64,000 nt of DNA from positions 186,001-250,000 of the forward strand of contig MKUP01000012.1 of the NCBI GenBank assembly GCA_001898625.1, in the 5' to 3' direction. Below, in pieces: positions 1-64,000 of the stretch. Made by a program: the position numbers and the translations under genes. Below the pieces are notes generated by a model that worked only from the letters and a program-made list of their open reading frames with translations, had not been told where the DNA came from and ran no database searches. Every line of letters begins with the position of its first letter. Within the stretch, counting starts at the first letter, position 1. This DNA comes from Burkholderiales bacterium 67-32. GTDB lineage: Bacteria > Pseudomonadota > Gammaproteobacteria > Burkholderiales > Burkholderiaceae_B.

Positions 1-923
1 AGGGTGTGGCACAGGCGGTGCGGGAAGCCTGCGAGGGCCTGGGTTTCCTGGTGATCGCCGGGCATGGCGTCGCGGAAGCGACGATCGATGCTCTGTACCG
101 GCAGGCGCTGGCCTTTTTCGACCTGCCACTGGAAGAGAAGAACCGGATCCGCAAGCCGGTGGGCACGGCCTACAAGGGATATGGCGCCATGGGGGTCAAG
201 ACCATAGGCAAGCACATCGATCCGTCGCTCAAGCCGTCGTTGCACGAGAGCTTCGCCATCGGTCCGCTCGACTTCACGGACGATCCCTATTTCACCTGCG
301 AGGCGGCGGGCAACAATTTCTCTCCCAATCTCTGGCCGGAACGGCCCGCCGGGCTGCGGCCGGCCATGATCGCGTACTACCGCGAAATGGAAAGGCTGGC
401 CCGCGACATGCTCGGCATCTTCGCCCATATCCTGGACGTACCGCCGTCATATTTCGCCTCGCGGACCGACCGGCACAACAGCATCCTGCGCACCATCCAC
501 TATCCGGGGCTCGATCGGCCGCCCGCGTCGGGCGAGCAGCGGTCGGGCGCCCATTCGGACACGACCGCGATCACCATCCTGAGGGTGGACGATGCCCCGG
601 GCGGCCTCCAGGTACAACTGCCGGAAGGCGGCTGGCTGGATGTGCCGAAGATTCCGGGAGCCTTCGTCGTCAACATCGGCGACATCCTGATGCGCTGGAC
701 CAATGACCGCTTCGTGTCGACCATGCATCGGGTGGTGAATCCTCCCGACGGGCTGGGTGCGACCGCGCGCCGGCTGTCCATCCCGTTCTTCTTCATGCCG
801 AACTACGACGCGGTGATCGAGTGCATCCCCAGTTGCGCGGGCAGTGGCGCGAAGTACCCGCCCATCGAATCGGGAAAGCTGCTGTCGGCGCGATACGCCG
901 CCACCTACGCCATCGACAAATAG
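1..923 (+). CDS. 2-oxoglutarate/Fe(II)-dependent oxygenase, isopenicillin N synthase family (5' partial)
   Basis: The reading frame is open to the left edge, and the protein begins inside the usual N-terminal helix of the family, so the true start lies outside the window. Counting from the GTG at 6, the iron-binding HxD...H triad is H183, D185 and H241. The RxS motif that holds the 2-oxoglutarate carboxylate is R256-L-S258. The GFLVIAGHGV segment near the visible N-terminus is typical of this cytosolic oxygenase family. The substrate cannot be told from sequence. A Bug receptor follows 36 nt downstream on the same strand, so the two are probably co-transcribed and the receptor may deliver the substrate. 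Confidence 0.88.
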   Translation, partial: GVAQAVREACEGLGFLVIAGHGVAEATIDALYRQALAFFDLPLEEKNRIRKPVGTAYKGYGAMGVKTIGKHIDPSLKPSLHESFAIGPLDFTDDPYFTCEAAGNNFSPNLWPERPAGLRPAMIAYYREMERLARDMLGIFAHILDVPPSYFASRTDRHNSILRTIHYPGLDRPPASGEQRSGAHSDTTAITILRVDDAPGGLQVQLPEGGWLDVPKIPGAFVVNIGDILMRWTNDRFVSTMHRVVNPPDGLGATARRLSIPFFFMPNYDAVIECIPSCAGSGAKYPPIESGKLLSARYAATYAIDK

Positions 924-959
924 GCGCGATCCCGCGCTTGCCATCGACAGGAGTGCACC

Positions 960-1955
960 ATGATCCCTGCGTGCATCGATTCCAGATTGGTCCGGGCCCT
1001 GGTCCTGAGCGGGATGGCCGCCGCCGCGTTCGCCGCCTGTGCGCCGGCCAGCGCCGACTGGATGCCCAGCCAGCCCATCCGGATCGTGGTTCCCTACCCG
1101 GCCGGCGGCGGCGCCGACATCGTGGTGCGCCGCGTGGCCGAGCGCGCCAAGGACCGGCTCGGCCAGCCCATCATCGTCGAGAACCGGCCCGGCGCCGGCA
1201 CGGCCATTGGCGCGATGGCCGTGCAGAATGCCGCGCCCGACGGGCATACGCTGCTGCTCGCCACATCGACGACCCTGTCGGTCAATCCGAATCTCCAGCG
1301 CCGTCTGACCTATGCGCCGGAGAAGTTCGTGCCGGTGGCCGGCCTGCAATCGTTGCCCTTCATGCTGAACGTCGGCAAGTCCTCGCCGGTGAAGTCGCTG
1401 GATGATCTGCGTGCCTATGCGCTGGCGCATCCGGGCCAGGTCAACTACGGAACCCTGGGCCTGGGCAGCTCGAACCACGTGCTGGGCGGGCTGCTTGGCC
1501 AGCGCGCCGCGCCGGGCGTGGTGCCCGTGCATTACCAAAGCGCGGGCCAGGCCATCCTGGCGCTGATGCGCGGGGACATCCATGTTTATTTCGACGGCAT
1601 CTCGACGTCCATCCCGCGGATCGCCGCCGGCGACCTGCGCGGCCTGGCGGTGACGAGCAAGCAGCGGGTCGCAGCCGCGCCGGGCATTCCTACGGTGGCC
1701 GAGGCCGGCTACCCCGAACTGGGCCTGACGATCTGGTATGGATTGGTGGCGCCGGCGGGGACGCCCGAGCAGGCGGTGCGCAAGCTGAACGCCGTCTTCA
1801 ACAGTGTCCTCAAGCAGCCGGACATCGCCGAGACCATGGCGGCGGACGGCACGCAGCCCCTGGTGCTGAGTCCGGAGCAATTCGCCGAGCTGATACGCGG
1901 CGACACTGCCGTCTGGGGAGACGCCATCCGGCGCCTGGACATCAAGCTCGATTAG
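960..1955 (+). CDS. Bug-family tripartite tricarboxylate transporter substrate-binding protein
   Basis: 331-aa periplasmic solute-binding protein. A hydrophobic leader of about 35 residues (ALVLSGMAAAAFAACAPASA) precedes the mature PSQPIRIVVPYPAGGGAD segment. The family signatures VENRPGAGTAIGA and APDGHTLLLA follow. The leader contains a cysteine near its end, so a lipoprotein form is possible but no clean lipobox is seen. AGGAG at 950-954 supports the ATG at 960. It probably belongs to the oxygenase transcription unit upstream. Its 3' end overlaps the convergent LysR gene by 14 nt. The ligand is unknown; small carboxylates or aromatic acids are usual for the family. Confidence 0.93.
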   Translation: MIPACIDSRLVRALVLSGMAAAAFAACAPASADWMPSQPIRIVVPYPAGGGADIVVRRVAERAKDRLGQPIIVENRPGAGTAIGAMAVQNAAPDGHTLLLATSTTLSVNPNLQRRLTYAPEKFVPVAGLQSLPFMLNVGKSSPVKSLDDLRAYALAHPGQVNYGTLGLGSSNHVLGGLLGQRAAPGVVPVHYQSAGQAILALMRGDIHVYFDGISTSIPRIAAGDLRGLAVTSKQRVAAAPGIPTVAEAGYPELGLTIWYGLVAPAGTPEQAVRKLNAVFNSVLKQPDIAETMAADGTQPLVLSPEQFAELIRGDTAVWGDAIRRLDIKLD

Positions 1956-2886
1956 CCGCCGGCGCCACGCCCGCCATGGTCGGCATGGCGGCGCGCATCA
2001 TGTCGATGAAGGCGCGCAGCTTGGCGGGGTAGTAGCGGGCGTAGGGATAGATCAGGTACACCGGCAGCGAGGCCGCTCGCCATTGGGGCGCGACGTGGCG
2101 CAGCCGGCCCTGGCGCAGGTCGTCGGCCACCACCCAGGCTGAAGTGATGCCGGCGCCCACGCCGTCCAGCATGGCGGCGCGCAGCGCGTAGAGGCTATCG
2201 GTGCTCATGCGGGGGCGGATGGGGAAGCGGTGGCCGAGACCGTCGGCGCCGCGCGTCAGCACCACCTCATCGCGGTAATACATGTTCAGCGCCACCCAGG
2301 GCAATGTTTCCAGGGCCTCGACCTCGTCCGGCGGCGCGCCGTTCGGCAGCAGGGACGGCGCGGCCACGACGATGCGGGGCACCTCGGCCAGCAGGATGGC
2401 GACGACGTCCGGGTCATTCACCGCGCCCACCTGGATTGCGCAGTCCAGCCCTTCGGCGATGAAGTCGGCGTGGCGGTCCTGCAGCAGCCATTCGACCGAG
2501 GCTTCGGGATAGCGCCGCAGGTAGTCGGTCAGCGGCGCCACCATCTGGTCCTGGCCGAAGGCATGCGGTACCAGCACGCGCAGCGTGCCGCGCGGCTCGT
2601 CGTGGGCGCCGCGCAGGTCGGCCTCCATGGCATCCCAGGTCGCGCCCAGCTCCTTCGCATGGGCATAGCAGCGTTCGCCGTCGCTGGTCAGCGTCATGCC
2701 GTGGGTGGAACGTTGCAGCAGGCGCAGCCCCAACAGCCGTTCCAGCGTTTGCAGCCTGCGGCTGACCGTGGGCTGGGTGGTGCCCAGTTGCACGGCGGCG
2801 GCGGACAGGCTCCCGGCTTCGACGATGCGGACGAAGGTCTGCATCAGTTCGATGCGGTCGATGGAAGGGGACACGCTGGTTTTCAT
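1942..2886 (-). CDS. LysR-family transcriptional regulator
   Basis: 314 aa. Residues about 10-70 form the LysR winged helix-turn-helix (LMQTFVRIVEAGSLSAAA...TQPTVSRRLQTLE), followed by a two-lobed effector-binding domain with the SVEWLLQDRHADFIAEGLDCAIQVG pattern of the CrgA/AaeR-like group. It is divergent from the MFS gene at 2943 with only 56 nt between the starts, so it most likely controls that transporter and itself. The ATG at 2886 gives the family's normal N-terminus. The effector cannot be read from the sequence. Confidence 0.92.
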   Translation of the reverse strand: MKTSVSPSIDRIELMQTFVRIVEAGSLSAAAVQLGTTQPTVSRRLQTLERLLGLRLLQRSTHGMTLTSDGERCYAHAKELGATWDAMEADLRGAHDEPRGTLRVLVPHAFGQDQMVAPLTDYLRRYPEASVEWLLQDRHADFIAEGLDCAIQVGAVNDPDVVAILLAEVPRIVVAAPSLLPNGAPPDEVEALETLPWVALNMYYRDEVVLTRGADGLGHRFPIRPRMSTDSLYALRAAMLDGVGAGITSAWVVADDLRQGRLRHVAPQWRAASLPVYLIYPYARYYPAKLRAFIDMMRAAMPTMAGVAPAANRA

Positions 2887-2942
2887 GCGTCAAGCGTATA
2901 ACGAATCTGCGTCCTCAGGGGCTACACGACGTAACCGCGGCC

Positions 2943-4202
2943 ATGCAGAATCCCGTCCTGTCGAACGATTACGGGTTTACGAGCATGTCATCCATACAAA
3001 TCGCGCATGGTGCGTCCCTATCTGCCGCACCCGCCGCGCGGCTAACCCCCTCGCTGGTCGGCCTGCTGGCCGCCGGGGCGGGGCTGAGCGTCGCTTCCAT
3101 CTACTACAGCCAGCCCATGCTGGGGCTGCTGGGCCAGGACCTGGGGGCCGGCGAAGGCACCGTGGGCCTGGTGCCCACCCTGACCCAGCTGGGCTATGCG
3201 GCCGGCATCCTGCTGCTCGCACCGCTGGGCGACCGCTACGACCGCCGCCGCATCATCGTCGGCAAGTCGGCGGTGCTGGCGCTGGCCCTGTTGCTGAGCG
3301 GCCTGGCGCCGGGCGTGGGCTGGCTGCTGGCCGCCAGCCTGGCGGTGGGACTGGCGGCCACGCTGGCCCAGGACATCGTGCCGGCGGCCGCGACACTGGC
3401 GCCCGACGCGCAGCGCGGGAAGGCCGTGGGCACCGTCATGACCGGCCTGCTGCTGGGCATCCTGTTGTCGCGCGTGATCAGCGGCTTCGTGGCCGAATAC
3501 TGGAACTGGCGCGCCATGTTCCTGGTGGCCGCGGTGTCCATCGCCGGCGTGGGCGTGGTGGCGGCGCGCGGCCTGCCGCGCTTCGCGCCCACCGCGCAGA
3601 TGGGATACGGCGCGCTGCTGGCTTCCATGGCGCAGTTGTGGCGCCGCCATGGCGCGCTGCGCCGCGCGGTCTACGCGCAGGGCCTGCTGGCGGTGGGCTT
3701 CAGCGCCTTCTGGTGCACGCTGGCCGTGATGCTGCACGACCGCTTCCACCTGGGCAGCACGGCGGCCGGCGCCTTCGGCCTGGCCGGCGCGGCGGGCGCC
3801 CTGGCCGCGCCCTTCGCGGGAAGGCTGGCCGATCGCCGCGGCTCCGACGGCGTGGCCCGTATCGCTACGATCATCGCGGCGGTCTCGTTCGCCAGCCTGG
3901 CATTGACCGAAGTACTGCCGGCGCCGGCGCAGCTTGCCTTGCTGGTGGCCAGCGCCATCGGCTTCGACTTCGGCGTGCAGGCTTCGCTGGTGGCCAGCCA
4001 GACCCAGGTGTACGGACTGGAGCCCGCGGCGCGCAGCCGCCTGAACGCCCTGCTGGTGGCCGGGATGTTCATCGGCATGGCCGCTGGCGCGGGGCTGGGC
4101 AGCCTGGTGTGGGCGCATGCGGGCTGGCTGGGCGTGGTGGGGCTGGCCACGGCGACGGCGCTGGGGGCGTTGGGGGTGAGGATGGGGCGCGTGGGGGGCT
4201 AG
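2943..4202 (+). CDS. MFS transporter, sugar/drug efflux type
   Basis: About 419 aa with twelve predicted membrane helices. The segment SIYYSQPMLGLLGQDLG in helix 1 and the loop 2-3 motif GDRYDRRR are typical of the YnfM/arabinose-efflux-like MFS group. An ATG at 2985 (MSSIQIAHG) is an alternative start that removes 14 poorly conserved-looking residues; neither has a clear ribosome site. It is divergent from a LysR gene and stands alone, followed by an AT-rich regulatory stretch. An efflux role for a small organic compound is the most likely function; the substrate is unknown. Confidence 0.9.
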   Translation: MQNPVLSNDYGFTSMSSIQIAHGASLSAAPAARLTPSLVGLLAAGAGLSVASIYYSQPMLGLLGQDLGAGEGTVGLVPTLTQLGYAAGILLLAPLGDRYDRRRIIVGKSAVLALALLLSGLAPGVGWLLAASLAVGLAATLAQDIVPAAATLAPDAQRGKAVGTVMTGLLLGILLSRVISGFVAEYWNWRAMFLVAAVSIAGVGVVAARGLPRFAPTAQMGYGALLASMAQLWRRHGALRRAVYAQGLLAVGFSAFWCTLAVMLHDRFHLGSTAAGAFGLAGAAGALAAPFAGRLADRRGSDGVARIATIIAAVSFASLALTEVLPAPAQLALLVASAIGFDFGVQASLVASQTQVYGLEPAARSRLNALLVAGMFIGMAAGAGLGSLVWAHAGWLGVVGLATATALGALGVRMGRVGG

Positions 4203-4253
4203 CAGGAACTGGGGGCTGCGAGCCCCTGAATTTTATGCTAAATCAAATGAAAA

Positions 4254-4285
4254 TATACTTGTAAAAGAACTTGCATATGCAAGTT
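4254..4285 (+). promoter_or_regulatory. Probable promoter -10 box with overlapping MarR-type palindromic operator
   Basis: TATACT at 4254-4259 is a good -10 box, although its -35 is poor. Immediately downstream lies a perfect 18-bp palindrome, AACTTGCATATGCAAGTT, at 4268-4285, preceded by a further ACTTG half-site at 4257-4261. The position over the likely transcription start and about 50 nt before a MarR gene fits autorepression. This is inference from sequence alone. Confidence 0.55.
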
Positions 4286-4332
4286 TATCTGTGAGTAAAT
4301 AGGCCCATCGCAACCATCACGGTTCCTTCGCC

Positions 4333-4845
4333 ATGGCCTCCAGCTCGACGCGTTCCTCCCGCCGCAAGCCGGTCGATCCGGTCGATGACGAGCCGGATGC
4401 CTTCTCGGACCAGCGCAGCGAAAAGAAGACGGCCTATCTGCTGCGCCAGGTGTCCGAGCGACTGGCGATCAGCCTGACCGAGGCGCTGCGCCCCTTCAAC
4501 CAGACCGCCAGCGTGTACCGGGTGCTGATCGCCCTTACCCGCCGCGACCATGCCCGCATGCGCGACCTGATCGAGCTGACGCTGGTCGAGTCGTCCACGC
4601 TCAGCCGCACCATCGGCCGGATGGAGGCGCAGGAACTGGTCACGGTCGAACAGGACGACGACGATGGCCGCGCGGTCATCATCTCCATCACCCAGGCCGG
4701 GCGCGATCTGCTCGACGCGATGCTGCCCGCGGTGTCGGCGCAGTACGAGTGGTCGGTGCACGACGTTCCGCCGGCGGACCTGGAGATCCTGCGCACCACG
4801 CTGCAGCGCATGCTGCGCAACCTGAAGATTTCTCCCATCAAGTAA
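4333..4845 (+). CDS. MarR-family transcriptional regulator
   Basis: 170 aa. The winged helix core runs from about residue 45 to 140, with MRDLIELTLVESSTLSRTIGRMEAQELVTVEQDDDDGRAVIISIT matching the MarR recognition helix and wing. The first 30 residues are charged and variable. It is the first gene of a run of same-strand genes (aminotransferase, gamma-glutamyltransferase-like, M24 peptidase, OCD-like, Bug) and lies behind an 18-bp palindrome, so it probably represses this cluster until the substrate or an intermediate binds. No strong ribosome site precedes the ATG. Confidence 0.92.
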   Translation: MASSSTRSSRRKPVDPVDDEPDAFSDQRSEKKTAYLLRQVSERLAISLTEALRPFNQTASVYRVLIALTRRDHARMRDLIELTLVESSTLSRTIGRMEAQELVTVEQDDDDGRAVIISITQAGRDLLDAMLPAVSAQYEWSVHDVPPADLEILRTTLQRMLRNLKISPIK

Positions 4846-4901
4846 GCGGCAAATCCCTTCAAGTAGTTCTTGCGGTCGGCCTTTTCTGGAAGGAGGCGGT
4901 C

Positions 4902-5831
4902 ATGGAAGAGCAGGGTTCACCCATCTGGATCGATGGCAAGCTGGTTGATTGGGCGGATGCCTCCGTCCATTTCGTCAGCAACAGTTTCCAGTATGGATTC
5001 GGGGTCTTTGAAGGCATACGCGCCTATGACGGCGAGCAGGGAACCTCCATATTCCGGCTCGATGCCCACATCGACCGGCTGTTCAAGTCGGCCAAGATCA
5101 TCGGGCTGGACATTCCCTACACCCGGGAAACCATCGTCGAGGCCTGCCGCGAGACGGTCGCGGCCAGCGGCCACGCGAAGTGCTATCTGCGGCCGGTGGC
5201 CTACATCGGCTACGGCGGCATGGGGCTGAACTACACGGGCTGCAAGGTCAGCGTGGGCATCGCGGTCTGGTTCTGGGGCGAATACCTGGGCCAGGGCAAG
5301 CTGGAGCAGGGCACGCGCGTCAAGACTTCGTCCTATACGCGGCATCACATCAATTCGAACATGTCCAAGGCCAAGGCCTGCGGCAACTACATGCTGTTCC
5401 AGATGGCCCGCACCGACGCGCTGCGCGGCGGCTACGACGAGGCGCTGCTGCTGGACGCCGAGGGGCACGTGGCCGAGGGTTCGGTGGAGAACGTCTTCAT
5501 CGTGCGCGACGGGCAACTGATCACGCCGCCGCTGACCTACATCCTGGACGGCATCACCCGCGATTCCATCATCCAGCTGGCGCGCGGCGCGGGCCTGGTG
5601 GTGCGCGAGGAGTTCTTCACCCGCGACGCCATGTACATCGCCGACGAGGCCTTCTTCGTCGGCACCGGAGCCGAGGTCACGCCGGTGGTGGCGCTGGACG
5701 ACCGGCCTATCGGCGAGGGCGTGCCGGGACCGGTGACGCGGCGCCTGCAGTCGTTGTACTTCGATGCCGTGCGCGGGCGCGACGAACGCTACGCGCACTG
5801 GGTCACCCCGGTGGCCGGCGTTCCCGCCTGA
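4902..5831 (+). CDS. Branched-chain amino acid aminotransferase-like PLP enzyme (class IV)
   Basis: 309 aa, the normal IlvE length. AGGAGG at 4891-4896 sets the ATG at 4902 (MEEQGSPIWIDGKLVDW). Fold-type IV features are present: FQYGFGVFEGIRAY near the N-terminus, the PLP lysine K158 in SKAKACGNY, and E192 in AEGSVENVF. It transfers amino groups between branched-chain-type amino acids and 2-oxoglutarate in the cytosol. The downstream gene starts 5 nt after its stop. Because it sits in an accessory cluster rather than with ilv genes, it is probably a catabolic paralogue acting on a related amino acid. Confidence 0.9.
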   Translation: MEEQGSPIWIDGKLVDWADASVHFVSNSFQYGFGVFEGIRAYDGEQGTSIFRLDAHIDRLFKSAKIIGLDIPYTRETIVEACRETVAASGHAKCYLRPVAYIGYGGMGLNYTGCKVSVGIAVWFWGEYLGQGKLEQGTRVKTSSYTRHHINSNMSKAKACGNYMLFQMARTDALRGGYDEALLLDAEGHVAEGSVENVFIVRDGQLITPPLTYILDGITRDSIIQLARGAGLVVREEFFTRDAMYIADEAFFVGTGAEVTPVVALDDRPIGEGVPGPVTRRLQSLYFDAVRGRDERYAHWVTPVAGVPA

Positions 5832-5836
5832 CCGAT

Positions 5837-7426
5837 ATGGAACTCGACTACGCATTGCCCTATCCGTCGCAGCGTTCGCCGGTACTGGCGCGCAACGTGG
5901 TCTGCGCCTCGCAGCCGCTGGCGGCGCAGGCCGGGCTGCGCATGCTGCTGCAAGGCGGCAACGCCGTCGATGCGGCGGTGGCGGCGGCCATCGCTTCCAC
6001 GGTGGTCGAGCCCACCGCCAACGGCGTGGGCAGCGATGCCTTCGCGGTGGTCTGGGACGGCGCGAACCTGCACGGGCTGAATGCCAGCGGCCGCGCGCCG
6101 GCAGCCTGGGAGGCGGCGCGCTTCGCCGGGGGCCAGACCATGCCGCGCCGCGGCTGGGACAGCGTCACGGTGCCGGGCGTGGTGTCGTCATGGGTGGCGC
6201 TGAGCCGGCGCTTCGGCGCACTGCCTTTCGAGCGCCTGTTCGAGCCGGCGGTGGACTATGCGCGGCAAGGGTTTCCGGTCAGTCCGCTGATCGCCGCGCT
6301 GTGGCATCGCATCGCGCCCAACTACGCTGACCAGCCGGGCTTCGCCGAAGCTTTCCTGCCCGGGGGGCGTGCACCGGCCGCCGGCGAGATCTTCCGCAAC
6401 GCGCCGCTGGCCGGCACGCTGGAGGCCATCGCCGCCACGGGCGGCGAGGCCTTCTACCGGGGCGCGCTGGCCGAGGCCCTGGTCGCGCATGCCGCGCGCC
6501 ACGGCGGCGCGATGACGCGGGACGACCTGGCGGCGCACGAGGCGCACTGGTGCGGAACGCTGTCGCAGCGCATCGGCGACGTCGACGTGCACGAGATTCC
6601 GCCCAATACGCAGGGCATCGCCACGCTGATCGCGCTGGGTATCCTGGCGCGCCACGACCTGCGGCGGCACGCGGTCGACAGCGTCGAGGCCATGCATTTG
6701 CAGATCGAGGCGATGAAGCTGGCGTTCGCCGACGTCGACGCTTTCGTCGGCGATCCGGCCTCGATGCAGATCGATCCACGGTCCCTGCTGGCGGACGATT
6801 ACCTGGATGCGCGCGCGGCGCTGATCGATCCGGCGCGCGCGGGCGATTTCGGCGCGGGCGCGCCGCGCCAGGGCGGCACGGTCTATCTGGCCGCGGCCGA
6901 CGCGGCGGGCATGATGGTCTCGTTCATCCAGTCCAACTACGAGGGCTTCGGGTCAGGCGTGGTCGTGCCCGGCACCGGCATCAGCCTGCAGAACCGCGGC
7001 ATGGGCTTTTCGCTGCGGCCCGGGCATCCCAACCTGGTGGGGTCGCGGCGGCTGCCGCTGCACACCATCATCCCCGGCTTCGCGATGCGCGCGGGCCAGC
7101 CCGCGATGAGCTTCGGCGTGATGGGCGGGCCGATGCAGGCGCAAGGGCATCTGCAACTGGCCGTGCGCACGCAGTTGTACGGCCAGAACCCGCAGGCCGC
7201 GTCCGACGCGCCGCGCTGGCAGGTGGTGTCGGGACGCAAGGTGCTGGTCGAGGCCGGCATGCCGGAAGCCGTCGTGGCGGGCCTGCTCGCGCGCGGCCAC
7301 GAGGTGCGGCAGGAATCGCCGCAGGCCGCCTTCGCGTTCGGCGGCGCGCAGTTGATCCTGCGCGGCGGCGACGGCTACGTGGCGGGTTCGGATCATCGCA
7401 AGGACGGCGCGGCCGTCGGCTTTTGA
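5837..7426 (+). CDS. Gamma-glutamyltransferase/acylase family protein (Ntn hydrolase)
   Basis: 529 aa. The precursor would autocleave before T348 in RQGGTVYLAAAD, which aligns with the catalytic threonine of gamma-glutamyltranspeptidases. The large-subunit motif GGNAVDAAVAAAIASTVVEP lies at about 40-60 and the small subunit has the GTGISLQNRG and LVGSRRLPLHTIIPG stretches. No signal peptide is visible, so it is probably cytosolic, unlike classical GGT. The start at 5837 (MELDYALPYPSQRSPV) lies 5 nt after the aminotransferase stop. It could hydrolyse a gamma-glutamyl or other amide and feed the neighbouring peptidase and aminotransferase. Substrate is inferred only. Confidence 0.88.
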   Translation: MELDYALPYPSQRSPVLARNVVCASQPLAAQAGLRMLLQGGNAVDAAVAAAIASTVVEPTANGVGSDAFAVVWDGANLHGLNASGRAPAAWEAARFAGGQTMPRRGWDSVTVPGVVSSWVALSRRFGALPFERLFEPAVDYARQGFPVSPLIAALWHRIAPNYADQPGFAEAFLPGGRAPAAGEIFRNAPLAGTLEAIAATGGEAFYRGALAEALVAHAARHGGAMTRDDLAAHEAHWCGTLSQRIGDVDVHEIPPNTQGIATLIALGILARHDLRRHAVDSVEAMHLQIEAMKLAFADVDAFVGDPASMQIDPRSLLADDYLDARAALIDPARAGDFGAGAPRQGGTVYLAAADAAGMMVSFIQSNYEGFGSGVVVPGTGISLQNRGMGFSLRPGHPNLVGSRRLPLHTIIPGFAMRAGQPAMSFGVMGGPMQAQGHLQLAVRTQLYGQNPQAASDAPRWQVVSGRKVLVEAGMPEAVVAGLLARGHEVRQESPQAAFAFGGAQLILRGGDGYVAGSDHRKDGAAVGF

Positions 7427-7481
7427 CTACCGCGCCACCCGCGTCCCGAAGGATACGGCGCGGCGACAGGAGGAACAAACA

Positions 7482-8627
7482 GTGAGCGTGCCACGGCAGG
7501 AACTCGAATCGAGGATGGCCCGCGCGCGGGTGGAAATGGCGCGCGCCGGTATGGACGGGCTGGTGGTTACCGATCCCGTGGGCTTCTATTACTTCACCGG
7601 CGAGAAGGCCAGCCCCGGCCGCCCGGCGGCCTTCGTGCTGCCGGGCGCGGGCGAACCGGCCCTGGTGAACTGGAGCGGCCCGGACATGTTCGCGCGGCTG
7701 TACCGCCGGCCGGGCAATCCCTGCGTGGCCGACCGGCGCATCTATCCCGAGGTGCCGTTCGACCACGAGCCGGCCACAGACTGGGGGCTGCGCGACATCC
7801 TGGCCGAACGCGGGCTGCACGCCGCGCGGCTGGGCATCGAGCTGGGCAACGAACCCCGGCTGGGACTGGGGCTGGCGGATCTCGACCGCCTGCGCGGCGA
7901 GCTGCCCGGCATACGCTGGGTCGACGCTTCGCCGGTGATCTGGGCCTGTCGCATGATCAAGTCCGAATGGGAGATCGAGCAGCTGCGGCAGGCGTGCGCG
8001 ATCGGGTCGCGGGCCTGGGGGCAATGCCTGGAATCCTTGGACGAGGGCGTGACGCAGCGCGCGGTCCAGCAGCGCATCATGGCCCTGTACGCCGAACTGG
8101 GCGCGGACCTGGACTCGGGGCCGCCGGTGGCGCTGGGCGCCACGGGTCCTGGTGGCGCGTTCCGGCGCGGAGACATCCTGTACCTGGACGGTGGCTGCAG
8201 CGTCAACGGCTACAAGATGGACATCACGCGGCGCGCGGTGTTCGGCGCGCCCAGCGCGCGCCAGCAGGGCGAGCACGACGGCATGTGGGAAATCCTTTTC
8301 CAGGTGATGGAGAAGATCCGGCCCGGCGTCACGACCGCATCGGTGTTCGAGTATTCGCAGTCGCTGCTGGCACGGACCGGCTGGACCAACTACTCGGACC
8401 ATCCCGCCAAGCGCATTGGCCACGGCATCGGGCTGGTCAACGAACCGCCCTACATCAACGCGTTCGATACCCATGTGTTCCAGGAAGGCATGAGCATCAC
8501 GCCGGAACCCAAGATCGAGACGCACGAAGGGCTGCTGAACGCGGAAGAGCACGTGATCGTGCGCGCGCAGGGGTGCGAGATCATCTCGGGCTCCCTGGAC
8601 TGGCGGCTGCACACCATTTCCCAGTGA
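7482..8627 (+). CDS. M24 family metallopeptidase (Xaa-Pro dipeptidase/creatinase fold)
   Basis: 381 aa with a GTG start behind AGGAGG at 7468-7473. The N-terminal half is a creatinase-type domain and the C-terminal half a pita-bread domain. All five metal ligands can be seen: the two Asp in YLDGG and KMDITR, the His in IGHGIG, and the Glu residues in TPEPKI and NAEEHV. It is therefore likely an active dinuclear metal hydrolase of Xaa-Pro or related amide bonds. It lies between the gamma-glutamyltransferase-like gene and the ornithine cyclodeaminase-like gene in one apparent operon. Confidence 0.9.
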   Translation: MSVPRQELESRMARARVEMARAGMDGLVVTDPVGFYYFTGEKASPGRPAAFVLPGAGEPALVNWSGPDMFARLYRRPGNPCVADRRIYPEVPFDHEPATDWGLRDILAERGLHAARLGIELGNEPRLGLGLADLDRLRGELPGIRWVDASPVIWACRMIKSEWEIEQLRQACAIGSRAWGQCLESLDEGVTQRAVQQRIMALYAELGADLDSGPPVALGATGPGGAFRRGDILYLDGGCSVNGYKMDITRRAVFGAPSARQQGEHDGMWEILFQVMEKIRPGVTTASVFEYSQSLLARTGWTNYSDHPAKRIGHGIGLVNEPPYINAFDTHVFQEGMSITPEPKIETHEGLLNAEEHVIVRAQGCEIISGSLDWRLHTISQ

Positions 8628-8653
8628 TTCCGCAGGCCTCGATGGAGACCGAC

Positions 8654-9640
8654 ATGCCCGCCGCCATACGCCCGCTCCTGCTGTCCGCCACCGACGTCGC
8701 GCGCTGCGCGCCGCCGCTGGCCGACGTCATCCGCGTCGTCGAGGACACCTATCGCCGCGATGCGGCGGGGGAAGTCGAGGTGCCGGCCAAGGTCGCGCTG
8801 CACCCGCACGGTCCGTCGAGCTTCCTGCACGCCATGCCGGCCTGGGTGGGCGGCCAGCAGGCGCTGGGCATGAAGTGGGTGTCGTTCTTTCCGGGTAATG
8901 CCCGGCATGGCGCGCCGGACTCCAGCGCGCTGATCGTGCTGAACGATCCGCTGACCGGCGTGCCGGTGGCCATCATGGACGGGATGTGGATCACCTACGC
9001 CCGCACCGGCGCATGTGCCGCGCTGGCGGCCAGGTATTGCGCGAACCCGGCGCCGCGCCGCGTCGGCCTGGTGGGCTGCGGCGGCCTGGGCGAGTGGTCC
9101 CTGCGCTGCCTGGCGGCGCTGTTCCCCTCGATCGCGGAAGTATTCGTGGCTTCGCAGCGTCCCGCCTCGCGGGCGGACTTCTGCGCGCGCATGGCGGGCC
9201 AGGGGCCGTGGACGCTGACGCCGGTGGACGAGGTCCGGCAGGCCGTGCAGGACATGGACATCGTGGTGTCTTCCGTGCCCAAGCTCCAGACGCATCCCAT
9301 CGTGGCCGAGTGGTGGTCGCCGGGCACGGTGTTGATCCCGCTCGACATCACGGGCTCGTGGGACGACGCCACCTATCGGCGGGCCGACCGCGTGGTGTGC
9401 GATCACCGGGACAACCTGGCGCGCGCCTTCGAGCGCTACCGGCCGGGGCTGGCCATCGACGACGCTCGCGGCGTCGGCATGCAGGACATCGTGAGCGGCC
9501 GCGCCCCGGGACGGGCCGCCACGACGGATCGGGTCATGGCTTTCATGACCGGCATAGGCAGCATAGACGTGGCGGTGGCGTGGGACATCTACCGCCGCGC
9601 CGACGAGCAGAACCGGGGACAACGCTTCGACCTGGCCTAG
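8654..9640 (+). CDS. Ornithine cyclodeaminase/mu-crystallin family protein
   Basis: About 328 aa. The ATG at 8654 is preferred because GGAG at 8645-8648 is well spaced; an in-frame ATG at 8642 would add four residues. The Rossmann motif GLVGCGGLGEWSL lies in the middle. Family residues are visible: Lys in MKWVSFF, Arg in TYARTGA and Asp in PLDITGSWDD. Members reduce imines or ketimines or cyclodeaminate basic amino acids using NAD(P). The cluster context suggests action on an amino acid or imine released by the upstream hydrolases. The exact reaction is not established. Confidence 0.87.
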   Translation: MPAAIRPLLLSATDVARCAPPLADVIRVVEDTYRRDAAGEVEVPAKVALHPHGPSSFLHAMPAWVGGQQALGMKWVSFFPGNARHGAPDSSALIVLNDPLTGVPVAIMDGMWITYARTGACAALAARYCANPAPRRVGLVGCGGLGEWSLRCLAALFPSIAEVFVASQRPASRADFCARMAGQGPWTLTPVDEVRQAVQDMDIVVSSVPKLQTHPIVAEWWSPGTVLIPLDITGSWDDATYRRADRVVCDHRDNLARAFERYRPGLAIDDARGVGMQDIVSGRAPGRAATTDRVMAFMTGIGSIDVAVAWDIYRRADEQNRGQRFDLA

Positions 9641-9682
9641 GCCCGAGCCGGCCAGGGTTTCCTTACATTCATGGGAGTTCTT

Positions 9683-10660
9683 ATGAGCAAGCCATGCAGT
9701 GGATGCCGTTTGGTCCTGGCCATCGCCAGCCTGTCGTTCGCCGCCGCCGCCTTCTCCGCCTATCCCGAGCGGCCGGTCAAGATCGTCCTGCCCTATCCGC
9801 CCGGCGGCGGCGGGGACCTGGTGCTGCGCAACCTGCAGCAGGCCTTGGAGAAGCAGCTCGGGCAGCCCGTCATCATCGACTACAAGGCCGGCGCGGCGGG
9901 CAACATCGGCACGCTGGACGTGGTCAACGCCGCGCCCGACGGCTATACGCTGCTGATGGGGCCGACGAACAACTTCGTCATCAACCAGTTCCTGTTCCCC
10001 AAGATGGGCTTCGATCCGCTGGCGGCGCTGACGCCGGTCAGCCTGCTGGTCGAGCAGCCCTATCTGGTCACGATCACGGGCGCGCTGCCGGCCCGCGACT
10101 ATGCCGGATTCGCCGACTATGCCAAGGCCCACCCGGGCAAGCTGAACTACGGATCGCCGGGCGCGGGTACCGTGCCCCACGTGTCCGCGCTGATGCTGTC
10201 GGACCAGCTGGGCGCGCGCATGGTCCATGTGCCCTATAAGGGCTCGCAGCCCGGGGTGCAGGCGCTGGTCGCCAACGACGTGCAACTGCTGATCGCCAGC
10301 TACGGCATCGTTGCCGGGCAGATCGCGGCGGGGCGCATCCGCGCCGTGGCGGTGGCCGCCGACCAGCGGCTGCCGGCCCTGCCGCAGGTCCCGACCACGG
10401 CCGAGGTCGGCCTGCCGCCGGGCGTCATCCTGGCCAACTGGTGGGGCATCGCGGCGCCGCGCGGCACCGATCCGGCCATCGTCGAGCGGCTGGCCGGCGC
10501 CTTGCGCGCGGCGGTCAATGATCCGGATGTGCAGCGCAAGTTCGTCGAGCAAGGCACGCTGCCGATCGCGAATTCTCCCGCGCAGTTCGCCGGCCGCCTG
10601 CGGGACGAGGCGCGGGCCTGGAAGGACATCATCACCCGGACGGGTGTGACGATAGAGTGA
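9683..10660 (+). CDS. Bug-family tripartite tricarboxylate transporter substrate-binding protein
   Basis: 325 aa from the ATG at 9683, chosen because GGGAG at 9673-9677 precedes it; an in-frame ATG at 9671 overlaps that ribosome site. The leader ends near AAFSAYPERP, and the mature part has IVLPYPPGGGGDLVLRNL, IDYKAGAAGNIGT in place of the usual VENRPGA, and APDGYTLLMG. It is the last gene of the MarR-headed cluster and is the likely receptor for that cluster's substrate. A perfect hairpin follows eight bases after its stop. Confidence 0.93.
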   Translation: MSKPCSGCRLVLAIASLSFAAAAFSAYPERPVKIVLPYPPGGGGDLVLRNLQQALEKQLGQPVIIDYKAGAAGNIGTLDVVNAAPDGYTLLMGPTNNFVINQFLFPKMGFDPLAALTPVSLLVEQPYLVTITGALPARDYAGFADYAKAHPGKLNYGSPGAGTVPHVSALMLSDQLGARMVHVPYKGSQPGVQALVANDVQLLIASYGIVAGQIAAGRIRAVAVAADQRLPALPQVPTTAEVGLPPGVILANWWGIAAPRGTDPAIVERLAGALRAAVNDPDVQRKFVEQGTLPIANSPAQFAGRLRDEARAWKDIITRTGVTIE

Positions 10661-10667
10661 AGGCGGT

Positions 10668-10692
10668 GCGATGACCCCTGGCGGGTCATCGC
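10668..10692. terminator. Bidirectional terminator-like hairpin between convergent genes
   Basis: GCGATGACCC (10668-10677), a 5-nt loop and GGGTCATCGC (10683-10692) form a perfect 10-bp stem between the Bug stop at 10660 and the MarR stop at 10699. There is no T-tract on either side, so intrinsic termination is uncertain. Confidence 0.5.
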
Positions 10693-10698
10693 GGCGAA

Positions 10699-11241
10699 TC
10701 AGCCCGCCGTGTCCGGATCGCGCGGCGCGCGCCGCCGGCCGCGTGGCTTGGGCCGGTAGTACAGCGTGGCCACGCCCAGCATCTTGGACAACAGCCGCAG
10801 CAGTTGTTGTCTTTCCTTGGCCGTAAGAGGCTGGACGACCTCGTCCTGGATGTCTTCCAGCATCGGCCCCAATTGTTCGAGCAGCGCCAGGCCTTCGGCC
10901 GAGGCTTCCACGCGCTGACGCCGGCCGTCGGGCCGGCGCACGATCAACGAGCGTTGTTCCAGCCGGGCGGCCACCTGTCCGGTGGTCGAGGTATCGAGCC
11001 CCACGATGTCACCCAGTTCGGCCTGGTCCACACCGGGCCGTATCGAGATCGTCTTGAGCACGACGTACTGGATGGGCGTGAGGTTGAAGCGCCGGGTGAT
11101 GGGCGCGAAGGCCAGCGTGGTCTTCTGCTTGGCGCGCCGGATCAGGTGCCCCGGCATGCTGTACATGACCAGCAGCGGATCGGGCTCGCCGCGCGTAGAG
11201 CCGGCGCTGGCCGGCAGTTCGTGGTCGGGTTCGGGCTGCAT
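10699..11241 (-). CDS. MarR-family transcriptional regulator
   Basis: 180 aa. The winged helix (NLTPIQYVVLKTISIRPGVDQAELGDIVGLDTSTTGQVAARLEQRSLIVRRPDGRRQRVEAS) occupies about residues 50-115, followed by the dimerisation helices and a basic tail (RPKPRGRRRAPRD). It is divergent from the Rieske oxygenase operon, whose start is 186 nt away across a very AT-rich intergenic region holding palindromes and a good promoter. It is therefore the probable local regulator of that operon. The ligand is likely an aromatic acid, by analogy with many MarR proteins beside oxygenases; this is inference. Confidence 0.92.
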   Translation of the reverse strand: MQPEPDHELPASAGSTRGEPDPLLVMYSMPGHLIRRAKQKTTLAFAPITRRFNLTPIQYVVLKTISIRPGVDQAELGDIVGLDTSTTGQVAARLEQRSLIVRRPDGRRQRVEASAEGLALLEQLGPMLEDIQDEVVQPLTAKERQQLLRLLSKMLGVATLYYRPKPRGRRRAPRDPDTAG

Positions 11242-11354
11242 GGAATCTCCTCGGCGGCAACGTTACCACACCCGTCGCCCGAGCTTGTCCACTTATATGC
11301 ATGCTTATACGTGTACAAATTAACAATTCTATATAAAACAAGTAGTTATGGAAT

Positions 11355-11398
11355 TAATGAATTCATTATTTGACATGTTATTTCCATCTTCTTATAGT
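11355..11398 (+). promoter_or_regulatory. Sigma-70 promoter with adjacent 14-bp palindrome (Rieske operon)
   Basis: TTGACA at 11370-11375 and TATAGT at 11393-11398 are separated by exactly 17 nt. A perfect palindrome, TAATGAATTCATTA, lies at 11355-11368 directly against the -35 box. It is a plausible operator for the divergent MarR protein. A second short structure, CTTATA-TGCATG-CTTATA, lies at 11292-11309. Confidence 0.7.
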
Positions 11399-11427
11399 GT
11401 TCGCATGCTAGAACCCAGGGGATGAAA

Positions 11428-12558
11428 ATGAGTGACACCGCGGTCAAGGAATTGGTCCAGTTGATTCCGGAAGGCCTGCCGACCGGCCTGCGCAACTACT
11501 GGTATCCGATCCTGCAAACGGAAGAACTGCCCGCCGGCAAGCCGGTCGGGCTGAAGGTGCTGGGCGAGAACCTCGCCGCCTGGCGCGGCGCCGACGGCCA
11601 GCCGAATGTCGTGCGCGATCGCTGTCCGCATCGCAGCATCCGGCTGTCGGTCGGCCGTGTCATGGATGGCGAGCTGCAATGCCTGATGCATGGGCTGCGT
11701 TTCGACGGCGAAGGCCGCTGCACGCTGATTCCGTGGGAAACCGCGCATACCCCCCACCACGACCGGCTGGGCGTGCCCGCGTATCCGGCGCGGGAACTGG
11801 GGGGCTACGTCTGGGCCTATCTGGGCGATCCGGTCCGCTTCCCGCCGCCGCCGCTCGAGACCCAGGTTCCCGAGGAACTGCTCAAGCCCGACGAATTCAT
11901 CTGCTTCCGGCTGCCCACCTCCACCTGGAAGGCCAACTGGCTGCTGGCCATCGACGGCAGCGACGGTTTCCACGCCATCGTGCTGCACACCGATTCACAG
12001 GCCGTGCACCGCGCCGAACGCAAGCCGGGCAGCACCGAGGTGCCGCTGGAAGACCGCCGCATCAAGATCATCCGTACCTCGCACGGCGTGCGCGGTGTGT
12101 CGGTCGACCTGGAAGGCGAGCCGATCAACCACGGCCACTTCACCGTGGACGTCAAGGGCCAGCGCTTCTGCCTGCCCTGTCTGACCACCAATCCCATCAT
12201 GCCGGCGCCGGGCGCCGCGCCCTACGCGTCGCGGCTGTGGCAAATTCCGCAGGATGCCCAGCACACGACGGTGGTCCGCTTTCTGTCCTGGCGGGCCCGG
12301 ACCGAGGCCGAACGCGCCACCGCCACGCGCCTGTTCAACGAGGTGGCGCTGCCGCGGCTGGAGCTGGTCAACGCCGAGGACGCCTTCGCCGCCGAGGCGC
12401 AGGGCGACCTGATCGAGGCACGCTCGCGCGAATACCTGCTGGCACCGGACGAGGACGTGATCAAGGTGCGCCGGCTGCTGCGCACCGCCTTCGTGTCGCA
12501 GGCCCAGCATGGCGAGCGCATCGACAACCCGGCCGGCTCGCTGGCCTACCCCGCCTAG
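11428..12558 (+). CDS. Rieske (2Fe-2S) aromatic ring-hydroxylating/O-demethylating oxygenase
   Basis: 376 aa from the ATG at 11428, which has AGGGG at 11417-11421; an ATG at 11422 touches that site. The Rieske cluster ligands are C66, H68, C85 and H88 (CPH...CLMH). The mononuclear iron site is suggested by D176, H182 and H187 (DGSDGFHAIVLH). Length and layout resemble the one-component alpha-subunit oxygenases such as vanillate demethylase and phthalate 4,5-dioxygenase, which need a separate reductase. No reductase gene is seen in the window. An SDR and a Bug receptor follow in the same operon. Confidence 0.92.
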   Translation: MSDTAVKELVQLIPEGLPTGLRNYWYPILQTEELPAGKPVGLKVLGENLAAWRGADGQPNVVRDRCPHRSIRLSVGRVMDGELQCLMHGLRFDGEGRCTLIPWETAHTPHHDRLGVPAYPARELGGYVWAYLGDPVRFPPPPLETQVPEELLKPDEFICFRLPTSTWKANWLLAIDGSDGFHAIVLHTDSQAVHRAERKPGSTEVPLEDRRIKIIRTSHGVRGVSVDLEGEPINHGHFTVDVKGQRFCLPCLTTNPIMPAPGAAPYASRLWQIPQDAQHTTVVRFLSWRARTEAERATATRLFNEVALPRLELVNAEDAFAAEAQGDLIEARSREYLLAPDEDVIKVRRLLRTAFVSQAQHGERIDNPAGSLAYPA

Positions 12559-12566
12559 GAGCGCGC

Positions 12567-13346
12567 ATGGGACACAGGCTCGAAGGCAGGACCGCGCTGG
12601 TCACCGGCGGCGCGGGCGGCATCGGCCAGGCCATTGCCGCCTTGTTCGCCGATGAAGGCGCGCGCGTGATCCTGGTGGATCGCGACGCCGAGGCGCTGGC
12701 GGCGGCCGTGGCGCGCCTGGGCGGCGAGCGCATCGCCGCCGCCACCTGCGACATCGCCGACGAAGTCCAGGTGGCGCGCCTGGGCGACGCCATCCGGGCG
12801 GACGGCGATGCGCTCGACATCCTGGTCAACAACGCCGCCACGCGCGAATACCACCGCCTGGCCGACGCCGATGCCGCCTCGTGGCAGCGCATCCTGTCGG
12901 TCAACGTGGTCGGCGCCAGCCTGGTCACCGCGCTCGCCCTGCCCTGGCTGCGCCGGTCAGGGCGCGGCGCGGTGGTCAACGTCGCCTCCACCTTCGGCAT
13001 CTGCGGCCGCGCCGGCATGGGGCAATACGACGCCACCAAGGCGGCGATGGTCGCGGCGACCCGGGTGCTGGCCATCGAGGAAGCGCGGCACGGCGTGCGC
13101 GCCAATGCCGTGTGTCCTGGATCGGTGCTGACCGGGTTCACGCTGGGCCGCGCCGCCGCGCGCGGCCTGTCCGAGGCCGAGTTGAAGGACGGCGGCTTCG
13201 TGCCCGCGCCCATCGCCCGCTGGGGCGAGCCGGCCGAGATCGCGGCGCCGGTGTTGTGGCTGGCTTCCGACGAAGCCTCGTTCATCACGGGCGCCGTGCT
13301 GCCCGTGGACGGCGGGGTGTCGGCCAGCGGTACGCGCGTCGCCTAG
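12567..13346 (+). CDS. Short-chain dehydrogenase/reductase (SDR)
   Basis: 259 aa starting at 12567, 8 nt after the Rieske gene; TAGGAG overlapping the upstream stop is its likely ribosome site. The nucleotide-binding motif TGGAGGIG lies at 13-20, NNAA near residue 90, and the catalytic triad is S141, Y154 and K158. D37 after the second strand (VDRD) suggests NAD(H) preference. Next to a ring-hydroxylating oxygenase, a cis-dihydrodiol dehydrogenase that rearomatises the product is the natural guess, but any alcohol oxidation is possible. Confidence 0.9.
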   Translation: MGHRLEGRTALVTGGAGGIGQAIAALFADEGARVILVDRDAEALAAAVARLGGERIAAATCDIADEVQVARLGDAIRADGDALDILVNNAATREYHRLADADAASWQRILSVNVVGASLVTALALPWLRRSGRGAVVNVASTFGICGRAGMGQYDATKAAMVAATRVLAIEEARHGVRANAVCPGSVLTGFTLGRAAARGLSEAELKDGGFVPAPIARWGEPAEIAAPVLWLASDEASFITGAVLPVDGGVSASGTRVA

Positions 13347-13383
13347 CCGCGGCGTTTCCACTCTTTTGTTCAGGATGCTCCGT

Positions 13384-14358
13384 ATGAAAACCGTTGCCGC
13401 ACTCCTGCTGTCCTGTGCCGCCTGCCTGCCGATGGCGGCCGCCCATGGGGCCGACGCCGACTACCCGTCGCGGCCCATCACCATCGTCGTTCCCTTCCCG
13501 CCCGGTGGCAGTCCGGACATGCTGGCCCGCGTGATCGGCGACAAGCTGGGCCAGCGCCTGGGCCAGACCGTCGTGGTCGAGAACCGCCCCGGCGCGAGCG
13601 GCACCATCGGCGCCGCGCACGTGGCCCGTGCGGCGCCCGACGGCCATACGCTGATGATGACGCCCAACACCTTCGTGCTGTCGCCATTGGTGTTGCCCAA
13701 GGGCGTCGTGACCTTCGACGTGCAGGCCGACTTCGCGCCGGTGATCCTGCCGGCCAAGACGCTGATGGTGCTGGCGGCGCATCCGCGCCTGGCCGTCAAG
13801 AACCTGCCCGAGCTGGTCACCTACGCCAAGGCCCACCCCGGCCTGACCTACACGGGTTCGGCCAACGGTTCGCCGCAGCACGTGGCTGGCGAAATGCTCA
13901 AGCAGATGGCCGGCATCGACATGTCCTTCGTGTCGTACAAGGGGCTGGCGCCGGCGCTGAACGACACGCTGGGCGGACACGTGGACCTGATCTTCGTGCC
14001 CTACGGCAACGTCGCGCAGCATGTGAAGGCCGGCGCGCTGACCGTGCTGGGCGGCCTGGACGAGGAACGCCTGGCGTCGGCGCCCGAGATCGTGCCGCTG
14101 CGCGAGCAAGGCTACCCGCGCATGGTGGTCGGCGTATGGACGGGGCTGTTCGCGCCGCGCGGCACGCCGGCGCCCATCGTCGACAAGCTCAACCGCGAGA
14201 TCAATGCGATCCTGGCGCTGCCCGACGTGAAGCAGCGGCTGGAAGGCGCCAGCCAGATCCTGGTCGGCGGGCCGCCGGCGACGCTGGCCAAGGTGGTCAA
14301 GCGCGACCTGGACACCTACGCGCCCATCGTCCGCAGCGCCGGCATCACGGCGGACTGA
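13384..14358 (+). CDS. Bug-family tripartite tricarboxylate transporter substrate-binding protein
   Basis: 324 aa from the ATG at 13384, preceded by AGGAT at 13372-13376. The leader MKTVAALLLSCAACLPMAAAHGAD is followed by YPSRPITIVVPFPPGGSPD, VENRPGASGTIGA and APDGHTLMMT. It is the third gene of the oxygenase - SDR operon and is probably its receptor. Its stop lies 10 nt from the stop of the convergent decarboxylase-like gene. Confidence 0.93.
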   Translation: MKTVAALLLSCAACLPMAAAHGADADYPSRPITIVVPFPPGGSPDMLARVIGDKLGQRLGQTVVVENRPGASGTIGAAHVARAAPDGHTLMMTPNTFVLSPLVLPKGVVTFDVQADFAPVILPAKTLMVLAAHPRLAVKNLPELVTYAKAHPGLTYTGSANGSPQHVAGEMLKQMAGIDMSFVSYKGLAPALNDTLGGHVDLIFVPYGNVAQHVKAGALTVLGGLDEERLASAPEIVPLREQGYPRMVVGVWTGLFAPRGTPAPIVDKLNREINAILALPDVKQRLEGASQILVGGPPATLAKVVKRDLDTYAPIVRSAGITAD

Positions 14359-14368
14359 GGCGCCGGCC

Positions 14369-15337
14369 TCAGGTTTGCAGCATCGACGGCCAGAACATTT
14401 CTTCCGGCTCGTACTTGCGCGGCGTCAGGCCTTGCCTGTGGGCATAGGCCAGCATGCGGTCGACTTCGTGGCGGGTCTTGGCAAAGCCCCAGGGGTAGAT
14501 GTCGGGCCCCGCCGCGCGGCGCTCTTCTTCCCATAGCGCGCGATACCACAGCGAAGTGGTGTGAATGCGCGCCCATTCCTCCTGCTTGCGGTAGCAGGCC
14601 TGCTTGGACGCCTCCCAGGCGTCGTACAGGCTTTGCGCCACCCACGGATGGGCCTCGAGGATGGCCGTGCGCACCAGCAGCGTGTGCATGATGGGAAAGC
14701 AGCGCGTGCGGGCGAAATAGGCGCGTTCTTCGGCGCCGTGGTCGGGGAACAGGAACCCGATGTCGGGATGGACGCCGGGCGCCCACACTTCGGTGGTGAT
14801 GCCCGCGTCGATCGCGCCCGAGGCCAGCAGGTCGTACTGCGAGGACCCGGCCGGGGCGATCTCCATCTTCAGCCACGGCGGCGGCGTCCAGTCCGGCAGC
14901 CGCACCGGCTGCCAGGCCACCCAGGTGATGGACGACAGGTCGACGCCGTAGTCTTCCTCCAGGATGCCCTTGGCCCACAGCGCGGCGCTGGTGGCCCAGG
15001 TCTGCACGCCTACGCGGCGCCCGTTCAGGTCCGACGGCTTGGCGATGCTGCTGCGCCGGTTGATGTAGATGTACGAGTGCCGGAACATGCGCTTGACGAA
15101 GATCGGCAGCGCGGTGAAGCCCAGGGTGCGGCGCGGCAGGTCGGCGATGTAGGTGCCGGTGAAGAATTCCGCGACGTCGAACAGGCCGCGCGCGCTTTGC
15201 GACTGGCGGCTGACGTCGTCGTCGTTGACGGTGATGTCGAGCTCGATGCCTCGCGGACGCACGCTGCCGTCGATGAGGGCCTGGGCGCGGTCGTAGGGAC
15301 CGCAGGTCATGCTGAGTTTCAAGGGCGGCGCGGACAA
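14369..15337 (-). CDS. 4,5-dihydroxyphthalate decarboxylase-like / NMT1-type periplasmic-fold protein
   Basis: 322 aa with a TTG start at 15337 chosen because AAGGAG precedes it by 6 nt; the next ATG is nine codons further in. The N-terminus LKLSMTCGPYDRAQALIDGSVRPRGIELD and the segment FIKRMFRHSYIYIN-like (here FVKRMFRHSYIYINRRS) are typical of the 4,5-dihydroxyphthalate decarboxylase family, a decarboxylase on a solute-binding-protein fold. No signal peptide is present, so it is cytosolic. It lies 26 nt after a Bug gene on the same strand and faces the Rieske - SDR operon, so it could perform the decarboxylation step of that route. Confidence 0.82.
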   Translation of the reverse strand: MSAPPLKLSMTCGPYDRAQALIDGSVRPRGIELDITVNDDDVSRQSQSARGLFDVAEFFTGTYIADLPRRTLGFTALPIFVKRMFRHSYIYINRRSSIAKPSDLNGRRVGVQTWATSAALWAKGILEEDYGVDLSSITWVAWQPVRLPDWTPPPWLKMEIAPAGSSQYDLLASGAIDAGITTEVWAPGVHPDIGFLFPDHGAEERAYFARTRCFPIMHTLLVRTAILEAHPWVAQSLYDAWEASKQACYRKQEEWARIHTTSLWYRALWEEERRAAGPDIYPWGFAKTRHEVDRMLAYAHRQGLTPRKYEPEEMFWPSMLQT

Positions 15338-15363
15338 CGGGGACTCCTTGCTGCGGGGGGCGA

Positions 15364-16353
15364 TCAGTTCGCGCGGATCTTCAGTTCGGCGGTCAGGCGG
15401 CGATAGCGTTCGTCGTCTTCGCGCATCTGCCGGGTCAGCGCCTCGGGCGGGCCGCCTTCCGGCTCGTAGCCGAGCTGGTCGAGCCGGGCGCGCATGGCCG
15501 GATCCTTCAGCACGGCATTGATGTCCTGGTTGAGCCGGGCGATGACGGGCGCCGGCGTGCCCAGCGGCGCCAGGATGCCGAACCAGGCGGTGGCCTGCAC
15601 GTCGCGATAGCCCAGCTCGGCCATGGTCGGCACGTCCGGCATCTGCGGCGCGCGCCGGGGCGAGGAGGTGGCGAGCGCGCGCAGCATGCCGTCGCGGAAG
15701 TACTGGGTGTTGCCCGAGGTGGGCATCCAGGCCATGTTGACTTGCCCGCCCAGCAGCGCCGTCACCATCTTGGCCACGCCGCCGTAGGGCACGCTGGTCA
15801 GCTCCAGTCCGGACTCCTTGTGGAACTGCTCGCCCATCACGTTCATCGGCGAACCGTTGTCGCCGCCGGAGTAGGGGAAGCCGGGCTCCTTCTTCGCCAC
15901 CGCGATGAAGTCCTTCACCGTCTTGATGCCGTGGCTGTCGGCGAACTTGCCGTTGACGGCCATGACCATCATGGTCGACACCGGCATCACCACCGGCGCC
16001 AGTTCCTTCGTGACGCTGACCGTGGCGGCGTTCTGCGCCAGCACGTAGGGGGCGATGACCAGCGTGTTGGGCATCAGGAACAGCGTGTAGCCGTCGGGCG
16101 CGGACCGTGCGGCCTGGCGCGCCGCGATCATGCCGGAGGCGCCGGGCCGGTTCTCGACGATGACGTTCTGGCCCAGGCGCGGCTGCAGGCGCTCGGCCAG
16201 GACGCGGGCGAAGGTGTCGACCCCCGCGCCGACGCCCGACGAGACGATCAAGGTCAAGGGCCGGGTGGGCCAGGCCTCGCCCTGGGCGTGGGCCGCCCAG
16301 GGCAGCAGACAGGCCGCGGCGGCGGCGAGGGCAAGACGGCGAAGGCAATGCAT
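15364..16353 (-). CDS. Bug-family tripartite tricarboxylate transporter substrate-binding protein (atypical first motif)
   Basis: 329 aa. The signal peptide ends near AAHAQGEAWP. The usual VPFPPGG segment is replaced by IVSSGVGAGVDTFARVL, which alters the loop that contacts the ligand carboxylate in known Bug structures. VENRPGASGMIAA and APDGYTLFLM are normal. It is the first gene of a two-gene operon with the dihydroxyphthalate decarboxylase-like gene, behind a good promoter at 16414-16442. Confidence 0.91.
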   Translation of the reverse strand: MHCLRRLALAAAAACLLPWAAHAQGEAWPTRPLTLIVSSGVGAGVDTFARVLAERLQPRLGQNVIVENRPGASGMIAARQAARSAPDGYTLFLMPNTLVIAPYVLAQNAATVSVTKELAPVVMPVSTMMVMAVNGKFADSHGIKTVKDFIAVAKKEPGFPYSGGDNGSPMNVMGEQFHKESGLELTSVPYGGVAKMVTALLGGQVNMAWMPTSGNTQYFRDGMLRALATSSPRRAPQMPDVPTMAELGYRDVQATAWFGILAPLGTPAPVIARLNQDINAVLKDPAMRARLDQLGYEPEGGPPEALTRQMREDDERYRRLTAELKIRAN

Positions 16354-16413
16354 GAGAGGGCCCCTGAACGATGTGCGGACCGGCTGGGGTCCATGTCATG
16401 AAAACGTGAGGCG

Positions 16414-16442
16414 ACTATATCAATACGGAAATATCAAATCAA
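16414..16442 (-). promoter_or_regulatory. Sigma-70 promoter for the Bug - decarboxylase-like operon
   Basis: On the minus strand TTGATT (16442-16437) and TATAGT (16419-16414) are separated by 17 nt, inside a strongly AT-rich stretch that runs on to about 16510. The expected start point is about 55 nt upstream of the ATG at 16353. The rest of 16354-16644 contains no gene. Confidence 0.65.
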
Positions 16443-16561
16443 TATAATTTATAACATACTGATTTTTAAGGAATTAATAATAAGTACAGTTATACGTACA
16501 CTTAAATTGAATCGGACGCTGGCCCGCCTGCCGGCGGACGGCCGCGCGCCACCGCCATTTC

Positions 16562-16626
16562 TTGACACGGTTTCTTCCTTTGCCGCACTATGGTCGATAA
16601 GCGGTCATTAATAACCGCTAAGCGGA
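16562..16626 (+). promoter_or_regulatory. Promoter region with IclR-type operator (copy 1)
   Basis: TTGACA at 16562-16567 is a perfect -35 box, with a weak -10 (CACTAT, 16586-16591). Just downstream, AGCGGT (16600-16605), 8 nt, ACCGCT (16614-16619), one A and AGCGGA (16621-16626) make three half-sites. The same arrangement occurs upstream of the IclR gene at 19756-19782. Its position across the likely start point suggests repression. Confidence 0.65.
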
Positions 16627-16644
16627 CAATAAAGGAGACCATCG

Positions 16645-17628
16645 ATGAAACGCTTTTCCCGCGGAACCTGGGCGCTCGCCCTGGCCCTGCTGCTCCCCGC
16701 CGCGCCCCAGCCGGCCGCGGCCGCCCAGCAGGACTACCCGAGCCGACCCATACGCCTGCTGGTCGGCTTCGGCCCGGGCGGTCCCACCGATCTGACCTTC
16801 CGCAAGCTGGCCGAACTGGCGGCGCGCCATCTCGGCCAGCCCATCATCGTCGAGAACAAGCCGGGGGTCGGCGCCACGCTGGCTGCCTCCACCATGGCCA
16901 GGCAGGACAAGCCCGACGGCTACACCATCGCCTCGGCCACGGCTGGCATGTTCCGCGTCCCGTACATGCAGAAGGTGGACTGGGATCCGATCCGCGATTT
17001 CACCTGGATCGCGGGGTTGGGCGGCTATACCTTCGTGCTCGCGGTGAAGGCGGATTCCCCGTACCGGACGGCGGCCGACCTGGTGCGGTACGCCAAGGCC
17101 AACCCGGGCAAGGTGTCGGTGGCGACCGCCGGCGCCGGCACCAGCATGCACCTGCTGACCGAGGCCTTCGCCGCCGCCGCCGGCGCCGAACTGACCCACG
17201 TCGGCTACAAGAGCAGCAGCGAGGCCGCCGTCAGCCTGTTGGGCGGCCAGACCGTGGCGGCGGTGGACGCCGTGGGCAGCCTGCTGCCGCACGTGCAGTC
17301 GGGCGCGCTGCGGCTGCTGATGTCGTTCGACGCCGAGCCGACGCCGCTGCTGTCGGACCTGCCCACCGCCCGCAGCCTGGGCTACGACATCGCCAACTCC
17401 GCGCCCTATGGATTGATCGGGCCCAAGGGCATGCCGCCGGAGGTGGTGCGGAAACTGGCGGCCGCCTTCAAGGCGGCGGTGGACGATCCCGAGTACGCCA
17501 AGCTGCTGGAGAAGCTGGGGCAGACCTACTGGTTCAGCCCGCCGGCCGACTACGGCAAGTTCGCCGCCAGCTACTACGTCTCGGAACGCAAGCTGGTCGA
17601 GCATGCCAAGCTGATGCGCCAGCCCTGA
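16645..17628 (+). CDS. Bug-family tripartite tricarboxylate transporter substrate-binding protein
   Basis: 327 aa behind AAAGGAG (16630-16636). The leader ends near AAAAQQDYP. The first motif is LLVGFGPGGPTDLTFRK rather than VPFPPGG, and the second is VENKPGVGATLAA. KPDGYTIASATAG replaces the common APDGYTLLM stretch. It is the first gene under IclR operator copy 1 and is followed 31 nt later by a flavin monooxygenase, so it probably delivers or senses the substrate of the IclR-controlled pathway. Confidence 0.92.
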   Translation: MKRFSRGTWALALALLLPAAPQPAAAAQQDYPSRPIRLLVGFGPGGPTDLTFRKLAELAARHLGQPIIVENKPGVGATLAASTMARQDKPDGYTIASATAGMFRVPYMQKVDWDPIRDFTWIAGLGGYTFVLAVKADSPYRTAADLVRYAKANPGKVSVATAGAGTSMHLLTEAFAAAAGAELTHVGYKSSSEAAVSLLGGQTVAAVDAVGSLLPHVQSGALRLLMSFDAEPTPLLSDLPTARSLGYDIANSAPYGLIGPKGMPPEVVRKLAAAFKAAVDDPEYAKLLEKLGQTYWFSPPADYGKFAASYYVSERKLVEHAKLMRQP

Positions 17629-17659
17629 TCACGCGGTGTTTGGAAAACAGAGAGCAATC

Positions 17660-18886
17660 ATGAAGATCGTGATCGCGGGCGCGGGCATAGGCGGGCTGAC
17701 CGCTGCGCTCAGCCTGCATGCGGCGGGCATCGCCGACGTGACGGTGCTGGAGGCCGCGCGGCGGATCCAGCAATTGGGCGTGGGCATCAACCTGCCGCCG
17801 CACGCCGTGCGCGAACTGGACGAACTGGGATTGGGCGAGCGGCTGGCGTCGTTCGGCATCCCCACGTCCGAGCTGGCCTACGTGGACAGCGGCGGCCGGC
17901 TGATCAACGCCGAGGCGCGGGGCCTGGAGGCCGGCTACCGGTGGCCGCAGTATTCGGTGCATCGGGGCAAGCTGCAGGAATTGCTGCTGGACGCGGTGAT
18001 CGAGCGGCTGGGCCCGGGTTCGGTCGTGACCGGACAGCGCGTGCGGGACGTGGCCTTCGATGCCGGGCGTGCGCGGGTGACGGCGGTGGACGCCGCGGGC
18101 GGCACGGCTGTCCACGATGCCGACGTGCTGGTCGGCGCCGATGGCATCCGCTCGGCCGTGCGCGCGGCGCTGCATGGCGACGGCTCGCCGCTGGCCACCA
18201 ACGGCTGGACCATGTTCCGCGGCGCGGCGCCGGGGCCGGCCTTCCGCGGCGGCCGCTCGATGGTGATCGTGGGCGACGAGCACCTGCGCTGCGTGGTCTA
18301 TCCCATCGGCCCGGGCGTGCTGAACTGGCTGATGGTGCGGCCCACCGAGCCGGGCGCCGCAGGCGAACTGGGCAACTGGAACCGCCCCATCGCTCCTGAT
18401 GCGGTGGCCGCCCACGTCGCCCACTGGAACTTCGACTGGCTGGACATTCCGGCGCTGGTGCGCCGGTCGGACGCCGCCTACGAGTATCCGATGGCGGACA
18501 TCGATCCCCTGCCGCGCTGGACCGCCGGCCCGGCCACGCTGCTGGGCGACGCGGCCCACGCCATGTATCCCTTCGGTTCCAACGGCGCGTCGCAGGCCAT
18601 CATCGACGCGCGGGTCCTGGCTTATCACCTGGCCACGCAGCCCGGCCCCGAGGCGGCGCTGTCGGCCTACGAGCAGGCGCGCCGCGAGGCCGTGGCCGCC
18701 GTGCAGCGGGCCAACCGCAGCATGGCGGGCGACGTGATGAAACGGGTCGGCACGCTGGCGCGGGCCAGCGACCATGCCTCGGCGGCGGCCGAACTGGAAC
18801 GGGTGGAGCAGTCGTACCGGCAACTGGCGGGCTTCGACGTCGCGACGCTGAACGAGCGGCCGTCGTGGAGCGTGGCGCGGACCTGA
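17660..18886 (+). CDS. FAD-dependent aromatic hydroxylase / flavin monooxygenase (PhzS/salicylate hydroxylase-like)
   Basis: 408 aa from the ATG at 17660. The dinucleotide-binding motif GAGIGGL begins at residue 7, and the second FAD motif LLGDAAHAMYPFGSNGASQAI lies near residue 295. GVGINLPPHAVRELDELGLGERL matches the class A flavoprotein monooxygenases related to PhzS. These use NAD(P)H and oxygen to hydroxylate aromatic rings, sometimes with decarboxylation. It is in an operon with the Bug gene at 16645 and converges with the IclR gene, separated by a hairpin. Confidence 0.9.
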   Translation: MKIVIAGAGIGGLTAALSLHAAGIADVTVLEAARRIQQLGVGINLPPHAVRELDELGLGERLASFGIPTSELAYVDSGGRLINAEARGLEAGYRWPQYSVHRGKLQELLLDAVIERLGPGSVVTGQRVRDVAFDAGRARVTAVDAAGGTAVHDADVLVGADGIRSAVRAALHGDGSPLATNGWTMFRGAAPGPAFRGGRSMVIVGDEHLRCVVYPIGPGVLNWLMVRPTEPGAAGELGNWNRPIAPDAVAAHVAHWNFDWLDIPALVRRSDAAYEYPMADIDPLPRWTAGPATLLGDAAHAMYPFGSNGASQAIIDARVLAYHLATQPGPEAALSAYEQARREAVAAVQRANRSMAGDVMKRVGTLARASDHASAAAELERVEQSYRQLAGFDVATLNERPSWSVART

Positions 18887-18903
18887 GTCCGCATCCGGCG
18901 GGA

Positions 18904-18927
18904 GGCGGGCGCCGGCTCGCGCCCGCC
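18904..18927. terminator. Terminator-like hairpin between convergent genes
   Basis: GGCGGGCGC (18904-18912), a 6-nt loop and GCGCCCGCC (18919-18927) form a perfect 9-bp GC stem between the monooxygenase stop at 18886 and the IclR stop at 18939. No T-tract is present. Confidence 0.45.
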
Positions 18928-18938
18928 GGCATGGCCGC

Positions 18939-19703
18939 CTACATCGTGGCCGCGCGGATCTGCGAGGCGGCCTGCCGCAGTTCGGCCAGGTACAGTTTCA
19001 AGGCCTCTTCCTGCGTGACCTGTCCGGTCGGCAGGCTGACGTTGATCGCGGCGATGGTGTTGCCTTCCTGGTCGCGCACCGGCACGGCCAGGCCGCAGAT
19101 GGCCTCGTCCAGTTCGCCGTCTATCCAGACGTAGCCCTGCTTGCGCGCCGCCAGGATGTGCTCGCGCAGCGTCTCGGGATCGACCACGGTGGCGCCGGTC
19201 AGCCGCTTGAACGTGGTGGTTCGCAGATACTGTTCCAACGCCTCGTCCTTTAGTCCCGCCAGCAGAATGCGTCCCATCGACACCGCGTGCGCCGGCAGGC
19301 GGCTGCCCAGCGACGGGCTCATGGTCAGGATGCGCTTGGAGTGCTGGCGCTGGATGTAGACGATGTGTTCGCCGTCGAGCACCGACAGCGCGCACGACTG
19401 CTTGATTCGCCCGCACAGTTCTTCCAGGCTGAGCTGGGCCTGGCGCCAGTAGGGCAGGCTGTTCAGGTAGGACAGGCCCAGCCGCAACACGCGCGGGGTC
19501 AGCCAGTAGCGCTTGCCGTCGGTCTGCACGAAACCGAGTTCGATCAGGGTCAGCAGGAAGCGCCGCACCGCGGTGCGCGGCAGGTCCACCTCTTCGGCGA
19601 TCTCCGCCAGGTTCTTCCGATACGAGCCGTAGCCCATGGCCTCGATCACGGCCAGGCCGCGGGCGAAGGTGCGGACGAACGATTCGCTTTCTGGGGTCGC
19701 CAT
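18939..19703 (-). CDS. IclR-family transcriptional regulator
   Basis: 254 aa from the ATG at 19703, which follows GGAGG at a 4-nt spacing; an upstream in-frame ATG at 19742 overlaps the operator region and is unlikely. The winged helix is at about residues 10-75 (FARGLAVIEAMGYGSYRKNLAEIAEEVDLPRTAVRRFLLTLIELGFV), followed by the GAF-like ligand domain with RLPAHAVSMGRILLAGL. This PcaR/PcaU-type layout is common for regulators of aromatic catabolism. Operator copies lie in front of the Bug gene at 16645 and between this gene and the MaoC gene at 19831, so it probably controls both operons and itself. Confidence 0.93.
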   Translation of the reverse strand: MATPESESFVRTFARGLAVIEAMGYGSYRKNLAEIAEEVDLPRTAVRRFLLTLIELGFVQTDGKRYWLTPRVLRLGLSYLNSLPYWRQAQLSLEELCGRIKQSCALSVLDGEHIVYIQRQHSKRILTMSPSLGSRLPAHAVSMGRILLAGLKDEALEQYLRTTTFKRLTGATVVDPETLREHILAARKQGYVWIDGELDEAICGLAVPVRDQEGNTIAAINVSLPTGQVTQEEALKLYLAELRQAASQIRAATM

Positions 19704-19755
19704 GGGTCCTCCACGGCCTTGACAGCGCAGGCCGGAATCCAAATAATGGTCATAG

Positions 19756-19782
19756 AGCGGTTACTTGTATCCGCTAAGCGGT
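19756..19782. promoter_or_regulatory. IclR-type operator (copy 2) in the divergent promoter
   Basis: AGCGGT (19756-19761), 8 nt, TCCGCT (19770-19775), one A and AGCGGT (19777-19782) repeat the arrangement at 16600-16626. Over the 29 bases from the first half-site, 23 are identical between the copies. The site lies between the IclR gene and the divergent MaoC operon. Confidence 0.65.
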
Positions 19783-19830
19783 CATTCTAGCAGATCCAGG
19801 CCGCAGGTCAACACCTCTCAATGGACTTCC

Positions 19831-20307
19831 ATGACAACCGAGACAAGCTTCGAAACCGACTTCTGGAAAGACGAGCAATTGCGCAAGACCTGGGATGACA
19901 TCGTTCCCGGCGAACCGCGCAAGACCCTGCCCTACACGCTCACGCTGGAGGCTATCCAGAAATACTGCCGCGTGGTCGGCGACATGCATCCGCTCTACTT
20001 CGACGAGGAGTATGCGCGCAAGAGCCCCTACAAGGGCCTGATCGCCCCGCCGGCCATCCACATCCTGCTGATGTTCGCGTGCACCCCCACCGACGACTGG
20101 ATGCGCAGCCCCGGCACCGTCAACGCCGGCCAGTCGTGGAGCTACAACCTGCCGGCCCGGCCGGGCGACGTCATCCGGCTCGAAGCACGCGCGCTGGACA
20201 AGGTCATCAAGAAGAACCGCCTGTTCGTGGTGCACGACAACGTGTTCTTCAACCAGCGCGACGAAGTCATCTGCTCCGGCCGCGGCTGGACCATCCGCCC
20301 CTTCTGA
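19831..20307 (+). CDS. MaoC/hotdog-fold dehydratase-like protein, catalytic His replaced
   Basis: 158 aa from the ATG at 19831. The hydratase signature region is YCRVVGDMHPLYFDEEYA: the catalytic Asp is present as D51, but the His six positions later in active MaoC hydratases is Y56. It is therefore probably a structural partner rather than an active hydratase. The next gene, a second MaoC protein with an intact dyad, starts 9 nt downstream. This matches families where an active and an inactive hotdog subunit form a heteromeric enoyl-CoA hydratase, such as ChsH1-ChsH2. No strong ribosome site precedes the start. Confidence 0.86.
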   Translation: MTTETSFETDFWKDEQLRKTWDDIVPGEPRKTLPYTLTLEAIQKYCRVVGDMHPLYFDEEYARKSPYKGLIAPPAIHILLMFACTPTDDWMRSPGTVNAGQSWSYNLPARPGDVIRLEARALDKVIKKNRLFVVHDNVFFNQRDEVICSGRGWTIRPF

Positions 20308-20316
20308 AGGTCAATC

Positions 20317-20766
20317 ATGAGCAACGCATTCGACACCCTGAAGCCCGGCCTGACCATCGAGGGCACGCCTTTCTCCCCCACCCGCGAGACCATCCGCGCC
20401 TTCTGCGACGCCTCGCTGGACCACAACCCGCTGCACTGGGACGACGACTACATGAAGGGCGATTTCGGCCGGACCAACTTCGGCGGGATCATCATGCACG
20501 GCATGAACAACTTCGGCGTCATCACCAAGATGCTGACCGATTGGCTCTATCCGCTGGGCGGCATGCAGCGCCGGCTCGAGACGCGCTGGAAGGTCCCGGT
20601 CAAGCCGGGCGACACCATCACGCCCACCGCCACGGTCTCGGCCGTGCAGGCCACGAAGAAAAGCCGCTGGGCCACGCTGACGGTGCAGGTGGCGAACCAG
20701 CGCGGCGAGATCGTCGCGGCGGGCGAGGCCATGGTCGAGTTCCCGCACGAACTGGGCGCGGCCTGA
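20317..20766 (+). CDS. MaoC-family enoyl-CoA hydratase (intact catalytic dyad)
   Basis: 149 aa. FCDASLDHNPLHWDDDYM contains both catalytic residues, D35 and H40, and FGGIIMHGMNNFGVITKML continues the hotdog helix. It would add water to a 2-enoyl-CoA. AAGG at 20307-20310 is a weak ribosome site. It is encoded directly after the degenerate MaoC gene and upstream of CoA-transferase, OB-fold and thiolase genes, which supports a CoA-thioester side-chain pathway. A heteromer with the preceding protein is inferred. Confidence 0.89.
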   Translation: MSNAFDTLKPGLTIEGTPFSPTRETIRAFCDASLDHNPLHWDDDYMKGDFGRTNFGGIIMHGMNNFGVITKMLTDWLYPLGGMQRRLETRWKVPVKPGDTITPTATVSAVQATKKSRWATLTVQVANQRGEIVAAGEAMVEFPHELGAA

Positions 20767-20802
20767 GCACGCGCGCACGATAGATAGAAGAAAGGAGACG
20801 AC

Positions 20803-21780
20803 ATGACGATGCGCATCCAGCGTGCCCTTGCCGTGCTGGCCAGCGCGGCGGGCTTGGCCCTGCCCGCCCTGGCCCACGCCCAGAACTTTCCCACCCAGCC
20901 GGTCAGGATCGTCGTGCCGTTTCCCCCGGGCGGCACCACCGACATCCTGGCCCGCCAACTGGCGGCCGAGCTGCAGAAGAACTGGAGCCAGCCGGTCGTG
21001 GTGGAGAACCGCGCCGGCGCCAGCGGCACCATCTTCTCGGAACAACTGGCGGCCATGCAGCCCGACGGCTACACGCTGATGCTGACGGCCACGCACCACG
21101 TCATCAACCCCGGCCTGTACAAAAACCTGCGCTACAACACGCGCACCGACTTCACCCCCATCGCCCAGGTCGCGGCCGTGCCCAACGTGCTGGTGGTGAA
21201 CCATGCCTTTCCGGCGCGCACAGTGCAGGAACTGATCGCCTACGCCAGGCAGCATCCCGGCAAGGTGGATTTCGGTTCGGCCGGCACCGGCGGCGCCAAC
21301 CACCTGTCGGGCGAACTGTTCAAGTCCATGACCGGCATCCAGATGACGCACATCCCCTACAAGGGCGCGGCGCCGGCGCTGAACGACCTCTTGGGTGGCC
21401 AGATCCCGGTGATGTTCGACTCGGTGCCGGGCGTGATCCAGCACATCAAGTCGGGCCGCCTGCGGGCCCTGGGCGTGACTTCGCTCAAGCGTTCGCCCGC
21501 GCTGCCGGACGTGCCCACCCTCGACGAGGCGGGCGTGAAGGGCTTCGAGGCCACCGCCTGGTTCGGCCTGTACGGCCCGGGCCGCATGTCGCCCGAACTG
21601 GCCAGCCGGCTGTCGGCCGACGTGCGCAAGGCCTTGTCCAGCCCTACCGTACGCAAGGAGTTCGCGGCGCAGGGCGCCGAGCCCGGCACCATGACCCAGC
21701 CCGAGTTCGCCGCGTTCGTCGATGCCGAACTCAGCAAGTGGTCCAAGGTCATCACCGACGCCAACATCAAGATCGACTGA
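20803..21780 (+). CDS. Bug-family tripartite tricarboxylate transporter substrate-binding protein
   Basis: 325 aa behind AAGGAG (20792-20797). The leader ends near LAHAQNFPTQP, followed by VRIVVPFPPGGTTDILAR, VENRAGASGTIFS and QPDGYTLMLT. It is the second Bug gene under the same IclR regulator, here placed inside the MaoC - CoA-transferase operon. The two receptors (16645 and 20803) differ clearly in their ligand loops, so they may bind different compounds of the same pathway. Confidence 0.93.
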   Translation: MTMRIQRALAVLASAAGLALPALAHAQNFPTQPVRIVVPFPPGGTTDILARQLAAELQKNWSQPVVVENRAGASGTIFSEQLAAMQPDGYTLMLTATHHVINPGLYKNLRYNTRTDFTPIAQVAAVPNVLVVNHAFPARTVQELIAYARQHPGKVDFGSAGTGGANHLSGELFKSMTGIQMTHIPYKGAAPALNDLLGGQIPVMFDSVPGVIQHIKSGRLRALGVTSLKRSPALPDVPTLDEAGVKGFEATAWFGLYGPGRMSPELASRLSADVRKALSSPTVRKEFAAQGAEPGTMTQPEFAAFVDAELSKWSKVITDANIKID

Positions 21781-21787
21781 TTCCTAC

Positions 21788-23047
21788 ATGCCTTCCGAAA
21801 ACACGCAGGCCGCCGCGGGCGGCCAGACCGGCGCGCTGTCGCACATCCGCGTCCTGGACCTGTCGCGCATCCTGGCCGGCCCCTGGTGCACGCAGAACCT
21901 GGCCGACATGGGCGCCGAGGTCATCAAGGTGGAGCGCCCCGGCAGCGGCGACGACACCCGCGCCTGGGGGCCACCGTGGGTGCGCGACGCCCACGGCGGG
22001 GACAGCGGCGACTCCACCTACTACGCCGCCGCCAACCGCGGCAAGAAATCCATCACCATGGACATCGCCCGGCCCGAGGGCCAGGCACTGGTGCGCCGGC
22101 TGGCGGCCCGGTCCGACGTGGTGGTCGAGAACTACAAGATCGGCGACCTGAAACGCTACGGGCTGGACTACGACAGCCTGTCGCGCATCAACCCGCGCCT
22201 GGTGTATTGCTCCATCACCGGCTACGGGCAGGACGGCCCCAGCGCCCACAAGCCGGGCTACGACTTCGTGTTCCAGGCGCAGGGCGGCCTGATGAGCATC
22301 ACCGGCGAGCATGACCAACTGCCGGGCGGTGGCCCGCAGAAGGTCGGCGTCGCCATCGCCGACGTGATGACCGGCATGTATGCCACCATCGCCATCCTGT
22401 CCGCCCTGCAGCACCGCACCGTGTCGGACCGTGGCCAGTACATCGACATGGCGCTGCTGGACTGCATCGTGGCGCTGGGCGGCAACCAGGTCACCGGCTA
22501 CTTCGCCAACGGCAAGGTGCCGCACCGCTACGGCAACGCGCACGCCAGCCTCGTCCCCTACCAGGTGTTCGCGGTCGCCGACGGCGAGATCGTGGTGGCC
22601 GTGGGCAACGATAAGCAGTGGCAGCAATATTGCGCCGCCATCGAACGGCCCGACCTGGCCGGTAACGAACGCTGGAAGAAAGTCACGGGCCGCATCGTCG
22701 GCCGGCAGGAACTGGTGCCCGAGTTGGCCCGCACCATGCTGACCCGCCCGCGCGACGAATGGATCGCGCGGCTGGAAGCCCATGGCGTGCCCTGCGGGCC
22801 GATCAACGACTACGCCCAGGTGTTCGAGGACGCCCAGGTGCGGCATCGCGGATTGCGCGTGGACATGCCCAAGGCCGACGGCGGCATCGTCTCGACCATC
22901 GCCAGCCCGCTGCGCCTGCGCGGCACGCCGCCGGCCTACGACCGGCCGCCGCCCGTGCTGGGCGACTCCACCGACGCCGTGCTGCGCGACCTGGCCGATT
23001 GCAGCGACCAGGAGATCGCGGCCTTGCGCCGCGACGGCATCGTCTGA
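21788..23047 (+). CDS. CaiB/BaiF family (class III) CoA-transferase
   Basis: 419 aa from the ATG at 21788, 7 nt after the Bug stop and without a good ribosome site, so coupling is likely. The N-terminus IRVLDLSRILAGPWCTQNLADMGAEVIKVERP is diagnostic. The catalytic Asp lies in the KPGYDFVFQAQGGLMSITG stretch. Members move CoA between acids through an aspartyl-CoA intermediate. In this operon it would activate the imported acid before hydration and cleavage. Confidence 0.93.
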   Translation: MPSENTQAAAGGQTGALSHIRVLDLSRILAGPWCTQNLADMGAEVIKVERPGSGDDTRAWGPPWVRDAHGGDSGDSTYYAAANRGKKSITMDIARPEGQALVRRLAARSDVVVENYKIGDLKRYGLDYDSLSRINPRLVYCSITGYGQDGPSAHKPGYDFVFQAQGGLMSITGEHDQLPGGGPQKVGVAIADVMTGMYATIAILSALQHRTVSDRGQYIDMALLDCIVALGGNQVTGYFANGKVPHRYGNAHASLVPYQVFAVADGEIVVAVGNDKQWQQYCAAIERPDLAGNERWKKVTGRIVGRQELVPELARTMLTRPRDEWIARLEAHGVPCGPINDYAQVFEDAQVRHRGLRVDMPKADGGIVSTIASPLRLRGTPPAYDRPPPVLGDSTDAVLRDLADCSDQEIAALRRDGIV

Positions 23048-23073
23048 AGCGGCAGCCAACCATCACAGGAACC

Positions 23074-23460
23074 ATGGACCAAGAACGCCTTTCCTTGTCG
23101 CCGCTGGCGGCCTTCCGCGACCATCTCGCCCGCGGCGAGCTGGCCTATCAGTACGATCCGGCCAGTGGCCGCGCGGTGTTCCCGCCACGGGTCATCGGGC
23201 CCGGCACCGGCAATCCCGACCTGGCCTGGCGCGCCAGCGCGGGCCTGGGCACCGTGTACGCCGTCACCGTCATCAGCCCGCGCGACCAGGCGCCCTACAA
23301 CGTCGTGCTGGTCGACATGGACGAGGGCTTTCGCCTGATGAGCCGGGTCGAGGGCGTTCCGGCCGACGACGTGCGCATCGGCCTGCGCGTGCGCGCCCAG
23401 GTGCACACGCCGCCGGACGGCCAGCCGCCTTATCCTGTCTTCCTTCCGGAGGCCGCATGA
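23074..23460 (+). CDS. DUF35-type OB-fold protein without its zinc-ribbon cysteines
   Basis: 128 aa. The layout matches DUF35 acyl-CoA-associated proteins: an N-terminal helix, a rubredoxin-like zinc ribbon and an OB-fold ending in PPYPVFLPE. In place of the CxxC pairs the sequence reads YQYDPASGRAVFPPRVIGPG at 25-44, and the whole protein has no cysteine. Related proteins (BbsA, the DUF35 domain of ChsH2) bind and activate a thiolase-like partner. The partner gene starts inside its stop codon with a 4-nt ATGA overlap. Confidence 0.82.
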   Translation: MDQERLSLSPLAAFRDHLARGELAYQYDPASGRAVFPPRVIGPGTGNPDLAWRASAGLGTVYAVTVISPRDQAPYNVVLVDMDEGFRLMSRVEGVPADDVRIGLRVRAQVHTPPDGQPPYPVFLPEAA

Positions 23461-24611
23461 ACGCCCTGCAACGCGGCGCCTGCGCCATCGTCGGCGTGGC
23501 CGAATCGGACCTGGGGCAGGTGGCCGAAGGCCTGTCGCCGCTGGACCTGATGGGCCAGGCCACGCACCACGCGCTGCGGGACTGCGGCCTGTCGCTGCGC
23601 GACGTGGACGGCGTGTTCGCCACCACCTCGCAAAGCCGCATGCCCACCCTGGCGCTGTGCGAATACCTGGGCATCGCGCCGCGCTACCACGACGGCACGA
23701 ACATCGGCGGATGCAGCTTCATGTCCATGGTGGCGCACGCGCAGCTCGCGATCCAGTCCGGCCTGTGCGAGGTCGCGCTGATCGCCTACGGCAGCACCCA
23801 GCGCAGCGCCGGCCGCAGCAACGTGGCCGCGCCCGACGTCAATCCCTACGAGGCGCCCTACCGGCCCATCTATACCGCCAGTTCGTATGCGCTGGCGGCC
23901 TCGCGCCACATGCACCAGTACGGCACCACGCGCGAACAGCTCGCGCAGATCGCGGTGGCCGCGCGGCAATGGGCCCTGCTCAACCCCGCCGCGTGGGAGA
24001 AGACTCCGCTGACCGTGGACGAGGTACTGGGCGCGCGCATGCTCAGCCATCCCCTGACGGTGCGCGACTGCTGCCTCGTCACCGACGGTGGCGGCGCGCT
24101 CATCATGACTTCGGCCGAGCGGGCGGCCACGCTGTGCAAGCCGCCCGCCTACGTGCTGGGCGTGGGCGAACATCTCAGCCACTACCACATCACCAGCATG
24201 CCCGACCTCACGGTCACGGGTGCGGCGCGATCCGGCGCGGCGGCCTACGCCATGGCCGGCCTCGCGCCGCGCGACATCGACGCGGTCCAGGTGTACGACG
24301 CCTTCACCATCACCACCCTGCTGTTCCTGGAAGACCTGGGCTTCTGCCCCAAGGGCGAGGGCGGCCGTTTCGTGGCCGACGGCGCCATCGCGCCGGGCGG
24401 CGGCCTGCCGGTCAACACCAATGGCGGCGGCCTGTCGTACTGCCATCCCGGCATGTACGGGGTGTTCGTGCTGATGGAGGCCGTGCGCCAGGTTCGTGGC
24501 GAAGCGGGCAGGCGTCAGGTGGCCGGTTGCGAGACGGCCATCGCGCATGGCAACGGCGGGACCTTGTCCAGCCAGAGCACGGTGATACTGGGCAGCGCGG
24601 CGACGGTCTGA
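23457..24611 (+). CDS. Thiolase-superfamily / lipid-transfer protein-like enzyme (putative thiolase or retro-aldolase)
   Basis: 384 aa, starting in the ATGA overlap with the OB-fold gene and preceded by GGAGG at 23448-23452. The fold signatures are IVGVAESDLGQ at the N-terminus, NIGGCSFMSMVAHAQLAI around C86, VQVYDAFTITTLLFLEDLGFC, and VNTNGGGLSYCHPGMYG near the C-terminus. It belongs to the SCP2-thiolase group, which includes BbsB and the steroid retro-aldolase Ltp2. With the OB-fold protein it probably cleaves a beta-hydroxy or beta-keto acyl-CoA. Which of the two reactions it performs is not clear from sequence. Confidence 0.87.
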   Translation: MNALQRGACAIVGVAESDLGQVAEGLSPLDLMGQATHHALRDCGLSLRDVDGVFATTSQSRMPTLALCEYLGIAPRYHDGTNIGGCSFMSMVAHAQLAIQSGLCEVALIAYGSTQRSAGRSNVAAPDVNPYEAPYRPIYTASSYALAASRHMHQYGTTREQLAQIAVAARQWALLNPAAWEKTPLTVDEVLGARMLSHPLTVRDCCLVTDGGGALIMTSAERAATLCKPPAYVLGVGEHLSHYHITSMPDLTVTGAARSGAAAYAMAGLAPRDIDAVQVYDAFTITTLLFLEDLGFCPKGEGGRFVADGAIAPGGGLPVNTNGGGLSYCHPGMYGVFVLMEAVRQVRGEAGRRQVAGCETAIAHGNGGTLSSQSTVILGSAATV

Positions 24612-24616
24612 GCACC

Positions 24617-24633
24617 GGCGGCGAAGCGCCGCC
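24617..24633. terminator. Hairpin between convergent genes
   Basis: GGCGGCG (24617-24623), AAG and CGCCGCC (24627-24633) form a perfect 7-bp stem just after the thiolase stop and before the convergent glycosidase-like gene. There is no T-tract. Confidence 0.4.
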
Positions 24634-24653
24634 GCCGAACGAAACCGGAGCGG

Positions 24654-25574
24654 CTATCCGGGCAGATCGATGTCGGCCATGCCGATGGCCTGTTCTCCCG
24701 CCGCCGCATACAGGAGATAGGCCCGGCCGTCCTCGACGAAGATCGCGGGATCGCGCAACTGGGCGACCGGCTCGAAAACCGGGCCCCGCTCGGAAGGGCG
24801 CCAAGGCAGGCGGGCGCCTTCGTAGTCGCATTCAGGCCGCATGACCGTGGTGATCGGGCCGGGCGTCCAGGCGTGCCAATCGGGCCGCAGGTCGATGGCC
24901 GTGTGAAGAATGCTCTCCGGACAGTCTCCGGCGCGCGTGAAGAAGACGTGCAGGCGCGAACCCGATACGTGCACCGCGCAATGCCGAAAAGACGCGGGGA
25001 ACAGGATCGGTCCGGGTTCAAATCCCGCGATGCCGTCGCGCGAGCGGTAGAGCACGCCGGGCATGGCCATCGCGTAGGTCCAGCCCGCCCATTGGAAAAC
25101 CCGGAAATACGAGGCGCCGAGCACCTCGCCGCGTGCCTGGAACGAGAGCCCGTCGCGCGAAAGCGCGAGCTTGGTGCGCTGCGTGCCTATCCAGCGTCCG
25201 GCCTCGCCGAAGCGCTGCTCGTGGCCGTCCGTGGGGCCACCCGATGGGAAGGCGACGCCGTGGAAGTACATCCGGATCCGCCGCTGCGAGTGATCCACAT
25301 GGACGTCCGGCGATGCGACGTGGTCCGTGCACGTGGAGTCCTCGACGTTCAGCACGCCGGGCGCATGGATCGTCCACGGTCCACGCAGATCGTCGGCGTA
25401 GGCGAGGCGAATGAAGCCGCCCTGGTGATGGGCAAAGTAAAGGTAATAGCGGCCGAGCGGATGGGGGATCCAGTCGGGCACCCGGATCAACGAGGGGCCG
25501 TCGATGTTGTTGCCGATGGAGGGGTCCAGCGCGCGGGTAATGATGGGGTTCTGGGCAAAACGCCGGAGCTTCAT
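24654..25574 (-). CDS. Five-bladed beta-propeller glycosidase-like protein (GH43/GH32-like)
   Basis: 306 aa from the ATG at 25574. The N-terminus NPIITRALDPSIGNNIDGPSLIRVP and the segments GRYYLYFAHHQGGFIRLAYADDL and VASPDVHVD resemble the repeated blades of GH43/GH32-type propellers, with likely acidic residues in each. No signal peptide is seen, so a cytosolic role is likely. Its start overlaps the stop of the M28-like gene by ATGA. A glycosidase call is from fold resemblance only; the substrate and even hydrolytic activity are unproven. Confidence 0.68.
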   Translation of the reverse strand: MKLRRFAQNPIITRALDPSIGNNIDGPSLIRVPDWIPHPLGRYYLYFAHHQGGFIRLAYADDLRGPWTIHAPGVLNVEDSTCTDHVASPDVHVDHSQRRIRMYFHGVAFPSGGPTDGHEQRFGEAGRWIGTQRTKLALSRDGLSFQARGEVLGASYFRVFQWAGWTYAMAMPGVLYRSRDGIAGFEPGPILFPASFRHCAVHVSGSRLHVFFTRAGDCPESILHTAIDLRPDWHAWTPGPITTVMRPECDYEGARLPWRPSERGPVFEPVAQLRDPAIFVEDGRAYLLYAAAGEQAIGMADIDLPG

Positions 25575-26812
25575 GGGTTCGCCTCGCTCCAGGCCTGCCG
25601 CGGTGACGTCACGACGGCTTCCATGAGCGCCATGTGCGCGCGGACCACGGGTGCCAGCAGGCCGGCATCGACGGTATCCAGGGTGTCTTCCCGCGTATGG
25701 AAGGCGCGGGGCATGCCCAGCACGGCGAAGCCTTCGTAGCCTCGCGAGAGTATCGTGGCCAGTTCGCTGACGCCGCCGAGCACCGGCGCGGGGCATTCGA
25801 GTCCGCTCAGCCCCGCGAAGGCCTCGGACGCGGCATCCCGGAAACGGTCGGACGTCATGAGGATGCGATTGGAATCGGCGGAGCCCAGCATGCGCTGTAG
25901 ACCCCGGAATTCGATGTGGCCGCGCGTGGCGAGCGAGGCGCCCAGATGGACCCAGACGTCGGTGTCGCCGGGTGGCGGCGCGAACCGCATGGCTCGGTGC
26001 GCACCGGCGAAATGGTATTCGTGCGCGCCGCTGTTCATGAAGAAGACCGAGTGCGCCGGGAACCGTCCTGTCACCCATTCGGCCAATGCGAGGAACGCGG
26101 CCGTGCCGGTGCCCCGTTCGCTGACGCAGCCGAACCATCCCGTTCGAGGCGTCGACAGCGCCACCCAGCGCGGACCGCGATCGAGCACGCCATGCACGTT
26201 GCAGGTAGGGCGCATGGCCCCGCGGCCGTGAAGGACCAGTGTCGCCGGCGACGCGCTCCGGGCGGCCGCCAGGAACGGCTCCAGCTCGGCCGGAGCCAGG
26301 ATGCCGACCGGCAGCGGTGCCACGGGTTCTTCCAGGTTGCAGTTCAGGCCCATGATCCGGCCGGTCGGCCCGACGGGAACGATGACGAGCGCCACCGCCC
26401 CGGCCTTGGCGGCGGCTTGCACAAGCGGCCGGATCGCTGGCGACTGCATGGAAGCATGCCGCCCATGGGGCAGCACGATGAGTGCGATGCGGCCCCTGGC
26501 GTCGCCAGCGTCATGGGGGGAGCGGACGACCGCGAGCGGCGCGGCGAGGCCGGCAGGCGAAGTGGAGGTGACCGGCGGCTGGGCATGGAGCGTTGCGGTG
26601 AATCCGCCGGCCGTGAGCGTGCATTCGGCGGGTTCGAAGCAGGGAATGTCGAACGCCTGCCGAGCCACCGCGTAGCCCATGCCTGCCATCCGCTCGGCTA
26701 TCCAGTCGGCCGCGGCGAGATCCCCCGCCCCGCCCGACATCATGTCGCCGAATGCGGCATACCGCTCCAGATCGGCCTTCAGCTCCCGGACCAGATCGTC
26801 CACGGCCATCAT
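25571..26812 (-). CDS. M28-peptidase-like protein with degraded metal site
   Basis: 413 aa. The start at 26812 overlaps the Bug stop by ATGA; a second ATG at 26809 is equally possible. A PA-like insert lies at about 95-190, followed by an M28-type exopeptidase core. The C-terminal ligand H372 (FHTREDT) and a Glu, E265, in SGAHEYHFAG are present. The first metal-site strand reads ALSTPRTGWFGCVSERGTG (218-236) where active members have HxD and a later Asp. The protein therefore probably binds metal differently or not at all. It has no signal peptide. Confidence 0.72.
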   Translation of the reverse strand: MMAVDDLVRELKADLERYAAFGDMMSGGAGDLAAADWIAERMAGMGYAVARQAFDIPCFEPAECTLTAGGFTATLHAQPPVTSTSPAGLAAPLAVVRSPHDAGDARGRIALIVLPHGRHASMQSPAIRPLVQAAAKAGAVALVIVPVGPTGRIMGLNCNLEEPVAPLPVGILAPAELEPFLAAARSASPATLVLHGRGAMRPTCNVHGVLDRGPRWVALSTPRTGWFGCVSERGTGTAAFLALAEWVTGRFPAHSVFFMNSGAHEYHFAGAHRAMRFAPPPGDTDVWVHLGASLATRGHIEFRGLQRMLGSADSNRILMTSDRFRDAASEAFAGLSGLECPAPVLGGVSELATILSRGYEGFAVLGMPRAFHTREDTLDTVDAGLLAPVVRAHMALMEAVVTSPRQAWSEANP

Positions 26813-27783
26813 GGGTTGCCGGGTCCGAGCGCACGGACCACCTTGCCCCATTGGTCGTAGGAGGTCTTGACCATGGCGGCGAATGCTTCGGGGGACGACG
26901 AAGCGGCCTCGTAGGCGCTCTTGGCGAACTCCTGCTTGACCTTCGGCAGCGCCAGTACCTTGACCAGCGCCGCGTTGAGCCGGCTCGTGGCGGCGGGCGC
27001 CATGCCGGCGGGGCCGAAGAATCCCACCCAGCCATCGATATCCAGGCCCTTGGCGCCTTGCTCGGCCAGCGTGGGCAGTTCCGGCAGCAGCCCCGACCGC
27101 TGCGGCGCCGCGACCCCCAGCATGCGCACGCCGCCGCTATGAACGAACTGGACGGCGCCGCCCGCGGCGGCGAACATGATCTGTATCCGGCCCGTCAGCA
27201 AATCCTTCTGCACGTCCGCCGCCCCCTTGTAGGGGACGTGGACCATGTCGAGGCCATACTGCTTCGCCATGAGCTGGCCGAACAGGTGCGAGGACGTCCC
27301 GGCGCCGAACGACGCGTAGTTGAGTTTGCCCGGATGGGCCTGCGCATAGGCGACGAGCTCCTTCAGGTTCTTCGCCGGCACGGACTCGTGGACGACGAGC
27401 ACCAGCGGCCCCAGGGAGCCCAGCGATATCGGCGTGAAGTCCTTGAACGGGTCGTAGGCCAGCTTCTCGTTGGTATGGGGACTTTGCGTGAAGGGACCGG
27501 ACGGCGAATACAGGAGCGTGTGGCCGTCGGGCGCGGCGCGCGCCACGTCGGCCGGCGCCATCATCATGCTTGCCCCGGGCCGGTTTTCCACGACCACGGG
27601 GACGCCCAATTCCTTCTGCAAATGCAGCGCGACCACGCGGGCCTGGGTATCGGTGGGACCTCCCGCCGCCAGCCCGACGACGATGCGGATGGGTTTGCCG
27701 GCCCGGGGAAATTCCGCGGCGTCGGCCGCGAATACCCGGCAGGCGAGCGAGACCGCCACGGCGGCAAGGGCAATGAGCTTCAT
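26809..27783 (-). CDS. Bug-family tripartite tricarboxylate transporter substrate-binding protein
   Basis: 324 aa. The leader MKLIALAAVAVSLACRVFAADAAEFP precedes IRIVVGLAAGGPTDTQARVV, a variant first motif in which the common VPFPPGG is VGLAAGG. VENRPGASMMMA and APDGHTLLYS follow. It is the first gene of an operon with the M28-like and beta-propeller genes, joined by stop-start overlaps. A LysR gene is divergent, 129 nt away. Confidence 0.92.
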   Translation of the reverse strand: MKLIALAAVAVSLACRVFAADAAEFPRAGKPIRIVVGLAAGGPTDTQARVVALHLQKELGVPVVVENRPGASMMMAPADVARAAPDGHTLLYSPSGPFTQSPHTNEKLAYDPFKDFTPISLGSLGPLVLVVHESVPAKNLKELVAYAQAHPGKLNYASFGAGTSSHLFGQLMAKQYGLDMVHVPYKGAADVQKDLLTGRIQIMFAAAGGAVQFVHSGGVRMLGVAAPQRSGLLPELPTLAEQGAKGLDIDGWVGFFGPAGMAPAATSRLNAALVKVLALPKVKQEFAKSAYEAASSSPEAFAAMVKTSYDQWGKVVRALGPGNP

Positions 27784-27897
27784 TCGACGCGTCTCCAGAT
27801 GCGTTCTTCATCGGCGCATGGCGGGACGTTGTCCGTTGTGCGTTCGGCAAGGATAGGGACGCCGGGACAAAATAAATAGTGATGTATTCTCATGTAC

Positions 27898-27911
27898 CCA
27901 TAACATTATGG
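27898..27911. promoter_or_regulatory. Perfect palindrome in the LysR/Bug intergenic region
   Basis: CCATAA-CA-TTATGG lies just upstream of the LysR start and within an AT-rich stretch (27871-27911). It is a candidate autoregulatory site for the LysR protein. The remainder of 27784-27912 shows no gene. Confidence 0.4.
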
Positions 27912-27912
27912 A

Positions 27913-28869
27913 ATGCCCATGCAATCGTCCGAGATCCTGGACAGACTCGTGGCACGCGTGCGTTTCCGCCACCTGTCGATGTTGCTGGAGCTGCGGCGCA
28001 CCGGCACGATCGGCAAGGCGGCCGCCCGGCTGCACCTGACTCAGCCGGCCCTGAGCAAGGCGTTGAAGGAAATCGAGGACGCCTTCGGGTTTCCGATCTT
28101 TCGGCGCGGCGCGCGCGGACTGGCGCCCACGCCGGCAGGGCAGGCGGTCCTGAACGGTGCCGCGGTCCTGCTGGCCGAACTGGGGCACCTGAACGAGGTG
28201 ACCCGTCTCTCGCGGCAGGAGCCGGCCATGGTCCTGCACCTGGGCGCGCCCTCGGCGATCGGCGCGGGCATGCTGCCCGCCATTCTGGCGAAACTGCGGG
28301 CCGGCGACGAACGCGTCATCGTGCGCCTGAGCGAAGATCCCGTCCCCCGGCTTTTCGAGCGGCTGGTCGAAGGCGAGCTCGACGCGTTGCTGACGTCCTA
28401 CAACCAAGCGGTTTTTTCCACCCACCGCTCCAGCCGACTGGTGTACGAACATTATCTGGAGCACAAGTACGTCGTCATTGCGCCGACGGGAAGTCCGCTG
28501 GCCAGGAAGCGGGTCGTGACGTGGAAGGAACTGCTCGACATGCCGTGGATCCTGCCCGATTCCTCGTTCCTGGCGCGCCAGGCGCTCGAAGGCAATTTCC
28601 TGCGGGCCGGCGTGGCCGTGCCGGAGCCGGTGGTGACCTCCAACCATCCCGCGACCACCATACAACTGGTCGCGGCCGGGGTCGGCGTTTCCGCCGTTCC
28701 GGAAACCATGATGCATGCCGAAGCGCGCATTCGCCGCGTTGCGCGGGTACGTGTCGAGAGCATGCCCCAGGCGGTGCCGACCGCGCTGGTCTACCGCGCC
28801 GGCAGTGCGGACCATCCACAACTGCTGCGGTTGCGGGAAGCGATGGCGGAGATGGTGCGGGCCGCTTGA
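27913..28869 (+). CDS. LysR-family transcriptional regulator (GbpR/PcaQ-like)
   Basis: 318 aa from the ATG at 27913; an ATG two codons later, at 27919, is equally plausible. The N-terminal helix-turn-helix is VRFRHLSMLLELRRTGTIGKAAARLHLTQPALSKALKEIE, typical of the GbpR/PcaQ group that controls sugar and aromatic uptake or catabolism. The C-terminal domain has SNHPATTIQLVAAGVGVSAVPE. It is divergent from the Bug - M28-like - propeller operon and converges with the FAH gene 22 nt downstream, so its likely target is the Bug operon. Confidence 0.91.
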   Translation: MPMQSSEILDRLVARVRFRHLSMLLELRRTGTIGKAAARLHLTQPALSKALKEIEDAFGFPIFRRGARGLAPTPAGQAVLNGAAVLLAELGHLNEVTRLSRQEPAMVLHLGAPSAIGAGMLPAILAKLRAGDERVIVRLSEDPVPRLFERLVEGELDALLTSYNQAVFSTHRSSRLVYEHYLEHKYVVIAPTGSPLARKRVVTWKELLDMPWILPDSSFLARQALEGNFLRAGVAVPEPVVTSNHPATTIQLVAAGVGVSAVPETMMHAEARIRRVARVRVESMPQAVPTALVYRAGSADHPQLLRLREAMAEMVRAA

Positions 28870-28890
28870 AGAGCCGCCCGCCCCGGCCGG

Positions 28891-30066
28891 TCATGCAAGC
28901 AGGCCGCGCGCGTACAGGTTCGCCATCAAGGCACGCGTCCCGAAGGTCCACGGCGCGGCGTCGGCCGCGTGGACGACCCGGTTCACCAGCGCGCCCAGCC
29001 GCGGCGACGAGATCGCGACCCGGTCGCCGACGGCATGGGTGAAGCCGTGTCCGGCCTCGTACCGGTCCTGTACGGGCGAGAACATCGTGCCCAGGAACAG
29101 CATGAGGCCGTCCGGATACTGGTGATGCGGCCCCAGTGCCTGCCGGGCCAGGTCTAGCGGGTCGCGGCTGATCAGGTCCATCCGGCTCTCGTCGCGCAGT
29201 GAAAACCCGTCCCGGGCACCGTCGATGCGCAGGTGGACGACGGCCCGGCGGATGTCGTCCAGGCCGAAGCCGTCGTCGAACAGCCGGATGAACGGACCGA
29301 TGGCGCACGAGGCGTTGTTGTCCTTGGCCCGCCCCAGCAGCAGCGCGCTGCGGCCCTCGAAGTCCCGCAGGTTGACGTCGTTGCCCAGGCTGGCGCCGAC
29401 CGGCCGGCCCCGGCTGTCCACCGCCAGGACGATTTCCGGTTCGGGATTGTTCCAGGCCGAATCGGGCAGGATGCCGATGTCGGCGTCGTGGCCGACGGCG
29501 GACATGGGTTGGGCCTTGGTGAAGATCTCGGCATCCTTGCCCAGGCCCACTTCCATGTATTGCGACCATTCGCCGCTGGCGCAAAGCTGCGTGCGCAAGA
29601 CGGCGGCCTCGGGCGAGCCCGGCCGGACGGCGGACAAGTCCGTTCCGAGCTGGGCCTGCAAGGCCGCGCGCAGGGCCGGCGCCCGCGCGGGGTCGCCCTT
29701 GGCCCGTTCCTCGATCAGGCGTTCGAGCAGGCTGGCGGCGAACGTGACGCCGCAGGCCTTGATGGCTTGCAGGTCGCAGGGCGCCAGCAGATGGAGGGTG
29801 TCCGGACGGGCCGCGCCGGCGGCGCGCGCCAGCGGCGCGACGGGACCGAGATCGGCGCCGGGCGCATCGCGCACCCGCGCCACCCGGTCGGGCCGTTCGA
29901 GCAGATCGGCCATGGTCGGTCCGTGGGCCGTGATGTCCACCAGCCGGCCATCGCGCACCGCGGCCAGGCAGGGGCCGATGCCGGGCACCCAGGCGCGGCC
30001 GGCCAGCACGGCGCGTTCGTGGTCGGCGGGCAGGAGGTCGGGAACGGATTCGATGATGGGCTCCAT
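28891..30066 (-). CDS. Fumarylacetoacetate hydrolase family protein (candidate 2-keto-3-deoxy-pentonate dehydratase)
   Basis: 391 aa from the ATG at 30066. The FAH metal site is visible in SQYMEVGLGKDAEIFTKAQP and PEPEIVLAVD, and the GASLGNDVNLRDFEGRS and GRAKDNNAS stretches are family hallmarks. The long form of about 390 residues is the type that includes XylX of the Weimberg pathway. It is the last gene of an operon with an enolase-superfamily sugar-acid dehydratase, which supports dehydration of a 2-keto-3-deoxy acid. Another acyl-pyruvate hydrolysis cannot be excluded. Confidence 0.86.
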   Translation of the reverse strand: MEPIIESVPDLLPADHERAVLAGRAWVPGIGPCLAAVRDGRLVDITAHGPTMADLLERPDRVARVRDAPGADLGPVAPLARAAGAARPDTLHLLAPCDLQAIKACGVTFAASLLERLIEERAKGDPARAPALRAALQAQLGTDLSAVRPGSPEAAVLRTQLCASGEWSQYMEVGLGKDAEIFTKAQPMSAVGHDADIGILPDSAWNNPEPEIVLAVDSRGRPVGASLGNDVNLRDFEGRSALLLGRAKDNNASCAIGPFIRLFDDGFGLDDIRRAVVHLRIDGARDGFSLRDESRMDLISRDPLDLARQALGPHHQYPDGLMLFLGTMFSPVQDRYEAGHGFTHAVGDRVAISSPRLGALVNRVVHAADAAPWTFGTRALMANLYARGLLA

Positions 30067-30089
30067 GGTGGTCCCGGTCCGGCGCTGCC

Positions 30090-31211
30090 TCAGTGCCGGA
30101 CGAGAAAGGCAGACAAGGCGGCCAGGTCGGGCTCGATGCCGAGGCCGCCGGCTTCGGACAGTTCGTAGCGTCCTTCGCGCAGCGGCATGGGACCGAATAC
30201 CCCTTCGCGCAGCGGATTCGGGTTCGAGTCGACCTCGACGAATCCGCCGTCGCCCAGCGCCGCGCGCAAGTGCATCGATGCCGCCAGGCCGATGCCGCCG
30301 CCCAGCCAGTGTGGACACAGCGTCGCGCCATGGGCCGCGGCCAGGCGGGCGATGCGCAGGCTTCCGGACAGCCCGCCCCATTTGCCCACGTCGGGCTGGA
30401 TGTAGCGCAGATGTCCATTCGCCAGCGACGCCGCGAACGCCGCCTCGCCCAGCATGTTCTCGCCCGCCGCCAGGGGGACGCCGCCTTCGCGCGCGACGCG
30501 CGTCCACGCATCGAGCGGTTCGTCGGCGGCCACCGGTTCCTCGGCCCATACCGGGGCGAAGGCGGACAGTTCCCGCAGCCTGTCCACGGCCTGGGCGGCG
30601 TCCCACGCCTGGTTGGCATCCAGCATCAGCAGCGCGTCGTCTCCTATCGCGCCGCGCAGTTGGCGCGCGTTGGCAAGGTCGATGCCCGGATCGAAGCCGA
30701 CCTTCAGCTTGAAGGCGCGAAAGCCCTGTTCCCGTTTGGCCCCGGCCAGTTCGGCCACGCCCTGCGGCCCCAGGCCGCTGGCGTAGACACGGACCGAGCG
30801 GGACGCCGACGCGCCGCCCAGCACGCGCCAGAGCGGCAACCGGCGCCGCCGGGCCAGCAGGTCCCAGGCGGCCTGGTCGATGGCGCCCAGTATCTGCGCG
30901 AACGGGCCGGGCTCGCCGCACTGGATCGCCAGCCGGCGCAGCGTCGCGGCCAGGCCCGCATGCAGCAGGGGCGGGTCCGCCGCAGGCCGTCCCACCAGCA
31001 GCGGGCCGACCACGCTGTCGATCAGGCGCGCGCGGTGTTCCGCGCCCACCTGCGGGAAATTGCAGAACACTTCTCCCCAGCCGGTCGCGCCGTCGTCGTC
31101 CGTCAGCCGGATGAACAGGGCCGGGCGGTCGCGCAGCGTTCCCACCGCGGCTCGTACCGGCCGGTCGATGGGGGCGCGGAATACCCAGGCATCGATGCGT
31201 GCGATCGTCAT
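30090..31211 (-). CDS. Mandelate racemase/muconate lactonizing enzyme family (enolase superfamily, sugar-acid dehydratase candidate)
   Basis: 373 aa. The catalytic KxK is in AFKLKVGFD, the Mg ligands are the Asp in LMLDANQAWD and the Glu residues in WAEEPV and AAGENMLG, and the C-terminal catalytic His may be in CPHWLGGGIG. The N-terminal capping domain carries the specificity loops. Members abstract a proton alpha to a carboxylate; dehydration of an aldonate is the likely reaction given the FAH partner. It starts 10 nt after the Bug stop in the same operon. Confidence 0.88.
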   Translation of the reverse strand: MTIARIDAWVFRAPIDRPVRAAVGTLRDRPALFIRLTDDDGATGWGEVFCNFPQVGAEHRARLIDSVVGPLLVGRPAADPPLLHAGLAATLRRLAIQCGEPGPFAQILGAIDQAAWDLLARRRRLPLWRVLGGASASRSVRVYASGLGPQGVAELAGAKREQGFRAFKLKVGFDPGIDLANARQLRGAIGDDALLMLDANQAWDAAQAVDRLRELSAFAPVWAEEPVAADEPLDAWTRVAREGGVPLAAGENMLGEAAFAASLANGHLRYIQPDVGKWGGLSGSLRIARLAAAHGATLCPHWLGGGIGLAASMHLRAALGDGGFVEVDSNPNPLREGVFGPMPLREGRYELSEAGGLGIEPDLAALSAFLVRH

Positions 31212-31221
31212 CGGCGGGCGG

Positions 31222-32211
31222 TCAATCGACGGTCGCGCCCACGTCCCGGGCCAGCTTGCTCCACTTGCCGATCTCCGCTTCGACGTAGCGCCGGAATTCC
31301 TCGGGTGTGCCGCTGTCGGGCGTAAGCCCCGCCTGGTTGATCTGCCTGCGGATGGCGGGATCGGCCTGGATCTTGTTGATCGCGGCGTTGACGCGCCGCA
31401 CGACGTCCGCGGGTGTTCCCGCCGGCGCGGCGAGTCCCTGCCAGGCCACCACCTCGAAGCCGGGGATGCCGGCCGCTTCCGCGACCGTGGGAATGTCGGG
31501 GTAGTCGGCGGACCGCTGGGGGCCGCACACGCCCAGCACGCGCAGCTTGCCCGCGGAGACCTGCTGCATCATCGTTCCCTGGTCCGCGAAGATCATGTCC
31601 ACGTGGCCGGCCAGCAGGTCCGCGATCAGCTCGCCGGTTCCCTTGTACGGGATGTGCAGGATCTCGGTGCCGGTGCGGGCCTTGAATAGTTCCGCCGCCA
31701 TGTGCTGCGCGCTGCCGCTGCCGGACGAGCCGTAGGTCAGCTTGCCCGGATGCGCCTTCGCATAGGCCACCAGCTCGGCCGCGTTGCGGGCGGGCACCTT
31801 GGGGTTGACCACCAGCACGTAATTGACGGCGACGGTCTTGGCGATGGGGGCCAGGTCGCGTATCGGGTCATACGGCATCTTCTTGTAGATGCCCACATTG
31901 ATGGCGAAGGTGGCGATATTGCCCAGCAGCAGCGTGTAGCCGTCGGCGGGCGCGCGCGCCACGGCCTCCGAGCCGATCATGCCGCTGGCGCCGGTGCGGT
32001 TCTCCACGACCACCGTCTGCCCCAGCTCCCGCGACAGGGCGGGCTGCACGATACGGGCATAGCCGTCGACCGCGCCACCGGGCGGGAAAGGCACGACCAG
32101 GCGGATGGGTTTCTCCGGATAGGCGGCGCCGGCGGGGGAAAAGGCCGCGCATGATGCCGCGGCCCATCCGGCCAGCATGAGCCGGGCGATCCTGTTGCGA
32201 TGGGTCCACAT
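31222..32211 (-). CDS. Bug-family tripartite tricarboxylate transporter substrate-binding protein
   Basis: 329 aa. The leader ends near CAAFSPAGAAYPEKP. Motifs are IRLVVPFPPGGAVDGYARIV, VENRTGASGMIGS and PADGYTLLLG. It is the first gene of the enolase - FAH operon and is the probable receptor for the acid that the operon degrades. A LysR gene is divergent, with 125 nt between the starts. Confidence 0.93.
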   Translation of the reverse strand: MWTHRNRIARLMLAGWAAASCAAFSPAGAAYPEKPIRLVVPFPPGGAVDGYARIVQPALSRELGQTVVVENRTGASGMIGSEAVARAPADGYTLLLGNIATFAINVGIYKKMPYDPIRDLAPIAKTVAVNYVLVVNPKVPARNAAELVAYAKAHPGKLTYGSSGSGSAQHMAAELFKARTGTEILHIPYKGTGELIADLLAGHVDMIFADQGTMMQQVSAGKLRVLGVCGPQRSADYPDIPTVAEAAGIPGFEVVAWQGLAAPAGTPADVVRRVNAAINKIQADPAIRRQINQAGLTPDSGTPEEFRRYVEAEIGKWSKLARDVGATVD

Positions 32212-32336
32212 GTCGTGTCCTCGGGGTCTGGCGAGTGGTGTCCCGGGCGGCTTCGACCGGGTTCGGCCGAAAGATTATCGAGTCGGCAGCATTCAGGCAC
32301 AATTATGGAGTTCCGATCGATACATAAGAAAATCGT

Positions 32337-33281
32337 ATGGCTGACGCAAGCCCGCCCTTCCTGCCCGGCTACCGGTTCGAGCGGCTGCGGGTGCGCCATT
32401 TGCGGCTGCTGGACATCATCCACCGGACGGGATCGCTGGGCGGCGCCGCGCGCGAACTGAATCTCAGCCAACCCGCGGTCACCCTGCTGCTCCAGGAACT
32501 GGAAGAGAACTTCGGCGTGCCGCTGGTATCGCGCGGTGCGCGCGGCGGCCGGCTGACCCCGGCGGGCCTGCGGGCGCTGGAGCGGCTGCGGGTGGCGCTG
32601 GCCTCGCTGAACATGGCGCTGGAGGCGGTGGCACCGCCCGTGGACGAGCCCATCGTCCGGCTTGGGTGCGTGCAACTTGCGAGCGTCGATGCGCTGCCGC
32701 GCGCGCTGGCGCGGATCACCCAGGCCGAGGCGTGCCGCCTGCAAATCGAGGAAGGCACCGCGGCCGAATTGCTGCAAAGCCTGGTGGCGGGAGAGCTGGA
32801 CTGCGTGATCGGCTGGATGGACGAGGCGGTCGTCGGCACGATTGACCTGGACCGGATCGTGGTGGAGCCGCTCTGGCGCAGCCACATGAAAGTCGTGGCG
32901 GCATCCGGCCATCCCCTGGCCCGCCGGGCGCGGGTCGCCGTCACCGACCTGGCGGGCGAACGCTGGGTCATGCACAAGCGGGGCTCGCGCACGCACGCGA
33001 CGTTCCAGCGGCTGTTTCTGCAACAAGGCATGGCGCCGCCGGCGGTGTCCGTGGAGTGTCCGTCCATCCATACCGCCATCCAGATCGTCGCGCACACCGA
33101 CATGATCGGCCTGGCTCCCGACCGCCTGCTGGCGACCTACGCGGAAAGCGGCAGGGTCGTGGCGCTGCGGGGCGGCGAACTGGACCTGGGCCGGGTCCAG
33201 CTATCGCTGTTCACGCCGGTTCAGAACACCGGGCTGCCGGGGGTGCTGAGGCTGCGCGAGGCGCTGGGGAAGAAGGCTTAG
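32337..33281 (+). CDS. LysR-family transcriptional regulator
   Basis: 314 aa. The helix-turn-helix region is VRHLRLLDIIHRTGSLGGAARELNLSQPAVTLLLQELEENFGVPLV at about 20-65. The start overlaps a partial dyad, ATAC-N11-GTAT (32320-32338). It is divergent from the Bug - enolase - FAH operon and is its likely regulator. Its stop overlaps the stop of the convergent NPD gene by 4 nt, so the two genes share their ends without any terminator space. Confidence 0.91.
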   Translation: MADASPPFLPGYRFERLRVRHLRLLDIIHRTGSLGGAARELNLSQPAVTLLLQELEENFGVPLVSRGARGGRLTPAGLRALERLRVALASLNMALEAVAPPVDEPIVRLGCVQLASVDALPRALARITQAEACRLQIEEGTAAELLQSLVAGELDCVIGWMDEAVVGTIDLDRIVVEPLWRSHMKVVAASGHPLARRARVAVTDLAGERWVMHKRGSRTHATFQRLFLQQGMAPPAVSVECPSIHTAIQIVAHTDMIGLAPDRLLATYAESGRVVALRGGELDLGRVQLSLFTPVQNTGLPGVLRLREALGKKA

Positions 33282-34261
33282 GCGGGCCTACGGCCGGCCG
33301 CTCCGCCGCGCAGCGTGTCGAAGCGCTCGCCCGCCTGGCGGTACTCCCGCTCCAGCCGGTCCACCAGCTCCGCCACATCAGGCACATCCCCTATCACGCC
33401 CAGCCCCTGGCCCGCAGCCCACACATCCAGCCACCGCTTTTTCGCGAAGGGGGTATTGCTGTCGTAGTGCCGGCTGCTGCTGGCCGCGAGCGTATCCGGG
33501 TCGATGCCGTTGGCCGCGAGCGACGGCTTGAGCCAGCTCGCCGGTGTGCCGGTGATACCGCTGCTGACGATCAGTTGTTCGGTGTCGCACTCGACCACCA
33601 TCTGTTTGTAGGCCCCCGCGGCCCGGCTTTCCCGGGTCGCCAGGAAGCGGGTGCCCATGTAGACCAGATCGGCCCCGGCGGCGATCGCGCCGGCCGCGCC
33701 CCAGCCGTCGGCGATGCCGCCGCCGACGGCGATGATGCCGTCGAAGAACTGCCGCACCGCGCTGATGAACGCGAAGGGCGACAGGCTGCCGGTATGGCCA
33801 CCGGCCCCCGCGCTGACGCAGGCCAGTCCGTCGGCTCCCGCGGCGATCGCCTTGCGGGCCAGCCGCAGGTCGATCACGTCGGCCAGCACGATGCCGCCGT
33901 AGCCATGGACGATGTCGATGGCGGGCCGCGGGCTGCCCAGCGCGGTGATGACGATGGGGGGCTTGTAGCGGGCGACCAGCGCCAGGTCCTCGGGCAGCCG
34001 GGAGTTCGAGGAGTGGGTGACCAGGTTCGCCGCCCAGGGACCGAGCCGCGCGCCGGGATCGGCGGCGCGCGCCGCTTCCAGGCCCTCGGTGATGGTGCGC
34101 ATCCATTGGTCCAGCACGTCGATCGGACGTGCATTGGGCGTGGGGAAGGCGCCTACGATGCCGGCCTTGCATGCGGCAAGCACGAGCTCCGGGCCCGACA
34201 GCAGGAACATGGGCGCCGAGACGATGGGCAGGCGCAGGCCGCGCAGGAGTTCACGAGACAT
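33278..34261 (-). CDS. NPD/nitronate monooxygenase-type FMN enzyme
   Basis: 327 aa from the ATG at 34261, which overlaps the end of the CoA-transferase gene by 11 nt. The TIM barrel has LPIVSAPMFLLSGPELVLAACKAG at the start, an FMN phosphate site in AVGGGIADGWGAAGAIAAGADLVYMGTRFLAT, and a His in SAGAGGHTGS where nitronate monooxygenases keep their catalytic His. Members oxidise nitronates or reduce enoyl compounds. As the last gene of a catabolic operon with a CoA-transferase and a dioxygenase, a role in the same pathway is likely. Confidence 0.88.
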   Translation of the reverse strand: MSRELLRGLRLPIVSAPMFLLSGPELVLAACKAGIVGAFPTPNARPIDVLDQWMRTITEGLEAARAADPGARLGPWAANLVTHSSNSRLPEDLALVARYKPPIVITALGSPRPAIDIVHGYGGIVLADVIDLRLARKAIAAGADGLACVSAGAGGHTGSLSPFAFISAVRQFFDGIIAVGGGIADGWGAAGAIAAGADLVYMGTRFLATRESRAAGAYKQMVVECDTEQLIVSSGITGTPASWLKPSLAANGIDPDTLAASSSRHYDSNTPFAKKRWLDVWAAGQGLGVIGDVPDVAELVDRLEREYRQAGERFDTLRGGAAGRRPA

Positions 34262-35465
34262 GGAATCGCATTTCTTCCGTGGAAGGCAGGCGCACGCATC
34301 GGGCGTCGACCAGCTGTTGTATGTCGCGCTCGGCCAGGCCGGCCTCGCGCAGGATGTCGCCGCCGTGCTGTCCGATCGCGGGTACGGCGGGCGCATGGGG
34401 CCGTGCGGACCAGGCGGGTGCCCCGGGCAGCCGGACGAGCGGGCACTCGCCCACGCCCGCCACGTCCACCGTTTCCACCAGCCCGGCAAACCGCATCTGT
34501 TCCGAGGCCATGAACTGGCCGACGCCGCGCACCACGCTGGCCATGACGCCGCGTTCGTTCAGCAGGGTCTCCCATTCGTCGGCGGTGCGCGTGGACAGGC
34601 TGGCGGCGATCTCGCGGTCCAGTTCGGCGGCGTGGCGGTTGCGCGCCTCCTGCGTGGCGAAGCGCGCGTCCGTGTGCAGGTCGGCCCGGCCGATGGTCTC
34701 GCAGAAGCTCTGGAACTCCGCGGGCTTGCGGGCCGCCAGCATCAGCGTGCCGGCACGCGTGGGGTATTCGCCCGTCGGCGCGGCGAAATAGACCTGGCCG
34801 GCTTCGCCGCCGCCCGTCCCGGCGGCGACCAGCCGTGGCGCGAGGAAGGCCGCCATCGCTCCCATCAGCGAAATGTCCAGGCGCGCGCCGGCGCCGTGCC
34901 GCAGCTTGCCGATCAGGGCGCCGCTGACGGCCTGGTATGCGTAGAGTCCGGTGACCTGGTCGGCCAGCACGACGTTGCGTGTGCGCTGGGGCTGGCCCGC
35001 CGCATCGGCATTCAACGTCATCCAGCCGCAGAACGCCTGCATGATCTGGTCGACCACGCCGCGCCGGCTCAGCGGCCCGTCCTGGCCGAAGCCCGAGATC
35101 GAGGCGTAGACGAGGTCCGGCCGATCCGCCCGCAGCGCGGCATCGTCCAGGCCCAGCCGCGCGGCCACGCCGGGGCGAAAGCTCTCGATCACGATGTCGC
35201 AGCCGGCGGCGATGCGGCGTGCCGTCCCGGGCCCGTCCGGATGCTTGAGATTGAGCGCGATGCTGCGCTTGCCGAGATTGACCGTGATGGAGGCGGGGGT
35301 GTGTCCGCGATGCTGGTTGCGGCCCGAGCGAATCCAGTCGCCCTCGAAAGGCTCGACCTTCACCACGTCGGCGCCCTGCGCGGCCAGCAGCATGGTGCAG
35401 TAGGGGCCGGCCACGCCCTGGCTCAGGTCGAAAACGCGCAGCCCTTGCAGGGGAAGCGGCGTCAC
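34251..35465 (-). CDS. CaiB/BaiF family (class III) CoA-transferase
   Basis: 404 aa with a GTG start at 35465 (VTPLPLQGLRVFDLSQGVAGPYC), chosen because GGGAG precedes it and it overlaps the upstream hydrolase stop as GTGA. The longer open frame upstream lies inside the hydrolase gene and is spurious. The family motifs GADVVKVEPFEGDW and YASISGFGQDGPLSRRGVVDQIMQA are present; the latter has V-V-D where many members have G-Y-D, keeping the catalytic Asp. It probably activates the acid formed by dioxygenase cleavage. Confidence 0.91.
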   Translation of the reverse strand: MTPLPLQGLRVFDLSQGVAGPYCTMLLAAQGADVVKVEPFEGDWIRSGRNQHRGHTPASITVNLGKRSIALNLKHPDGPGTARRIAAGCDIVIESFRPGVAARLGLDDAALRADRPDLVYASISGFGQDGPLSRRGVVDQIMQAFCGWMTLNADAAGQPQRTRNVVLADQVTGLYAYQAVSGALIGKLRHGAGARLDISLMGAMAAFLAPRLVAAGTGGGEAGQVYFAAPTGEYPTRAGTLMLAARKPAEFQSFCETIGRADLHTDARFATQEARNRHAAELDREIAASLSTRTADEWETLLNERGVMASVVRGVGQFMASEQMRFAGLVETVDVAGVGECPLVRLPGAPAWSARPHAPAVPAIGQHGGDILREAGLAERDIQQLVDARCVRLPSTEEMRFHVS

Positions 35466-36166
35466 GACGCGTCTCCCTGCGCGATCCATCGCGCCAGCAC
35501 GGCGGCCAGCGCGGCGGGTTGTTCCAACGGCAACAGGTGGCCGGCCCCCGCCACCGTCTCCAGCCTGCTGCCCGGCACCTCGGCCGCCAGCCGCTGCAGG
35601 TTCTCCGGCGCCACGACCCGGTCGTGCGTGGTGGTCACCAGCAGGGTCGGGTGGCGGCCGTCGAGCAGCCCGGCGCGATCCGGCCGGGCGATGCAGGCCA
35701 GGCAATGCGCGATGTAGCGTTGCGCGCCATAGGCCTGCACGATGGTCCGGCGCCGCGCCATCAGTTCGGGACGAGCCAGGCTGTCCGGATGGAACGGGGC
35801 GGTGGAGGCGGCGGCCGTCTCCAGGTAGCCGCCCTGGCGGGCACCGGCGATGGCTTCCTGCCGCTTGGCGGCCTGGGCGGGCGTATCGGCCGCGGGGCCC
35901 GAGCAGATCAGCGCGATACCCTGGATCCGTTCGGGTGCCCGGTCGAGCACCGCCATCGCGACATACCCCCCGAACGAGAAGCCGCCCAGCCAGAAGCGCG
36001 CGGGCGCTTCGCGCAACACTCGATCGGCCAGTTCTTCCACCGTCTCCAGCGCGGGAAGGTCCGGGCAGTGCGCGCGCACGGTGTCCGGCAGGGCCGCCTT
36101 TACGTCATCGAATACGGCCGCCGTATTGTTCAGGCCCGGCAGCAGGACCAGTTCGGCCGGCGTCAT
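35462..36166 (-). CDS. Alpha/beta hydrolase
   Basis: 234 aa. The nucleophile elbow is GFSFGG, the acid is the Asp in TTHDRVV and the His is in GAGHLLPLE. The first strand LVLLPGLNNTAAVFDDV supplies the oxyanion loop. Its start at 36166 overlaps the dioxygenase stop as ATGA and its stop overlaps the CoA-transferase start as GTGA, so the three are translationally coupled. An esterase or C-C hydrolase role in the same pathway is possible; no substrate can be named. Confidence 0.89.
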   Translation of the reverse strand: MTPAELVLLPGLNNTAAVFDDVKAALPDTVRAHCPDLPALETVEELADRVLREAPARFWLGGFSFGGYVAMAVLDRAPERIQGIALICSGPAADTPAQAAKRQEAIAGARQGGYLETAAASTAPFHPDSLARPELMARRRTIVQAYGAQRYIAHCLACIARPDRAGLLDGRHPTLLVTTTHDRVVAPENLQRLAAEVPGSRLETVAGAGHLLPLEQPAALAAVLARWIAQGDAS

Positions 36167-37671
36167 GCCCAGGCCGCCGGATCGCGATGTTCACCGGGGA
36201 TGCGGTCGCCCTCCACCCAGCAGGCGTGGGTGCCGATGGGGATGCGCTCCGGCAGCACGATGGTGGCCAGCGGCCCGCGGGAGATGTCGCGGGCATCCAG
36301 CACCAGGCATTCGGAGCGGTCCTGGTTCATGTCGGTGACGAAGACGGTCACGTAGCCGTCGTCTTCGTCGCGCGCGCCCAGGCGCCGCGCCACCTGGGGT
36401 TCGCTGCCGTAGCGGCCGGGCCCGTATTCGTATCGCTGCATGGCGCCCGTCAGCAGATCGAAGCGTTTCAAGCCGCGGAACAGCCACTCGCCGGGTTGAT
36501 AGAGCACGTTGTAGCTGTAGCGGTAGGGCCGGCCCACGTAGTCGTTGCTGATCACCGGGAACTCGCTGATTTCGTCGTCCAGGTATTGCTCGGTGGTGGC
36601 GCCGGTGCGCAGGTTGAAGCGCCAGCGGTGCATCATGGTCGGGTTGTTGTGCTTGTCCAGCCTTGCCTTGATCCGGGCGTAGATGTCCTTGCCGTCGGTC
36701 GCGCCCACCGGATGCAGCTTGGGCTCGGGCATGATGCAGCCGTCCATCACGATCTCGTCGCCGTCCTCGTAGCAATTGGCCAGGTGCAGGATGTGGCAGG
36801 CCTTGGCCTCGAACCACCGTACCTGCGAGCCGTCGCCATGGCGCGGGATCACGCCGAAGCGCGCGGGCATCTCGGGATGGAAGGTCATCTTGTGTTGGCC
36901 GCGCTTGAGCAGTTCGGGATCGAAGAAGTGCGGCGTGTCGTGGAGGATGGAATAGTTTCGGGTGATGCCCAGGTCATGCGGCCAGCGGGCGCCCGGCAGT
37001 TCCACCGGCACGTAGTGCACCAGGCGGTTGTTGCGGTCGATGACGCCGTAGTGCATGTACGGCCAGTGTTCCGGATAGTTGAAGAACATCATCTCGCCGG
37101 TTTCCGGATCGACCTTGTAATGCGAGCTGATGCCGTCCGGGAGCTTGCGCGCCCAGTTGATGTCGGGGCCCAGCGTGTCCAGCGTGATGGGATCCAGGCG
37201 CCAGGGTTCGCTGCCCTGCGACATCGTGGCCAGCAGCAGCCCCGCGTGGCAGATGATGTCGGTGCCGGCGTTGTCCTTCATCGCGCCCATGGCGCCGGAC
37301 CCGCGTCGGGACGCTTTTTCGGGCTCCAGCAGGCCCGCCCACAGCGAGCGGCGGGCGGCCTGTTCGGCCAGGAAGCCCGTGGTTTGCACGAAGCGGTTGC
37401 GGTAGGTGGCGCGGCCGTCGTGGAAGTGCACCGCATGCAGCATGCCGTCGCCGTCGAAGGGATGGAACATGCCCAGCGGCTGGTGGATCTGGTTGTGCGT
37501 GTTGCGGATGAAGATGCCGTCCAGGTCGCGGGGAATCTCGCCGATGACCTGGAGGCTGCCGGTGTCGGCGATGTACTCGTTGAACATCGGCCGGAACGGG
37601 CCGTTCAGGAACGGATGATCGGTGGGCTGCAGCGTGGACATCACGCCGCTGGGCAGGGTTTGTATCGTCAT
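36163..37671 (-). CDS. Carotenoid-cleavage/lignostilbene-type dioxygenase (RPE65 family)
   Basis: 502 aa. The four iron-binding histidines of the seven-bladed propeller can be placed at H184 (SSHYK), H232 (WPHDLG), H296 (HLANCYE) and H482 (GTHACW). GEIPRDLDGIFIRNTHN and FHPFDGDGMLHAVHFHDG are the family's N-terminal hallmarks. These enzymes split a C=C bond with molecular oxygen. In soil proteobacteria with aromatic pathways, stilbenoids or isoeugenol-like compounds are more usual substrates than carotenoids; no carotenoid genes are in this window. It is the second gene of a five-gene operon. Confidence 0.91.
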   Translation of the reverse strand: MTIQTLPSGVMSTLQPTDHPFLNGPFRPMFNEYIADTGSLQVIGEIPRDLDGIFIRNTHNQIHQPLGMFHPFDGDGMLHAVHFHDGRATYRNRFVQTTGFLAEQAARRSLWAGLLEPEKASRRGSGAMGAMKDNAGTDIICHAGLLLATMSQGSEPWRLDPITLDTLGPDINWARKLPDGISSHYKVDPETGEMMFFNYPEHWPYMHYGVIDRNNRLVHYVPVELPGARWPHDLGITRNYSILHDTPHFFDPELLKRGQHKMTFHPEMPARFGVIPRHGDGSQVRWFEAKACHILHLANCYEDGDEIVMDGCIMPEPKLHPVGATDGKDIYARIKARLDKHNNPTMMHRWRFNLRTGATTEQYLDDEISEFPVISNDYVGRPYRYSYNVLYQPGEWLFRGLKRFDLLTGAMQRYEYGPGRYGSEPQVARRLGARDEDDGYVTVFVTDMNQDRSECLVLDARDISRGPLATIVLPERIPIGTHACWVEGDRIPGEHRDPAAWA

Positions 37672-37702
37672 GGCGGGGAGCGGTCGGGAAGGAATCGGGC
37701 GG

Positions 37703-38506
37703 TCAGGCGGCGGCGCGTTGCGGCAGGCCGGCCAGGAAGGACAACAGCGCGGCGTTGAAGGCCTCGGGCTGTTCGGCGAACGAGTAGTGGCCGGCGCCCT
37801 CGATGCACACGAAGCGCGCGCCGGGGATGACGGCGGTGAGTTCGCGCATGCCGTCGGGCCGGCCGACCTTGTCCTGCGCGCCGGCGATCAGCAGCGCCGG
37901 CACGCCGACCTCGCGCATCGTCTGCAGACCGTCGTAGTTCACGATGGCTTCGATGGCCGCGCAGAAGGTGTCGGCCGACATCGACAGGGCGACCTCGCGC
38001 ACCTGGTCCACCAGCGGCCCGGCCGAGCCCGGCGCGAACATCGAGCGCACCACGGATTCGGCGGCCGTGCGGAAGGGCACGCCGCGCTTGAGCGGATCGA
38101 TGCGCTCTTTCAGGAAAGTCACCTTGTCCTCGGCCGACTTGCGGGCGAACGAACCGAGCGTGGCCGAGATCACCAGCCCGTGCACCCGGTCGCCTGCCAG
38201 GCGCGTGACCAGCGGCGCCGTGATGCCGCCCATGCTGTGGCCCATGACGATGTTGCGCCGGCTGCCGGCGTGCTCGATCAGCCGGGCCGCGGCTTCGGCC
38301 AGGTGCTCGATCGACAGCCCGTTCGCGGGCAGCGGACTCAGGCCGTAGCCCGGCGCGTCCCAGGCCACGACGCGATAGCCGGCCCGCACCAGCGTGCCGG
38401 TCAGGTCCCGGAAATAATCCTTGGAGCCGTAGGCGCCGTGCAGCAGGAATACGGTGGTGTCGGAATCGCCGCTGACGGCGTGATCGGGTAGGCGAAGTCT
38501 GTTCAT
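37703..38506 (-). CDS. Alpha/beta hydrolase
   Basis: 267 aa from the ATG at 38506. The oxyanion segment is FLLHGAYGSKDYF, the nucleophile elbow GHSMGG, the acid Asp is in AGAQDKVG and the His in GAGHYSFAEQPEAF. It is the first gene of the operon and ends 31 nt before the dioxygenase. It differs clearly from the 234-aa hydrolase later in the same operon, so the two are not a recent duplication. An ester-releasing first step is a reasonable guess. Confidence 0.89.
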   Translation of the reverse strand: MNRLRLPDHAVSGDSDTTVFLLHGAYGSKDYFRDLTGTLVRAGYRVVAWDAPGYGLSPLPANGLSIEHLAEAAARLIEHAGSRRNIVMGHSMGGITAPLVTRLAGDRVHGLVISATLGSFARKSAEDKVTFLKERIDPLKRGVPFRTAAESVVRSMFAPGSAGPLVDQVREVALSMSADTFCAAIEAIVNYDGLQTMREVGVPALLIAGAQDKVGRPDGMRELTAVIPGARFVCIEGAGHYSFAEQPEAFNAALLSFLAGLPQRAAA

Positions 38507-38610
38507 CGAAGCGCTCGTTGGGGAAATCGGTACGCTTCGAACTCTAGGCGGCGGCCGTGGCGGGAGAAACGGCCGCACCGGCCGAGTTCCGCAATCCGGA
38601 TCGGTGCGGC

Positions 38611-39444
38611 CTATCCGCGTTCCGCGGCGCGCATGGCCTGTCCGATGGCGGACACTGTTTCCACCAGGCGTGGGCCCAGCACCTGGACCAGGCGGACCTC
38701 GGACAACTGGATCGAAGGGCCCACGCAGGCGAAGGAGAAGACGCCGTTCGAGCCCAGCACCATCGGCACGCCCACGCCGCTGATCAGGCCGCCCCGTCCG
38801 CGCTGGGACACCACGAAGCCGCGCTCGCGATAGTCCTTGTGGGCCCGCTCGACCACGCCGCGTATGTCCTCCCAGTCGTCCGGATGCGCGTCGCGCAGCG
38901 CCTGCAGCATGTGCACGCGTTCGGGCACGGGCGCGGCGACCAGATACGCCAGCCCGATGGACGTGCGTTCGATGGGCACCACCGAACCGGCGTCGGTGTT
39001 GATCGTCAGCGCATTGCGCGGAGGATGGATCACTTCCAGGAAGACCAGGCCCGTGCGGTCGCGCGCCCCCAGGATCACCGCGATATCCAGCTCGTCCGCC
39101 AGGCGCTGCATGTGGGGCCGGGCCGTGCGCAGGAGACCGATGTGCCGTTGTACGCTGGCACCCAGCCCCAGTACCCGCGCGCCCATCGAATATTTGCGGC
39201 TCTGTTCGTCCAGGCGCAGGTAGCCCAGCGATGCCAGGGTGCCGGTGATGCGCGAGACGGTGGTCTTGGGCAGGCCCGTGATGGCGACCAGTTCCTGATT
39301 GCCCAGGGGATGGCCGACCTCGAACGCGGCCAGGATTTCGAGCCCCTTGGCCAGTGAAGTCATGAAGTCGCCGCGCCGGCCGTCGGCGCTGGCCATCCGG
39401 GTCTTGCCGGCAGAGGATGTCCGCATATCGGGAATGATGGCCAT
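38611..39444 (-). CDS. IclR-family transcriptional regulator
   Basis: 277 aa from the ATG at 39444; later in-frame ATGs at 39426 and 39396 are also possible since no ribosome site is clear. The winged helix is SLAKGLEILAAFEVGHPLGNQELVAITGLPKTTVSRITGTLASLGYLRLD, followed by the IclR effector domain (PIERTSIGLAYLVAAPVPER). It lies just upstream of the hydrolase - dioxygenase operon on the same strand and is divergent from the Bug gene at 39623, so it probably controls both. Confidence 0.91.
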   Translation of the reverse strand: MAIIPDMRTSSAGKTRMASADGRRGDFMTSLAKGLEILAAFEVGHPLGNQELVAITGLPKTTVSRITGTLASLGYLRLDEQSRKYSMGARVLGLGASVQRHIGLLRTARPHMQRLADELDIAVILGARDRTGLVFLEVIHPPRNALTINTDAGSVVPIERTSIGLAYLVAAPVPERVHMLQALRDAHPDDWEDIRGVVERAHKDYRERGFVVSQRGRGGLISGVGVPMVLGSNGVFSFACVGPSIQLSEVRLVQVLGPRLVETVSAIGQAMRAAERG

Positions 39445-39622
39445 GAAGGTTCCGACTACGCAACGCGCAACCGTGCCCGCGCGGGACATGGAATCATGCC
39501 AGATCCGCATGCCGGAACGGCACCGGGTAGCTGTCGTCAACCCGCGTCCCGTAACCAAGAATCCCGGTCCATGGACGCGAGGCCGGCAACGAGGCCGGAG
39601 CCCGAAGGAAGGAGACCAATAC

Positions 39623-40585
39623 ATGATACGCAAAGCCATGCTCGTGGCCGCGCTTGCCGTGGCCGGCATCGGCCCGGCGCGGGCGGAGTGGCCCACCCGG
39701 CCGATCACCATCGTCGTTCCCTACGCGCCGGGCGGGTTGACCGACGCCGTGGCGCGCACGATTTCCGAAGGCGCCGCGCGCGAACTCGGCCAGCCGGTGG
39801 TCGTCGAGAACAAGCCCGGCGCGGGCGGCAAGATCGGCATGGACTATCTGCGGCGGGCACCCAAGGATGGCTATACGATAGGGCTGGCCGTGCCCGCCAC
39901 GATGGTGACCCTGCCGTTGACCGATCCGGGCTACGGCATCGAGCCGCTGAAGGAGTTCGCGCCCGTCACCATCGCCGTCGATACCTTCATGGTGCTGGTC
40001 GCCAGCAAGAAGATCCTGCCGTCGGGTGGCCTGAAGGAGTTCATCGCCCTGGCCAAGAGCCGGCCGGGCCAGTTGAACTACGGCACGCCCGGCGCGGGCA
40101 CCAGCTTCCACTTCAACAACGTCTACTTCGCCAACCTGGCTGGCATCCAGACCGTGCACGTGCCCTACAAGGGGGAAAGCGGGGCGCTGGCGGACCTGGC
40201 GGGCGGGCAGATCGACTACATGCTGGCCGGCCAGGGCGCCAAGACCTTCGTCGACACGGGGAAAGTGCGTGCGTTGGCCGTCGCGTCGAAGAGGCGGGTC
40301 GAGGCCTACCCCGACGTGCCCACCTTCAAGGAAGCCGGCATGGATTTTTCCACCGACGGCTGGGTGGGATTCATCGCCCCGGCGGGCCTACCGCCCGCGG
40401 TGCTGGAGCGGCTGAACGCGGCGCTGGTCAAGACCATCCAGTCGCCGTCCGTACGCGCATCCTTCGCGTCCATGGGCTACGAGCCGGTAGGCAGCACGCC
40501 CGCGTATTTCCGCAACGTGGTGCAGGAAGCGTCCAAGCGTTATGGCGCGATGATCGAAAGCGGGCAGGTGAAGCTGGCGCAGTGA
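39623..40585 (+). CDS. Bug-family tripartite tricarboxylate transporter substrate-binding protein
   Basis: 320 aa. AAGGAAGGAG (39605-39614) sets the ATG at 39623; the open frame extends upstream without a plausible start. The leader ends near GPARAEWPTRP, then ITIVVPYAPGGLTDAVAR, VENKPGAGGKIGM and PKDGYTIGLA. It is divergent from an IclR gene whose downstream operon has a stilbene-cleaving-type dioxygenase, so it is the likely receptor for that pathway. Confidence 0.93.
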   Translation: MIRKAMLVAALAVAGIGPARAEWPTRPITIVVPYAPGGLTDAVARTISEGAARELGQPVVVENKPGAGGKIGMDYLRRAPKDGYTIGLAVPATMVTLPLTDPGYGIEPLKEFAPVTIAVDTFMVLVASKKILPSGGLKEFIALAKSRPGQLNYGTPGAGTSFHFNNVYFANLAGIQTVHVPYKGESGALADLAGGQIDYMLAGQGAKTFVDTGKVRALAVASKRRVEAYPDVPTFKEAGMDFSTDGWVGFIAPAGLPPAVLERLNAALVKTIQSPSVRASFASMGYEPVGSTPAYFRNVVQEASKRYGAMIESGQVKLAQ

Positions 40586-40622
40586 CGGCGGCGGGCGCCT
40601 GGCGCAGGCGGCGGCGCGCCCC

Positions 40623-41759
40623 TCACCCCCGCTGGAACCGCTCGAACCCGTGCAGCGCCTCGTCGATGGCCGTCTTCCACGCCGGCCGCTTGGCGGCGAT
40701 CCAGGTCCACTTCTGCATCAGCAGCCGGCCGGCCTGGCGATCCATCTTCAGGTCCAGCGCGGCCACGACCTGGTCGCCCACCAGCACCGGCAGCGCGAAA
40801 TACCCCAGCACGCGTTTCTCGGGCGGTACGTAGGCCTCGAAGCGATGCTCGTAGTCGAAGAAGGCGTGCAGCCGCTTGCGCTGGATGACCAGCGGATCGA
40901 ACGGCGACAGGATGTGCGTGGCCGTGGCCGGCGCCGCCGGCGTGTCCAGCGCGGCCGGCTCGATCCAGTGCTGGGTCTTGGCCTGCCCCGCGAGGTGCAC
41001 GGGCACCAGCCCTTTTTTCTTCACCAGGGATTCGACCAGAGCGCGCACCGCGGGCTTGGCGCCGGCATCGCCGTAGCAGATCGAATCGAGCCCGACCACG
41101 CCCTGCGAGTGCAGCGCGCGCCGCAGCAGGTATTCGGCGTACTTCGCTTCGGCCACCGGCCGGGGCCTGCGTGCCCAGCCGAAGTGGCGCCTGGACAGCT
41201 CGTAGGTCTTGAGCATGCCGGTGCGCTTGCTGACCGTGAGGTCGCCCACGAAGAACCCCAGCCGCAGCGCGCGTTTGGAGGGCTTGCGGCTGCCCCAGGG
41301 ATGGGTCTTCTCGACCAGGGCTTCGTCGATGTCGCGGATGGACAGCGCGCCTTCGTCGCGGATGCGCCGCAGCAGCGCCGCGTAGTCGGCCTCGTCCACG
41401 CCGGCGATCCAGGGGCCGGGCCGGGCGCGGCGCGCGTCCATGGCGGCGATGAACTGCCGGTAGTCGGCCGTGGGCACGTAGGCCAGCGCGTGGGTCCAGT
41501 ATTCGAACACGCTCTTGTCCGCCGACTGCGCCTGTTCGAGGTCGGCGCGGCGATAGCCGGGAATGCGGGAATACAGGATGTGATGGTGGCAGCGTTCGAT
41601 CACGTTGATGGTGTCGATCTGCACGTAGCCCAGATGTTCGATGGCCCGGCCCACCGCCTCGGGACCCGCGCCGAAGGGCGCGGGCGTATCCAGCCGCTGC
41701 GCGCGCAGCCAGATCGCGCGGGCCCGCGCGGCGGGCAGTTCGAAGGAAACGGGGGCCAT
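40623..41759 (-). CDS. YcaQ-family winged-helix protein (putative interstrand-crosslink DNA glycosylase)
   Basis: 378 aa from the ATG at 41759. The YcaQ family motif is seen in HLGYVQIDTINVIERCHHHILYSRIPGY, where the Q-x-D in VQIDT corresponds to the catalytic pair of E. coli YcaQ. Tandem winged helices occupy the N-terminal half, and SPFDPLVIQRKRLHAFFDYEHRFEAYVP is the conserved C-terminal segment. It would unhook DNA crosslinks in the cytosol. It lies 19 nt downstream of the aldolase gene and may simply be read from that operon. Confidence 0.88.
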   Translation of the reverse strand: MAPVSFELPAARARAIWLRAQRLDTPAPFGAGPEAVGRAIEHLGYVQIDTINVIERCHHHILYSRIPGYRRADLEQAQSADKSVFEYWTHALAYVPTADYRQFIAAMDARRARPGPWIAGVDEADYAALLRRIRDEGALSIRDIDEALVEKTHPWGSRKPSKRALRLGFFVGDLTVSKRTGMLKTYELSRRHFGWARRPRPVAEAKYAEYLLRRALHSQGVVGLDSICYGDAGAKPAVRALVESLVKKKGLVPVHLAGQAKTQHWIEPAALDTPAAPATATHILSPFDPLVIQRKRLHAFFDYEHRFEAYVPPEKRVLGYFALPVLVGDQVVAALDLKMDRQAGRLLMQKWTWIAAKRPAWKTAIDEALHGFERFQRG

Positions 41760-41778
41760 GCTCAGGCCCCCCGCGCTG

Positions 41779-42558
41779 TCAGAACGGATGCAGGATCCGG
41801 TCCGCGCGCCGGGCATAGTAGGCGAAGGTCGCTTCGTGGCGGCGCGGCGTACTGGTCCATCTCTGGGCTTCCTCTCCGAGTTCGGGCTGTATGGGCTGGA
41901 TCTCGCCCGCGGCCATGGCCAGCAGTTGCAGGCGCGCCGCGCGTTCGAACATGACGCCCAGCACGCAGGCTTCCTCGACCGTGGCGCCGGTCACGACCAG
42001 GCCATGATGGGCGAGCAGGACCGCCTTCTTGTCGCCCAACGCGGCCGAGATGATCTCGCCTTCCTCGTTGCCCACCGGAATGCCGGGCCACTTCTTCAGG
42101 AACGCGCATTGGTCGTACAGCACGCAGGTATCCATGTGCGATACCGCCAGCGGCACTTCCAGCATGGCCAGCGCCGAGACGTGCGGGGCGTGGGAGTGAA
42201 CGATACACCGGATGTCGGGCCGTGTCCGGTACAGCCAGGAGTGGAAGCGGTTGGCCGGATTGGGCATGCCGCCGCCTTCCAGCACGTTCAGGTCCTCGTC
42301 GACCAGCAGCAGGTTGTCGGGCTTGATCTCGTCGAAGCCCAGCCCCAGGCGCTGCGTCCAGTACGTGCCCTCGCGCTCGGCCCGCGCGGTGATCTGGCCC
42401 GACAGGCCGGAGTCGTGGCCGAACGCGAACAGGATGCGGCAGGTTTGGGCCACGGCCTCGCGGATGGGAAGCTGCTGGGTGCGCAGGTGGGTTTCCATGT
42501 CGTCGAGCGCCGACTGGACGATCTCGGTCTTGCCGAGCTGCATGGTGTTCGTTGCCAT
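41779..42558 (-). CDS. Class II aldolase/adducin family protein
   Basis: 259 aa. The zinc site is visible as HSHAP (first His pair) and AHHGLVV (last His), with GLGFDEIKPDNLLLVDEDL and the phosphate-binding-type SGLSGQITAR upstream. Members cleave phosphorylated sugars or decarboxylate hydroxy-keto acids. A GAGGA sequence at the correct distance supports the ATG at 42558. It is the second gene after a Bug receptor in an operon facing an XRE-cupin regulator. The substrate is not evident. Confidence 0.9.
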   Translation of the reverse strand: MATNTMQLGKTEIVQSALDDMETHLRTQQLPIREAVAQTCRILFAFGHDSGLSGQITARAEREGTYWTQRLGLGFDEIKPDNLLLVDEDLNVLEGGGMPNPANRFHSWLYRTRPDIRCIVHSHAPHVSALAMLEVPLAVSHMDTCVLYDQCAFLKKWPGIPVGNEEGEIISAALGDKKAVLLAHHGLVVTGATVEEACVLGVMFERAARLQLLAMAAGEIQPIQPELGEEAQRWTSTPRRHEATFAYYARRADRILHPF

Positions 42559-42591
42559 TGCGGGTTCCTCTTGCTGTGATGGCGGATACGC

Positions 42592-43563
42592 TCAGTTCTT
42601 GACCAGCGTCGCCGATTTCATGATCTGCGCCCAGCGGTCGTATTCCGCGACGACGGCCTTGCGGAATTCCTCCGGCGTCGAGCTGGCGGTCGCGGTGCCC
42701 TGTCCGGCCAGCAGGGCCTTGAACTGGTCGTCTTTCAGTGCCTGCTGGATGGCGCGGTTCAGGGTATCGACGATGTCCCTGGGCAGGGCGGCCGGTCCGA
42801 TCACGCCCGAGATCGAGCCCGAGACCAGGTCCGGATAACCCAGCTCGGCGGTGGACGGCAGGTCGGGCGCGCCGGGGATGCGTTCGGCATTGGCCAGCGC
42901 CAGCGCACGCAGCTTACCGGACTTGACGAAGGGCATCACCACCGGGGTTGCCTCGAAGGTCAGATTGACCTGGTTGCCCACCACGCTGGTCACCGATTCC
43001 GCGCCGCTCTTGAACGGCACGTGCAAGAAGGTGACGCGGGTCGAGCCTTCCATGATCTTCATCCCCTGGTAGGGCGAGCTGCCCACGCCGGCCGTGCCGA
43101 AGCTCAGGCTTTCCGGCTTCTCGCGCGCCAGGGCGACGAGGTCCGCCAGGGTCTTGGCGGGCACCGACGGATTGACCGCGACGACGTGGGGCGTGGAGGC
43201 GACGGAGGAAACGTAGGTGAAGTCCCGGAAGCTGTCGAACGGCACCTTCATGGTGTGAGGATTGACGGCCACGACGCCCATGGTGGTGAACATCAGCGTG
43301 TAGCCGTCGGGCTGCGCATGCTTGACGTACTCGGCCGCGATGTTGCCGCCGGCGCCGGGTTTGTTCTCGATGATGACGGGCTGCCCGAGCTGCTGCGCGA
43401 GCGCCTTGCCCGTCGCCCGCGCGACCAGATCGGTGATGCCGCCCGCGCCGAACGGAACGACCAGCGTGACGGGCTTGGCGGGGTAGGGAGCCGCGCCGGC
43501 CGCCGCGGCACAGCAGCAAGCGGCCAGGCCGATCAGGAACCGGTGAAGGCGATGCGTATCCAT
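42592..43563 (-). CDS. Bug-family tripartite tricarboxylate transporter substrate-binding protein
   Basis: 323 aa. The leader has a run of cysteines (GLAACCCAAAAGAAPYP) before VTLVVPFGAGGITDLVAR, then IENKPGAGGNIAA and QPDGYTLMFT. AAGGAG precedes the ATG. It is the first gene of the Bug - aldolase - YcaQ operon; a long inverted repeat at 43587-43622 lies just upstream, between it and the divergent regulator. Confidence 0.93.
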   Translation of the reverse strand: MDTHRLHRFLIGLAACCCAAAAGAAPYPAKPVTLVVPFGAGGITDLVARATGKALAQQLGQPVIIENKPGAGGNIAAEYVKHAQPDGYTLMFTTMGVVAVNPHTMKVPFDSFRDFTYVSSVASTPHVVAVNPSVPAKTLADLVALAREKPESLSFGTAGVGSSPYQGMKIMEGSTRVTFLHVPFKSGAESVTSVVGNQVNLTFEATPVVMPFVKSGKLRALALANAERIPGAPDLPSTAELGYPDLVSGSISGVIGPAALPRDIVDTLNRAIQQALKDDQFKALLAGQGTATASSTPEEFRKAVVAEYDRWAQIMKSATLVKN

Positions 43564-43586
43564 GGCTTCTCCTTGCCAGAATGTTT

Positions 43587-43622
43587 GGAAACTTCGGTGT
43601 CGATAATGACACTTAAGTTTCC
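43587..43622. promoter_or_regulatory. 36-nt inverted repeat (15-6-15), candidate operator
   Basis: The left arm (43587-43601, beginning GGAAACTT) and right arm (43608-43622, ending AAGTTTCC) match at 13 of 15 positions around a GATAAT centre. It lies between the Bug gene and the divergent XRE-cupin gene and is the obvious binding site for that regulator. Confidence 0.6.
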
Positions 43623-43715
43623 TGAGCGCAAGATGCGGCCAGCGCGGTCCGGGTTTTTCTCGAGGCCTTCCCCTACAATGAAAACGTCATCTTTACGCGA
43701 CAGAACGCCGCCTTC

Positions 43716-44351
43716 ATGCCGTCCTCCCCATCCAGAACCGCACGCAGCCCGGGCGCCGGAGCGGCCGACGACGCGCAGCCGGGCGATCCGCGCCGGCTGG
43801 GCGCGCGGCTGGCGGCGCTGCGCAAATTGAACGGGCTCACCCTGGAGCAGCTCGCGATCCGGGCGGAAACCACCAAGAGCTATCTGTCCAAGCTGGAGCG
43901 GGGGTTGTCCTCGCCCACCATCGGGACGCTGCTCCGGCTCGCGCGCGCGCTGGGTGTCGAAACCGACCGGTTGATCGGCGACCATCACGACGGCGGCGAC
44001 GTGGTCGTGGTCAAGGCCGCCGAACGGGTGCCTTTCAGCCGCTCCAACGAACGCGACGGCTACACCTACGAAGCCATCGCCGCCTCACGGCAGAACAAGG
44101 CCATGGTGCCGTTCATCATGCGTCCTCCGCATGCCGTGGACGACACGCAGGATCTGGTCAGCCATGCGGGGGAGGAACTGATCTTCCTGATCTCCGGAAA
44201 GATGGAGATCGTGTTCGCCGATCGCCGCGTCCTGATGGAAGCGGGCGATTCGGTCTATTTCAATGCGTCGATTCCGCACCGCTCCCGGTCGATAGGCAAG
44301 ACGCCCGCGCAGGCGCTGGTGGTGGTCAGCGATCCGTCCAGGCGGGCGTGA
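43716..44351 (+). CDS. XRE-family regulator with C-terminal cupin domain
   Basis: 211 aa. A helix-turn-helix at about 28-85 (LGARLAALRKLNGLTLEQLAIRAETTKSYLSKLERGLSSPTIGTLLRLARALG) is joined to a cupin at about 110-205 (HAGEELIFLISGKMEIVFADRRVLMEAGDSVYFNASIPHRSRS). The cupin probably senses a small molecule. It is divergent from the Bug - aldolase operon across an intergenic region with a 36-nt inverted repeat, so it is the likely local regulator. Confidence 0.92.
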   Translation: MPSSPSRTARSPGAGAADDAQPGDPRRLGARLAALRKLNGLTLEQLAIRAETTKSYLSKLERGLSSPTIGTLLRLARALGVETDRLIGDHHDGGDVVVVKAAERVPFSRSNERDGYTYEAIAASRQNKAMVPFIMRPPHAVDDTQDLVSHAGEELIFLISGKMEIVFADRRVLMEAGDSVYFNASIPHRSRSIGKTPAQALVVVSDPSRRA

Positions 44352-44364
44352 GGCGACCGCCGCG

Positions 44365-45291
44365 TTACAGCTTTTCGATGTGCGCGGCCATGCGCTCGCG
44401 CATCGCGCGGTCGGGCAGTTCGCCGCGCGCCGCGCCCAGGTTGTCGAGGGCGTTGGAGGCGCGGCTGGTGGCCGGCGTGGCGCAGGTGATCGCGGGATGG
44501 CCGATCACGAACTTCAGGAAGAACTGCGCCCACGACCGTATGCCGATCTCGGCCGCCCACGGCGGCACATCGTGGCCGCGCACCTTGTCCCACAGACGCG
44601 TGCGGCCGAATGGCGCATAGGCCAGCACCGCGATGCCGCGATCGGCCGCCAGCGGCAGAATGCGTGCTTCCATCGTGCGGTTGTCGATGGCGTAGTCCAC
44701 GCCGATGAAGTCCAGCGGTTCGTCGCGCATTGCCTGCTCCAGCAGGTCGTATTGCCGGGGGAAGGTCGTGGTGACGCCGGCATAGCGGATGCGCTTCTGG
44801 TCGCGCAGTTCCTTGAGCAGCCCGAACTGTGTGGAGACGTCGCCCATGTTGTGGACCTGGATCAGATCGATCACAGGTTTGCCGACCCGCTGGAACGAGG
44901 CCTCGACCTGCGCCCGCGCCTGCCCCAGGTCGGCCCGTCCGCCCTGGGCCACGTTCAGCTTGGTGGCCCAGAACAGCTTGCCGGCCATGCCGGCCTCGCG
45001 CACGATCTGCCCGGCCACTTCCTCCGAGGCGCCGTAGGCCGGGGCGGTGTCGAACACGGTGCCGCCCCGCCCGATCATGGCGGCGAAGACCTCGCGCAGC
45101 CGCTGTTTCTCGTCGCCCGCCGCGGTGCTCGAAAAGGTGGCCGAGCTGCCCAGGCCGACCACGGGCAACCGTTCGCCGGAGCGCGGGATGGGCCGGGTGA
45201 TGACCGGCGCGGAGGCATCGGCCGCCCAGGACCATGCGGGCGCGGCCGTGGCGGCCAGCGCGAGTTTCAGCGATGCGCGGCGAGAGATCAT
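44365..45291 (-). CDS. Tat-exported aldo/keto reductase
   Basis: 308 aa from the ATG at 45291. The N-terminus SRRASLKLALAATAAPAWSWA is a twin-arginine signal followed by a cleavage region. The AKR barrel has GGTVFDTAPAYGASEEVAG (Asp and Tyr of the tetrad), KLFWATK (Lys) and IQVHNMGD (His). Most aldo/keto reductases are cytosolic NADPH enzymes, so folded export with bound cofactor is notable. The start overlaps the transporter stop as ATGA. Confidence 0.87.
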   Translation of the reverse strand: MISRRASLKLALAATAAPAWSWAADASAPVITRPIPRSGERLPVVGLGSSATFSSTAAGDEKQRLREVFAAMIGRGGTVFDTAPAYGASEEVAGQIVREAGMAGKLFWATKLNVAQGGRADLGQARAQVEASFQRVGKPVIDLIQVHNMGDVSTQFGLLKELRDQKRIRYAGVTTTFPRQYDLLEQAMRDEPLDFIGVDYAIDNRTMEARILPLAADRGIAVLAYAPFGRTRLWDKVRGHDVPPWAAEIGIRSWAQFFLKFVIGHPAITCATPATSRASNALDNLGAARGELPDRAMRERMAAHIEKL

Positions 45292-46622
45292 GGTTCGGTC
45301 CTTTTCTGCAAGACGGGAAAGACGGTGGAGGCCGCCGGCTCGGTGTCGGAAGTGGCCGTCGCCATGCGCTGCTGGGCGCGGCCCAGCCACAGCGCCAGGC
45401 CGATCCAGACGAAGGCCAGCGGCACGGCCACGCCGGCGATCGCGTACAGTCCCATCGCCAGCCGGCCCAGCGCGCCTTCGAGCTGCGCGCCGGCCACGTC
45501 GCCGAAGCGATAGACGAAGGTGTCGATGAAGGCCTTGGCCTTGTACTTGTCCTCGCGGTCGAGCACGGTGAACAGCGTTTCGCGGGCGGGCCGCATGATG
45601 GCCCGCTGCACCGCGCGGAACGCGGCTTCGAAGGCGATCAGCGCCGCCAGCGACCCGACCAGTGCCAGACCGACGAAACCCAGCGCGGTGGTCAGCGGCA
45701 GCAGGGCCAGCGTGACGGCCACGCCCAGCCGCTTCATCAGGTGGCCGGCCAGGACGAGCTGGATCGCCAGCGTGGCGATCTGGGTCAGCATGTCGATGCG
45801 CGCGAACAGCGCGGTGCGGCCGTCCAGTTCGTGCCCCAGCGCGGCCACCATCTGCAGCCGCGTGAAATACAGGAAGGTCGCCATCACCGCCAGGATGACG
45901 ACGTAGGCCGCGATGCCGGCCAGGTAGCGCGACCGCATCAGGGCCTTGGCGCCTTCCCACGCGCCGCCGCCGATGCGGTCCGCGTGCCGGGCCGCCGGCG
46001 CGGTGGTGGGATCCGCCGCGGACGGCTGGCGCGCGATGCCCCAGCCCAGCGCCAGAGCCAGCAGCAGGAAGCCCGAGGACACCAGCAACAGGCCCGCCGT
46101 GCCCACGGGCCGTACCAGCACCGATGCCAGCCACGGCCCGCAGATGGCGCCCAGCGTGCCGCCCACCGAGATCAGGCCGAAGAAGCGCTTGCCCTGCTCC
46201 AGCGTGAAGCGGTCGGCCATGAGCGCCCAGAACACCATGGTCGAGAACAGGTTGAACACGCTGAACCAGACGTAGAACACTTGTCCGCTGGCCGTACCCA
46301 CGGCCTCGGGCGCCCACGCCAGCAGCAGGTAGAAGCCGGCCAGGCTGGCGGCGAAGAACAGATAGGTCGCGCCGATGAACTGCATGCGCCGGAACCGGCT
46401 GACCAGCACGCCGAACACCGGATTGACCAGCAGCGTGACCACGGCGGTGCCGACGAACAGCCAGCGCACGGCATCCAATCCGCCGCGCATGCCCAGTGCC
46501 TCGCGGGCGGGCCGCAGCATCATCAGCGCGGTCAGCACGCAGAAGAAGAATCCCACGGCCAGCGCGACGGGTAGGATCTCGTCGCGGCGGACGTTGAACA
46601 GCTTCGGAAGGTCGAGCTTCAT
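45288..46622 (-). CDS. MFS / ADP-ATP translocase-like (Npt-type) transporter
   Basis: 444 aa from the ATG at 46622 (MKLDLPKLFNVRRDEILPVALAVGFFFCVL). About twelve hydrophobic helices are visible. FCVLTALMMLRPAREALGMRGGLDAVRWLFVGTAVVTLLVNPVFG and FWALMADRFTLEQGKRFFGLISVGGTLGAICGP resemble the group of proteobacterial proteins annotated as NTP/NDP exchange transporters. True nucleotide exchange is unlikely in a free-living bacterium, so the substrate is open. It is coupled to the Tat-exported reductase gene. Confidence 0.83.
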   Translation of the reverse strand: MKLDLPKLFNVRRDEILPVALAVGFFFCVLTALMMLRPAREALGMRGGLDAVRWLFVGTAVVTLLVNPVFGVLVSRFRRMQFIGATYLFFAASLAGFYLLLAWAPEAVGTASGQVFYVWFSVFNLFSTMVFWALMADRFTLEQGKRFFGLISVGGTLGAICGPWLASVLVRPVGTAGLLLVSSGFLLLALALGWGIARQPSAADPTTAPAARHADRIGGGAWEGAKALMRSRYLAGIAAYVVILAVMATFLYFTRLQMVAALGHELDGRTALFARIDMLTQIATLAIQLVLAGHLMKRLGVAVTLALLPLTTALGFVGLALVGSLAALIAFEAAFRAVQRAIMRPARETLFTVLDREDKYKAKAFIDTFVYRFGDVAGAQLEGALGRLAMGLYAIAGVAVPLAFVWIGLALWLGRAQQRMATATSDTEPAASTVFPVLQKRTEP

Positions 46623-46719
46623 GAGCGGTTCCGGTTCGTGGTGGCCGGCCCCCGCGCCGGTCCGGACAAGCATATCGGGTTTCGGCCGTTTCGTCGGCCG
46701 CGCTCTTGCCGGTGCGGCG

Positions 46720-47298
46720 CTACGCTCGCTGTTCCGTCAACCGCTCGAACAGGTCGTACAGCCGCGGGTCGCTCTTGCGTCCCCGCTCCTCGCGCATGAT
46801 CCGCATGATGTCCTGGTGCGTGCGCGGCCGCTGGTAGGGACGCGTCGAGGCCATCGCGTCGTAACTGTCTGCCAGGCTCACGATGCGCGACAGGAGCGGA
46901 ATCCGTTCTCCATGCAGGCCGTCGGGATAGCCCGCGCCGTCGAACCATTCGTGGTGATGGCGGATGGCGGTGGCGACGGCGCTCGCCCCGTCGCAGGGAA
47001 CGGCGGCGAAGATGCGTTCGCCGCGTTCGGAATGAGTCATCATCAGTTCGCGCTCATCGGGGTCCAGGCGGCCCGGCTTGTGCAGGACGGCGTCGGGAAT
47101 GCCGATCTTGCCGATGTCGTGGAAGCGCGCGGCCGCGGCCAGCAGTTCGAGTTCGCTTGCCGGCAGGCCGCAGGCGCTGCCCAGCATCCAGGCCAGCTGG
47201 CCTACGCGGTCGCAATGTTCGTGGGTTTCGGCGCAGCGTTCACCGAGCGCGACGAAGAGGGGATCGAGGGTGGGGTGTTCGGGGATGGCGTCGGACAT
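46720..47298 (-). CDS. HD-GYP domain protein (putative cyclic-di-GMP phosphodiesterase)
   Basis: 192 aa. The catalytic HD is in FHDIGKIGIPDAVLHKPGRLDPDE, followed by HHHEWFDGAGYPDGLHGERIPLLSRIVSLADSYDAM, which contains the GYP motif. The domain fills the protein, with no receiver, GAF or membrane segment. The last part (RIMREERGRKSDPRLYDLFERL) replaces the usual long C-terminal helix with a shortened form. It lies alone upstream of the FecI gene on the opposite strand. Confidence 0.9.
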   Translation of the reverse strand: MSDAIPEHPTLDPLFVALGERCAETHEHCDRVGQLAWMLGSACGLPASELELLAAAARFHDIGKIGIPDAVLHKPGRLDPDERELMMTHSERGERIFAAVPCDGASAVATAIRHHHEWFDGAGYPDGLHGERIPLLSRIVSLADSYDAMASTRPYQRPRTHQDIMRIMREERGRKSDPRLYDLFERLTEQRA

Positions 47299-47390
47299 CG
47301 GTCGATAGGGGGGAGCAAAGCGTGCGAATTTTACCGCCGGGCGGAGCGGCCGGGCGCGTCTTGCACGAAGCCCGGCATCTAATTAGAATC

Positions 47391-47409
47391 AAGAACAATT
47401 CTCATTCTT
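47391..47409 (+). promoter_or_regulatory. Possible Fur box upstream of the FecI-like sigma factor
   Basis: The 19 bases match the Fur consensus at 11 positions and sit within a dyad, CAAGAA-N9-TTCTTG (47390-47410). It lies about 30 nt before the sigma-factor ATG, where Fur sites controlling fecI-type genes are usual. Confidence 0.5.
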
Positions 47410-47440
47410 GCGTCCCCGCGTCGGCGCCCGGTATCCGCCC

Positions 47441-47944
47441 ATGTCCACGGCCCACCCCCGTTCCCGGGAAATCGAGGCACTCTACAGCGACCACCACGGC
47501 TGGCTGCATGCATGGCTGCGCGGGAAGCTCGGCAATTCCTTCGACGCGGCGGACCTGGCCCAGGACACCTTCGCCCGCGTGCTGGCCGGGCGCATGCCGG
47601 CCTCGCTGGTCGAGCCGCGCGCCTACCTGACCACCGTGGCCAAGGGCATCCTGGTCAACTGGTATCGGCGCCAGGCGCTCGAACGCGCGTACCTGGAGGC
47701 GCTCGCGGCGCTGCCCGAGCCGCAGGCCCCGGCACCCGAGCAGCGCGTCCTGATCCTGGAAACCCTGCACGAGATCGATGCCCTGCTCGACCGCCTGCCG
47801 CCTCAGGTCCGGCGGACCTTCCTGCTGTCGCAGATCGAGGGCATGAAGTACGACGACATCGCGCGGGCCACCGGCGTAGCGCTGGTTACCGTGAAGCGTC
47901 ACATGAAGCAGGCGTTCTCGCACTGTCTGGCGGCGATCGAATAA
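47441..47944 (+). CDS. FecI-like ECF sigma factor
   Basis: 167 aa from the ATG at 47441. Region 2 is IEALYSDHHGWLHAWLRGKLGNSFDAADLAQDTFARVL and region 4 is LPPQVRRTFLLSQIEGMKYDDIARATGVALVTVKRHMKQAF. It belongs to the iron-starvation subgroup that transcribes TonB receptor genes after signal transfer through FecR. The FecR gene starts 10 nt downstream, then a TonB receptor with an N-terminal signalling domain, giving a complete cell-surface signalling set. Confidence 0.93.
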   Translation: MSTAHPRSREIEALYSDHHGWLHAWLRGKLGNSFDAADLAQDTFARVLAGRMPASLVEPRAYLTTVAKGILVNWYRRQALERAYLEALAALPEPQAPAPEQRVLILETLHEIDALLDRLPPQVRRTFLLSQIEGMKYDDIARATGVALVTVKRHMKQAFSHCLAAIE

Positions 47945-47954
47945 GGTGTCCGCC

Positions 47955-48923
47955 ATGAACCGCGCCGCGCCGGGCGCGCCTATCGACCCCCGCATCCTGG
48001 AACAGGCTTCCGACTGGCTGGTGCAGCTCCATGGCGGCGGCATGACGGACGAAGCGCGCGCCGCCTTCCAGCGGTGGCGCCAGAGCGATCCCGAGCACGA
48101 CCGCGCGTGGGCGCGGGCCGAGCTGCTGATGAACAAGCTCGGGGGTCTGCCGCCGTCGCTGGCGATGCCGTCGCTCGACCGGCCCGCGCGCAACGGCCGC
48201 CGTGCCGCGGTCGCCAGGCTGGCCATGCTGGCGGCCACGGTGCCGGCGGGCTGGGCGGCCTGGCAGGTGGCGCGCGAGGAGGGCTGGACGGCCGACCACC
48301 GGACCCGGACCGGCGAGCGGCGCGACCTGCGCCTGGCCGACGGCACCCGGCTGACGCTGAATACCGCCACCGCCATCGATGTGCGCTTCGACGCCATGCA
48401 GCGCCTGGTCCACTTGCGGGCGGGCGAGATCCTGATCCAGACGGCGCCCGACAGCGCGACGGTGCGCCGGCCTTTCCTGGTCGGCACCGGCGAAGGCCGC
48501 ATGGAGGCCCTGGGCACGCGCTTCAGCGTCCGGCAGGACGAGGGCAGCACCACCGTTGCCGTGTTCGAGAGCGCAGTGCGAATCGAACCGCGCGGCGGCT
48601 CGCCCGCCGTGCTCGAGGCCGGGCACCGGGTCTCGTTCACCGCTGCCGGCCTGGCCGCGCCGGCGCCGGCCGACGAGGCCGCGATCGCCTGGACCCGGGG
48701 CATGTTGCTGGCCGACCGCATGCGGATGGCCGACGTCGTCGCCGAAGTCGCGCGGTACCGCGGCGGCATCGTGCGCTGCGATCCGGCCATCGCCGACCTT
48801 CCCGTTTCCGGCGCCTTCCCGCTCGCCGACACGGACCGCACGCTGGGCATGCTGGCCGCCACGTATCCGGTGCGGGCGGTGACGCGCGTGGGCGGGTACT
48901 GGGTCAGCGTCGTGCCCCGCTGA
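47955..48923 (+). CDS. FecR-like anti-sigma factor / signal transducer
   Basis: 322 aa from the ATG at 47955 (AAGG at 47943-47946); a GTG at 47946 is an alternative. The cytoplasmic N-terminus has the ASDWLVQLHGG...RWRQSDPEHDRAWARAE motif that binds the sigma factor. One membrane segment lies at about 80-100 (ARLAMLAATVPAGWAAWQVA), and the periplasmic FecR domain follows (GERRDLRLADGTRLTLNTATAIDV). The last 80 residues resemble an STN-like signalling region that contacts the receptor. Confidence 0.92.
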   Translation: MNRAAPGAPIDPRILEQASDWLVQLHGGGMTDEARAAFQRWRQSDPEHDRAWARAELLMNKLGGLPPSLAMPSLDRPARNGRRAAVARLAMLAATVPAGWAAWQVAREEGWTADHRTRTGERRDLRLADGTRLTLNTATAIDVRFDAMQRLVHLRAGEILIQTAPDSATVRRPFLVGTGEGRMEALGTRFSVRQDEGSTTVAVFESAVRIEPRGGSPAVLEAGHRVSFTAAGLAAPAPADEAAIAWTRGMLLADRMRMADVVAEVARYRGGIVRCDPAIADLPVSGAFPLADTDRTLGMLAATYPVRAVTRVGGYWVSVVPR

Positions 48924-49024
48924 CGGCGGCTCGCGATCTTTTTCGCGGCGGGGTGATACTTTTTTCCGTTTCGACTGGCAGACGAGGTGAATCCCCCGCC
49001 CGACCCTCGAAAGGATCTTCTCCC

Positions 49025-51460
49025 ATGCCGTCCATCCGCGCGCGCCGTGCCGAGCGCCGCCTGCACCAGGCCATCCGCGTCGCCCTGCTCGGCCTCGCGT
49101 TCACTATGGCGACTGGCGCGAGCCATGCCGCCGACGGTGTGTCCGCGTCCCCCACGGCCAAGGCGCCCTACCGCATTCCCGCCGGCCCGCTGGGCCGCAC
49201 GCTGTCCGGCGTGGCCGTCGACGCCGGCGTCGCGTTGTCGTTCGATTCGGCGCTGACCCAGGGTCTGACCAGTCCGGAAGTGTCGGGCAGCTATTCCGTG
49301 CCGGAGGTGTTCTCGCGGTTGCTCGAAGGCAGCGGCCTGGAACTGGTGGGCCGCGGCGACGGCAGCTATACGCTGCGCCGGCAGCCGGCCGAAGCCCAGT
49401 TGCCGGCCGGCGCGGCCACGCAGACGCTGCCCGCGGTGGCGGTCACCGCCGCGCGCCTGGGCGCCGAGAACCTGCCGCCGGCCTACGAGGGCGGCCAGGT
49501 CGCGACGGGCGGCCGGCTGGGCATGCTGGGCAACGTCGACGTCATGGACGCGCCCTTCAACATCACGAGCTACACGTCCAGGACCATCGAGGACCAGCAG
49601 GTCCACAGCGTGGCAGGGATCCTGGCGAACGACCCCTCGGTGCGCGTCAGCAGCACCAACTCGACCCACAACGAGGCCTTCCAGATCCGCGGCTTCGAGA
49701 TCTTCTCGCCCGACATCGCCATCAACGGTTTGTACGGATTGTTGTCGCCCTACCGCGTGACGACCGAATACGCCGAGCGCATCGAGGTGCTCAAGGGGCC
49801 GAGCGCGCTGCTGGGCGGCATCTCGCCCAACGGCAGCATAGGCGGGGGCATCAATATCGTCACCAAGCGCGCGGCCGACGAACCGCTCACGCGCCTGTCG
49901 GCCGGCTACCTGTCCGACGGCCAGTTGACCACGCATGCCGACATCGGCCGCCGCTTCGGCCAGGACAAGGAATTCGGCGTGCGCGTGAACGGCGCCTATC
50001 GCGACGGCGACACGGCGATGGAAGGCCAGTCGCAGCGGCTCGCGCTGGGCTCGGTGGGCCTGGATTATCGCGGCGAACGGGTGCGCCTGTCGCTGGATGC
50101 GATCGCGCAGGCCGAGCACCTGAAAGGCGGCGCCGAATTCGGCATGCGCTTTTCGGGCGCGGTGCCGGTGGCGCCCCGCGCCTCCACCGTATTCCTGCCC
50201 GGCTCCTACTCGAACGCCTACAACCGTACCGTGCTGGCCCACGGCGAGTTCGACCTCACGCCCGACGTCACGCTGTTCGGCAGCTACGGCACGCTGAACG
50301 CCGACCGCCATGCCGCGCTGGGTGCGCCGCTGGCCGATGCCCAGGGCAATTTCTCCGCCGTGCTGTCGCGCGAGCGGCGCTACTTCGACAACTCCTCGGG
50401 CGAGGCGGGCATACGCGGCCGCTTCCATACCGGCAGCGTGCGGCATCAGGTCAGCGCCAGCGTGAGCCGCTTCGAGACCGAGACCGGCTTCTCGCAAACC
50501 CTGGGCATCCCGGTACCGTCCAACATCTACCACCCCGTGCCGGTGCCGCAGCCCCAGGCCGACCCGCCGGGCACGCCCAAGACCGGCACGACGCGGGCCT
50601 CCAGCGTCGCGCTGGCCGACACGCTGTCATTCGCCGACGACCGGGTCCTCCTGACCCTGGGGCTGCGCCGGCAGCAGTTGAAAGTCACCAATTTCAGCGC
50701 CGCCAACGGCGCGGTGACCTCGCGCTATGACGAAAGCGCCACCACGCCGATGGCCGCGGTGGTGGTCAAGCCGTTGTCCAACCTGTCGCTGTATGCCAAC
50801 TACATCGAAGGCCTGACGCAGGGGCCGACCGCGCCCACCAACATTCCCGGACTGGCCAATCCCGGACAGATGTTCGCGCCCTACAAATCCAAGCAGTACG
50901 AGGTCGGCGCCAAGATGGACTTCGGCCGGACCACCGCCACCGTGAGCCTGTTCCAGATCAAGCGGCCCAACAGCGTGATCCGCGACAACACCTTCACCAT
51001 GGACGGCCAGCAGCGCAACCGCGGCATCGAGCTCAACGTCTTCGGCGAGGCGGCGCGCGGCGTCCGCCTGCTGGGCGGCGTGGCGTTGCTGGACGGCAAG
51101 GTCACCAAGGCCGCGACCCCCGCGCTGGAAAGCAAGACCGCCGTCGGCGTGCCCGGGCTGCAATTGAACCTGGGCGCGGAATGGGACACGCCCTTCCTGC
51201 CCGGTCTGACCCTGACCGCGCGCGGCATCCGCACCAGCACGCAATACGTCGACGCGGCGAACACGCAGAAGCTGCCCGGCTGGACCCGCTTCGACGTGGG
51301 CGCGCGCTACGCCACGCGGATCGCCGGCAGGCCGGTCGTGCTGCGCGCCAATATCGAGAACCTGTTCGACAAGAACTACTGGTCGGGCGTGTACGGCGGC
51401 AGCTTCGTTTCGCTGGGCAGCCCGCGCACGCTCATGCTGTCGGCCACGGTCGACTTCTAG
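49025..51460 (+). CDS. TonB-dependent siderophore receptor with STN signalling domain
   Basis: 811 aa from the ATG at 49025, with AAGGA at 49011-49015. A signal peptide ends near ASHAADG. The STN domain is at about 45-125 (YRIPAGPLGRTLSGVAVDAGVALSFD), a TonB-box-like LPAVAVTAA follows near 140, then the plug (SVAGILANDPSVRVSS, EVLKGPSALLGG) and a 22-strand-type barrel ending in ATVDF. ARYATRIAGRPVVLRANIENLFDKNYW is the usual penultimate stretch. It transports a ferric siderophore across the outer membrane and signals occupancy to FecR. Confidence 0.94.
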   Translation: MPSIRARRAERRLHQAIRVALLGLAFTMATGASHAADGVSASPTAKAPYRIPAGPLGRTLSGVAVDAGVALSFDSALTQGLTSPEVSGSYSVPEVFSRLLEGSGLELVGRGDGSYTLRRQPAEAQLPAGAATQTLPAVAVTAARLGAENLPPAYEGGQVATGGRLGMLGNVDVMDAPFNITSYTSRTIEDQQVHSVAGILANDPSVRVSSTNSTHNEAFQIRGFEIFSPDIAINGLYGLLSPYRVTTEYAERIEVLKGPSALLGGISPNGSIGGGINIVTKRAADEPLTRLSAGYLSDGQLTTHADIGRRFGQDKEFGVRVNGAYRDGDTAMEGQSQRLALGSVGLDYRGERVRLSLDAIAQAEHLKGGAEFGMRFSGAVPVAPRASTVFLPGSYSNAYNRTVLAHGEFDLTPDVTLFGSYGTLNADRHAALGAPLADAQGNFSAVLSRERRYFDNSSGEAGIRGRFHTGSVRHQVSASVSRFETETGFSQTLGIPVPSNIYHPVPVPQPQADPPGTPKTGTTRASSVALADTLSFADDRVLLTLGLRRQQLKVTNFSAANGAVTSRYDESATTPMAAVVVKPLSNLSLYANYIEGLTQGPTAPTNIPGLANPGQMFAPYKSKQYEVGAKMDFGRTTATVSLFQIKRPNSVIRDNTFTMDGQQRNRGIELNVFGEAARGVRLLGGVALLDGKVTKAATPALESKTAVGVPGLQLNLGAEWDTPFLPGLTLTARGIRTSTQYVDAANTQKLPGWTRFDVGARYATRIAGRPVVLRANIENLFDKNYWSGVYGGSFVSLGSPRTLMLSATVDF

Positions 51461-51480
51461 GACCGGTCGGATCGCTCGCC

Positions 51481-52851
51481 ATGGCAACGACTTCCCCGCG
51501 CTTCCTGCGCATCGCCTACCTGGTCCACAAGTGGAGCAGCCTGGTCTCGACGTTTTTTCTGCTGATCCTGTGCGTGACCGGGCTGCCGCTGATCTTCCAT
51601 GAAGAGATCGAGCAGTACCTGTCGCCGCATCCCGCCGCCCAGTCGCCGGCTGCCGGCGCGCCGTTGGCCAGCGTCGACGCCATGGTCGCCCGCGCCCGTG
51701 CGGCGCGGCCCGGCGAACAGCTCGTGTCCGTGGCCTTCCCGCAGGGGCAGGCCGCCGTCGTCGTCGACTCGGTGCCGGACGGCGCGCCGCCCGGAGCGTC
51801 GCCCCATCGCCAGGCCTTCGACCTGCACAGCGGCGAACCCACCAAGCTGCTGCTGCCCGACGACATCCCCGTGATGACCCTGCTGCTGGACCTGCACAAG
51901 TCGCTGTTCGCCGGGCTGCCCGGCACGCTGTTCGTCGGCGCGATGGGATTGCTGCTGGCGGTGGCGGTGATCTCCGGCTGCATCGTTTACGCCCCTTTCA
52001 TGCGCAAGCTGCCGTTCGGCGCGGTGCGCCGCGACCGCACGCGCCGGATCAAGTGGTTGGACCTGCACAACCTGCTCGGCATCGCGAGTGGCGCGTGGGT
52101 GCTGACGGTGGGCGTCACGGGCTTCGTCAATTCGCTGCACGATCCCATCGCCGACCAGGTCCGCGTCGGCTTCATGGCCCTGACCGCAAGCTACCGCAAC
52201 GCGCCGCCGCCCGAACATCCTGGCTCGATCGACGCGGCCATCGCCCAGGTCCGCCGGGCCGCGCCCGACATGGCGCTGGTGTCGGTCTGGTTTCCCGGCA
52301 CGCGCTTCAGCACGCCGCACCACTACGCCGTCTTCACGCGCGGCAACACGCCCATTACCTCGCGCATGCTCAGCGCGGCGCTGATCGACGCCGAAGACGG
52401 GCGGATGATCCCGGTGCCGGACAACCCCTGGTACACCAATGCGCTGTTCGTCTCCCAGCCGCTGCACTTCGGCGACTACGGCGGCCTGCCGCTGAAGATC
52501 CTGTGGGCCGCGCTGGACGTGATCACGATCTTCGTGCTGGGCAGCGGCCTTTATCTATGGTTGGGGCGGTCGCGCGGCGGGCGGGTGCCGGGCGCGGAGC
52601 GCCGGCAGGCCGGCGCCGCCGCATTGCGCGACCTGGACATGAGCACGGCGGCGACCCGCGCCTGGAACACCGGGCCGCGATCCTTGCGGGCCATCTTCCA
52701 CGTGCCCGCCTGGCTGGCGCTGGCGAGCGCGGCCGGGCTGGCGTCGGCGCTCCTGGGCGACGGCGCGTGGGATGCGCTGTCATGGGGAATGCTGGGAATC
52801 CCGGTGCTTGCGGTGGCCTGGGCGCTGTGGCGGCCGCCGGCACGGGGATGA
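51481..52851 (+). CDS. PepSY-associated membrane protein (PiuB-like)
   Basis: 456 aa, starting 20 nt after the receptor gene. Helices lie near residues 15-38, 150-172, 205-225 and 345-370, with two more at the C-terminus. LVHKWSSLVSTFFLLILCVTGLPLIFHEE, LDLHKSLFAGLPG and WLDLHNLLGIASGAWVLTVGVTGFV are the conserved helices with His residues typical of the group. Such proteins accompany siderophore receptors and are thought to reduce iron or release it from siderophores at the inner membrane. Confidence 0.9.
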   Translation: MATTSPRFLRIAYLVHKWSSLVSTFFLLILCVTGLPLIFHEEIEQYLSPHPAAQSPAAGAPLASVDAMVARARAARPGEQLVSVAFPQGQAAVVVDSVPDGAPPGASPHRQAFDLHSGEPTKLLLPDDIPVMTLLLDLHKSLFAGLPGTLFVGAMGLLLAVAVISGCIVYAPFMRKLPFGAVRRDRTRRIKWLDLHNLLGIASGAWVLTVGVTGFVNSLHDPIADQVRVGFMALTASYRNAPPPEHPGSIDAAIAQVRRAAPDMALVSVWFPGTRFSTPHHYAVFTRGNTPITSRMLSAALIDAEDGRMIPVPDNPWYTNALFVSQPLHFGDYGGLPLKILWAALDVITIFVLGSGLYLWLGRSRGGRVPGAERRQAGAAALRDLDMSTAATRAWNTGPRSLRAIFHVPAWLALASAAGLASALLGDGAWDALSWGMLGIPVLAVAWALWRPPARG

Positions 52852-52972
52852 AGGGACCGGCGTGAGCATGGTACCCTGGCGCCCGGCGGACGACGGAAGC
52901 CCATCGAAGGCCTTCCGGTAGGCCGTCGTCCTCGCGCCCGATGCGCGGGGCCGAGCATGGGTGTCTGACGAT

Positions 52973-54193
52973 ATGGCTTCCCCTTCACTGGTCGACTCCA
53001 GGGCGTCCTGGATCATTGCTACCGCCGCCCTCTGTTGCCTGGGCATGACCTTCGGCGCGCCGCTGATCTCCACGGTCGGGCTCAAGGCCATCGCCGGTGA
53101 AATGGGAGGCGCCCGTTCCGTGCCCGCGCTGGGAGGCTCGCTGGCCTGGCTAGGATCGGCGCTGGGCGGCGTGATGATGGGACGGCTCGCGCACCGCTTC
53201 GGCGTGCGCTGGACGGTCATGGCCGGCTCCGTGTCGGTCTGCCTGGGGCTGTTCATCTCCACCCTGGGCGAGCCGTGGCTGCTGTACCTCGGCCATGGCG
53301 TGTTCATCGGATTCCTCGGCATGGGCGGCCTGAACGCGCCGCTGTACGTCTACGTCAGCCAGTGGTTCGAACGCCGGCGCGGTTCCGCGCTGGCCTTGCT
53401 GTCCAGTGGAAGCTACATCGCCGGGGTCGTCTGGCCGCTGGTGTTCGAACACACCATCAGCACCTGGGGCTGGCGCGCGACCATGATGGGCTACGGCGTG
53501 CTCGAGGCAGGCGTGGTGCTGGTGCTGGCATCGCGCTTCCTGCGGCCCGCCGCCGACGTCGCCGTGCGCGCGGCGGAGCACAAGGGCGGCGAGCGGCCCA
53601 CCGTGTTCGGCCTGCGCCCCAATACCGTCTTCGTCATGCTGGCCTGCGCCGCCTTTCTCTGCTGCATTCCCATGGCCATGCCGCAAAGCCACCTCGTCGC
53701 CTTGTGCTCCGACCGCGGCCTGCCGGCGGCCGTGGGCGCGGCCATGCTTTCGGTCCTGCTGGCCGCGGCCTTCATCAGCCGGCAGGCCTGGGGGCTCGTC
53801 GCCGACCGCATCGGCGGGCTGCGCACGGCGCTGATCAGTTCCGTGATGCAGGCCGCCGCCGTCTCGGGCTATCTGTACGTGACCGAGCAGTTCGGACTCT
53901 TCACCGTCTCCATCGCCTTCGGGCTGGGCTTCAGCGCGCTGATCCCGGCCTATGTCCTGGCCGTGCGCGAGGCCTTCCCGGCGAAGGAAGCCTACTGGCG
54001 GGTTCCCTCGCTGATGCTGATGAGCGGCTGCGGCATGGCGGTGGGCGGATGGCTGGCGGGCTACATGTACGACCGGTATGCCTCGTACGATCCGGCCTTT
54101 TTCACCGGCGTGCTGACCAACGTGGCGAACCTGGTGCTGCTGGCCACGCTGGTCGTGTTGCAGTTCCGGTGGATGCGGCGGGCCGTGGCGTGA
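52973..54193 (+). CDS. MFS transporter
   Basis: About 406 aa from the ATG at 52973; a GTG at 52961 would add four residues. Twelve hydrophobic segments are visible. GRLAHRFGVRWTVMAGSVSVCLGLFIS and FLGMGGLNAPLYVYVSQWFERRRGSALALLSSGSYIAGVVWP match the oxalate/monocarboxylate-type MFS group. It converges with the Bug gene at 54212, 18 nt away, and has no co-directional partner, so its substrate may relate to the neighbouring CoA-dependent operon. Confidence 0.88.
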   Translation: MASPSLVDSRASWIIATAALCCLGMTFGAPLISTVGLKAIAGEMGGARSVPALGGSLAWLGSALGGVMMGRLAHRFGVRWTVMAGSVSVCLGLFISTLGEPWLLYLGHGVFIGFLGMGGLNAPLYVYVSQWFERRRGSALALLSSGSYIAGVVWPLVFEHTISTWGWRATMMGYGVLEAGVVLVLASRFLRPAADVAVRAAEHKGGERPTVFGLRPNTVFVMLACAAFLCCIPMAMPQSHLVALCSDRGLPAAVGAAMLSVLLAAAFISRQAWGLVADRIGGLRTALISSVMQAAAVSGYLYVTEQFGLFTVSIAFGLGFSALIPAYVLAVREAFPAKEAYWRVPSLMLMSGCGMAVGGWLAGYMYDRYASYDPAFFTGVLTNVANLVLLATLVVLQFRWMRRAVA

Positions 54194-54211
54194 CGTGGCG
54201 CCGCCGGGGGA

Positions 54212-55174
54212 TCAGCTGATCTGCAGGTTCAGCTTCTTGATCACCTTGTTCCAGTAGAGGATCTGCTTGTCGATGAACGCCTTGAGCTCGCCCGGCGAAC
54301 TGCTGGTGGGCTCGGCGCCTTCCTGCCGGAAACTGGCCTGCAGCTTGGGCGAATTCATGACCTTGACCACGGCGGCGTTCAGCGTCCTGATGACGTCGTC
54401 GGGCGTCCCCGCCGGCGCGAGCAGGGCGTTCCAGGTGTTGATCTCGTAGTCCGCGAACATGCCGTTCTCGGCCATGGTGGGGACCTCGGACAACTGCTGC
54501 ACGCGCGTCCGGGTCGTGACGGCCAGCGCGTCGAGCTTGCCGGCCTTGACCAGCGGCATGGCGGCCGGCAGGGTGGCGAAGGTGAATTGCGCGTCGCCGC
54601 TCATCACCGCGGTGTTGGCCATGGCGCCGCCGCGATACGGCACGTGGACGATCTCCACCTTGGCGGCGTCGCCGAACATGGCCGCCGCGATGTGGACGGG
54701 CGAGCCGTTGCCGCTGGTCGAGTAATTCAAAGACCCGGGCCTGGCGGCCGCGGCCTTCACGAGTCCGTCCAGCGATTGATAGTTGCGCTTGGGATCGGCC
54801 ACCAGCACCAGCGGAATGGACGCCAGCATCGAGACTGGCGCGAAGCCCTTCACCGGGTCGTAGGTGAGCGCGTTGTACAGGGCCGGGTTCATGCCATGGC
54901 TGGAAACGGTGGCGATGAAGACGGTATAGCCGTCCGGCTTGGCATTCTGCACATAGGCCGCGCCTATGCTGCCCGCCGCGCCGGGCTTGTTCTCGACCAC
55001 CACGGAAGTCTTGAGTTCGGCGGACAACTGCTCGCTCAGCGCGCGGGCGAGCAGGTCGGTCGTGCCTCCGGCGGCATAGCCCACCACCAGCCGGATGGGC
55101 TGTTCGGGGTAGGCCGCCGCGGCGTTGCCGGCGGCCAGGGCCAGCGCCAGCAACATGAGTTTCCGTGATGTCAT
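54212..55174 (-). CDS. Bug-family tripartite tricarboxylate transporter substrate-binding protein
   Basis: 320 aa from the ATG at 55174, preceded by AAGGAG. The leader ends near GNAAAAYPEQP, with IRLVVGYAAGGTTDLLAR, VENKPGAAGSIGA and KPDGYTVFIA following. It is the last gene of the operon CoA-transferase - GntR - enoyl-CoA hydratase - Bug, where receptor genes elsewhere in the window tend to come first. Confidence 0.93.
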   Translation of the reverse strand: MTSRKLMLLALALAAGNAAAAYPEQPIRLVVGYAAGGTTDLLARALSEQLSAELKTSVVVENKPGAAGSIGAAYVQNAKPDGYTVFIATVSSHGMNPALYNALTYDPVKGFAPVSMLASIPLVLVADPKRNYQSLDGLVKAAAARPGSLNYSTSGNGSPVHIAAAMFGDAAKVEIVHVPYRGGAMANTAVMSGDAQFTFATLPAAMPLVKAGKLDALAVTTRTRVQQLSEVPTMAENGMFADYEINTWNALLAPAGTPDDVIRTLNAAVVKVMNSPKLQASFRQEGAEPTSSSPGELKAFIDKQILYWNKVIKKLNLQIS

Positions 55175-55199
55175 CCTCTTCTCCTTTTCGACGAGGGGG

Positions 55200-56015
55200 T
55201 CAGCGGCCCTTGAAGACGGGCCGCCGCTTTTCCGCGAAGGCTTTCTTGCCTTCTTTGTAATCGTCACTGTCGAAGCACTGGACCACCAGCGCCTTCATCG
55301 CATCCAGGTCGATGTCCGCGCACCGGTCGGCCAGGATGTGGATCATCTTCTTGCCCGCCTGCAGGGTCAGCGGCGCGAGCGCATTGATCTTGCCGAGATA
55401 GCCCGCCACGCAGGCATCGAGGTCCTCGCGCGGCGCCACCGCGTGCAGCAGGCCCTTGTCGCGCGCCTGGCCGGCGGGGAAACGGTCCGCCGTCAGGAAG
55501 ATCTCGAGCGCGTTGGCGGTGCCGGTGGCGCGCACCAGGTTCTGGATGGCCGTGAAGCGATAGCCCAGCCCCAGCTTGCCGGCGGGAATGGCGAACGACG
55601 ACGCCTCGCTGGCGATGCGCAGGTCGCAGCACAGCGCGATGTTCAGCCCGCCGCCTATGCAATAGCCGTGGATGCGCGCCAGCAGCGGCTTGGGGAAGTC
55701 GCGCAGCGCGAGCTGGGCGGCCTCGGCCACGACCTCGTACTGCTCGACCGCGTCGGTGCCGGTACGCAGCGCGTCGAACTGCGAGATGTTCGCGCCGCTG
55801 ACGAAAGCCTTTTCGCCCGCGCCCGTCAGCACCACGCTGCGGATGTCGGGATCGCGCAGGAACGCGTCCAGCGCGAGCGGTATGGCGGCCCACATCGCGT
55901 AGGAAACGGCATTGTGGCGGTCGGGATCGTTGAACGTGATCCAGCCGGTCGGGCCGTCCTTCTCCACGATCAACTGGTCGCAGATCTCGTTCTGCAGCAG
56001 GCGCTGGCGGGTCAT
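55200..56015 (-). CDS. Enoyl-CoA hydratase/isomerase family (crotonase)
   Basis: 271 aa from the ATG at 56015, overlapping the GntR stop as ATGA. The oxyanion-hole segments are AFVSGANISQFDAL and IHGYCIGGGLNIALCCDLRIAS. The position of the first catalytic Glu is occupied by other residues in NIALCCDLRI, so hydratase activity is not certain and another crotonase reaction is possible. It works with the CoA-transferase of the same operon. Confidence 0.89.
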   Translation of the reverse strand: MTRQRLLQNEICDQLIVEKDGPTGWITFNDPDRHNAVSYAMWAAIPLALDAFLRDPDIRSVVLTGAGEKAFVSGANISQFDALRTGTDAVEQYEVVAEAAQLALRDFPKPLLARIHGYCIGGGLNIALCCDLRIASEASSFAIPAGKLGLGYRFTAIQNLVRATGTANALEIFLTADRFPAGQARDKGLLHAVAPREDLDACVAGYLGKINALAPLTLQAGKKMIHILADRCADIDLDAMKALVVQCFDSDDYKEGKKAFAEKRRPVFKGR

Positions 56016-56716
56016 GTCCTTTCCTTGTCCATGTAGGCGGCGATGCCGTTGTTCAGATGCTTGCGCACCGCCGCGCGGGCGGCGTCGCTGTCCCGGCGCC
56101 GGATCGCGTCGAAGATCTCCTGGTGCTCGGCATCCACGTGGCCGATGCGCGGGGTCCCGCTGTTGCGGTAGCGCAGCGTGCGCACGGCGTTGTGGATGAC
56201 GTAGCTCAGGTGTTCCATCAGGCGCGTGAAATAGGGGTTGTTCGAACAGCGGGCGATGACCAGGTGGAACTGCAGCGCCGCCTCGGCGCCGAGTTCCCAA
56301 TCCTTGCCCGCCGCGTCGGTCCGGCGCAGCGCGGCTTCCAGCTCGACCAGTTGTTCGTCCGTGCGGGCCTGCGCCGCCAGCGCCGCCGCGCCGGCCTCGA
56401 TCTCGATGCGCAGTTGCGAGACCTGCAAGAGCTGCCGGATGTCCAACAAGTCTTCCTGAATGATCTTGAATCTGCGGCCGTTGACGTTGCCCGCCACGAA
56501 CGTGCCGACGCCGCGGCGGGTCTCGATCAGGCCGTCCAGCTTCAGGCGCGCGATGGATTCGCGCACCACGTTGCGGCTGACTCCGAACTGGCCGGCCAGT
56601 TCGTGCTCGGTGGGCAGCCGCTCGCCTTCCTTGAAATCACCCGAAAGAATCTTCTGGCGCAGTTGTCGGGCGATGGCGTCGGGCAGGTTGTCGGGCCGTT
56701 CGAAAGCGGTGAACAT
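56012..56716 (-). CDS. GntR-family (FadR-type) transcriptional regulator
   Basis: 234 aa. The winged helix is DAIARQLRQKILSGDFKEGERLPTEHELAGQFGVSRNVVRESIARLKLDGLIETRRGVGTFV, and the all-helical FCD ligand domain begins near residue 85. FHLVIARCSNNPYFTRLM and HVDAEHQEIFDAIRRRDSDAARAAVRKHL carry the His and acidic ligands of the FadR metal site. It lies inside the operon it probably regulates, between the CoA-transferase and the crotonase gene. Confidence 0.93.
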   Translation of the reverse strand: MFTAFERPDNLPDAIARQLRQKILSGDFKEGERLPTEHELAGQFGVSRNVVRESIARLKLDGLIETRRGVGTFVAGNVNGRRFKIIQEDLLDIRQLLQVSQLRIEIEAGAAALAAQARTDEQLVELEAALRRTDAAGKDWELGAEAALQFHLVIARCSNNPYFTRLMEHLSYVIHNAVRTLRYRNSGTPRIGHVDAEHQEIFDAIRRRDSDAARAAVRKHLNNGIAAYMDKERT

Positions 56717-56746
56717 GGCGACCTCGCGGAGTGGAAGAGGCAGGTT

Positions 56747-57919
56747 TTATATCACCCCCTCTTCCTTCAACGCGTCGATGTCGCCGGCGGACAGGCCCAG
56801 CGTCCCGTAGACCGTGGCGTTGTGCTCGCCATGCGACGGCGCGTGCGCATACTCGCCCGGGTCCGAGCGGCTGAAGCGTATCGCCTGCCCCATGACCCGG
56901 ATGTCGCCCAGCTTCGGATGCCGCAGCGATGCCGCCATGTCCAGGTGCCGGACCTGCTCGTTCTCGAAGGTCTTGTCCATGCTCAGGATGGGGCCGCAGG
57001 GCACGCCCTCCCGATTCATCAGGTCCACCCATTCCTGCGTGGGCCGCGTCCGTGTGCGCTCGGCGATGGCGGCATTGAGCGCCGGCCGGTTGCGCGCGCG
57101 CAGCGGCACGGTCGCATACCGCTCGTCCTGCAACAGCGCCTCGGCACCGATCACCTTGCACAGGCGGGCGAAGATCCCGTTGCCCATCGCGGCGATGTTC
57201 ATGTGGCCATCCGCGGTCGGGAATACGCCGGTGGGGCTGCTGGTCGGGTGGTCGTTGCCGCTCTGGCCCGGCACTTCCTTGTTCATCAGCCAGCGCATGG
57301 CCTGGAAATCCATCATCCACACCTGGGACTGCAACAAGGACGTCTGGACCCATTGGCCCTGGCCGGACTGCTCGCGCTCGAGCAGCGCGATGAAGATCCC
57401 GATGGCGCAGAACAGGCCCGCGGTCAGGTCGGCAACGGGAATGCCGGCGCGCATCGGCCCCCGGCCCGGCTCGCCGGTGACCGACATGATGCCGCCTATG
57501 CCCTGCGCGATCTGGTCCAGGCCCGGACGGTCGGCGTAAGGGCCATCCTGGCCGAAACCGGACACGCTGGCGTAGACCAGGCGCGGGTTGACCTGGCGCA
57601 GGCTGTCGTAATCGATGCCCAGCTTGAACTTCACGCTGGGCCGGTAGTTCTCGACGATCACGTCGGCCTGCTTCACCAGTTCCAGGAAGAGAGCCTTGCC
57701 CTTGGGGTGCTTCAGATTGAGCGAAATGCTCTTCTTGTTGCGGTGCGTGTTCTGATAATCGGCGAACTGCGCCGATCCGCCCGGCTTGTCGTCGTCGGTG
57801 GCCGAGGGCTCCTCGATCTTGATGACGTTGGCACCCCAATCCGCGAACTGCCGCACCGCCGCGGGTCCGGAACGCACGCGGGTCAGGTCCAGCACCGTCA
57901 AGCGCGCCAACGGTTTCAT
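56747..57919 (-). CDS. CaiB/BaiF family (class III) CoA-transferase
   Basis: 390 aa. LTVLDLTRVRSGPAAVRQFADWGANVIKIEEPS is the N-terminal signature and YASVSGFGQDGPYADRPGLDQIAQGIGGIMSVTG contains the catalytic Asp. A GGAGA sequence before the ATG at 57919 supports the start. It is the first gene of a four-gene operon with a GntR regulator, crotonase and Bug receptor. It is the third CaiB-type gene in the window, each in a different operon. Confidence 0.93.
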   Translation of the reverse strand: MKPLARLTVLDLTRVRSGPAAVRQFADWGANVIKIEEPSATDDDKPGGSAQFADYQNTHRNKKSISLNLKHPKGKALFLELVKQADVIVENYRPSVKFKLGIDYDSLRQVNPRLVYASVSGFGQDGPYADRPGLDQIAQGIGGIMSVTGEPGRGPMRAGIPVADLTAGLFCAIGIFIALLEREQSGQGQWVQTSLLQSQVWMMDFQAMRWLMNKEVPGQSGNDHPTSSPTGVFPTADGHMNIAAMGNGIFARLCKVIGAEALLQDERYATVPLRARNRPALNAAIAERTRTRPTQEWVDLMNREGVPCGPILSMDKTFENEQVRHLDMAASLRHPKLGDIRVMGQAIRFSRSDPGEYAHAPSHGEHNATVYGTLGLSAGDIDALKEEGVI

Positions 57920-58037
57920 CCGACGTCTCCTTGTTTCTTTCTTGCAGGCCGGTTCGTGAACGACCTGTCATAGGTATGTTGTTGGACATCCTACATAAAA
58001 GAATCCAGGAACACAAAAACTTTTTCACGCCCCAGGG

Positions 58038-58526
58038 TCAGGACACGTCGGCGACTCCGCCCGGCCTGCCGGCCAGGGCCGTCCGCAGGAACCGGTCCAG
58101 CGCATTGCCGAACGCCCGCCGATCCGCCTGGCCAAACGCCGCCGGGCCGCCGGTCGCCACGCCGCTCGTCCGCAATTCCTCCAGCATGTCCCGCATGGCC
58201 AGGCGTTCGCCTATGGTCGCTTCGGTGTAGCGCTCGCCGCGCGGGTTCAGGACCGCCGCGCCCTTCTTCAAGACCTCGGCCGCCAGCGGAATGTCGCCCG
58301 TGATCACGAGATCGCCCGCCACCGCCTGCTCGGCGATATAGGCATCGGCCACGTCGAAGCCGCGCGGCACCTGGACCGCGTTCACCCAGCGCGACGGCGG
58401 CGTGCGCAGCATCTGGTTGGCGACCAGGGTCACCTGGACGGCACAGCGGTCGGCCGCGCGGAACAGGATGTCCTTGACGACGGCGGGGCAGGCGTCGGCG
58501 TCGACCCAGATGCGCAGGGGATTCAT
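58038..58526 (-). CDS. YaiI/YqxD family protein (UPF0178)
   Basis: 162 aa. The N-terminus [21 protein letters not shown] and the segments [34 protein letters not shown] and [21 protein letters not shown] are diagnostic of this widespread uncharacterised family, which has a PIN/NYN-like acidic fold. The molecular function is unknown. It precedes the conserved mnmE block without close spacing. Confidence 0.91.
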
Positions 58527-58635
58527 GATGTCGTTGGTGTCGGGGTTATCCAGATTGCTCTGTAAAGCATCTTACTTTCAGCAAAATGGGTGTAAATGGG
58601 TAAGAAAATGGTCTGCTTCTGGCCCGTATTCTTCT

Positions 58636-58665
58636 GGCGCCGGTTGTCGCGGCATTGCCGGCGCC
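58636..58665 (-). terminator. Hairpin directly after mnmE
   Basis: GGCGCCGG (58636-58643) and CCGGCGCC (58658-58665) form a perfect 8-bp stem that begins in the mnmE stop codon. There is no T-tract. The surrounding 58527-58664 contains no gene. Confidence 0.4.
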
Positions 58666-60038
58666 TACTTCCCGATGCAGAACCGCGAAAAAATCACCCC
58701 CAGCAAGTCATCGCTGCTGAACTCCCCGGTAATCGACGTCAACGCCTCGTGCGCCAACCGCAATTCCTCGGCGAACAGGTCCAGCACCCGATCGCTTTGC
58801 GCCGCATGCTCGGCCGCCAGTTCCAGGTGATTCGCCGTCGTCAGCAGCGCATGGATATGCCGCTCGCGCGCCAGATAGGGGGATTCCGCCGACGGATTCC
58901 ATCCCGCGATCGCCAGCAGCTCGCGCTTCAATCCGTCCAGCCCCTGCCCGGTCTTGGCCGACACGGGCAAGCGCTTTGCGCCCGCGGCCTGGGCTTGTCC
59001 AATCTGACCATCCTCGACCAGATCCATTTTGTTCACGACTTCCAGCACCGGGGTGCGCGGTGGCAGCCGCGAGGTGATGGCGGCGTCGAGTTCGGGGCCC
59101 GGGCGCGTGGCGTCGAGCAGGTGCACGATGACGTCGGCCTTGCCGATCTCGGCCCAGGTGCGTTCGATGCCGATGCGCTCGACGGTGTCCTCGGTGTCGC
59201 GCAGGCCGGCGGTGTCGACCACGTGCAGGGGCACGCCGTCGATGTCGATCTGCTGCACGACCTTGTCGCGGGTGGTGCCGGCGATGGGGGTGACGATGGC
59301 GGCGTCGAAGCCGGCCAGGGCGTTGAGCAGGCTGGACTTGCCGACGTTGGGCTGGCCGGCCAGCACGACGTGCAGCCCTTCGCGCAGGATGGCGCCCTGG
59401 CGGGCCTGCGACAGCAGCCTGGCCAGGTCGGCCTGGATGGCGGCCAGGGTCTCGCGCGCCTGGTATTTCTCCAGGAACTCGATCTCTTCTTCGGGGAAAT
59501 CCAGTGTGGCCTCGACCAGCATGCGCAGGTGCACGATGCGGTCGGCCAGGCCATTGACCTCGGCCGAGAACACGCCCGTCATCGAGGCCGCCGCGCTGCG
59601 GGCGGCCGCTTCCGACGAGGCGTCGATCAGGTCGGCCACGGCTTCGGCCTGGGCCAGGTCCATGCGGTCGTTCAGGAAGGCGCGGCGGGTGAATTCGCCG
59701 GGCTCGGCCAGCCGCATCCCCATCTCCATGCCCGCCCGCAGGCAGCGCGCCAGCAGGCGCCGCAGCACCACCGGCCCGCCATGGCCCTGCAATTCCAGCA
59801 CGTGTTCGCCGGTGTAGGAATGCGGCGCCGGAAAGGACAGCGCGATGCCTTCGTCGATGATTCCACCGTCGGCATCGCGGAAAGGCAGGTAGTGCGCATG
59901 GCGCGGCGCCAGCGCGCGGCCCAGCAGCGCCTGCATCAGCCCATCCAGCGGCTGGCGCGCCGACACGCGCACGACACCGATCCCGCCGCGTCCGGCGGCG
60001 GTGGCGATGGCGGCAATCGGATCCTGGTCGGAAATCAT
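58665..60038 (-). CDS. mnmE: tRNA uridine-5-carboxymethylaminomethyl modification GTPase MnmE
   Basis: 457 aa. The N-terminal domain ([21 protein letters not shown]) binds formyl-tetrahydrofolate. The G domain has G1 [10 protein letters not shown]2 GTTRDK, G3 [16 protein letters not shown] and G4 NKMD. The C-terminus ends FCIGK, with the conserved cysteine. With MnmG it modifies the wobble uridine of several tRNAs in the cytosol. Its position near yidC and rpmH is the conserved bacterial arrangement; here a terminator separates it from yidC. Confidence 0.97.
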
Positions 60039-60096
60039 GGGCGAAATTCGGAAAAGGCGGTGAAGCGCATCAGGGGCAACCCGGTCCCCGCACTGT

Positions 60097-60131
60097 AAAA
60101 CAAAAGGCCGCCCCGGTTCCCCGAAACGGCC
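60097..60131 (-). terminator. Rho-independent terminator downstream of yidC
   Basis: On the minus strand GGCCG (60131-60127) pairs with CGGCC (60110-60106), extended by G-U pairs, and is followed by TTTTGTTTT (60105-60097). It would end transcripts from the rpmH - yidC block before mnmE. Confidence 0.75.
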
Positions 60132-60144
60132 CCACTGCCAGCCA

Positions 60145-60230
60145 CTCGACCCAGGGCACCGCGGATCCGGCTTTCCGGTCCGCCAGTGCCGCCCCCTGGG
60201 GGGCGCGCGTGAGCGCGTAGGGGGGGGGAG
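60145..60230. repeat. Intergenic hairpin repeat, copy A
   Basis: This 86-nt element matches the reverse complement of 61957-62040 in identical blocks of 11, 10, 5, 20 and 16 bases. The divergent blocks between them form the outer part of a stem-loop (60156-60189). It lies immediately after the yidC stop. A G-run closes its right end. Confidence 0.8.
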
Positions 60231-60231
60231 C

Positions 60232-61905
60232 TTATTTAGTTGCTTGCTTGGTAATGAACCATTGCTGCGCGATCGACAGGCAGTTGTTCACCACCCAGTA
60301 CAGCACCAGGCCCGCGGGGAAGAAGAACATCATGCCGCCGAACACCAGAGGCATGATCATCATGACCTTGGCCTGCACGGGATCGGGCGGCGTGGGGTTG
60401 AGCTTCATCTGCAGGAACATCGTGGACATCATCAGCGCCGGCAGGATGAACCAGGGATCGGGCGAGGCCAGGTCGTGCACCCACAGAATCCACGGTGCGC
60501 TGCGCATTTCCACGCTGGCCAGCAGCACCCAGTACAGCGCGATGAACACCGGCACCTGGACGATCATCGGCAGGCAGCCGCCCACGGGGTTGATCTTCTC
60601 GGTGCGGTACAGCTCCATCATCGCCATGTTGAGCTTCTGGCGGTCGTCGCCGAACTTCTCTTTCAGCGCCTGCATGCGCGGGGCGACCTTCTTCATCCGC
60701 GCCATGGACTTGTAGCCGGCGGCCGACAGCGGGAAGAACACCGCCTTGATGATCACGGTCAGCGCGACGATGGTCCAGCCCCAGTTGCCCAGCAGCTTGT
60801 GCAGCCAGGTCATCAGCAGGAACAGCGGCTTGGCGATGATGGTCAGCCAGCCGTAGTCCACCACCAGATCCAGGCCCTGGGCCACGGCGGCCATGGCGGA
60901 CTGGTCCTGCGGGCCGATCCACAGCTTGGCGTCGACGGTGTTGCCGGTTCCGGGAGCCAGCGTGCCGACGGGCTCGATGGCGCGGACCGCATACAGGTTG
61001 TTGCCGACCTTGGACATGTCGTAGGTGCGGGCCACGCCTTCGGGCGGCACCCAGGCCACGGCGAAGTAGTGCTGGATCATGCCCAGCCAGCCGTCGTTGG
61101 CCGACTTGTTGAACGAGGCCTTACCCTTCTCGATGTCCGAGAACGTGACCTTCTGGAACTTGTGTTCCGCGGTATAGATGGCCGGGCCGGTGAAGGTGCT
61201 GTAGAAGTGGCTTTCGCCGGGCGGCTTGTTGCCGTCGCGGGTCAGCTGGAAGTACAGCGAGGGCGAGACGGGCTCGGCGCCGACGTTGGCCAGGTTGTGG
61301 CGCACGTCGATGGCGTATTGGCCCTTGTGCAGCGTGTAGGTCTTGGTCAGCTTGACGCCGCCGCTCTCGGCCTCGAACGAGATCTCCAGCTTGTCGCCGG
61401 CCAGTTCGCGCGCGGGGGTGGTGACCTGGAAGGGCGTGCGGTGCGTGGGGAACGACGCGCCGTTGGCCGCGCCGACCACGCCACTTTGCGCCAGGTAGAC
61501 GCGCTGCGCGGAATCGTCCAGCAACACGGTGGGATGCTCGCGGTCTTCGATGTCGGCGTGCTTGAGCAGCTCGGCTTTGACGATCTGCGCGCCCACGGTG
61601 TCGAAGGTCAGGCGCAGCACGTCGGTCGTGACGACGATCTTTTCGGCGGGCGCGGCCTGCTGGGCCTGCGGCGCGCTACCGGGAACGGCGTCGGTGCCCG
61701 CGGCAGGCGTGGCCGCCGGCGTCGCGGACGGCACGCCGGCCTGGTCGGGCTGGTCGGGCTGGGCCTGCGGAGCCTGCGCGGTCGCCGTCTTGGCGGGGGT
61801 GGAGCCGAACATCGAGGGATGTCCGTTGTGCTTCTGCCAGCCATCCCACAGGAAAAGCAGGGATAGCGAGAAGATCATCCAGAGGATGGTGCGTTGCATG
61901 TCCAT
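60232..61905 (-). CDS. yidC: Membrane protein insertase YidC
   Basis: 557 aa, the normal length for Gram-negative YidC. Helix 1 is at about 5-22 ([19 protein letters not shown]). A Gln/Ala/Pro-rich linker follows, then the large periplasmic domain (about 85-340). The conserved insertase core has [46 protein letters not shown], with the hydrophilic-groove Arg in MARMKK-type context, and [24 protein letters not shown]. It inserts and folds inner-membrane proteins with SecYEG or alone. Confidence 0.97.
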
Positions 61906-61956
61906 GGACGGATAGTTCCAATCGTCGTCGCGGCAAAGTCCGCTAGTGTAGCAAGG

Positions 61957-62040
61957 CCCCCCCCTACGCGCTTACGCGCGCCCCCCAGGGGGCGATGCGG
62001 GTGGACCGGCGGAGCCGGATCCACCGCATCCTGGGTCGAG
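61957..62040. repeat. Intergenic hairpin repeat, copy B (inverted relative to copy A)
   Basis: This 84-nt element is in the opposite orientation to 60145-60230. Its stem-loop (61994-62030) pairs GATGCGG with CCGCATC, TGGA with TCCA and CCGGC with GCCGG. It separates yidC from yidD, which are usually closely spaced. Confidence 0.8.
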
Positions 62041-62070
62041 CGCGCGGGATGGCGGGGAGAGTATCGGGGG

Positions 62071-62373
62071 TCATTGTTGAGGTTCTGTGCCGGTCGACCG
62101 GCTTTTACCGTGTCCTGTCGGAGGAACGGGGTCCAGACCTCCTTGGGCGTACGGGTGGCAGCGGCAGATGCGGCGCAGGCCTAGATAGGTGCCGTGGACG
62201 GGGCCGTGGAGGTCGATGGCTTCCATCGTATAGGCGGAGCAGGTGGGGGTGAAGCGGCAGGACTGGCCGATCCAGGGGCTCAGGAAGTACCGGTAGAAAC
62301 GGATGGGCCATATCAGCAGGCGACGCGGGAGCGTCGAGCCGGTTGGCAGCGCGTTGCTATGGGTTTCCGTCAC
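62071..62373 (-). CDS. yidD: Membrane protein insertion efficiency factor YidD
   Basis: 100 aa. LIWPIRFYRYFLSPWIGQSCRFTPTCSAYTMEAIDLHG is the family signature with its conserved cysteines, and LGLRRICRCHPYAQGGLDPVP continues it. The N-terminal amphipathic helix attaches it to the inner membrane, where it supports YidC function. The C-terminal GHGKSRSTGTEPQQ tail is variable. It lies 43 nt after rnpA. Confidence 0.95.
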   Translation of the reverse strand: MTETHSNALPTGSTLPRRLLIWPIRFYRYFLSPWIGQSCRFTPTCSAYTMEAIDLHGPVHGTYLGLRRICRCHPYAQGGLDPVPPTGHGKSRSTGTEPQQ

Positions 62374-62416
62374 GATGGGCCCCTGTTGCGGGAAAAGCCC
62401 GCTTCGGCCGTCCGGT

Positions 62417-62785
62417 CTAGCCGGGGCGGTTCGCCTTCGTTGCCCGGGCCAGGTGGGCGTCGATTTCCTGCCTGGCCTGGCGCTTGAGTTCGGTCAGCGA
62501 GCACGAAGGAATGCGGGCGTGCAATCTGAAGACATAATCGCCGGCCGGCAGTTCCGCGCGCCGCAGCCGGAAGGCCTCGCGCGTGACGCGTTTGAGGGCG
62601 GCGCGGCTGACCGACAGGGGGGCGTAGCGCTTGCCCACCACCAGGCCCAGCCGGGGCTGGGCGGACGGCGCCATGCTCAAAACAAAAAGCGCCCCTCTTG
62701 CAAGGCGGCGCCCTTTCAGCGCAGGGGCGAATTCCGCCGGACTGCGCAACCGCGCGGTGCCGGGAAACGACGCGCGCGGAGTCAA
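62417..62785 (-). CDS. rnpA: Ribonuclease P protein component
   Basis: 122 aa from a TTG at 62785 ([30 protein letters not shown]), the only plausible start codon at the family's N-terminal boundary; no ATG or GTG occurs there and the upstream frame overlaps nothing recognisable. The RNA-binding signature is [29 protein letters not shown]. The protein binds the RNase P RNA and helps mature tRNA 5' ends. It starts 46 nt after the rpmH stop. The ribosome site is poor. Confidence 0.92.
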
Positions 62786-62831
62786 TGCTGTAACGCTGCG
62801 TGGCCGGCCTGTACGACGGCCGACACTGCCG

Positions 62832-62966
62832 TCAGACGGCCAGGCGCTTGCGGCCCTTGGCGCGGCGGGCATTGATGACGGCGCGGCCGCCACGGGTCTT
62901 CATGCGCACGCGGAAACCGTGGGTACGCTTGCGGCGGGTGACGGAAGGTTGGTAAGTACGTTTCAT
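62832..62966 (-). CDS. rpmH: Large ribosomal subunit protein bL34
   Basis: 44 aa: an ATG at 62966 opens [18 protein letters not shown] and the protein ends [10 protein letters not shown] before the TGA at 62832. Length and sequence are those of bL34. It is the first gene of the rpmH - rnpA - yidD - yidC block and faces dnaA. Confidence 0.98.
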
Positions 62967-63337
62967 GACAGTTCCTGAGTTCCGGTATGGGTATGAAAGC
63001 CGCCCCGGAAGCTTGCGCAGTCCCGGCCTGCGCGCGGCCTGGCGAAGCTTAAAGAGTTAAGCGCGCGCAAAGGCCCAGCATGCATCCTTGGAAAGACTGC
63101 CAACCCAGGGTCTTGGATTCAGCCCGAATCTCTTCGTGAAATTCGGAAAGCCCTCCATGGTGTCAAATAAATTCAATGTTGTCAATCAGTTAGGCCCGGC
63201 GCCGCCGGGATCGGCCGGGTCCGCCTGTGGATAACTTCCGCCCGGAGGAGTAGAATTGGAGGTTTCGGGATCGGCCACTAGAACATCCTTCGCGCCCCCT
63301 GTCCTGCGTGGGCGCACCGATCCTTTTAGCGAGATTC
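62967..63337. other. rpmH-dnaA intergenic region (origin-proximal)
   Basis: These 371 nt contain no gene. The left part is moderately AT-rich, with two TTGACA -35-like boxes on the minus strand (63185-63180 and 63166-63161) that could serve rpmH. Only one perfect DnaA box is seen, at 63226-63234. No cluster of boxes or 13-mer repeats expected of a full oriC is evident, so the origin itself may lie partly elsewhere. Confidence 0.55.
63226..63256 (+). promoter_or_regulatory. dnaA: DnaA box overlapping a probable dnaA promoter
   Basis: TGTGGATAA at 63226-63234 is a perfect DnaA box. It overlaps a -35-like TGGATA (63228-63233) placed 17 nt before TAGAAT (63251-63256). This arrangement would let DnaA repress its own gene. 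Confidence 0.5.
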
Positions 63338-64000
63338 ATGGAAGATTTTTGGCAAACCTGCGCCCAGACGCTAGAGCAGGAACTCACTCCTCAGCAGTAC
63401 AGCGCCTGGATACGTCCTCTCGTCCCGCTCGCCTTCGATGAAGCCGAGGCGGTGCTGCGGGTCGCGGCGCCCAATCGTTTCAAGCTCGACTGGGTGCGCA
63501 GCAATTTTTCCGGCCGTATCGAATCTCTGGCGGCGCAGTGGTTCCAGCGCCCCGTGCAAGTCAAGTTCGAACTGGATGCCCCCCGCATGGTGGCCCCGCT
63601 GCGCCCGCCCGCGCCCAGCCCCGCCCCCATGGCCCCCAACGGCAACGGCCACGCCGGCAACGGCCATGCCGCGCCGCGGCCAGCTCCCCAGGTTCCGCTG
63701 GGTTTTCCCGGCGACCCGGTCGCCGCGGTCAATTCCGCCGCGGCCCGGGCGGCCCAGCGGGCGATCGAATCGCCCCGTCCCGTGCCGCGCGCAGCGCCGG
63801 CCAAGGCCGAGGCCAGCGAGGCCACGGGCATTTACGAACGGTCGCGCCTGAACGTCGAGCTCACCTTCGAGAATTTCGTCACCGGCAAGGCCAACCAGTT
63901 GGCCCGCGCCGCCGCGCTGCAAGTGGCCGAGAATCCCGGCACCTCGTACAACCCGCTGTTCCTGTATGGTGGCGTCGGGCTGGGCAAGACCCACCTGATC
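63338..64000 (+). CDS. dnaA: Chromosomal replication initiator protein DnaA (3' partial)
   Basis: The first 221 residues are present; the gene runs off the right edge. Domain I is at 1-85 ([30 protein letters not shown]), followed by a long Pro/Ala/Gly/Asn linker (about 90-165) with short [11 protein letters not shown] repeats. Domain III begins [19 protein letters not shown] and reaches the Walker A motif GGVGLGKTH at the window end. The ATG at 63338 gives the family's normal N-terminus. It unwinds the replication origin in its ATP form. Confidence 0.97.

What the first reader, a model, noticed from the sequence alone, without database searches (positions are those of the whole stretch)
19831..24611. 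Split hydratase plus OB-fold/thiolase cassette resembling a ChsH1-ChsH2-Ltp2 or BbsAB machine
Seen: a MaoC protein lacking its catalytic His (D51, Y56), a second MaoC protein with an intact dyad (D35, H40), a CaiB CoA-transferase, a DUF35-type OB-fold protein and an SCP2-thiolase-like protein, with a stop-start overlap between the last two. Known: in actinobacterial steroid side-chain degradation an active and an inactive MaoC subunit form one hydratase, and a DUF35 domain activates the thiolase-like retro-aldolase Ltp2; BbsA-BbsB is a related OB-fold/thiolase pair. Inference: this is a betaproteobacterial version with the DUF35 domain as a separate protein, shortening the side chain of an imported acid after CoA activation.
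Basis: partly seen in the sequence, partly recalled or inferred. Interest (0 to 1): 0.7.

Follow-up and report, generated by a model that had tools for sequence, protein, structure and literature searches.

The report
Inducible hydratase–aldolase cassette, zinc-free partner
A dedicated, switchable set of bacterial genes most likely attaches coenzyme A to an unknown, perhaps aromatic, acid, adds water with a two-part enzyme, and splits the carbon chain with a thiolase-shaped aldolase whose small partner protein has lost its usual zinc site; it resembles known steroid-degrading machines but appears to be a separate, non-steroid branch.

Summary
MaoC1–MaoC2 are adjacent in all 30 distinct loci mapped, and the Tyr/His asymmetry is kept. 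In nine genomes picked, an operator-like site occurs once each, in the IclR–MaoC1 gap. In one genome DUF35 and thiolase form one 547-aa ORF. The nearest solved relatives of known function are the aldolases Sal and Ltp2; thiolase nucleophile Cys86 is C, A or S among cassette orthologues, while Tyr280 and His330 are invariant. Best reading: CoA transfer, hydration, retro-aldol cleavage, resting on sequence alone. The DUF35 lacks the zinc cysteines. Substrate unknown; a PhzS-like flavin monooxygenase behind a second operator-like site hints at an aromatic acid. The MaoC interface test was inconclusive. New variant of a known kind.

The parts
16601..16625 (+). second operator-like site (1 mismatch), 20 bases upstream of the TctC2 gene
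   Evidence: 6 sites with up to 2 mismatches in the window against 2.7 expected, so not significant alone; exact copy before the same gene in G195 and G196, 1 mismatch in G190; perfect copy upstream of TctC2-FADmo in L012
16645..17628 (+). TctC2, second tripartite tricarboxylate (Bug) binding protein, possibly co-regulated
   Evidence: PF03401 230.3 bits; linked to FADmo and IclR in Pigmentiphaga loci L121, L123, L124 and in L012
17636..18886 (+). FAD-dependent monooxygenase, PRK07538 subfamily, PhzS-like, possibly co-regulated
   Evidence: NF005720 478.6 bits, cut-off 400; best PDB match 2rgj/3c96, flavin-containing monooxygenase, 312 bits (that these are PhzS is recalled)
18939..19703 (-). 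IclR-family regulator of the PcaR/PcaU/PobR type (start chosen at the ATG; an upstream TTG would give 19742)
   Evidence: TIGR02431 269.7 bits, just under its cut-off of 284.75
19719..19747 (+). sigma-70-type promoter TTGACA-17-AATAAT for the cassette
   Evidence: 11 of 12 positions; two promoter-like sites in the stretch against 0.1 expected in shuffles
19757..19781 (+). operator-like site GCGG-N10-CCGC-TNA-GCGG, overlapping the expected transcription start
   Evidence: strict pattern once per genome in 9 of 9 genomes picked, reversed-pattern control 0
19831..20307 (+). MaoC1: FAS1-DH/MaoC hot-dog protein with D51 but Y56 in place of the catalytic His; predicted substrate-binding partner
20317..20766 (+). 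MaoC2: hot-dog hydratase subunit with intact D35/H40 dyad
20809..21780 (+). TctC/Bug periplasmic binding protein (start 20803 also possible)
   Evidence: PF03401 267.7 bits
21788..23047 (+). CaiB-type (family III) CoA-transferase, nearest to succinate-glutarate CoA-transferase but under its cut-off
   Evidence: PF02515 423.9 bits; NF052585 458 bits, cut-off 750
23074..23460 (+). DUF35/OB-fold (ChsH2 C-terminal type) protein lacking all four zinc cysteines
   Evidence: PF01796 59.8 bits
23457..24611 (+). thiolase-fold protein, predicted acyl-CoA aldolase; Tyr280 and His330 invariant, position 86 variable
   Evidence: NF004811 613.1 bits, cut-off 421

Best explanation
A dedicated, inducible catabolic cassette. 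An IclR regulator of the PcaR/PobR kind controls it from one operator over the cassette promoter (inferred from a conserved site). A carboxylic acid is taken up with the help of the TctC/Bug protein, CaiB puts CoA on it, MaoC1 (substrate-binding, inactive) and MaoC2 (catalytic) form one hydratase that turns the 2-enoyl-CoA into a 3-hydroxyacyl-CoA, and a DUF35-thiolase-fold complex splits this by retro-aldol cleavage into an aldehyde or ketone and a shorter acyl-CoA, with Tyr280 as base (as in Ltp2 and Sal) and His330, at the place of Ltp2's Tyr344, as the likely acid. The lyase pair is an exchangeable end module. Shown by sequence: the gene set, its conservation, the residues, the fusion of DUF35 with the thiolase-like protein in one genome. 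Inferred: every reaction, the complexes, the regulation, the substrate (perhaps aromatic, since a PhzS-like flavin monooxygenase lies behind a second operator-like site).
For: MaoC1-MaoC2 adjacent in 30 of 30 distinct loci (the window, 24 loci, L012 and L014, 3), with the Y56/H40 asymmetry; ChsH2 has the same His-to-Tyr change (PMC11321319 section 7). DUF35 and thiolase fused in one 547-aa ORF in G106, a one-contig genome. Nearest PDB entries of known function are Sal (9myr) and Ltp2 (6ok1), by sequence and by fold (model pLDDT 80.9, pTM 0.87). Position 86 is C, A or S among cassette orthologues while Y280 and H330 are in 95 of 95 scored rows; Tyr302 of Sal and Tyr294 of Ltp2 are the catalytic bases. 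In the 16 cassettes with the lyase pair, TctC, CaiB and DUF35 fill the space between MaoC2 and the thiolase, with no dehydrogenase among them. Strict operator pattern once per genome in 9 of 9 picked; second site before TctC2-FADmo.
Against: The lyase pair is absent or replaced in 11 of 27 cassettes, and those 11 genomes hold no thiolase above 67% identity elsewhere, so the core works without it. In L140, L142 and L143 its place is taken by a pcaF-type thiolase, which would fit a thiolase step. Sal needs Cys304; the window has Ala282 there, and C304A killed Sal, so the chemistry would have to use His330 instead, untested. Cys86 is present in the window itself. The AlphaFold2 model of the joined MaoC pair did not show a double hot-dog (pLDDT 59.3, pTM 0.54, TM-score about 0.34 to double hot-dogs at rmsd 18-19). 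The operator-like site was not found within 1 mismatch in L014 or in L190-L192. The tree does not resolve Sal and Ltp2 relative to this clade. Dehydrogenase genes further away were not ruled out.
Confidence: 0.55

Rival explanations
1. The DUF35-thiolase pair is an ordinary CoA-dependent thiolase, for example for 3-oxoadipyl-CoA or a similar 3-oxoacyl-CoA, with the oxidation step supplied from elsewhere in the genome.
For: A thiolase over the pcaF cut-off follows CaiB at the same place in L140 and L143, and L142 has one 93% identical to that of L143, each with CoA-transferase genes behind; the regulator is PcaR/PobR-like; BbsB is a DUF35-dependent thiolase (molecule name); PMC6449761 (passages) predicts a COG1545+COG183 pair beside the tfd genes as a 3-oxoadipyl-CoA thiolase (that COG1545 is DUF35 is recalled); Cys86 is present in the window protein.
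Against: Position 86 is Ala in 7 and Ser in 1 of 16 distinct cassette orthologues, the window included; the His of HDCF/HDAF is Tyr in all scored rows; the stretch where classical thiolases have CxG reads HGNGG in most rows (placing it is by eye); no dehydrogenase between hydratase and lyase.
Confidence: 0.22
2. The core (CaiB plus the MaoC pair) is a CoA-cycling hydratase: it converts an unsaturated acid to its hydroxy acid by passing CoA from product to substrate, and the DUF35-thiolase pair is a passenger with a separate job.
For: Core with no lyase at the locus in L126, L127, L130, L131, L132, L137 and L144 (7 of 27 cassettes); CaiB with a hydratase is the logic of the carnitine system (recalled).
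Against: The lyase genes keep the same place in 16 of 27 cassettes; in L192 CaiB is replaced by an AMP-forming ligase, which activates but does not cycle CoA.
Confidence: 0.13
3. A steroid or bile-acid side-chain system like ChsH1-ChsH2-Ltp2 or Shy-Sal.
For: Same protein kinds; nearest characterised enzymes are steroid aldolases.
Against: CaiB rather than a CoA ligase and no acyl-CoA dehydrogenase in the cassette; own-genome KshA_C matches are two at 26.5 bits (over the cut-off of 23.3 but low; no positive control, so not decisive); the three IgR-type residues and fusion of ChsH2 are not met; some neighbours suggest aromatic acids.
Confidence: 0.06

Closest known systems
ChsH1-ChsH2-Ltp2 (actinobacteria; ORF40-44 of Comamonas testosteroni TA441, abstract of PMC12502768)
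   Same: active plus inactive MaoC subunits with His-to-Tyr, DUF35, thiolase-fold aldolase with catalytic Tyr
   Different: DUF35 is a separate (once thiolase-fused) protein without zinc cysteines, His330 at the place of Ltp2's Tyr344, CaiB/TctC/IclR context, no acyl-CoA dehydrogenase in the cassette, no steroid link found
Shy-Sal of Comamonas testosteroni (PDB 9myr)
   Same: proteobacterial DUF35-aldolase pair; best fold match of known function
   Different: Sal uses Tyr302/Cys304 (YDCY), here YDAF; Shy is a MaoC-DUF35 fusion whose MaoC part is a homodimer, with a C3H1 zinc site; here two MaoC proteins and a zinc-less DUF35
BbsA-BbsB benzoylsuccinyl-CoA thiolase
   Same: separate DUF35 plus thiolase-fold protein, two genes
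   Different: BbsB has Cys aligned with position 86 and HDAF (alignment); here the Cys is not conserved and His is Tyr
IpfD-IpfE of ibuprofen degradation (Sphingomonas, Rhizorhabdus)
   Same: SCPx-type thiolase plus a companion protein removing an acyl-CoA group in Proteobacteria (PMC6063337, PMC9195938, passages; that IpfE is a DUF35 protein is recalled)
   Different: works on a ring-dihydroxylated aryl-propionyl-CoA with a dioxygenase; sequences not compared here
4u4e putative thiolase of Sphaerobacter thermophilus
   Same: closest solved sequence (385.6 bits) and fold, SYTHPGMYG and YDSF motifs
   Different: no function given in the entry title

Membership tests
ChsH1-ChsH2-Ltp2 | heteromeric MaoC hydratase with one subunit lacking the catalytic His | tested here: inconclusive
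   sequence part met: Y56 in 30 of 31 MaoC1 rows, H40 in 31 of 31 MaoC2 rows; the heteromer itself was not shown
ChsH1-ChsH2-Ltp2 | DUF35 fused to the inactive MaoC protein | tested here: not met
   separate ORF; in L129 fused to the thiolase-like protein instead
ChsH1-ChsH2-Ltp2 | Ltp2 catalytic pair Tyr294/Tyr344 | tested here: not met
   Tyr280 matches Tyr294; Tyr344 is His330 (alignment, counts)
ChsH1-ChsH2-Ltp2 | acts on C3 side-chain steroids | not testable with these tools
   no assay; KshA_C only low-scoring in the genome
Shy-Sal | Sal catalytic pair Tyr302/Cys304 | tested here: not met
   YDAF: Ala282 in 95 of 95 scored rows
Shy-Sal | C3H1 zinc site in DUF35 | tested here: not met
   0 of the 4 zinc-cysteine positions hold Cys in 21 of 22 cassette rows, 1 of 4 in one
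BbsAB | thiolase with nucleophile Cys and HDAF His | tested here: not met
   position 86 varies C/A/S; His replaced by Tyr280
NCBIfam NF004811 (PRK06158) thiolase-fold subfamily | score over the curated cut-off | tested here: met
   613.1 bits, cut-off 421
DUF35/OB_ChsH2_C (PF01796) | OB-fold domain over cut-off | tested here: met
   59.8 bits, cut-off 27.1
DUF35/OB_ChsH2_C (PF01796) | zinc ribbon with four Cys before the OB fold | tested here: not met
   zf-ChsH2 14.4 bits, cut-off 23.2
PcaR/PcaU/PobR regulators (TIGR02431) | score over the curated cut-off | tested here: not met
   269.7 bits, cut-off 284.75; three orthologues 263-271

The most novel reading that the evidence does not exclude
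A third, non-steroid branch of thiolase-fold retro-aldolases: catalysis by Tyr280 and a re-used thiolase His330, activated by a DUF35 partner that has lost its zinc site, and plugged as an exchangeable end module into a CoA-dependent hydration pathway for an imported aromatic acid under one IclR operator.
Probability: 0.4. Interest if true: 0.68.

Novelty: new variant of a known kind. Interest (0 to 1): 0.5.

Why it matters
Relatives of this protein are labelled 'acetyl-CoA acetyltransferase' or 'thiolase' wherever the 30 plasmid rows listed carry a label, and one search found 1 to 9 related matches in each of 20 genomes. If they are aldolases, many annotations of 3-oxoacyl-CoA thiolysis are wrong, and the steroid enzymes are a special case of a wider way to shorten acids without a dehydrogenase. 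The natural swap of lyases behind one conserved activation-hydration core, the DUF35-thiolase fusion, and the zinc-free DUF35 give simple systems in which to test what DUF35 does. A dedicated operator gives a route to the inducer, hence the substrate.

Tried and rejected
Steroid reading: tested only with KshA_C in the own genome (26.5 bits twice, over the cut-off of 23.3); low and without a positive control, so left as unsupported, not excluded. MaoC1-MaoC2 interface: an AlphaFold2 run on both genes read as one chain gave low confidence and no double hot-dog arrangement; reported as inconclusive. MaoC1's short central helix (73-83) against MaoC2's long one (219-242) in that model resembles the ChsH2/ChsH1 contrast, but these stretches are of low to middling confidence. 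DUF35-thiolase interface: not modelled, since the fused protein comes from a locus fetched by a tool whose loci structure prediction does not list as admitted; I did not send it. Tree: cassette thiolases form one clade (6 rows, 100/100), within a clade with 4u4e (96/97), but Sal, Ltp2 and BbsB are long branches and unresolved. Relaxed operator searches (1 mismatch) gave about as many hits for the reversed control as for the pattern (for G000 11 against 16), and G196 has a third exact match far from the cassette; so only sites in the IclR-MaoC1 gap and before TctC2 are used. No site within 1 mismatch in L014, L190, L191 or L192. First MAFFT alignments of the joined MaoC chain were wrong in the second half and not used. 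Literature: 9 searches counted; no title or abstract listed there was about this cassette; most subscription journals are not held. Papers: PMC12329534 outline and sections 6, 9 and part 1 of 11; PMC11321319 outline, section 7 and part 1 of section 10; PMC12502768 outline with abstract; PMC9195938, PMC6063337, PMC2954200 and PMC6449761 passages.
Full report
What is there. The window lies in a 6.66 Mb genome whose nearest named records are Pigmentiphaga. At 19831-24611 six genes run on the + strand with gaps of 7 to 42 bases and a final ATGA overlap: MaoC1, MaoC2, TctC, CaiB, DUF35, thiolase-like. Pfam and NCBIfam scores are; the thiolase-like protein is over the cut-off of subfamily NF004811/PRK06158 (613.1 against 421). 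A divergent IclR gene scores 269.7 bits with the PcaR/PcaU/PobR model, below its cut-off of 284.75.

The cassette elsewhere. The thiolase-like protein brought in 80 loci, the best of 585 that were confirmed; eight carry this cassette (L009, L010, L012, L013, L014, L016, L017, and L011, whose contig begins at TctC). The other 72 have the thiolase with other neighbours, and all 80 have a DUF35-type ORF. Frequent neighbours there are crotonase-type hydratases, CoA ligases and dehydrogenases. A search with MaoC1 at E <= 1e-40 found it in 25 of 268 genomes of the family, the own genome included, and in 6 of 399 genomes sampled from the order, three of them already known. I fetched the 24 other neighbourhoods and the three new ones. 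Five of the eight loci are the same contigs as five of the 24 (equal contig lengths), so the distinct set with MaoC1 is 30: the window, 24, L012, L014, and L190-L192. MaoC1 and MaoC2 are neighbours in 30 of 30. TctC and CaiB follow in 27 of 30; L128 has none nearby, L191 has no CaiB nearby, and in L192 an AMP-forming ligase stands in CaiB's place.

A swappable end. For the 27 distinct loci other than L190-L192 (L190 is cut by its contig end after CaiB), the DUF35-thiolase pair directly follows CaiB in 16 (13 of 24, plus window, L012, L014). In 11 it does not. In L126, L127, L130, L131 and L132 a spermidine-synthase-type gene follows instead (Pfam for L127, L130, L131; L126 and L132 are 71-74% identical to it); L137 has a MarR-GNAT gene; L144 a gene of another kind (read, not searched); L128 keeps only the MaoC pair. 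In L140, L142 and L143 a thiolase and a CoA-transferase pair follow; the thiolases of L140 and L143 are over the pcaF cut-off (711 and 719 bits against 597) and that of L142 is 93% identical to L143's. The 11 genomes without the pair hold thiolases of at most 67% identity to the window's, against 77-98% for the best match in 9 genomes with it (in G198 the copy is split over two contigs at 85-87%; four further genomes with the pair were not in that call).

Evidence for the two complexes. In G106, a one-contig genome, DUF35 and the thiolase-like protein are one 547-aa ORF holding PF01796 and PF22691. This natural fusion is the best evidence that the two work together. For the MaoC pair the evidence is conserved adjacency and asymmetry: D51 31/31, Y56 30/31, D35 31/31, H40 31/31 (five duplicates included, window not). 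ChsH2, the inactive half of ChsH1-ChsH2, has Tyr in place of His too (PMC11321319, section 7 read). AlphaFold2 on the two read as one chain was inconclusive.

Aldolase or thiolase. By sequence the nearest solved chains are 4u4e (no known function), then 9myr, 6ok1 and BbsB 7pxp; by fold 4u4e, 9myr (titled Sal-Shy(DUF35) aldolase), 6ok1 (Ltp2-ChsH2(DUF35) aldolase), then thiolases. In Sal, Tyr302 and Cys304 are catalytic; in Ltp2, Tyr294 and Tyr344 (PMC12329534, sections 6, 9 and part 1 of 11 read). In the window Tyr280 stands at Tyr302/Tyr294, Ala282 at Cys304, and His330 at Tyr344 (alignment). Across 96 rows over 55% identity, Tyr280, Ala282 and His330 hold in all 95 that could be scored; position 86, aligned with the BbsB cysteine, is S in 73, A in 12, C in 11 (duplicates and own-genome copies included). 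Among the 16 distinct cassette orthologues, the window included, it is C in 8, A in 7, S in 1. A nucleophile that drifts to Ala is hard to square with thiolysis. Against this, an Ala at that place kills Sal, and a pcaF-type thiolase sits at the same place in three loci. I therefore put the aldolase at 0.55 and a thiolase at 0.22.

Zinc-free DUF35. The four zinc-cysteine positions hold no Cys in 21 of 22 cassette rows (17 distinct loci) and one in the other; of 76 further rows 34 have none, 40 have one and only two own-genome paralogues (L003, L006) have four. PMC12329534 states that the homologues compared there use four Cys, Shy excepted. The loss goes with the PRK06158-type thiolases in general, not only with the cassette.

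Regulation. Of the 24 loci, 23 have sequence upstream of MaoC1; 22 match GCGGNT-N8-CCGCYNAGCGG exactly in the IclR-MaoC1 gap and L139 with one mismatch. L012 has it with one mismatch; L014 only with two, no better than chance; L190, L191 and L192 have none within one mismatch, so the site is a feature of the family and near kin. A stricter form occurs once per genome in each of nine genomes that I picked, and its reversed control never. In the window the site is at 19757-19781, just behind a TTGACA-17-AATAAT promoter. A 1-mismatch copy lies 20 bases before TctC2 (16645), which is followed by a PhzS-like flavin monooxygenase; alone it would not be significant, but it is exact at the same place in G195 and G196, and in L012 a perfect copy precedes the same two genes, which there lie on the other side of the cassette. 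P. kullae (L009/L122) has the cassette but only a 30% identical monooxygenase. This suggests one regulon and an aromatic acid. Other neighbours, two UbiD-type decarboxylases in L191 and pcaFIJ-type genes in L140, L142 and L143, point the same way but are weak.

Mobility. The cassette is on plasmid pA82 of Achromobacter xylosoxidans A8 and on a plasmid of A. insolitus, annotated gene by gene without a pathway.

Verdict. It works, on the sequence evidence, like a ChsH1-ChsH2-Ltp2 machine; it is not a member of that family, of Shy-Sal or of BbsAB, since defining features were tested and not met. The substrate is unknown.

Noticed in passing
L067, L080, L084, L085, L088 (about 1.6-8 kb): DUF35-thiolase relatives (65-67% identity) sit in a repeated cluster with a crotonase-type hydratase, an SDR, a class I CoA-transferase and a nitronate-monooxygenase-like gene in Bordetella, Achromobacter and Allopusillimonas; it recalls the IpdABC ring-opening set, not tested.
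   Followed up: partly
L004 and L006 (own genome, C6:336334 and C23:309076): Two further thiolase paralogues carry YDCF, as in SLPs and close to Sal's YDCY, one beside a four-cysteine DUF35 gene; candidates for Sal-type aldolases.
   Followed up: no
window 11422-12558: A Rieske-type ring hydroxylase with weak likeness (77 bits, cut-off 600) to a 4beta-methylsterol monooxygenase model, conserved near the cassette in L121, L123 and L124.
   Followed up: partly
window 24654-26138 (-): Directly downstream and convergent, a protein with only a very weak match to glycosyl hydrolase family 43 (16.1 bits, cut-off 32.2).
   Followed up: no
L191 (G320) 2540-6710 (-): Two UbiD-type decarboxylase genes with TctC and IclR genes, divergent from a MaoC1-MaoC2 pair that has no CaiB or lyase behind it.
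   Followed up: partly
L036, L043, L056, L065, L066, L072: Metagenome bins titled Bordetella parapertussis that may be misnamed; an impression from the varied neighbours, not checked.
   Followed up: no
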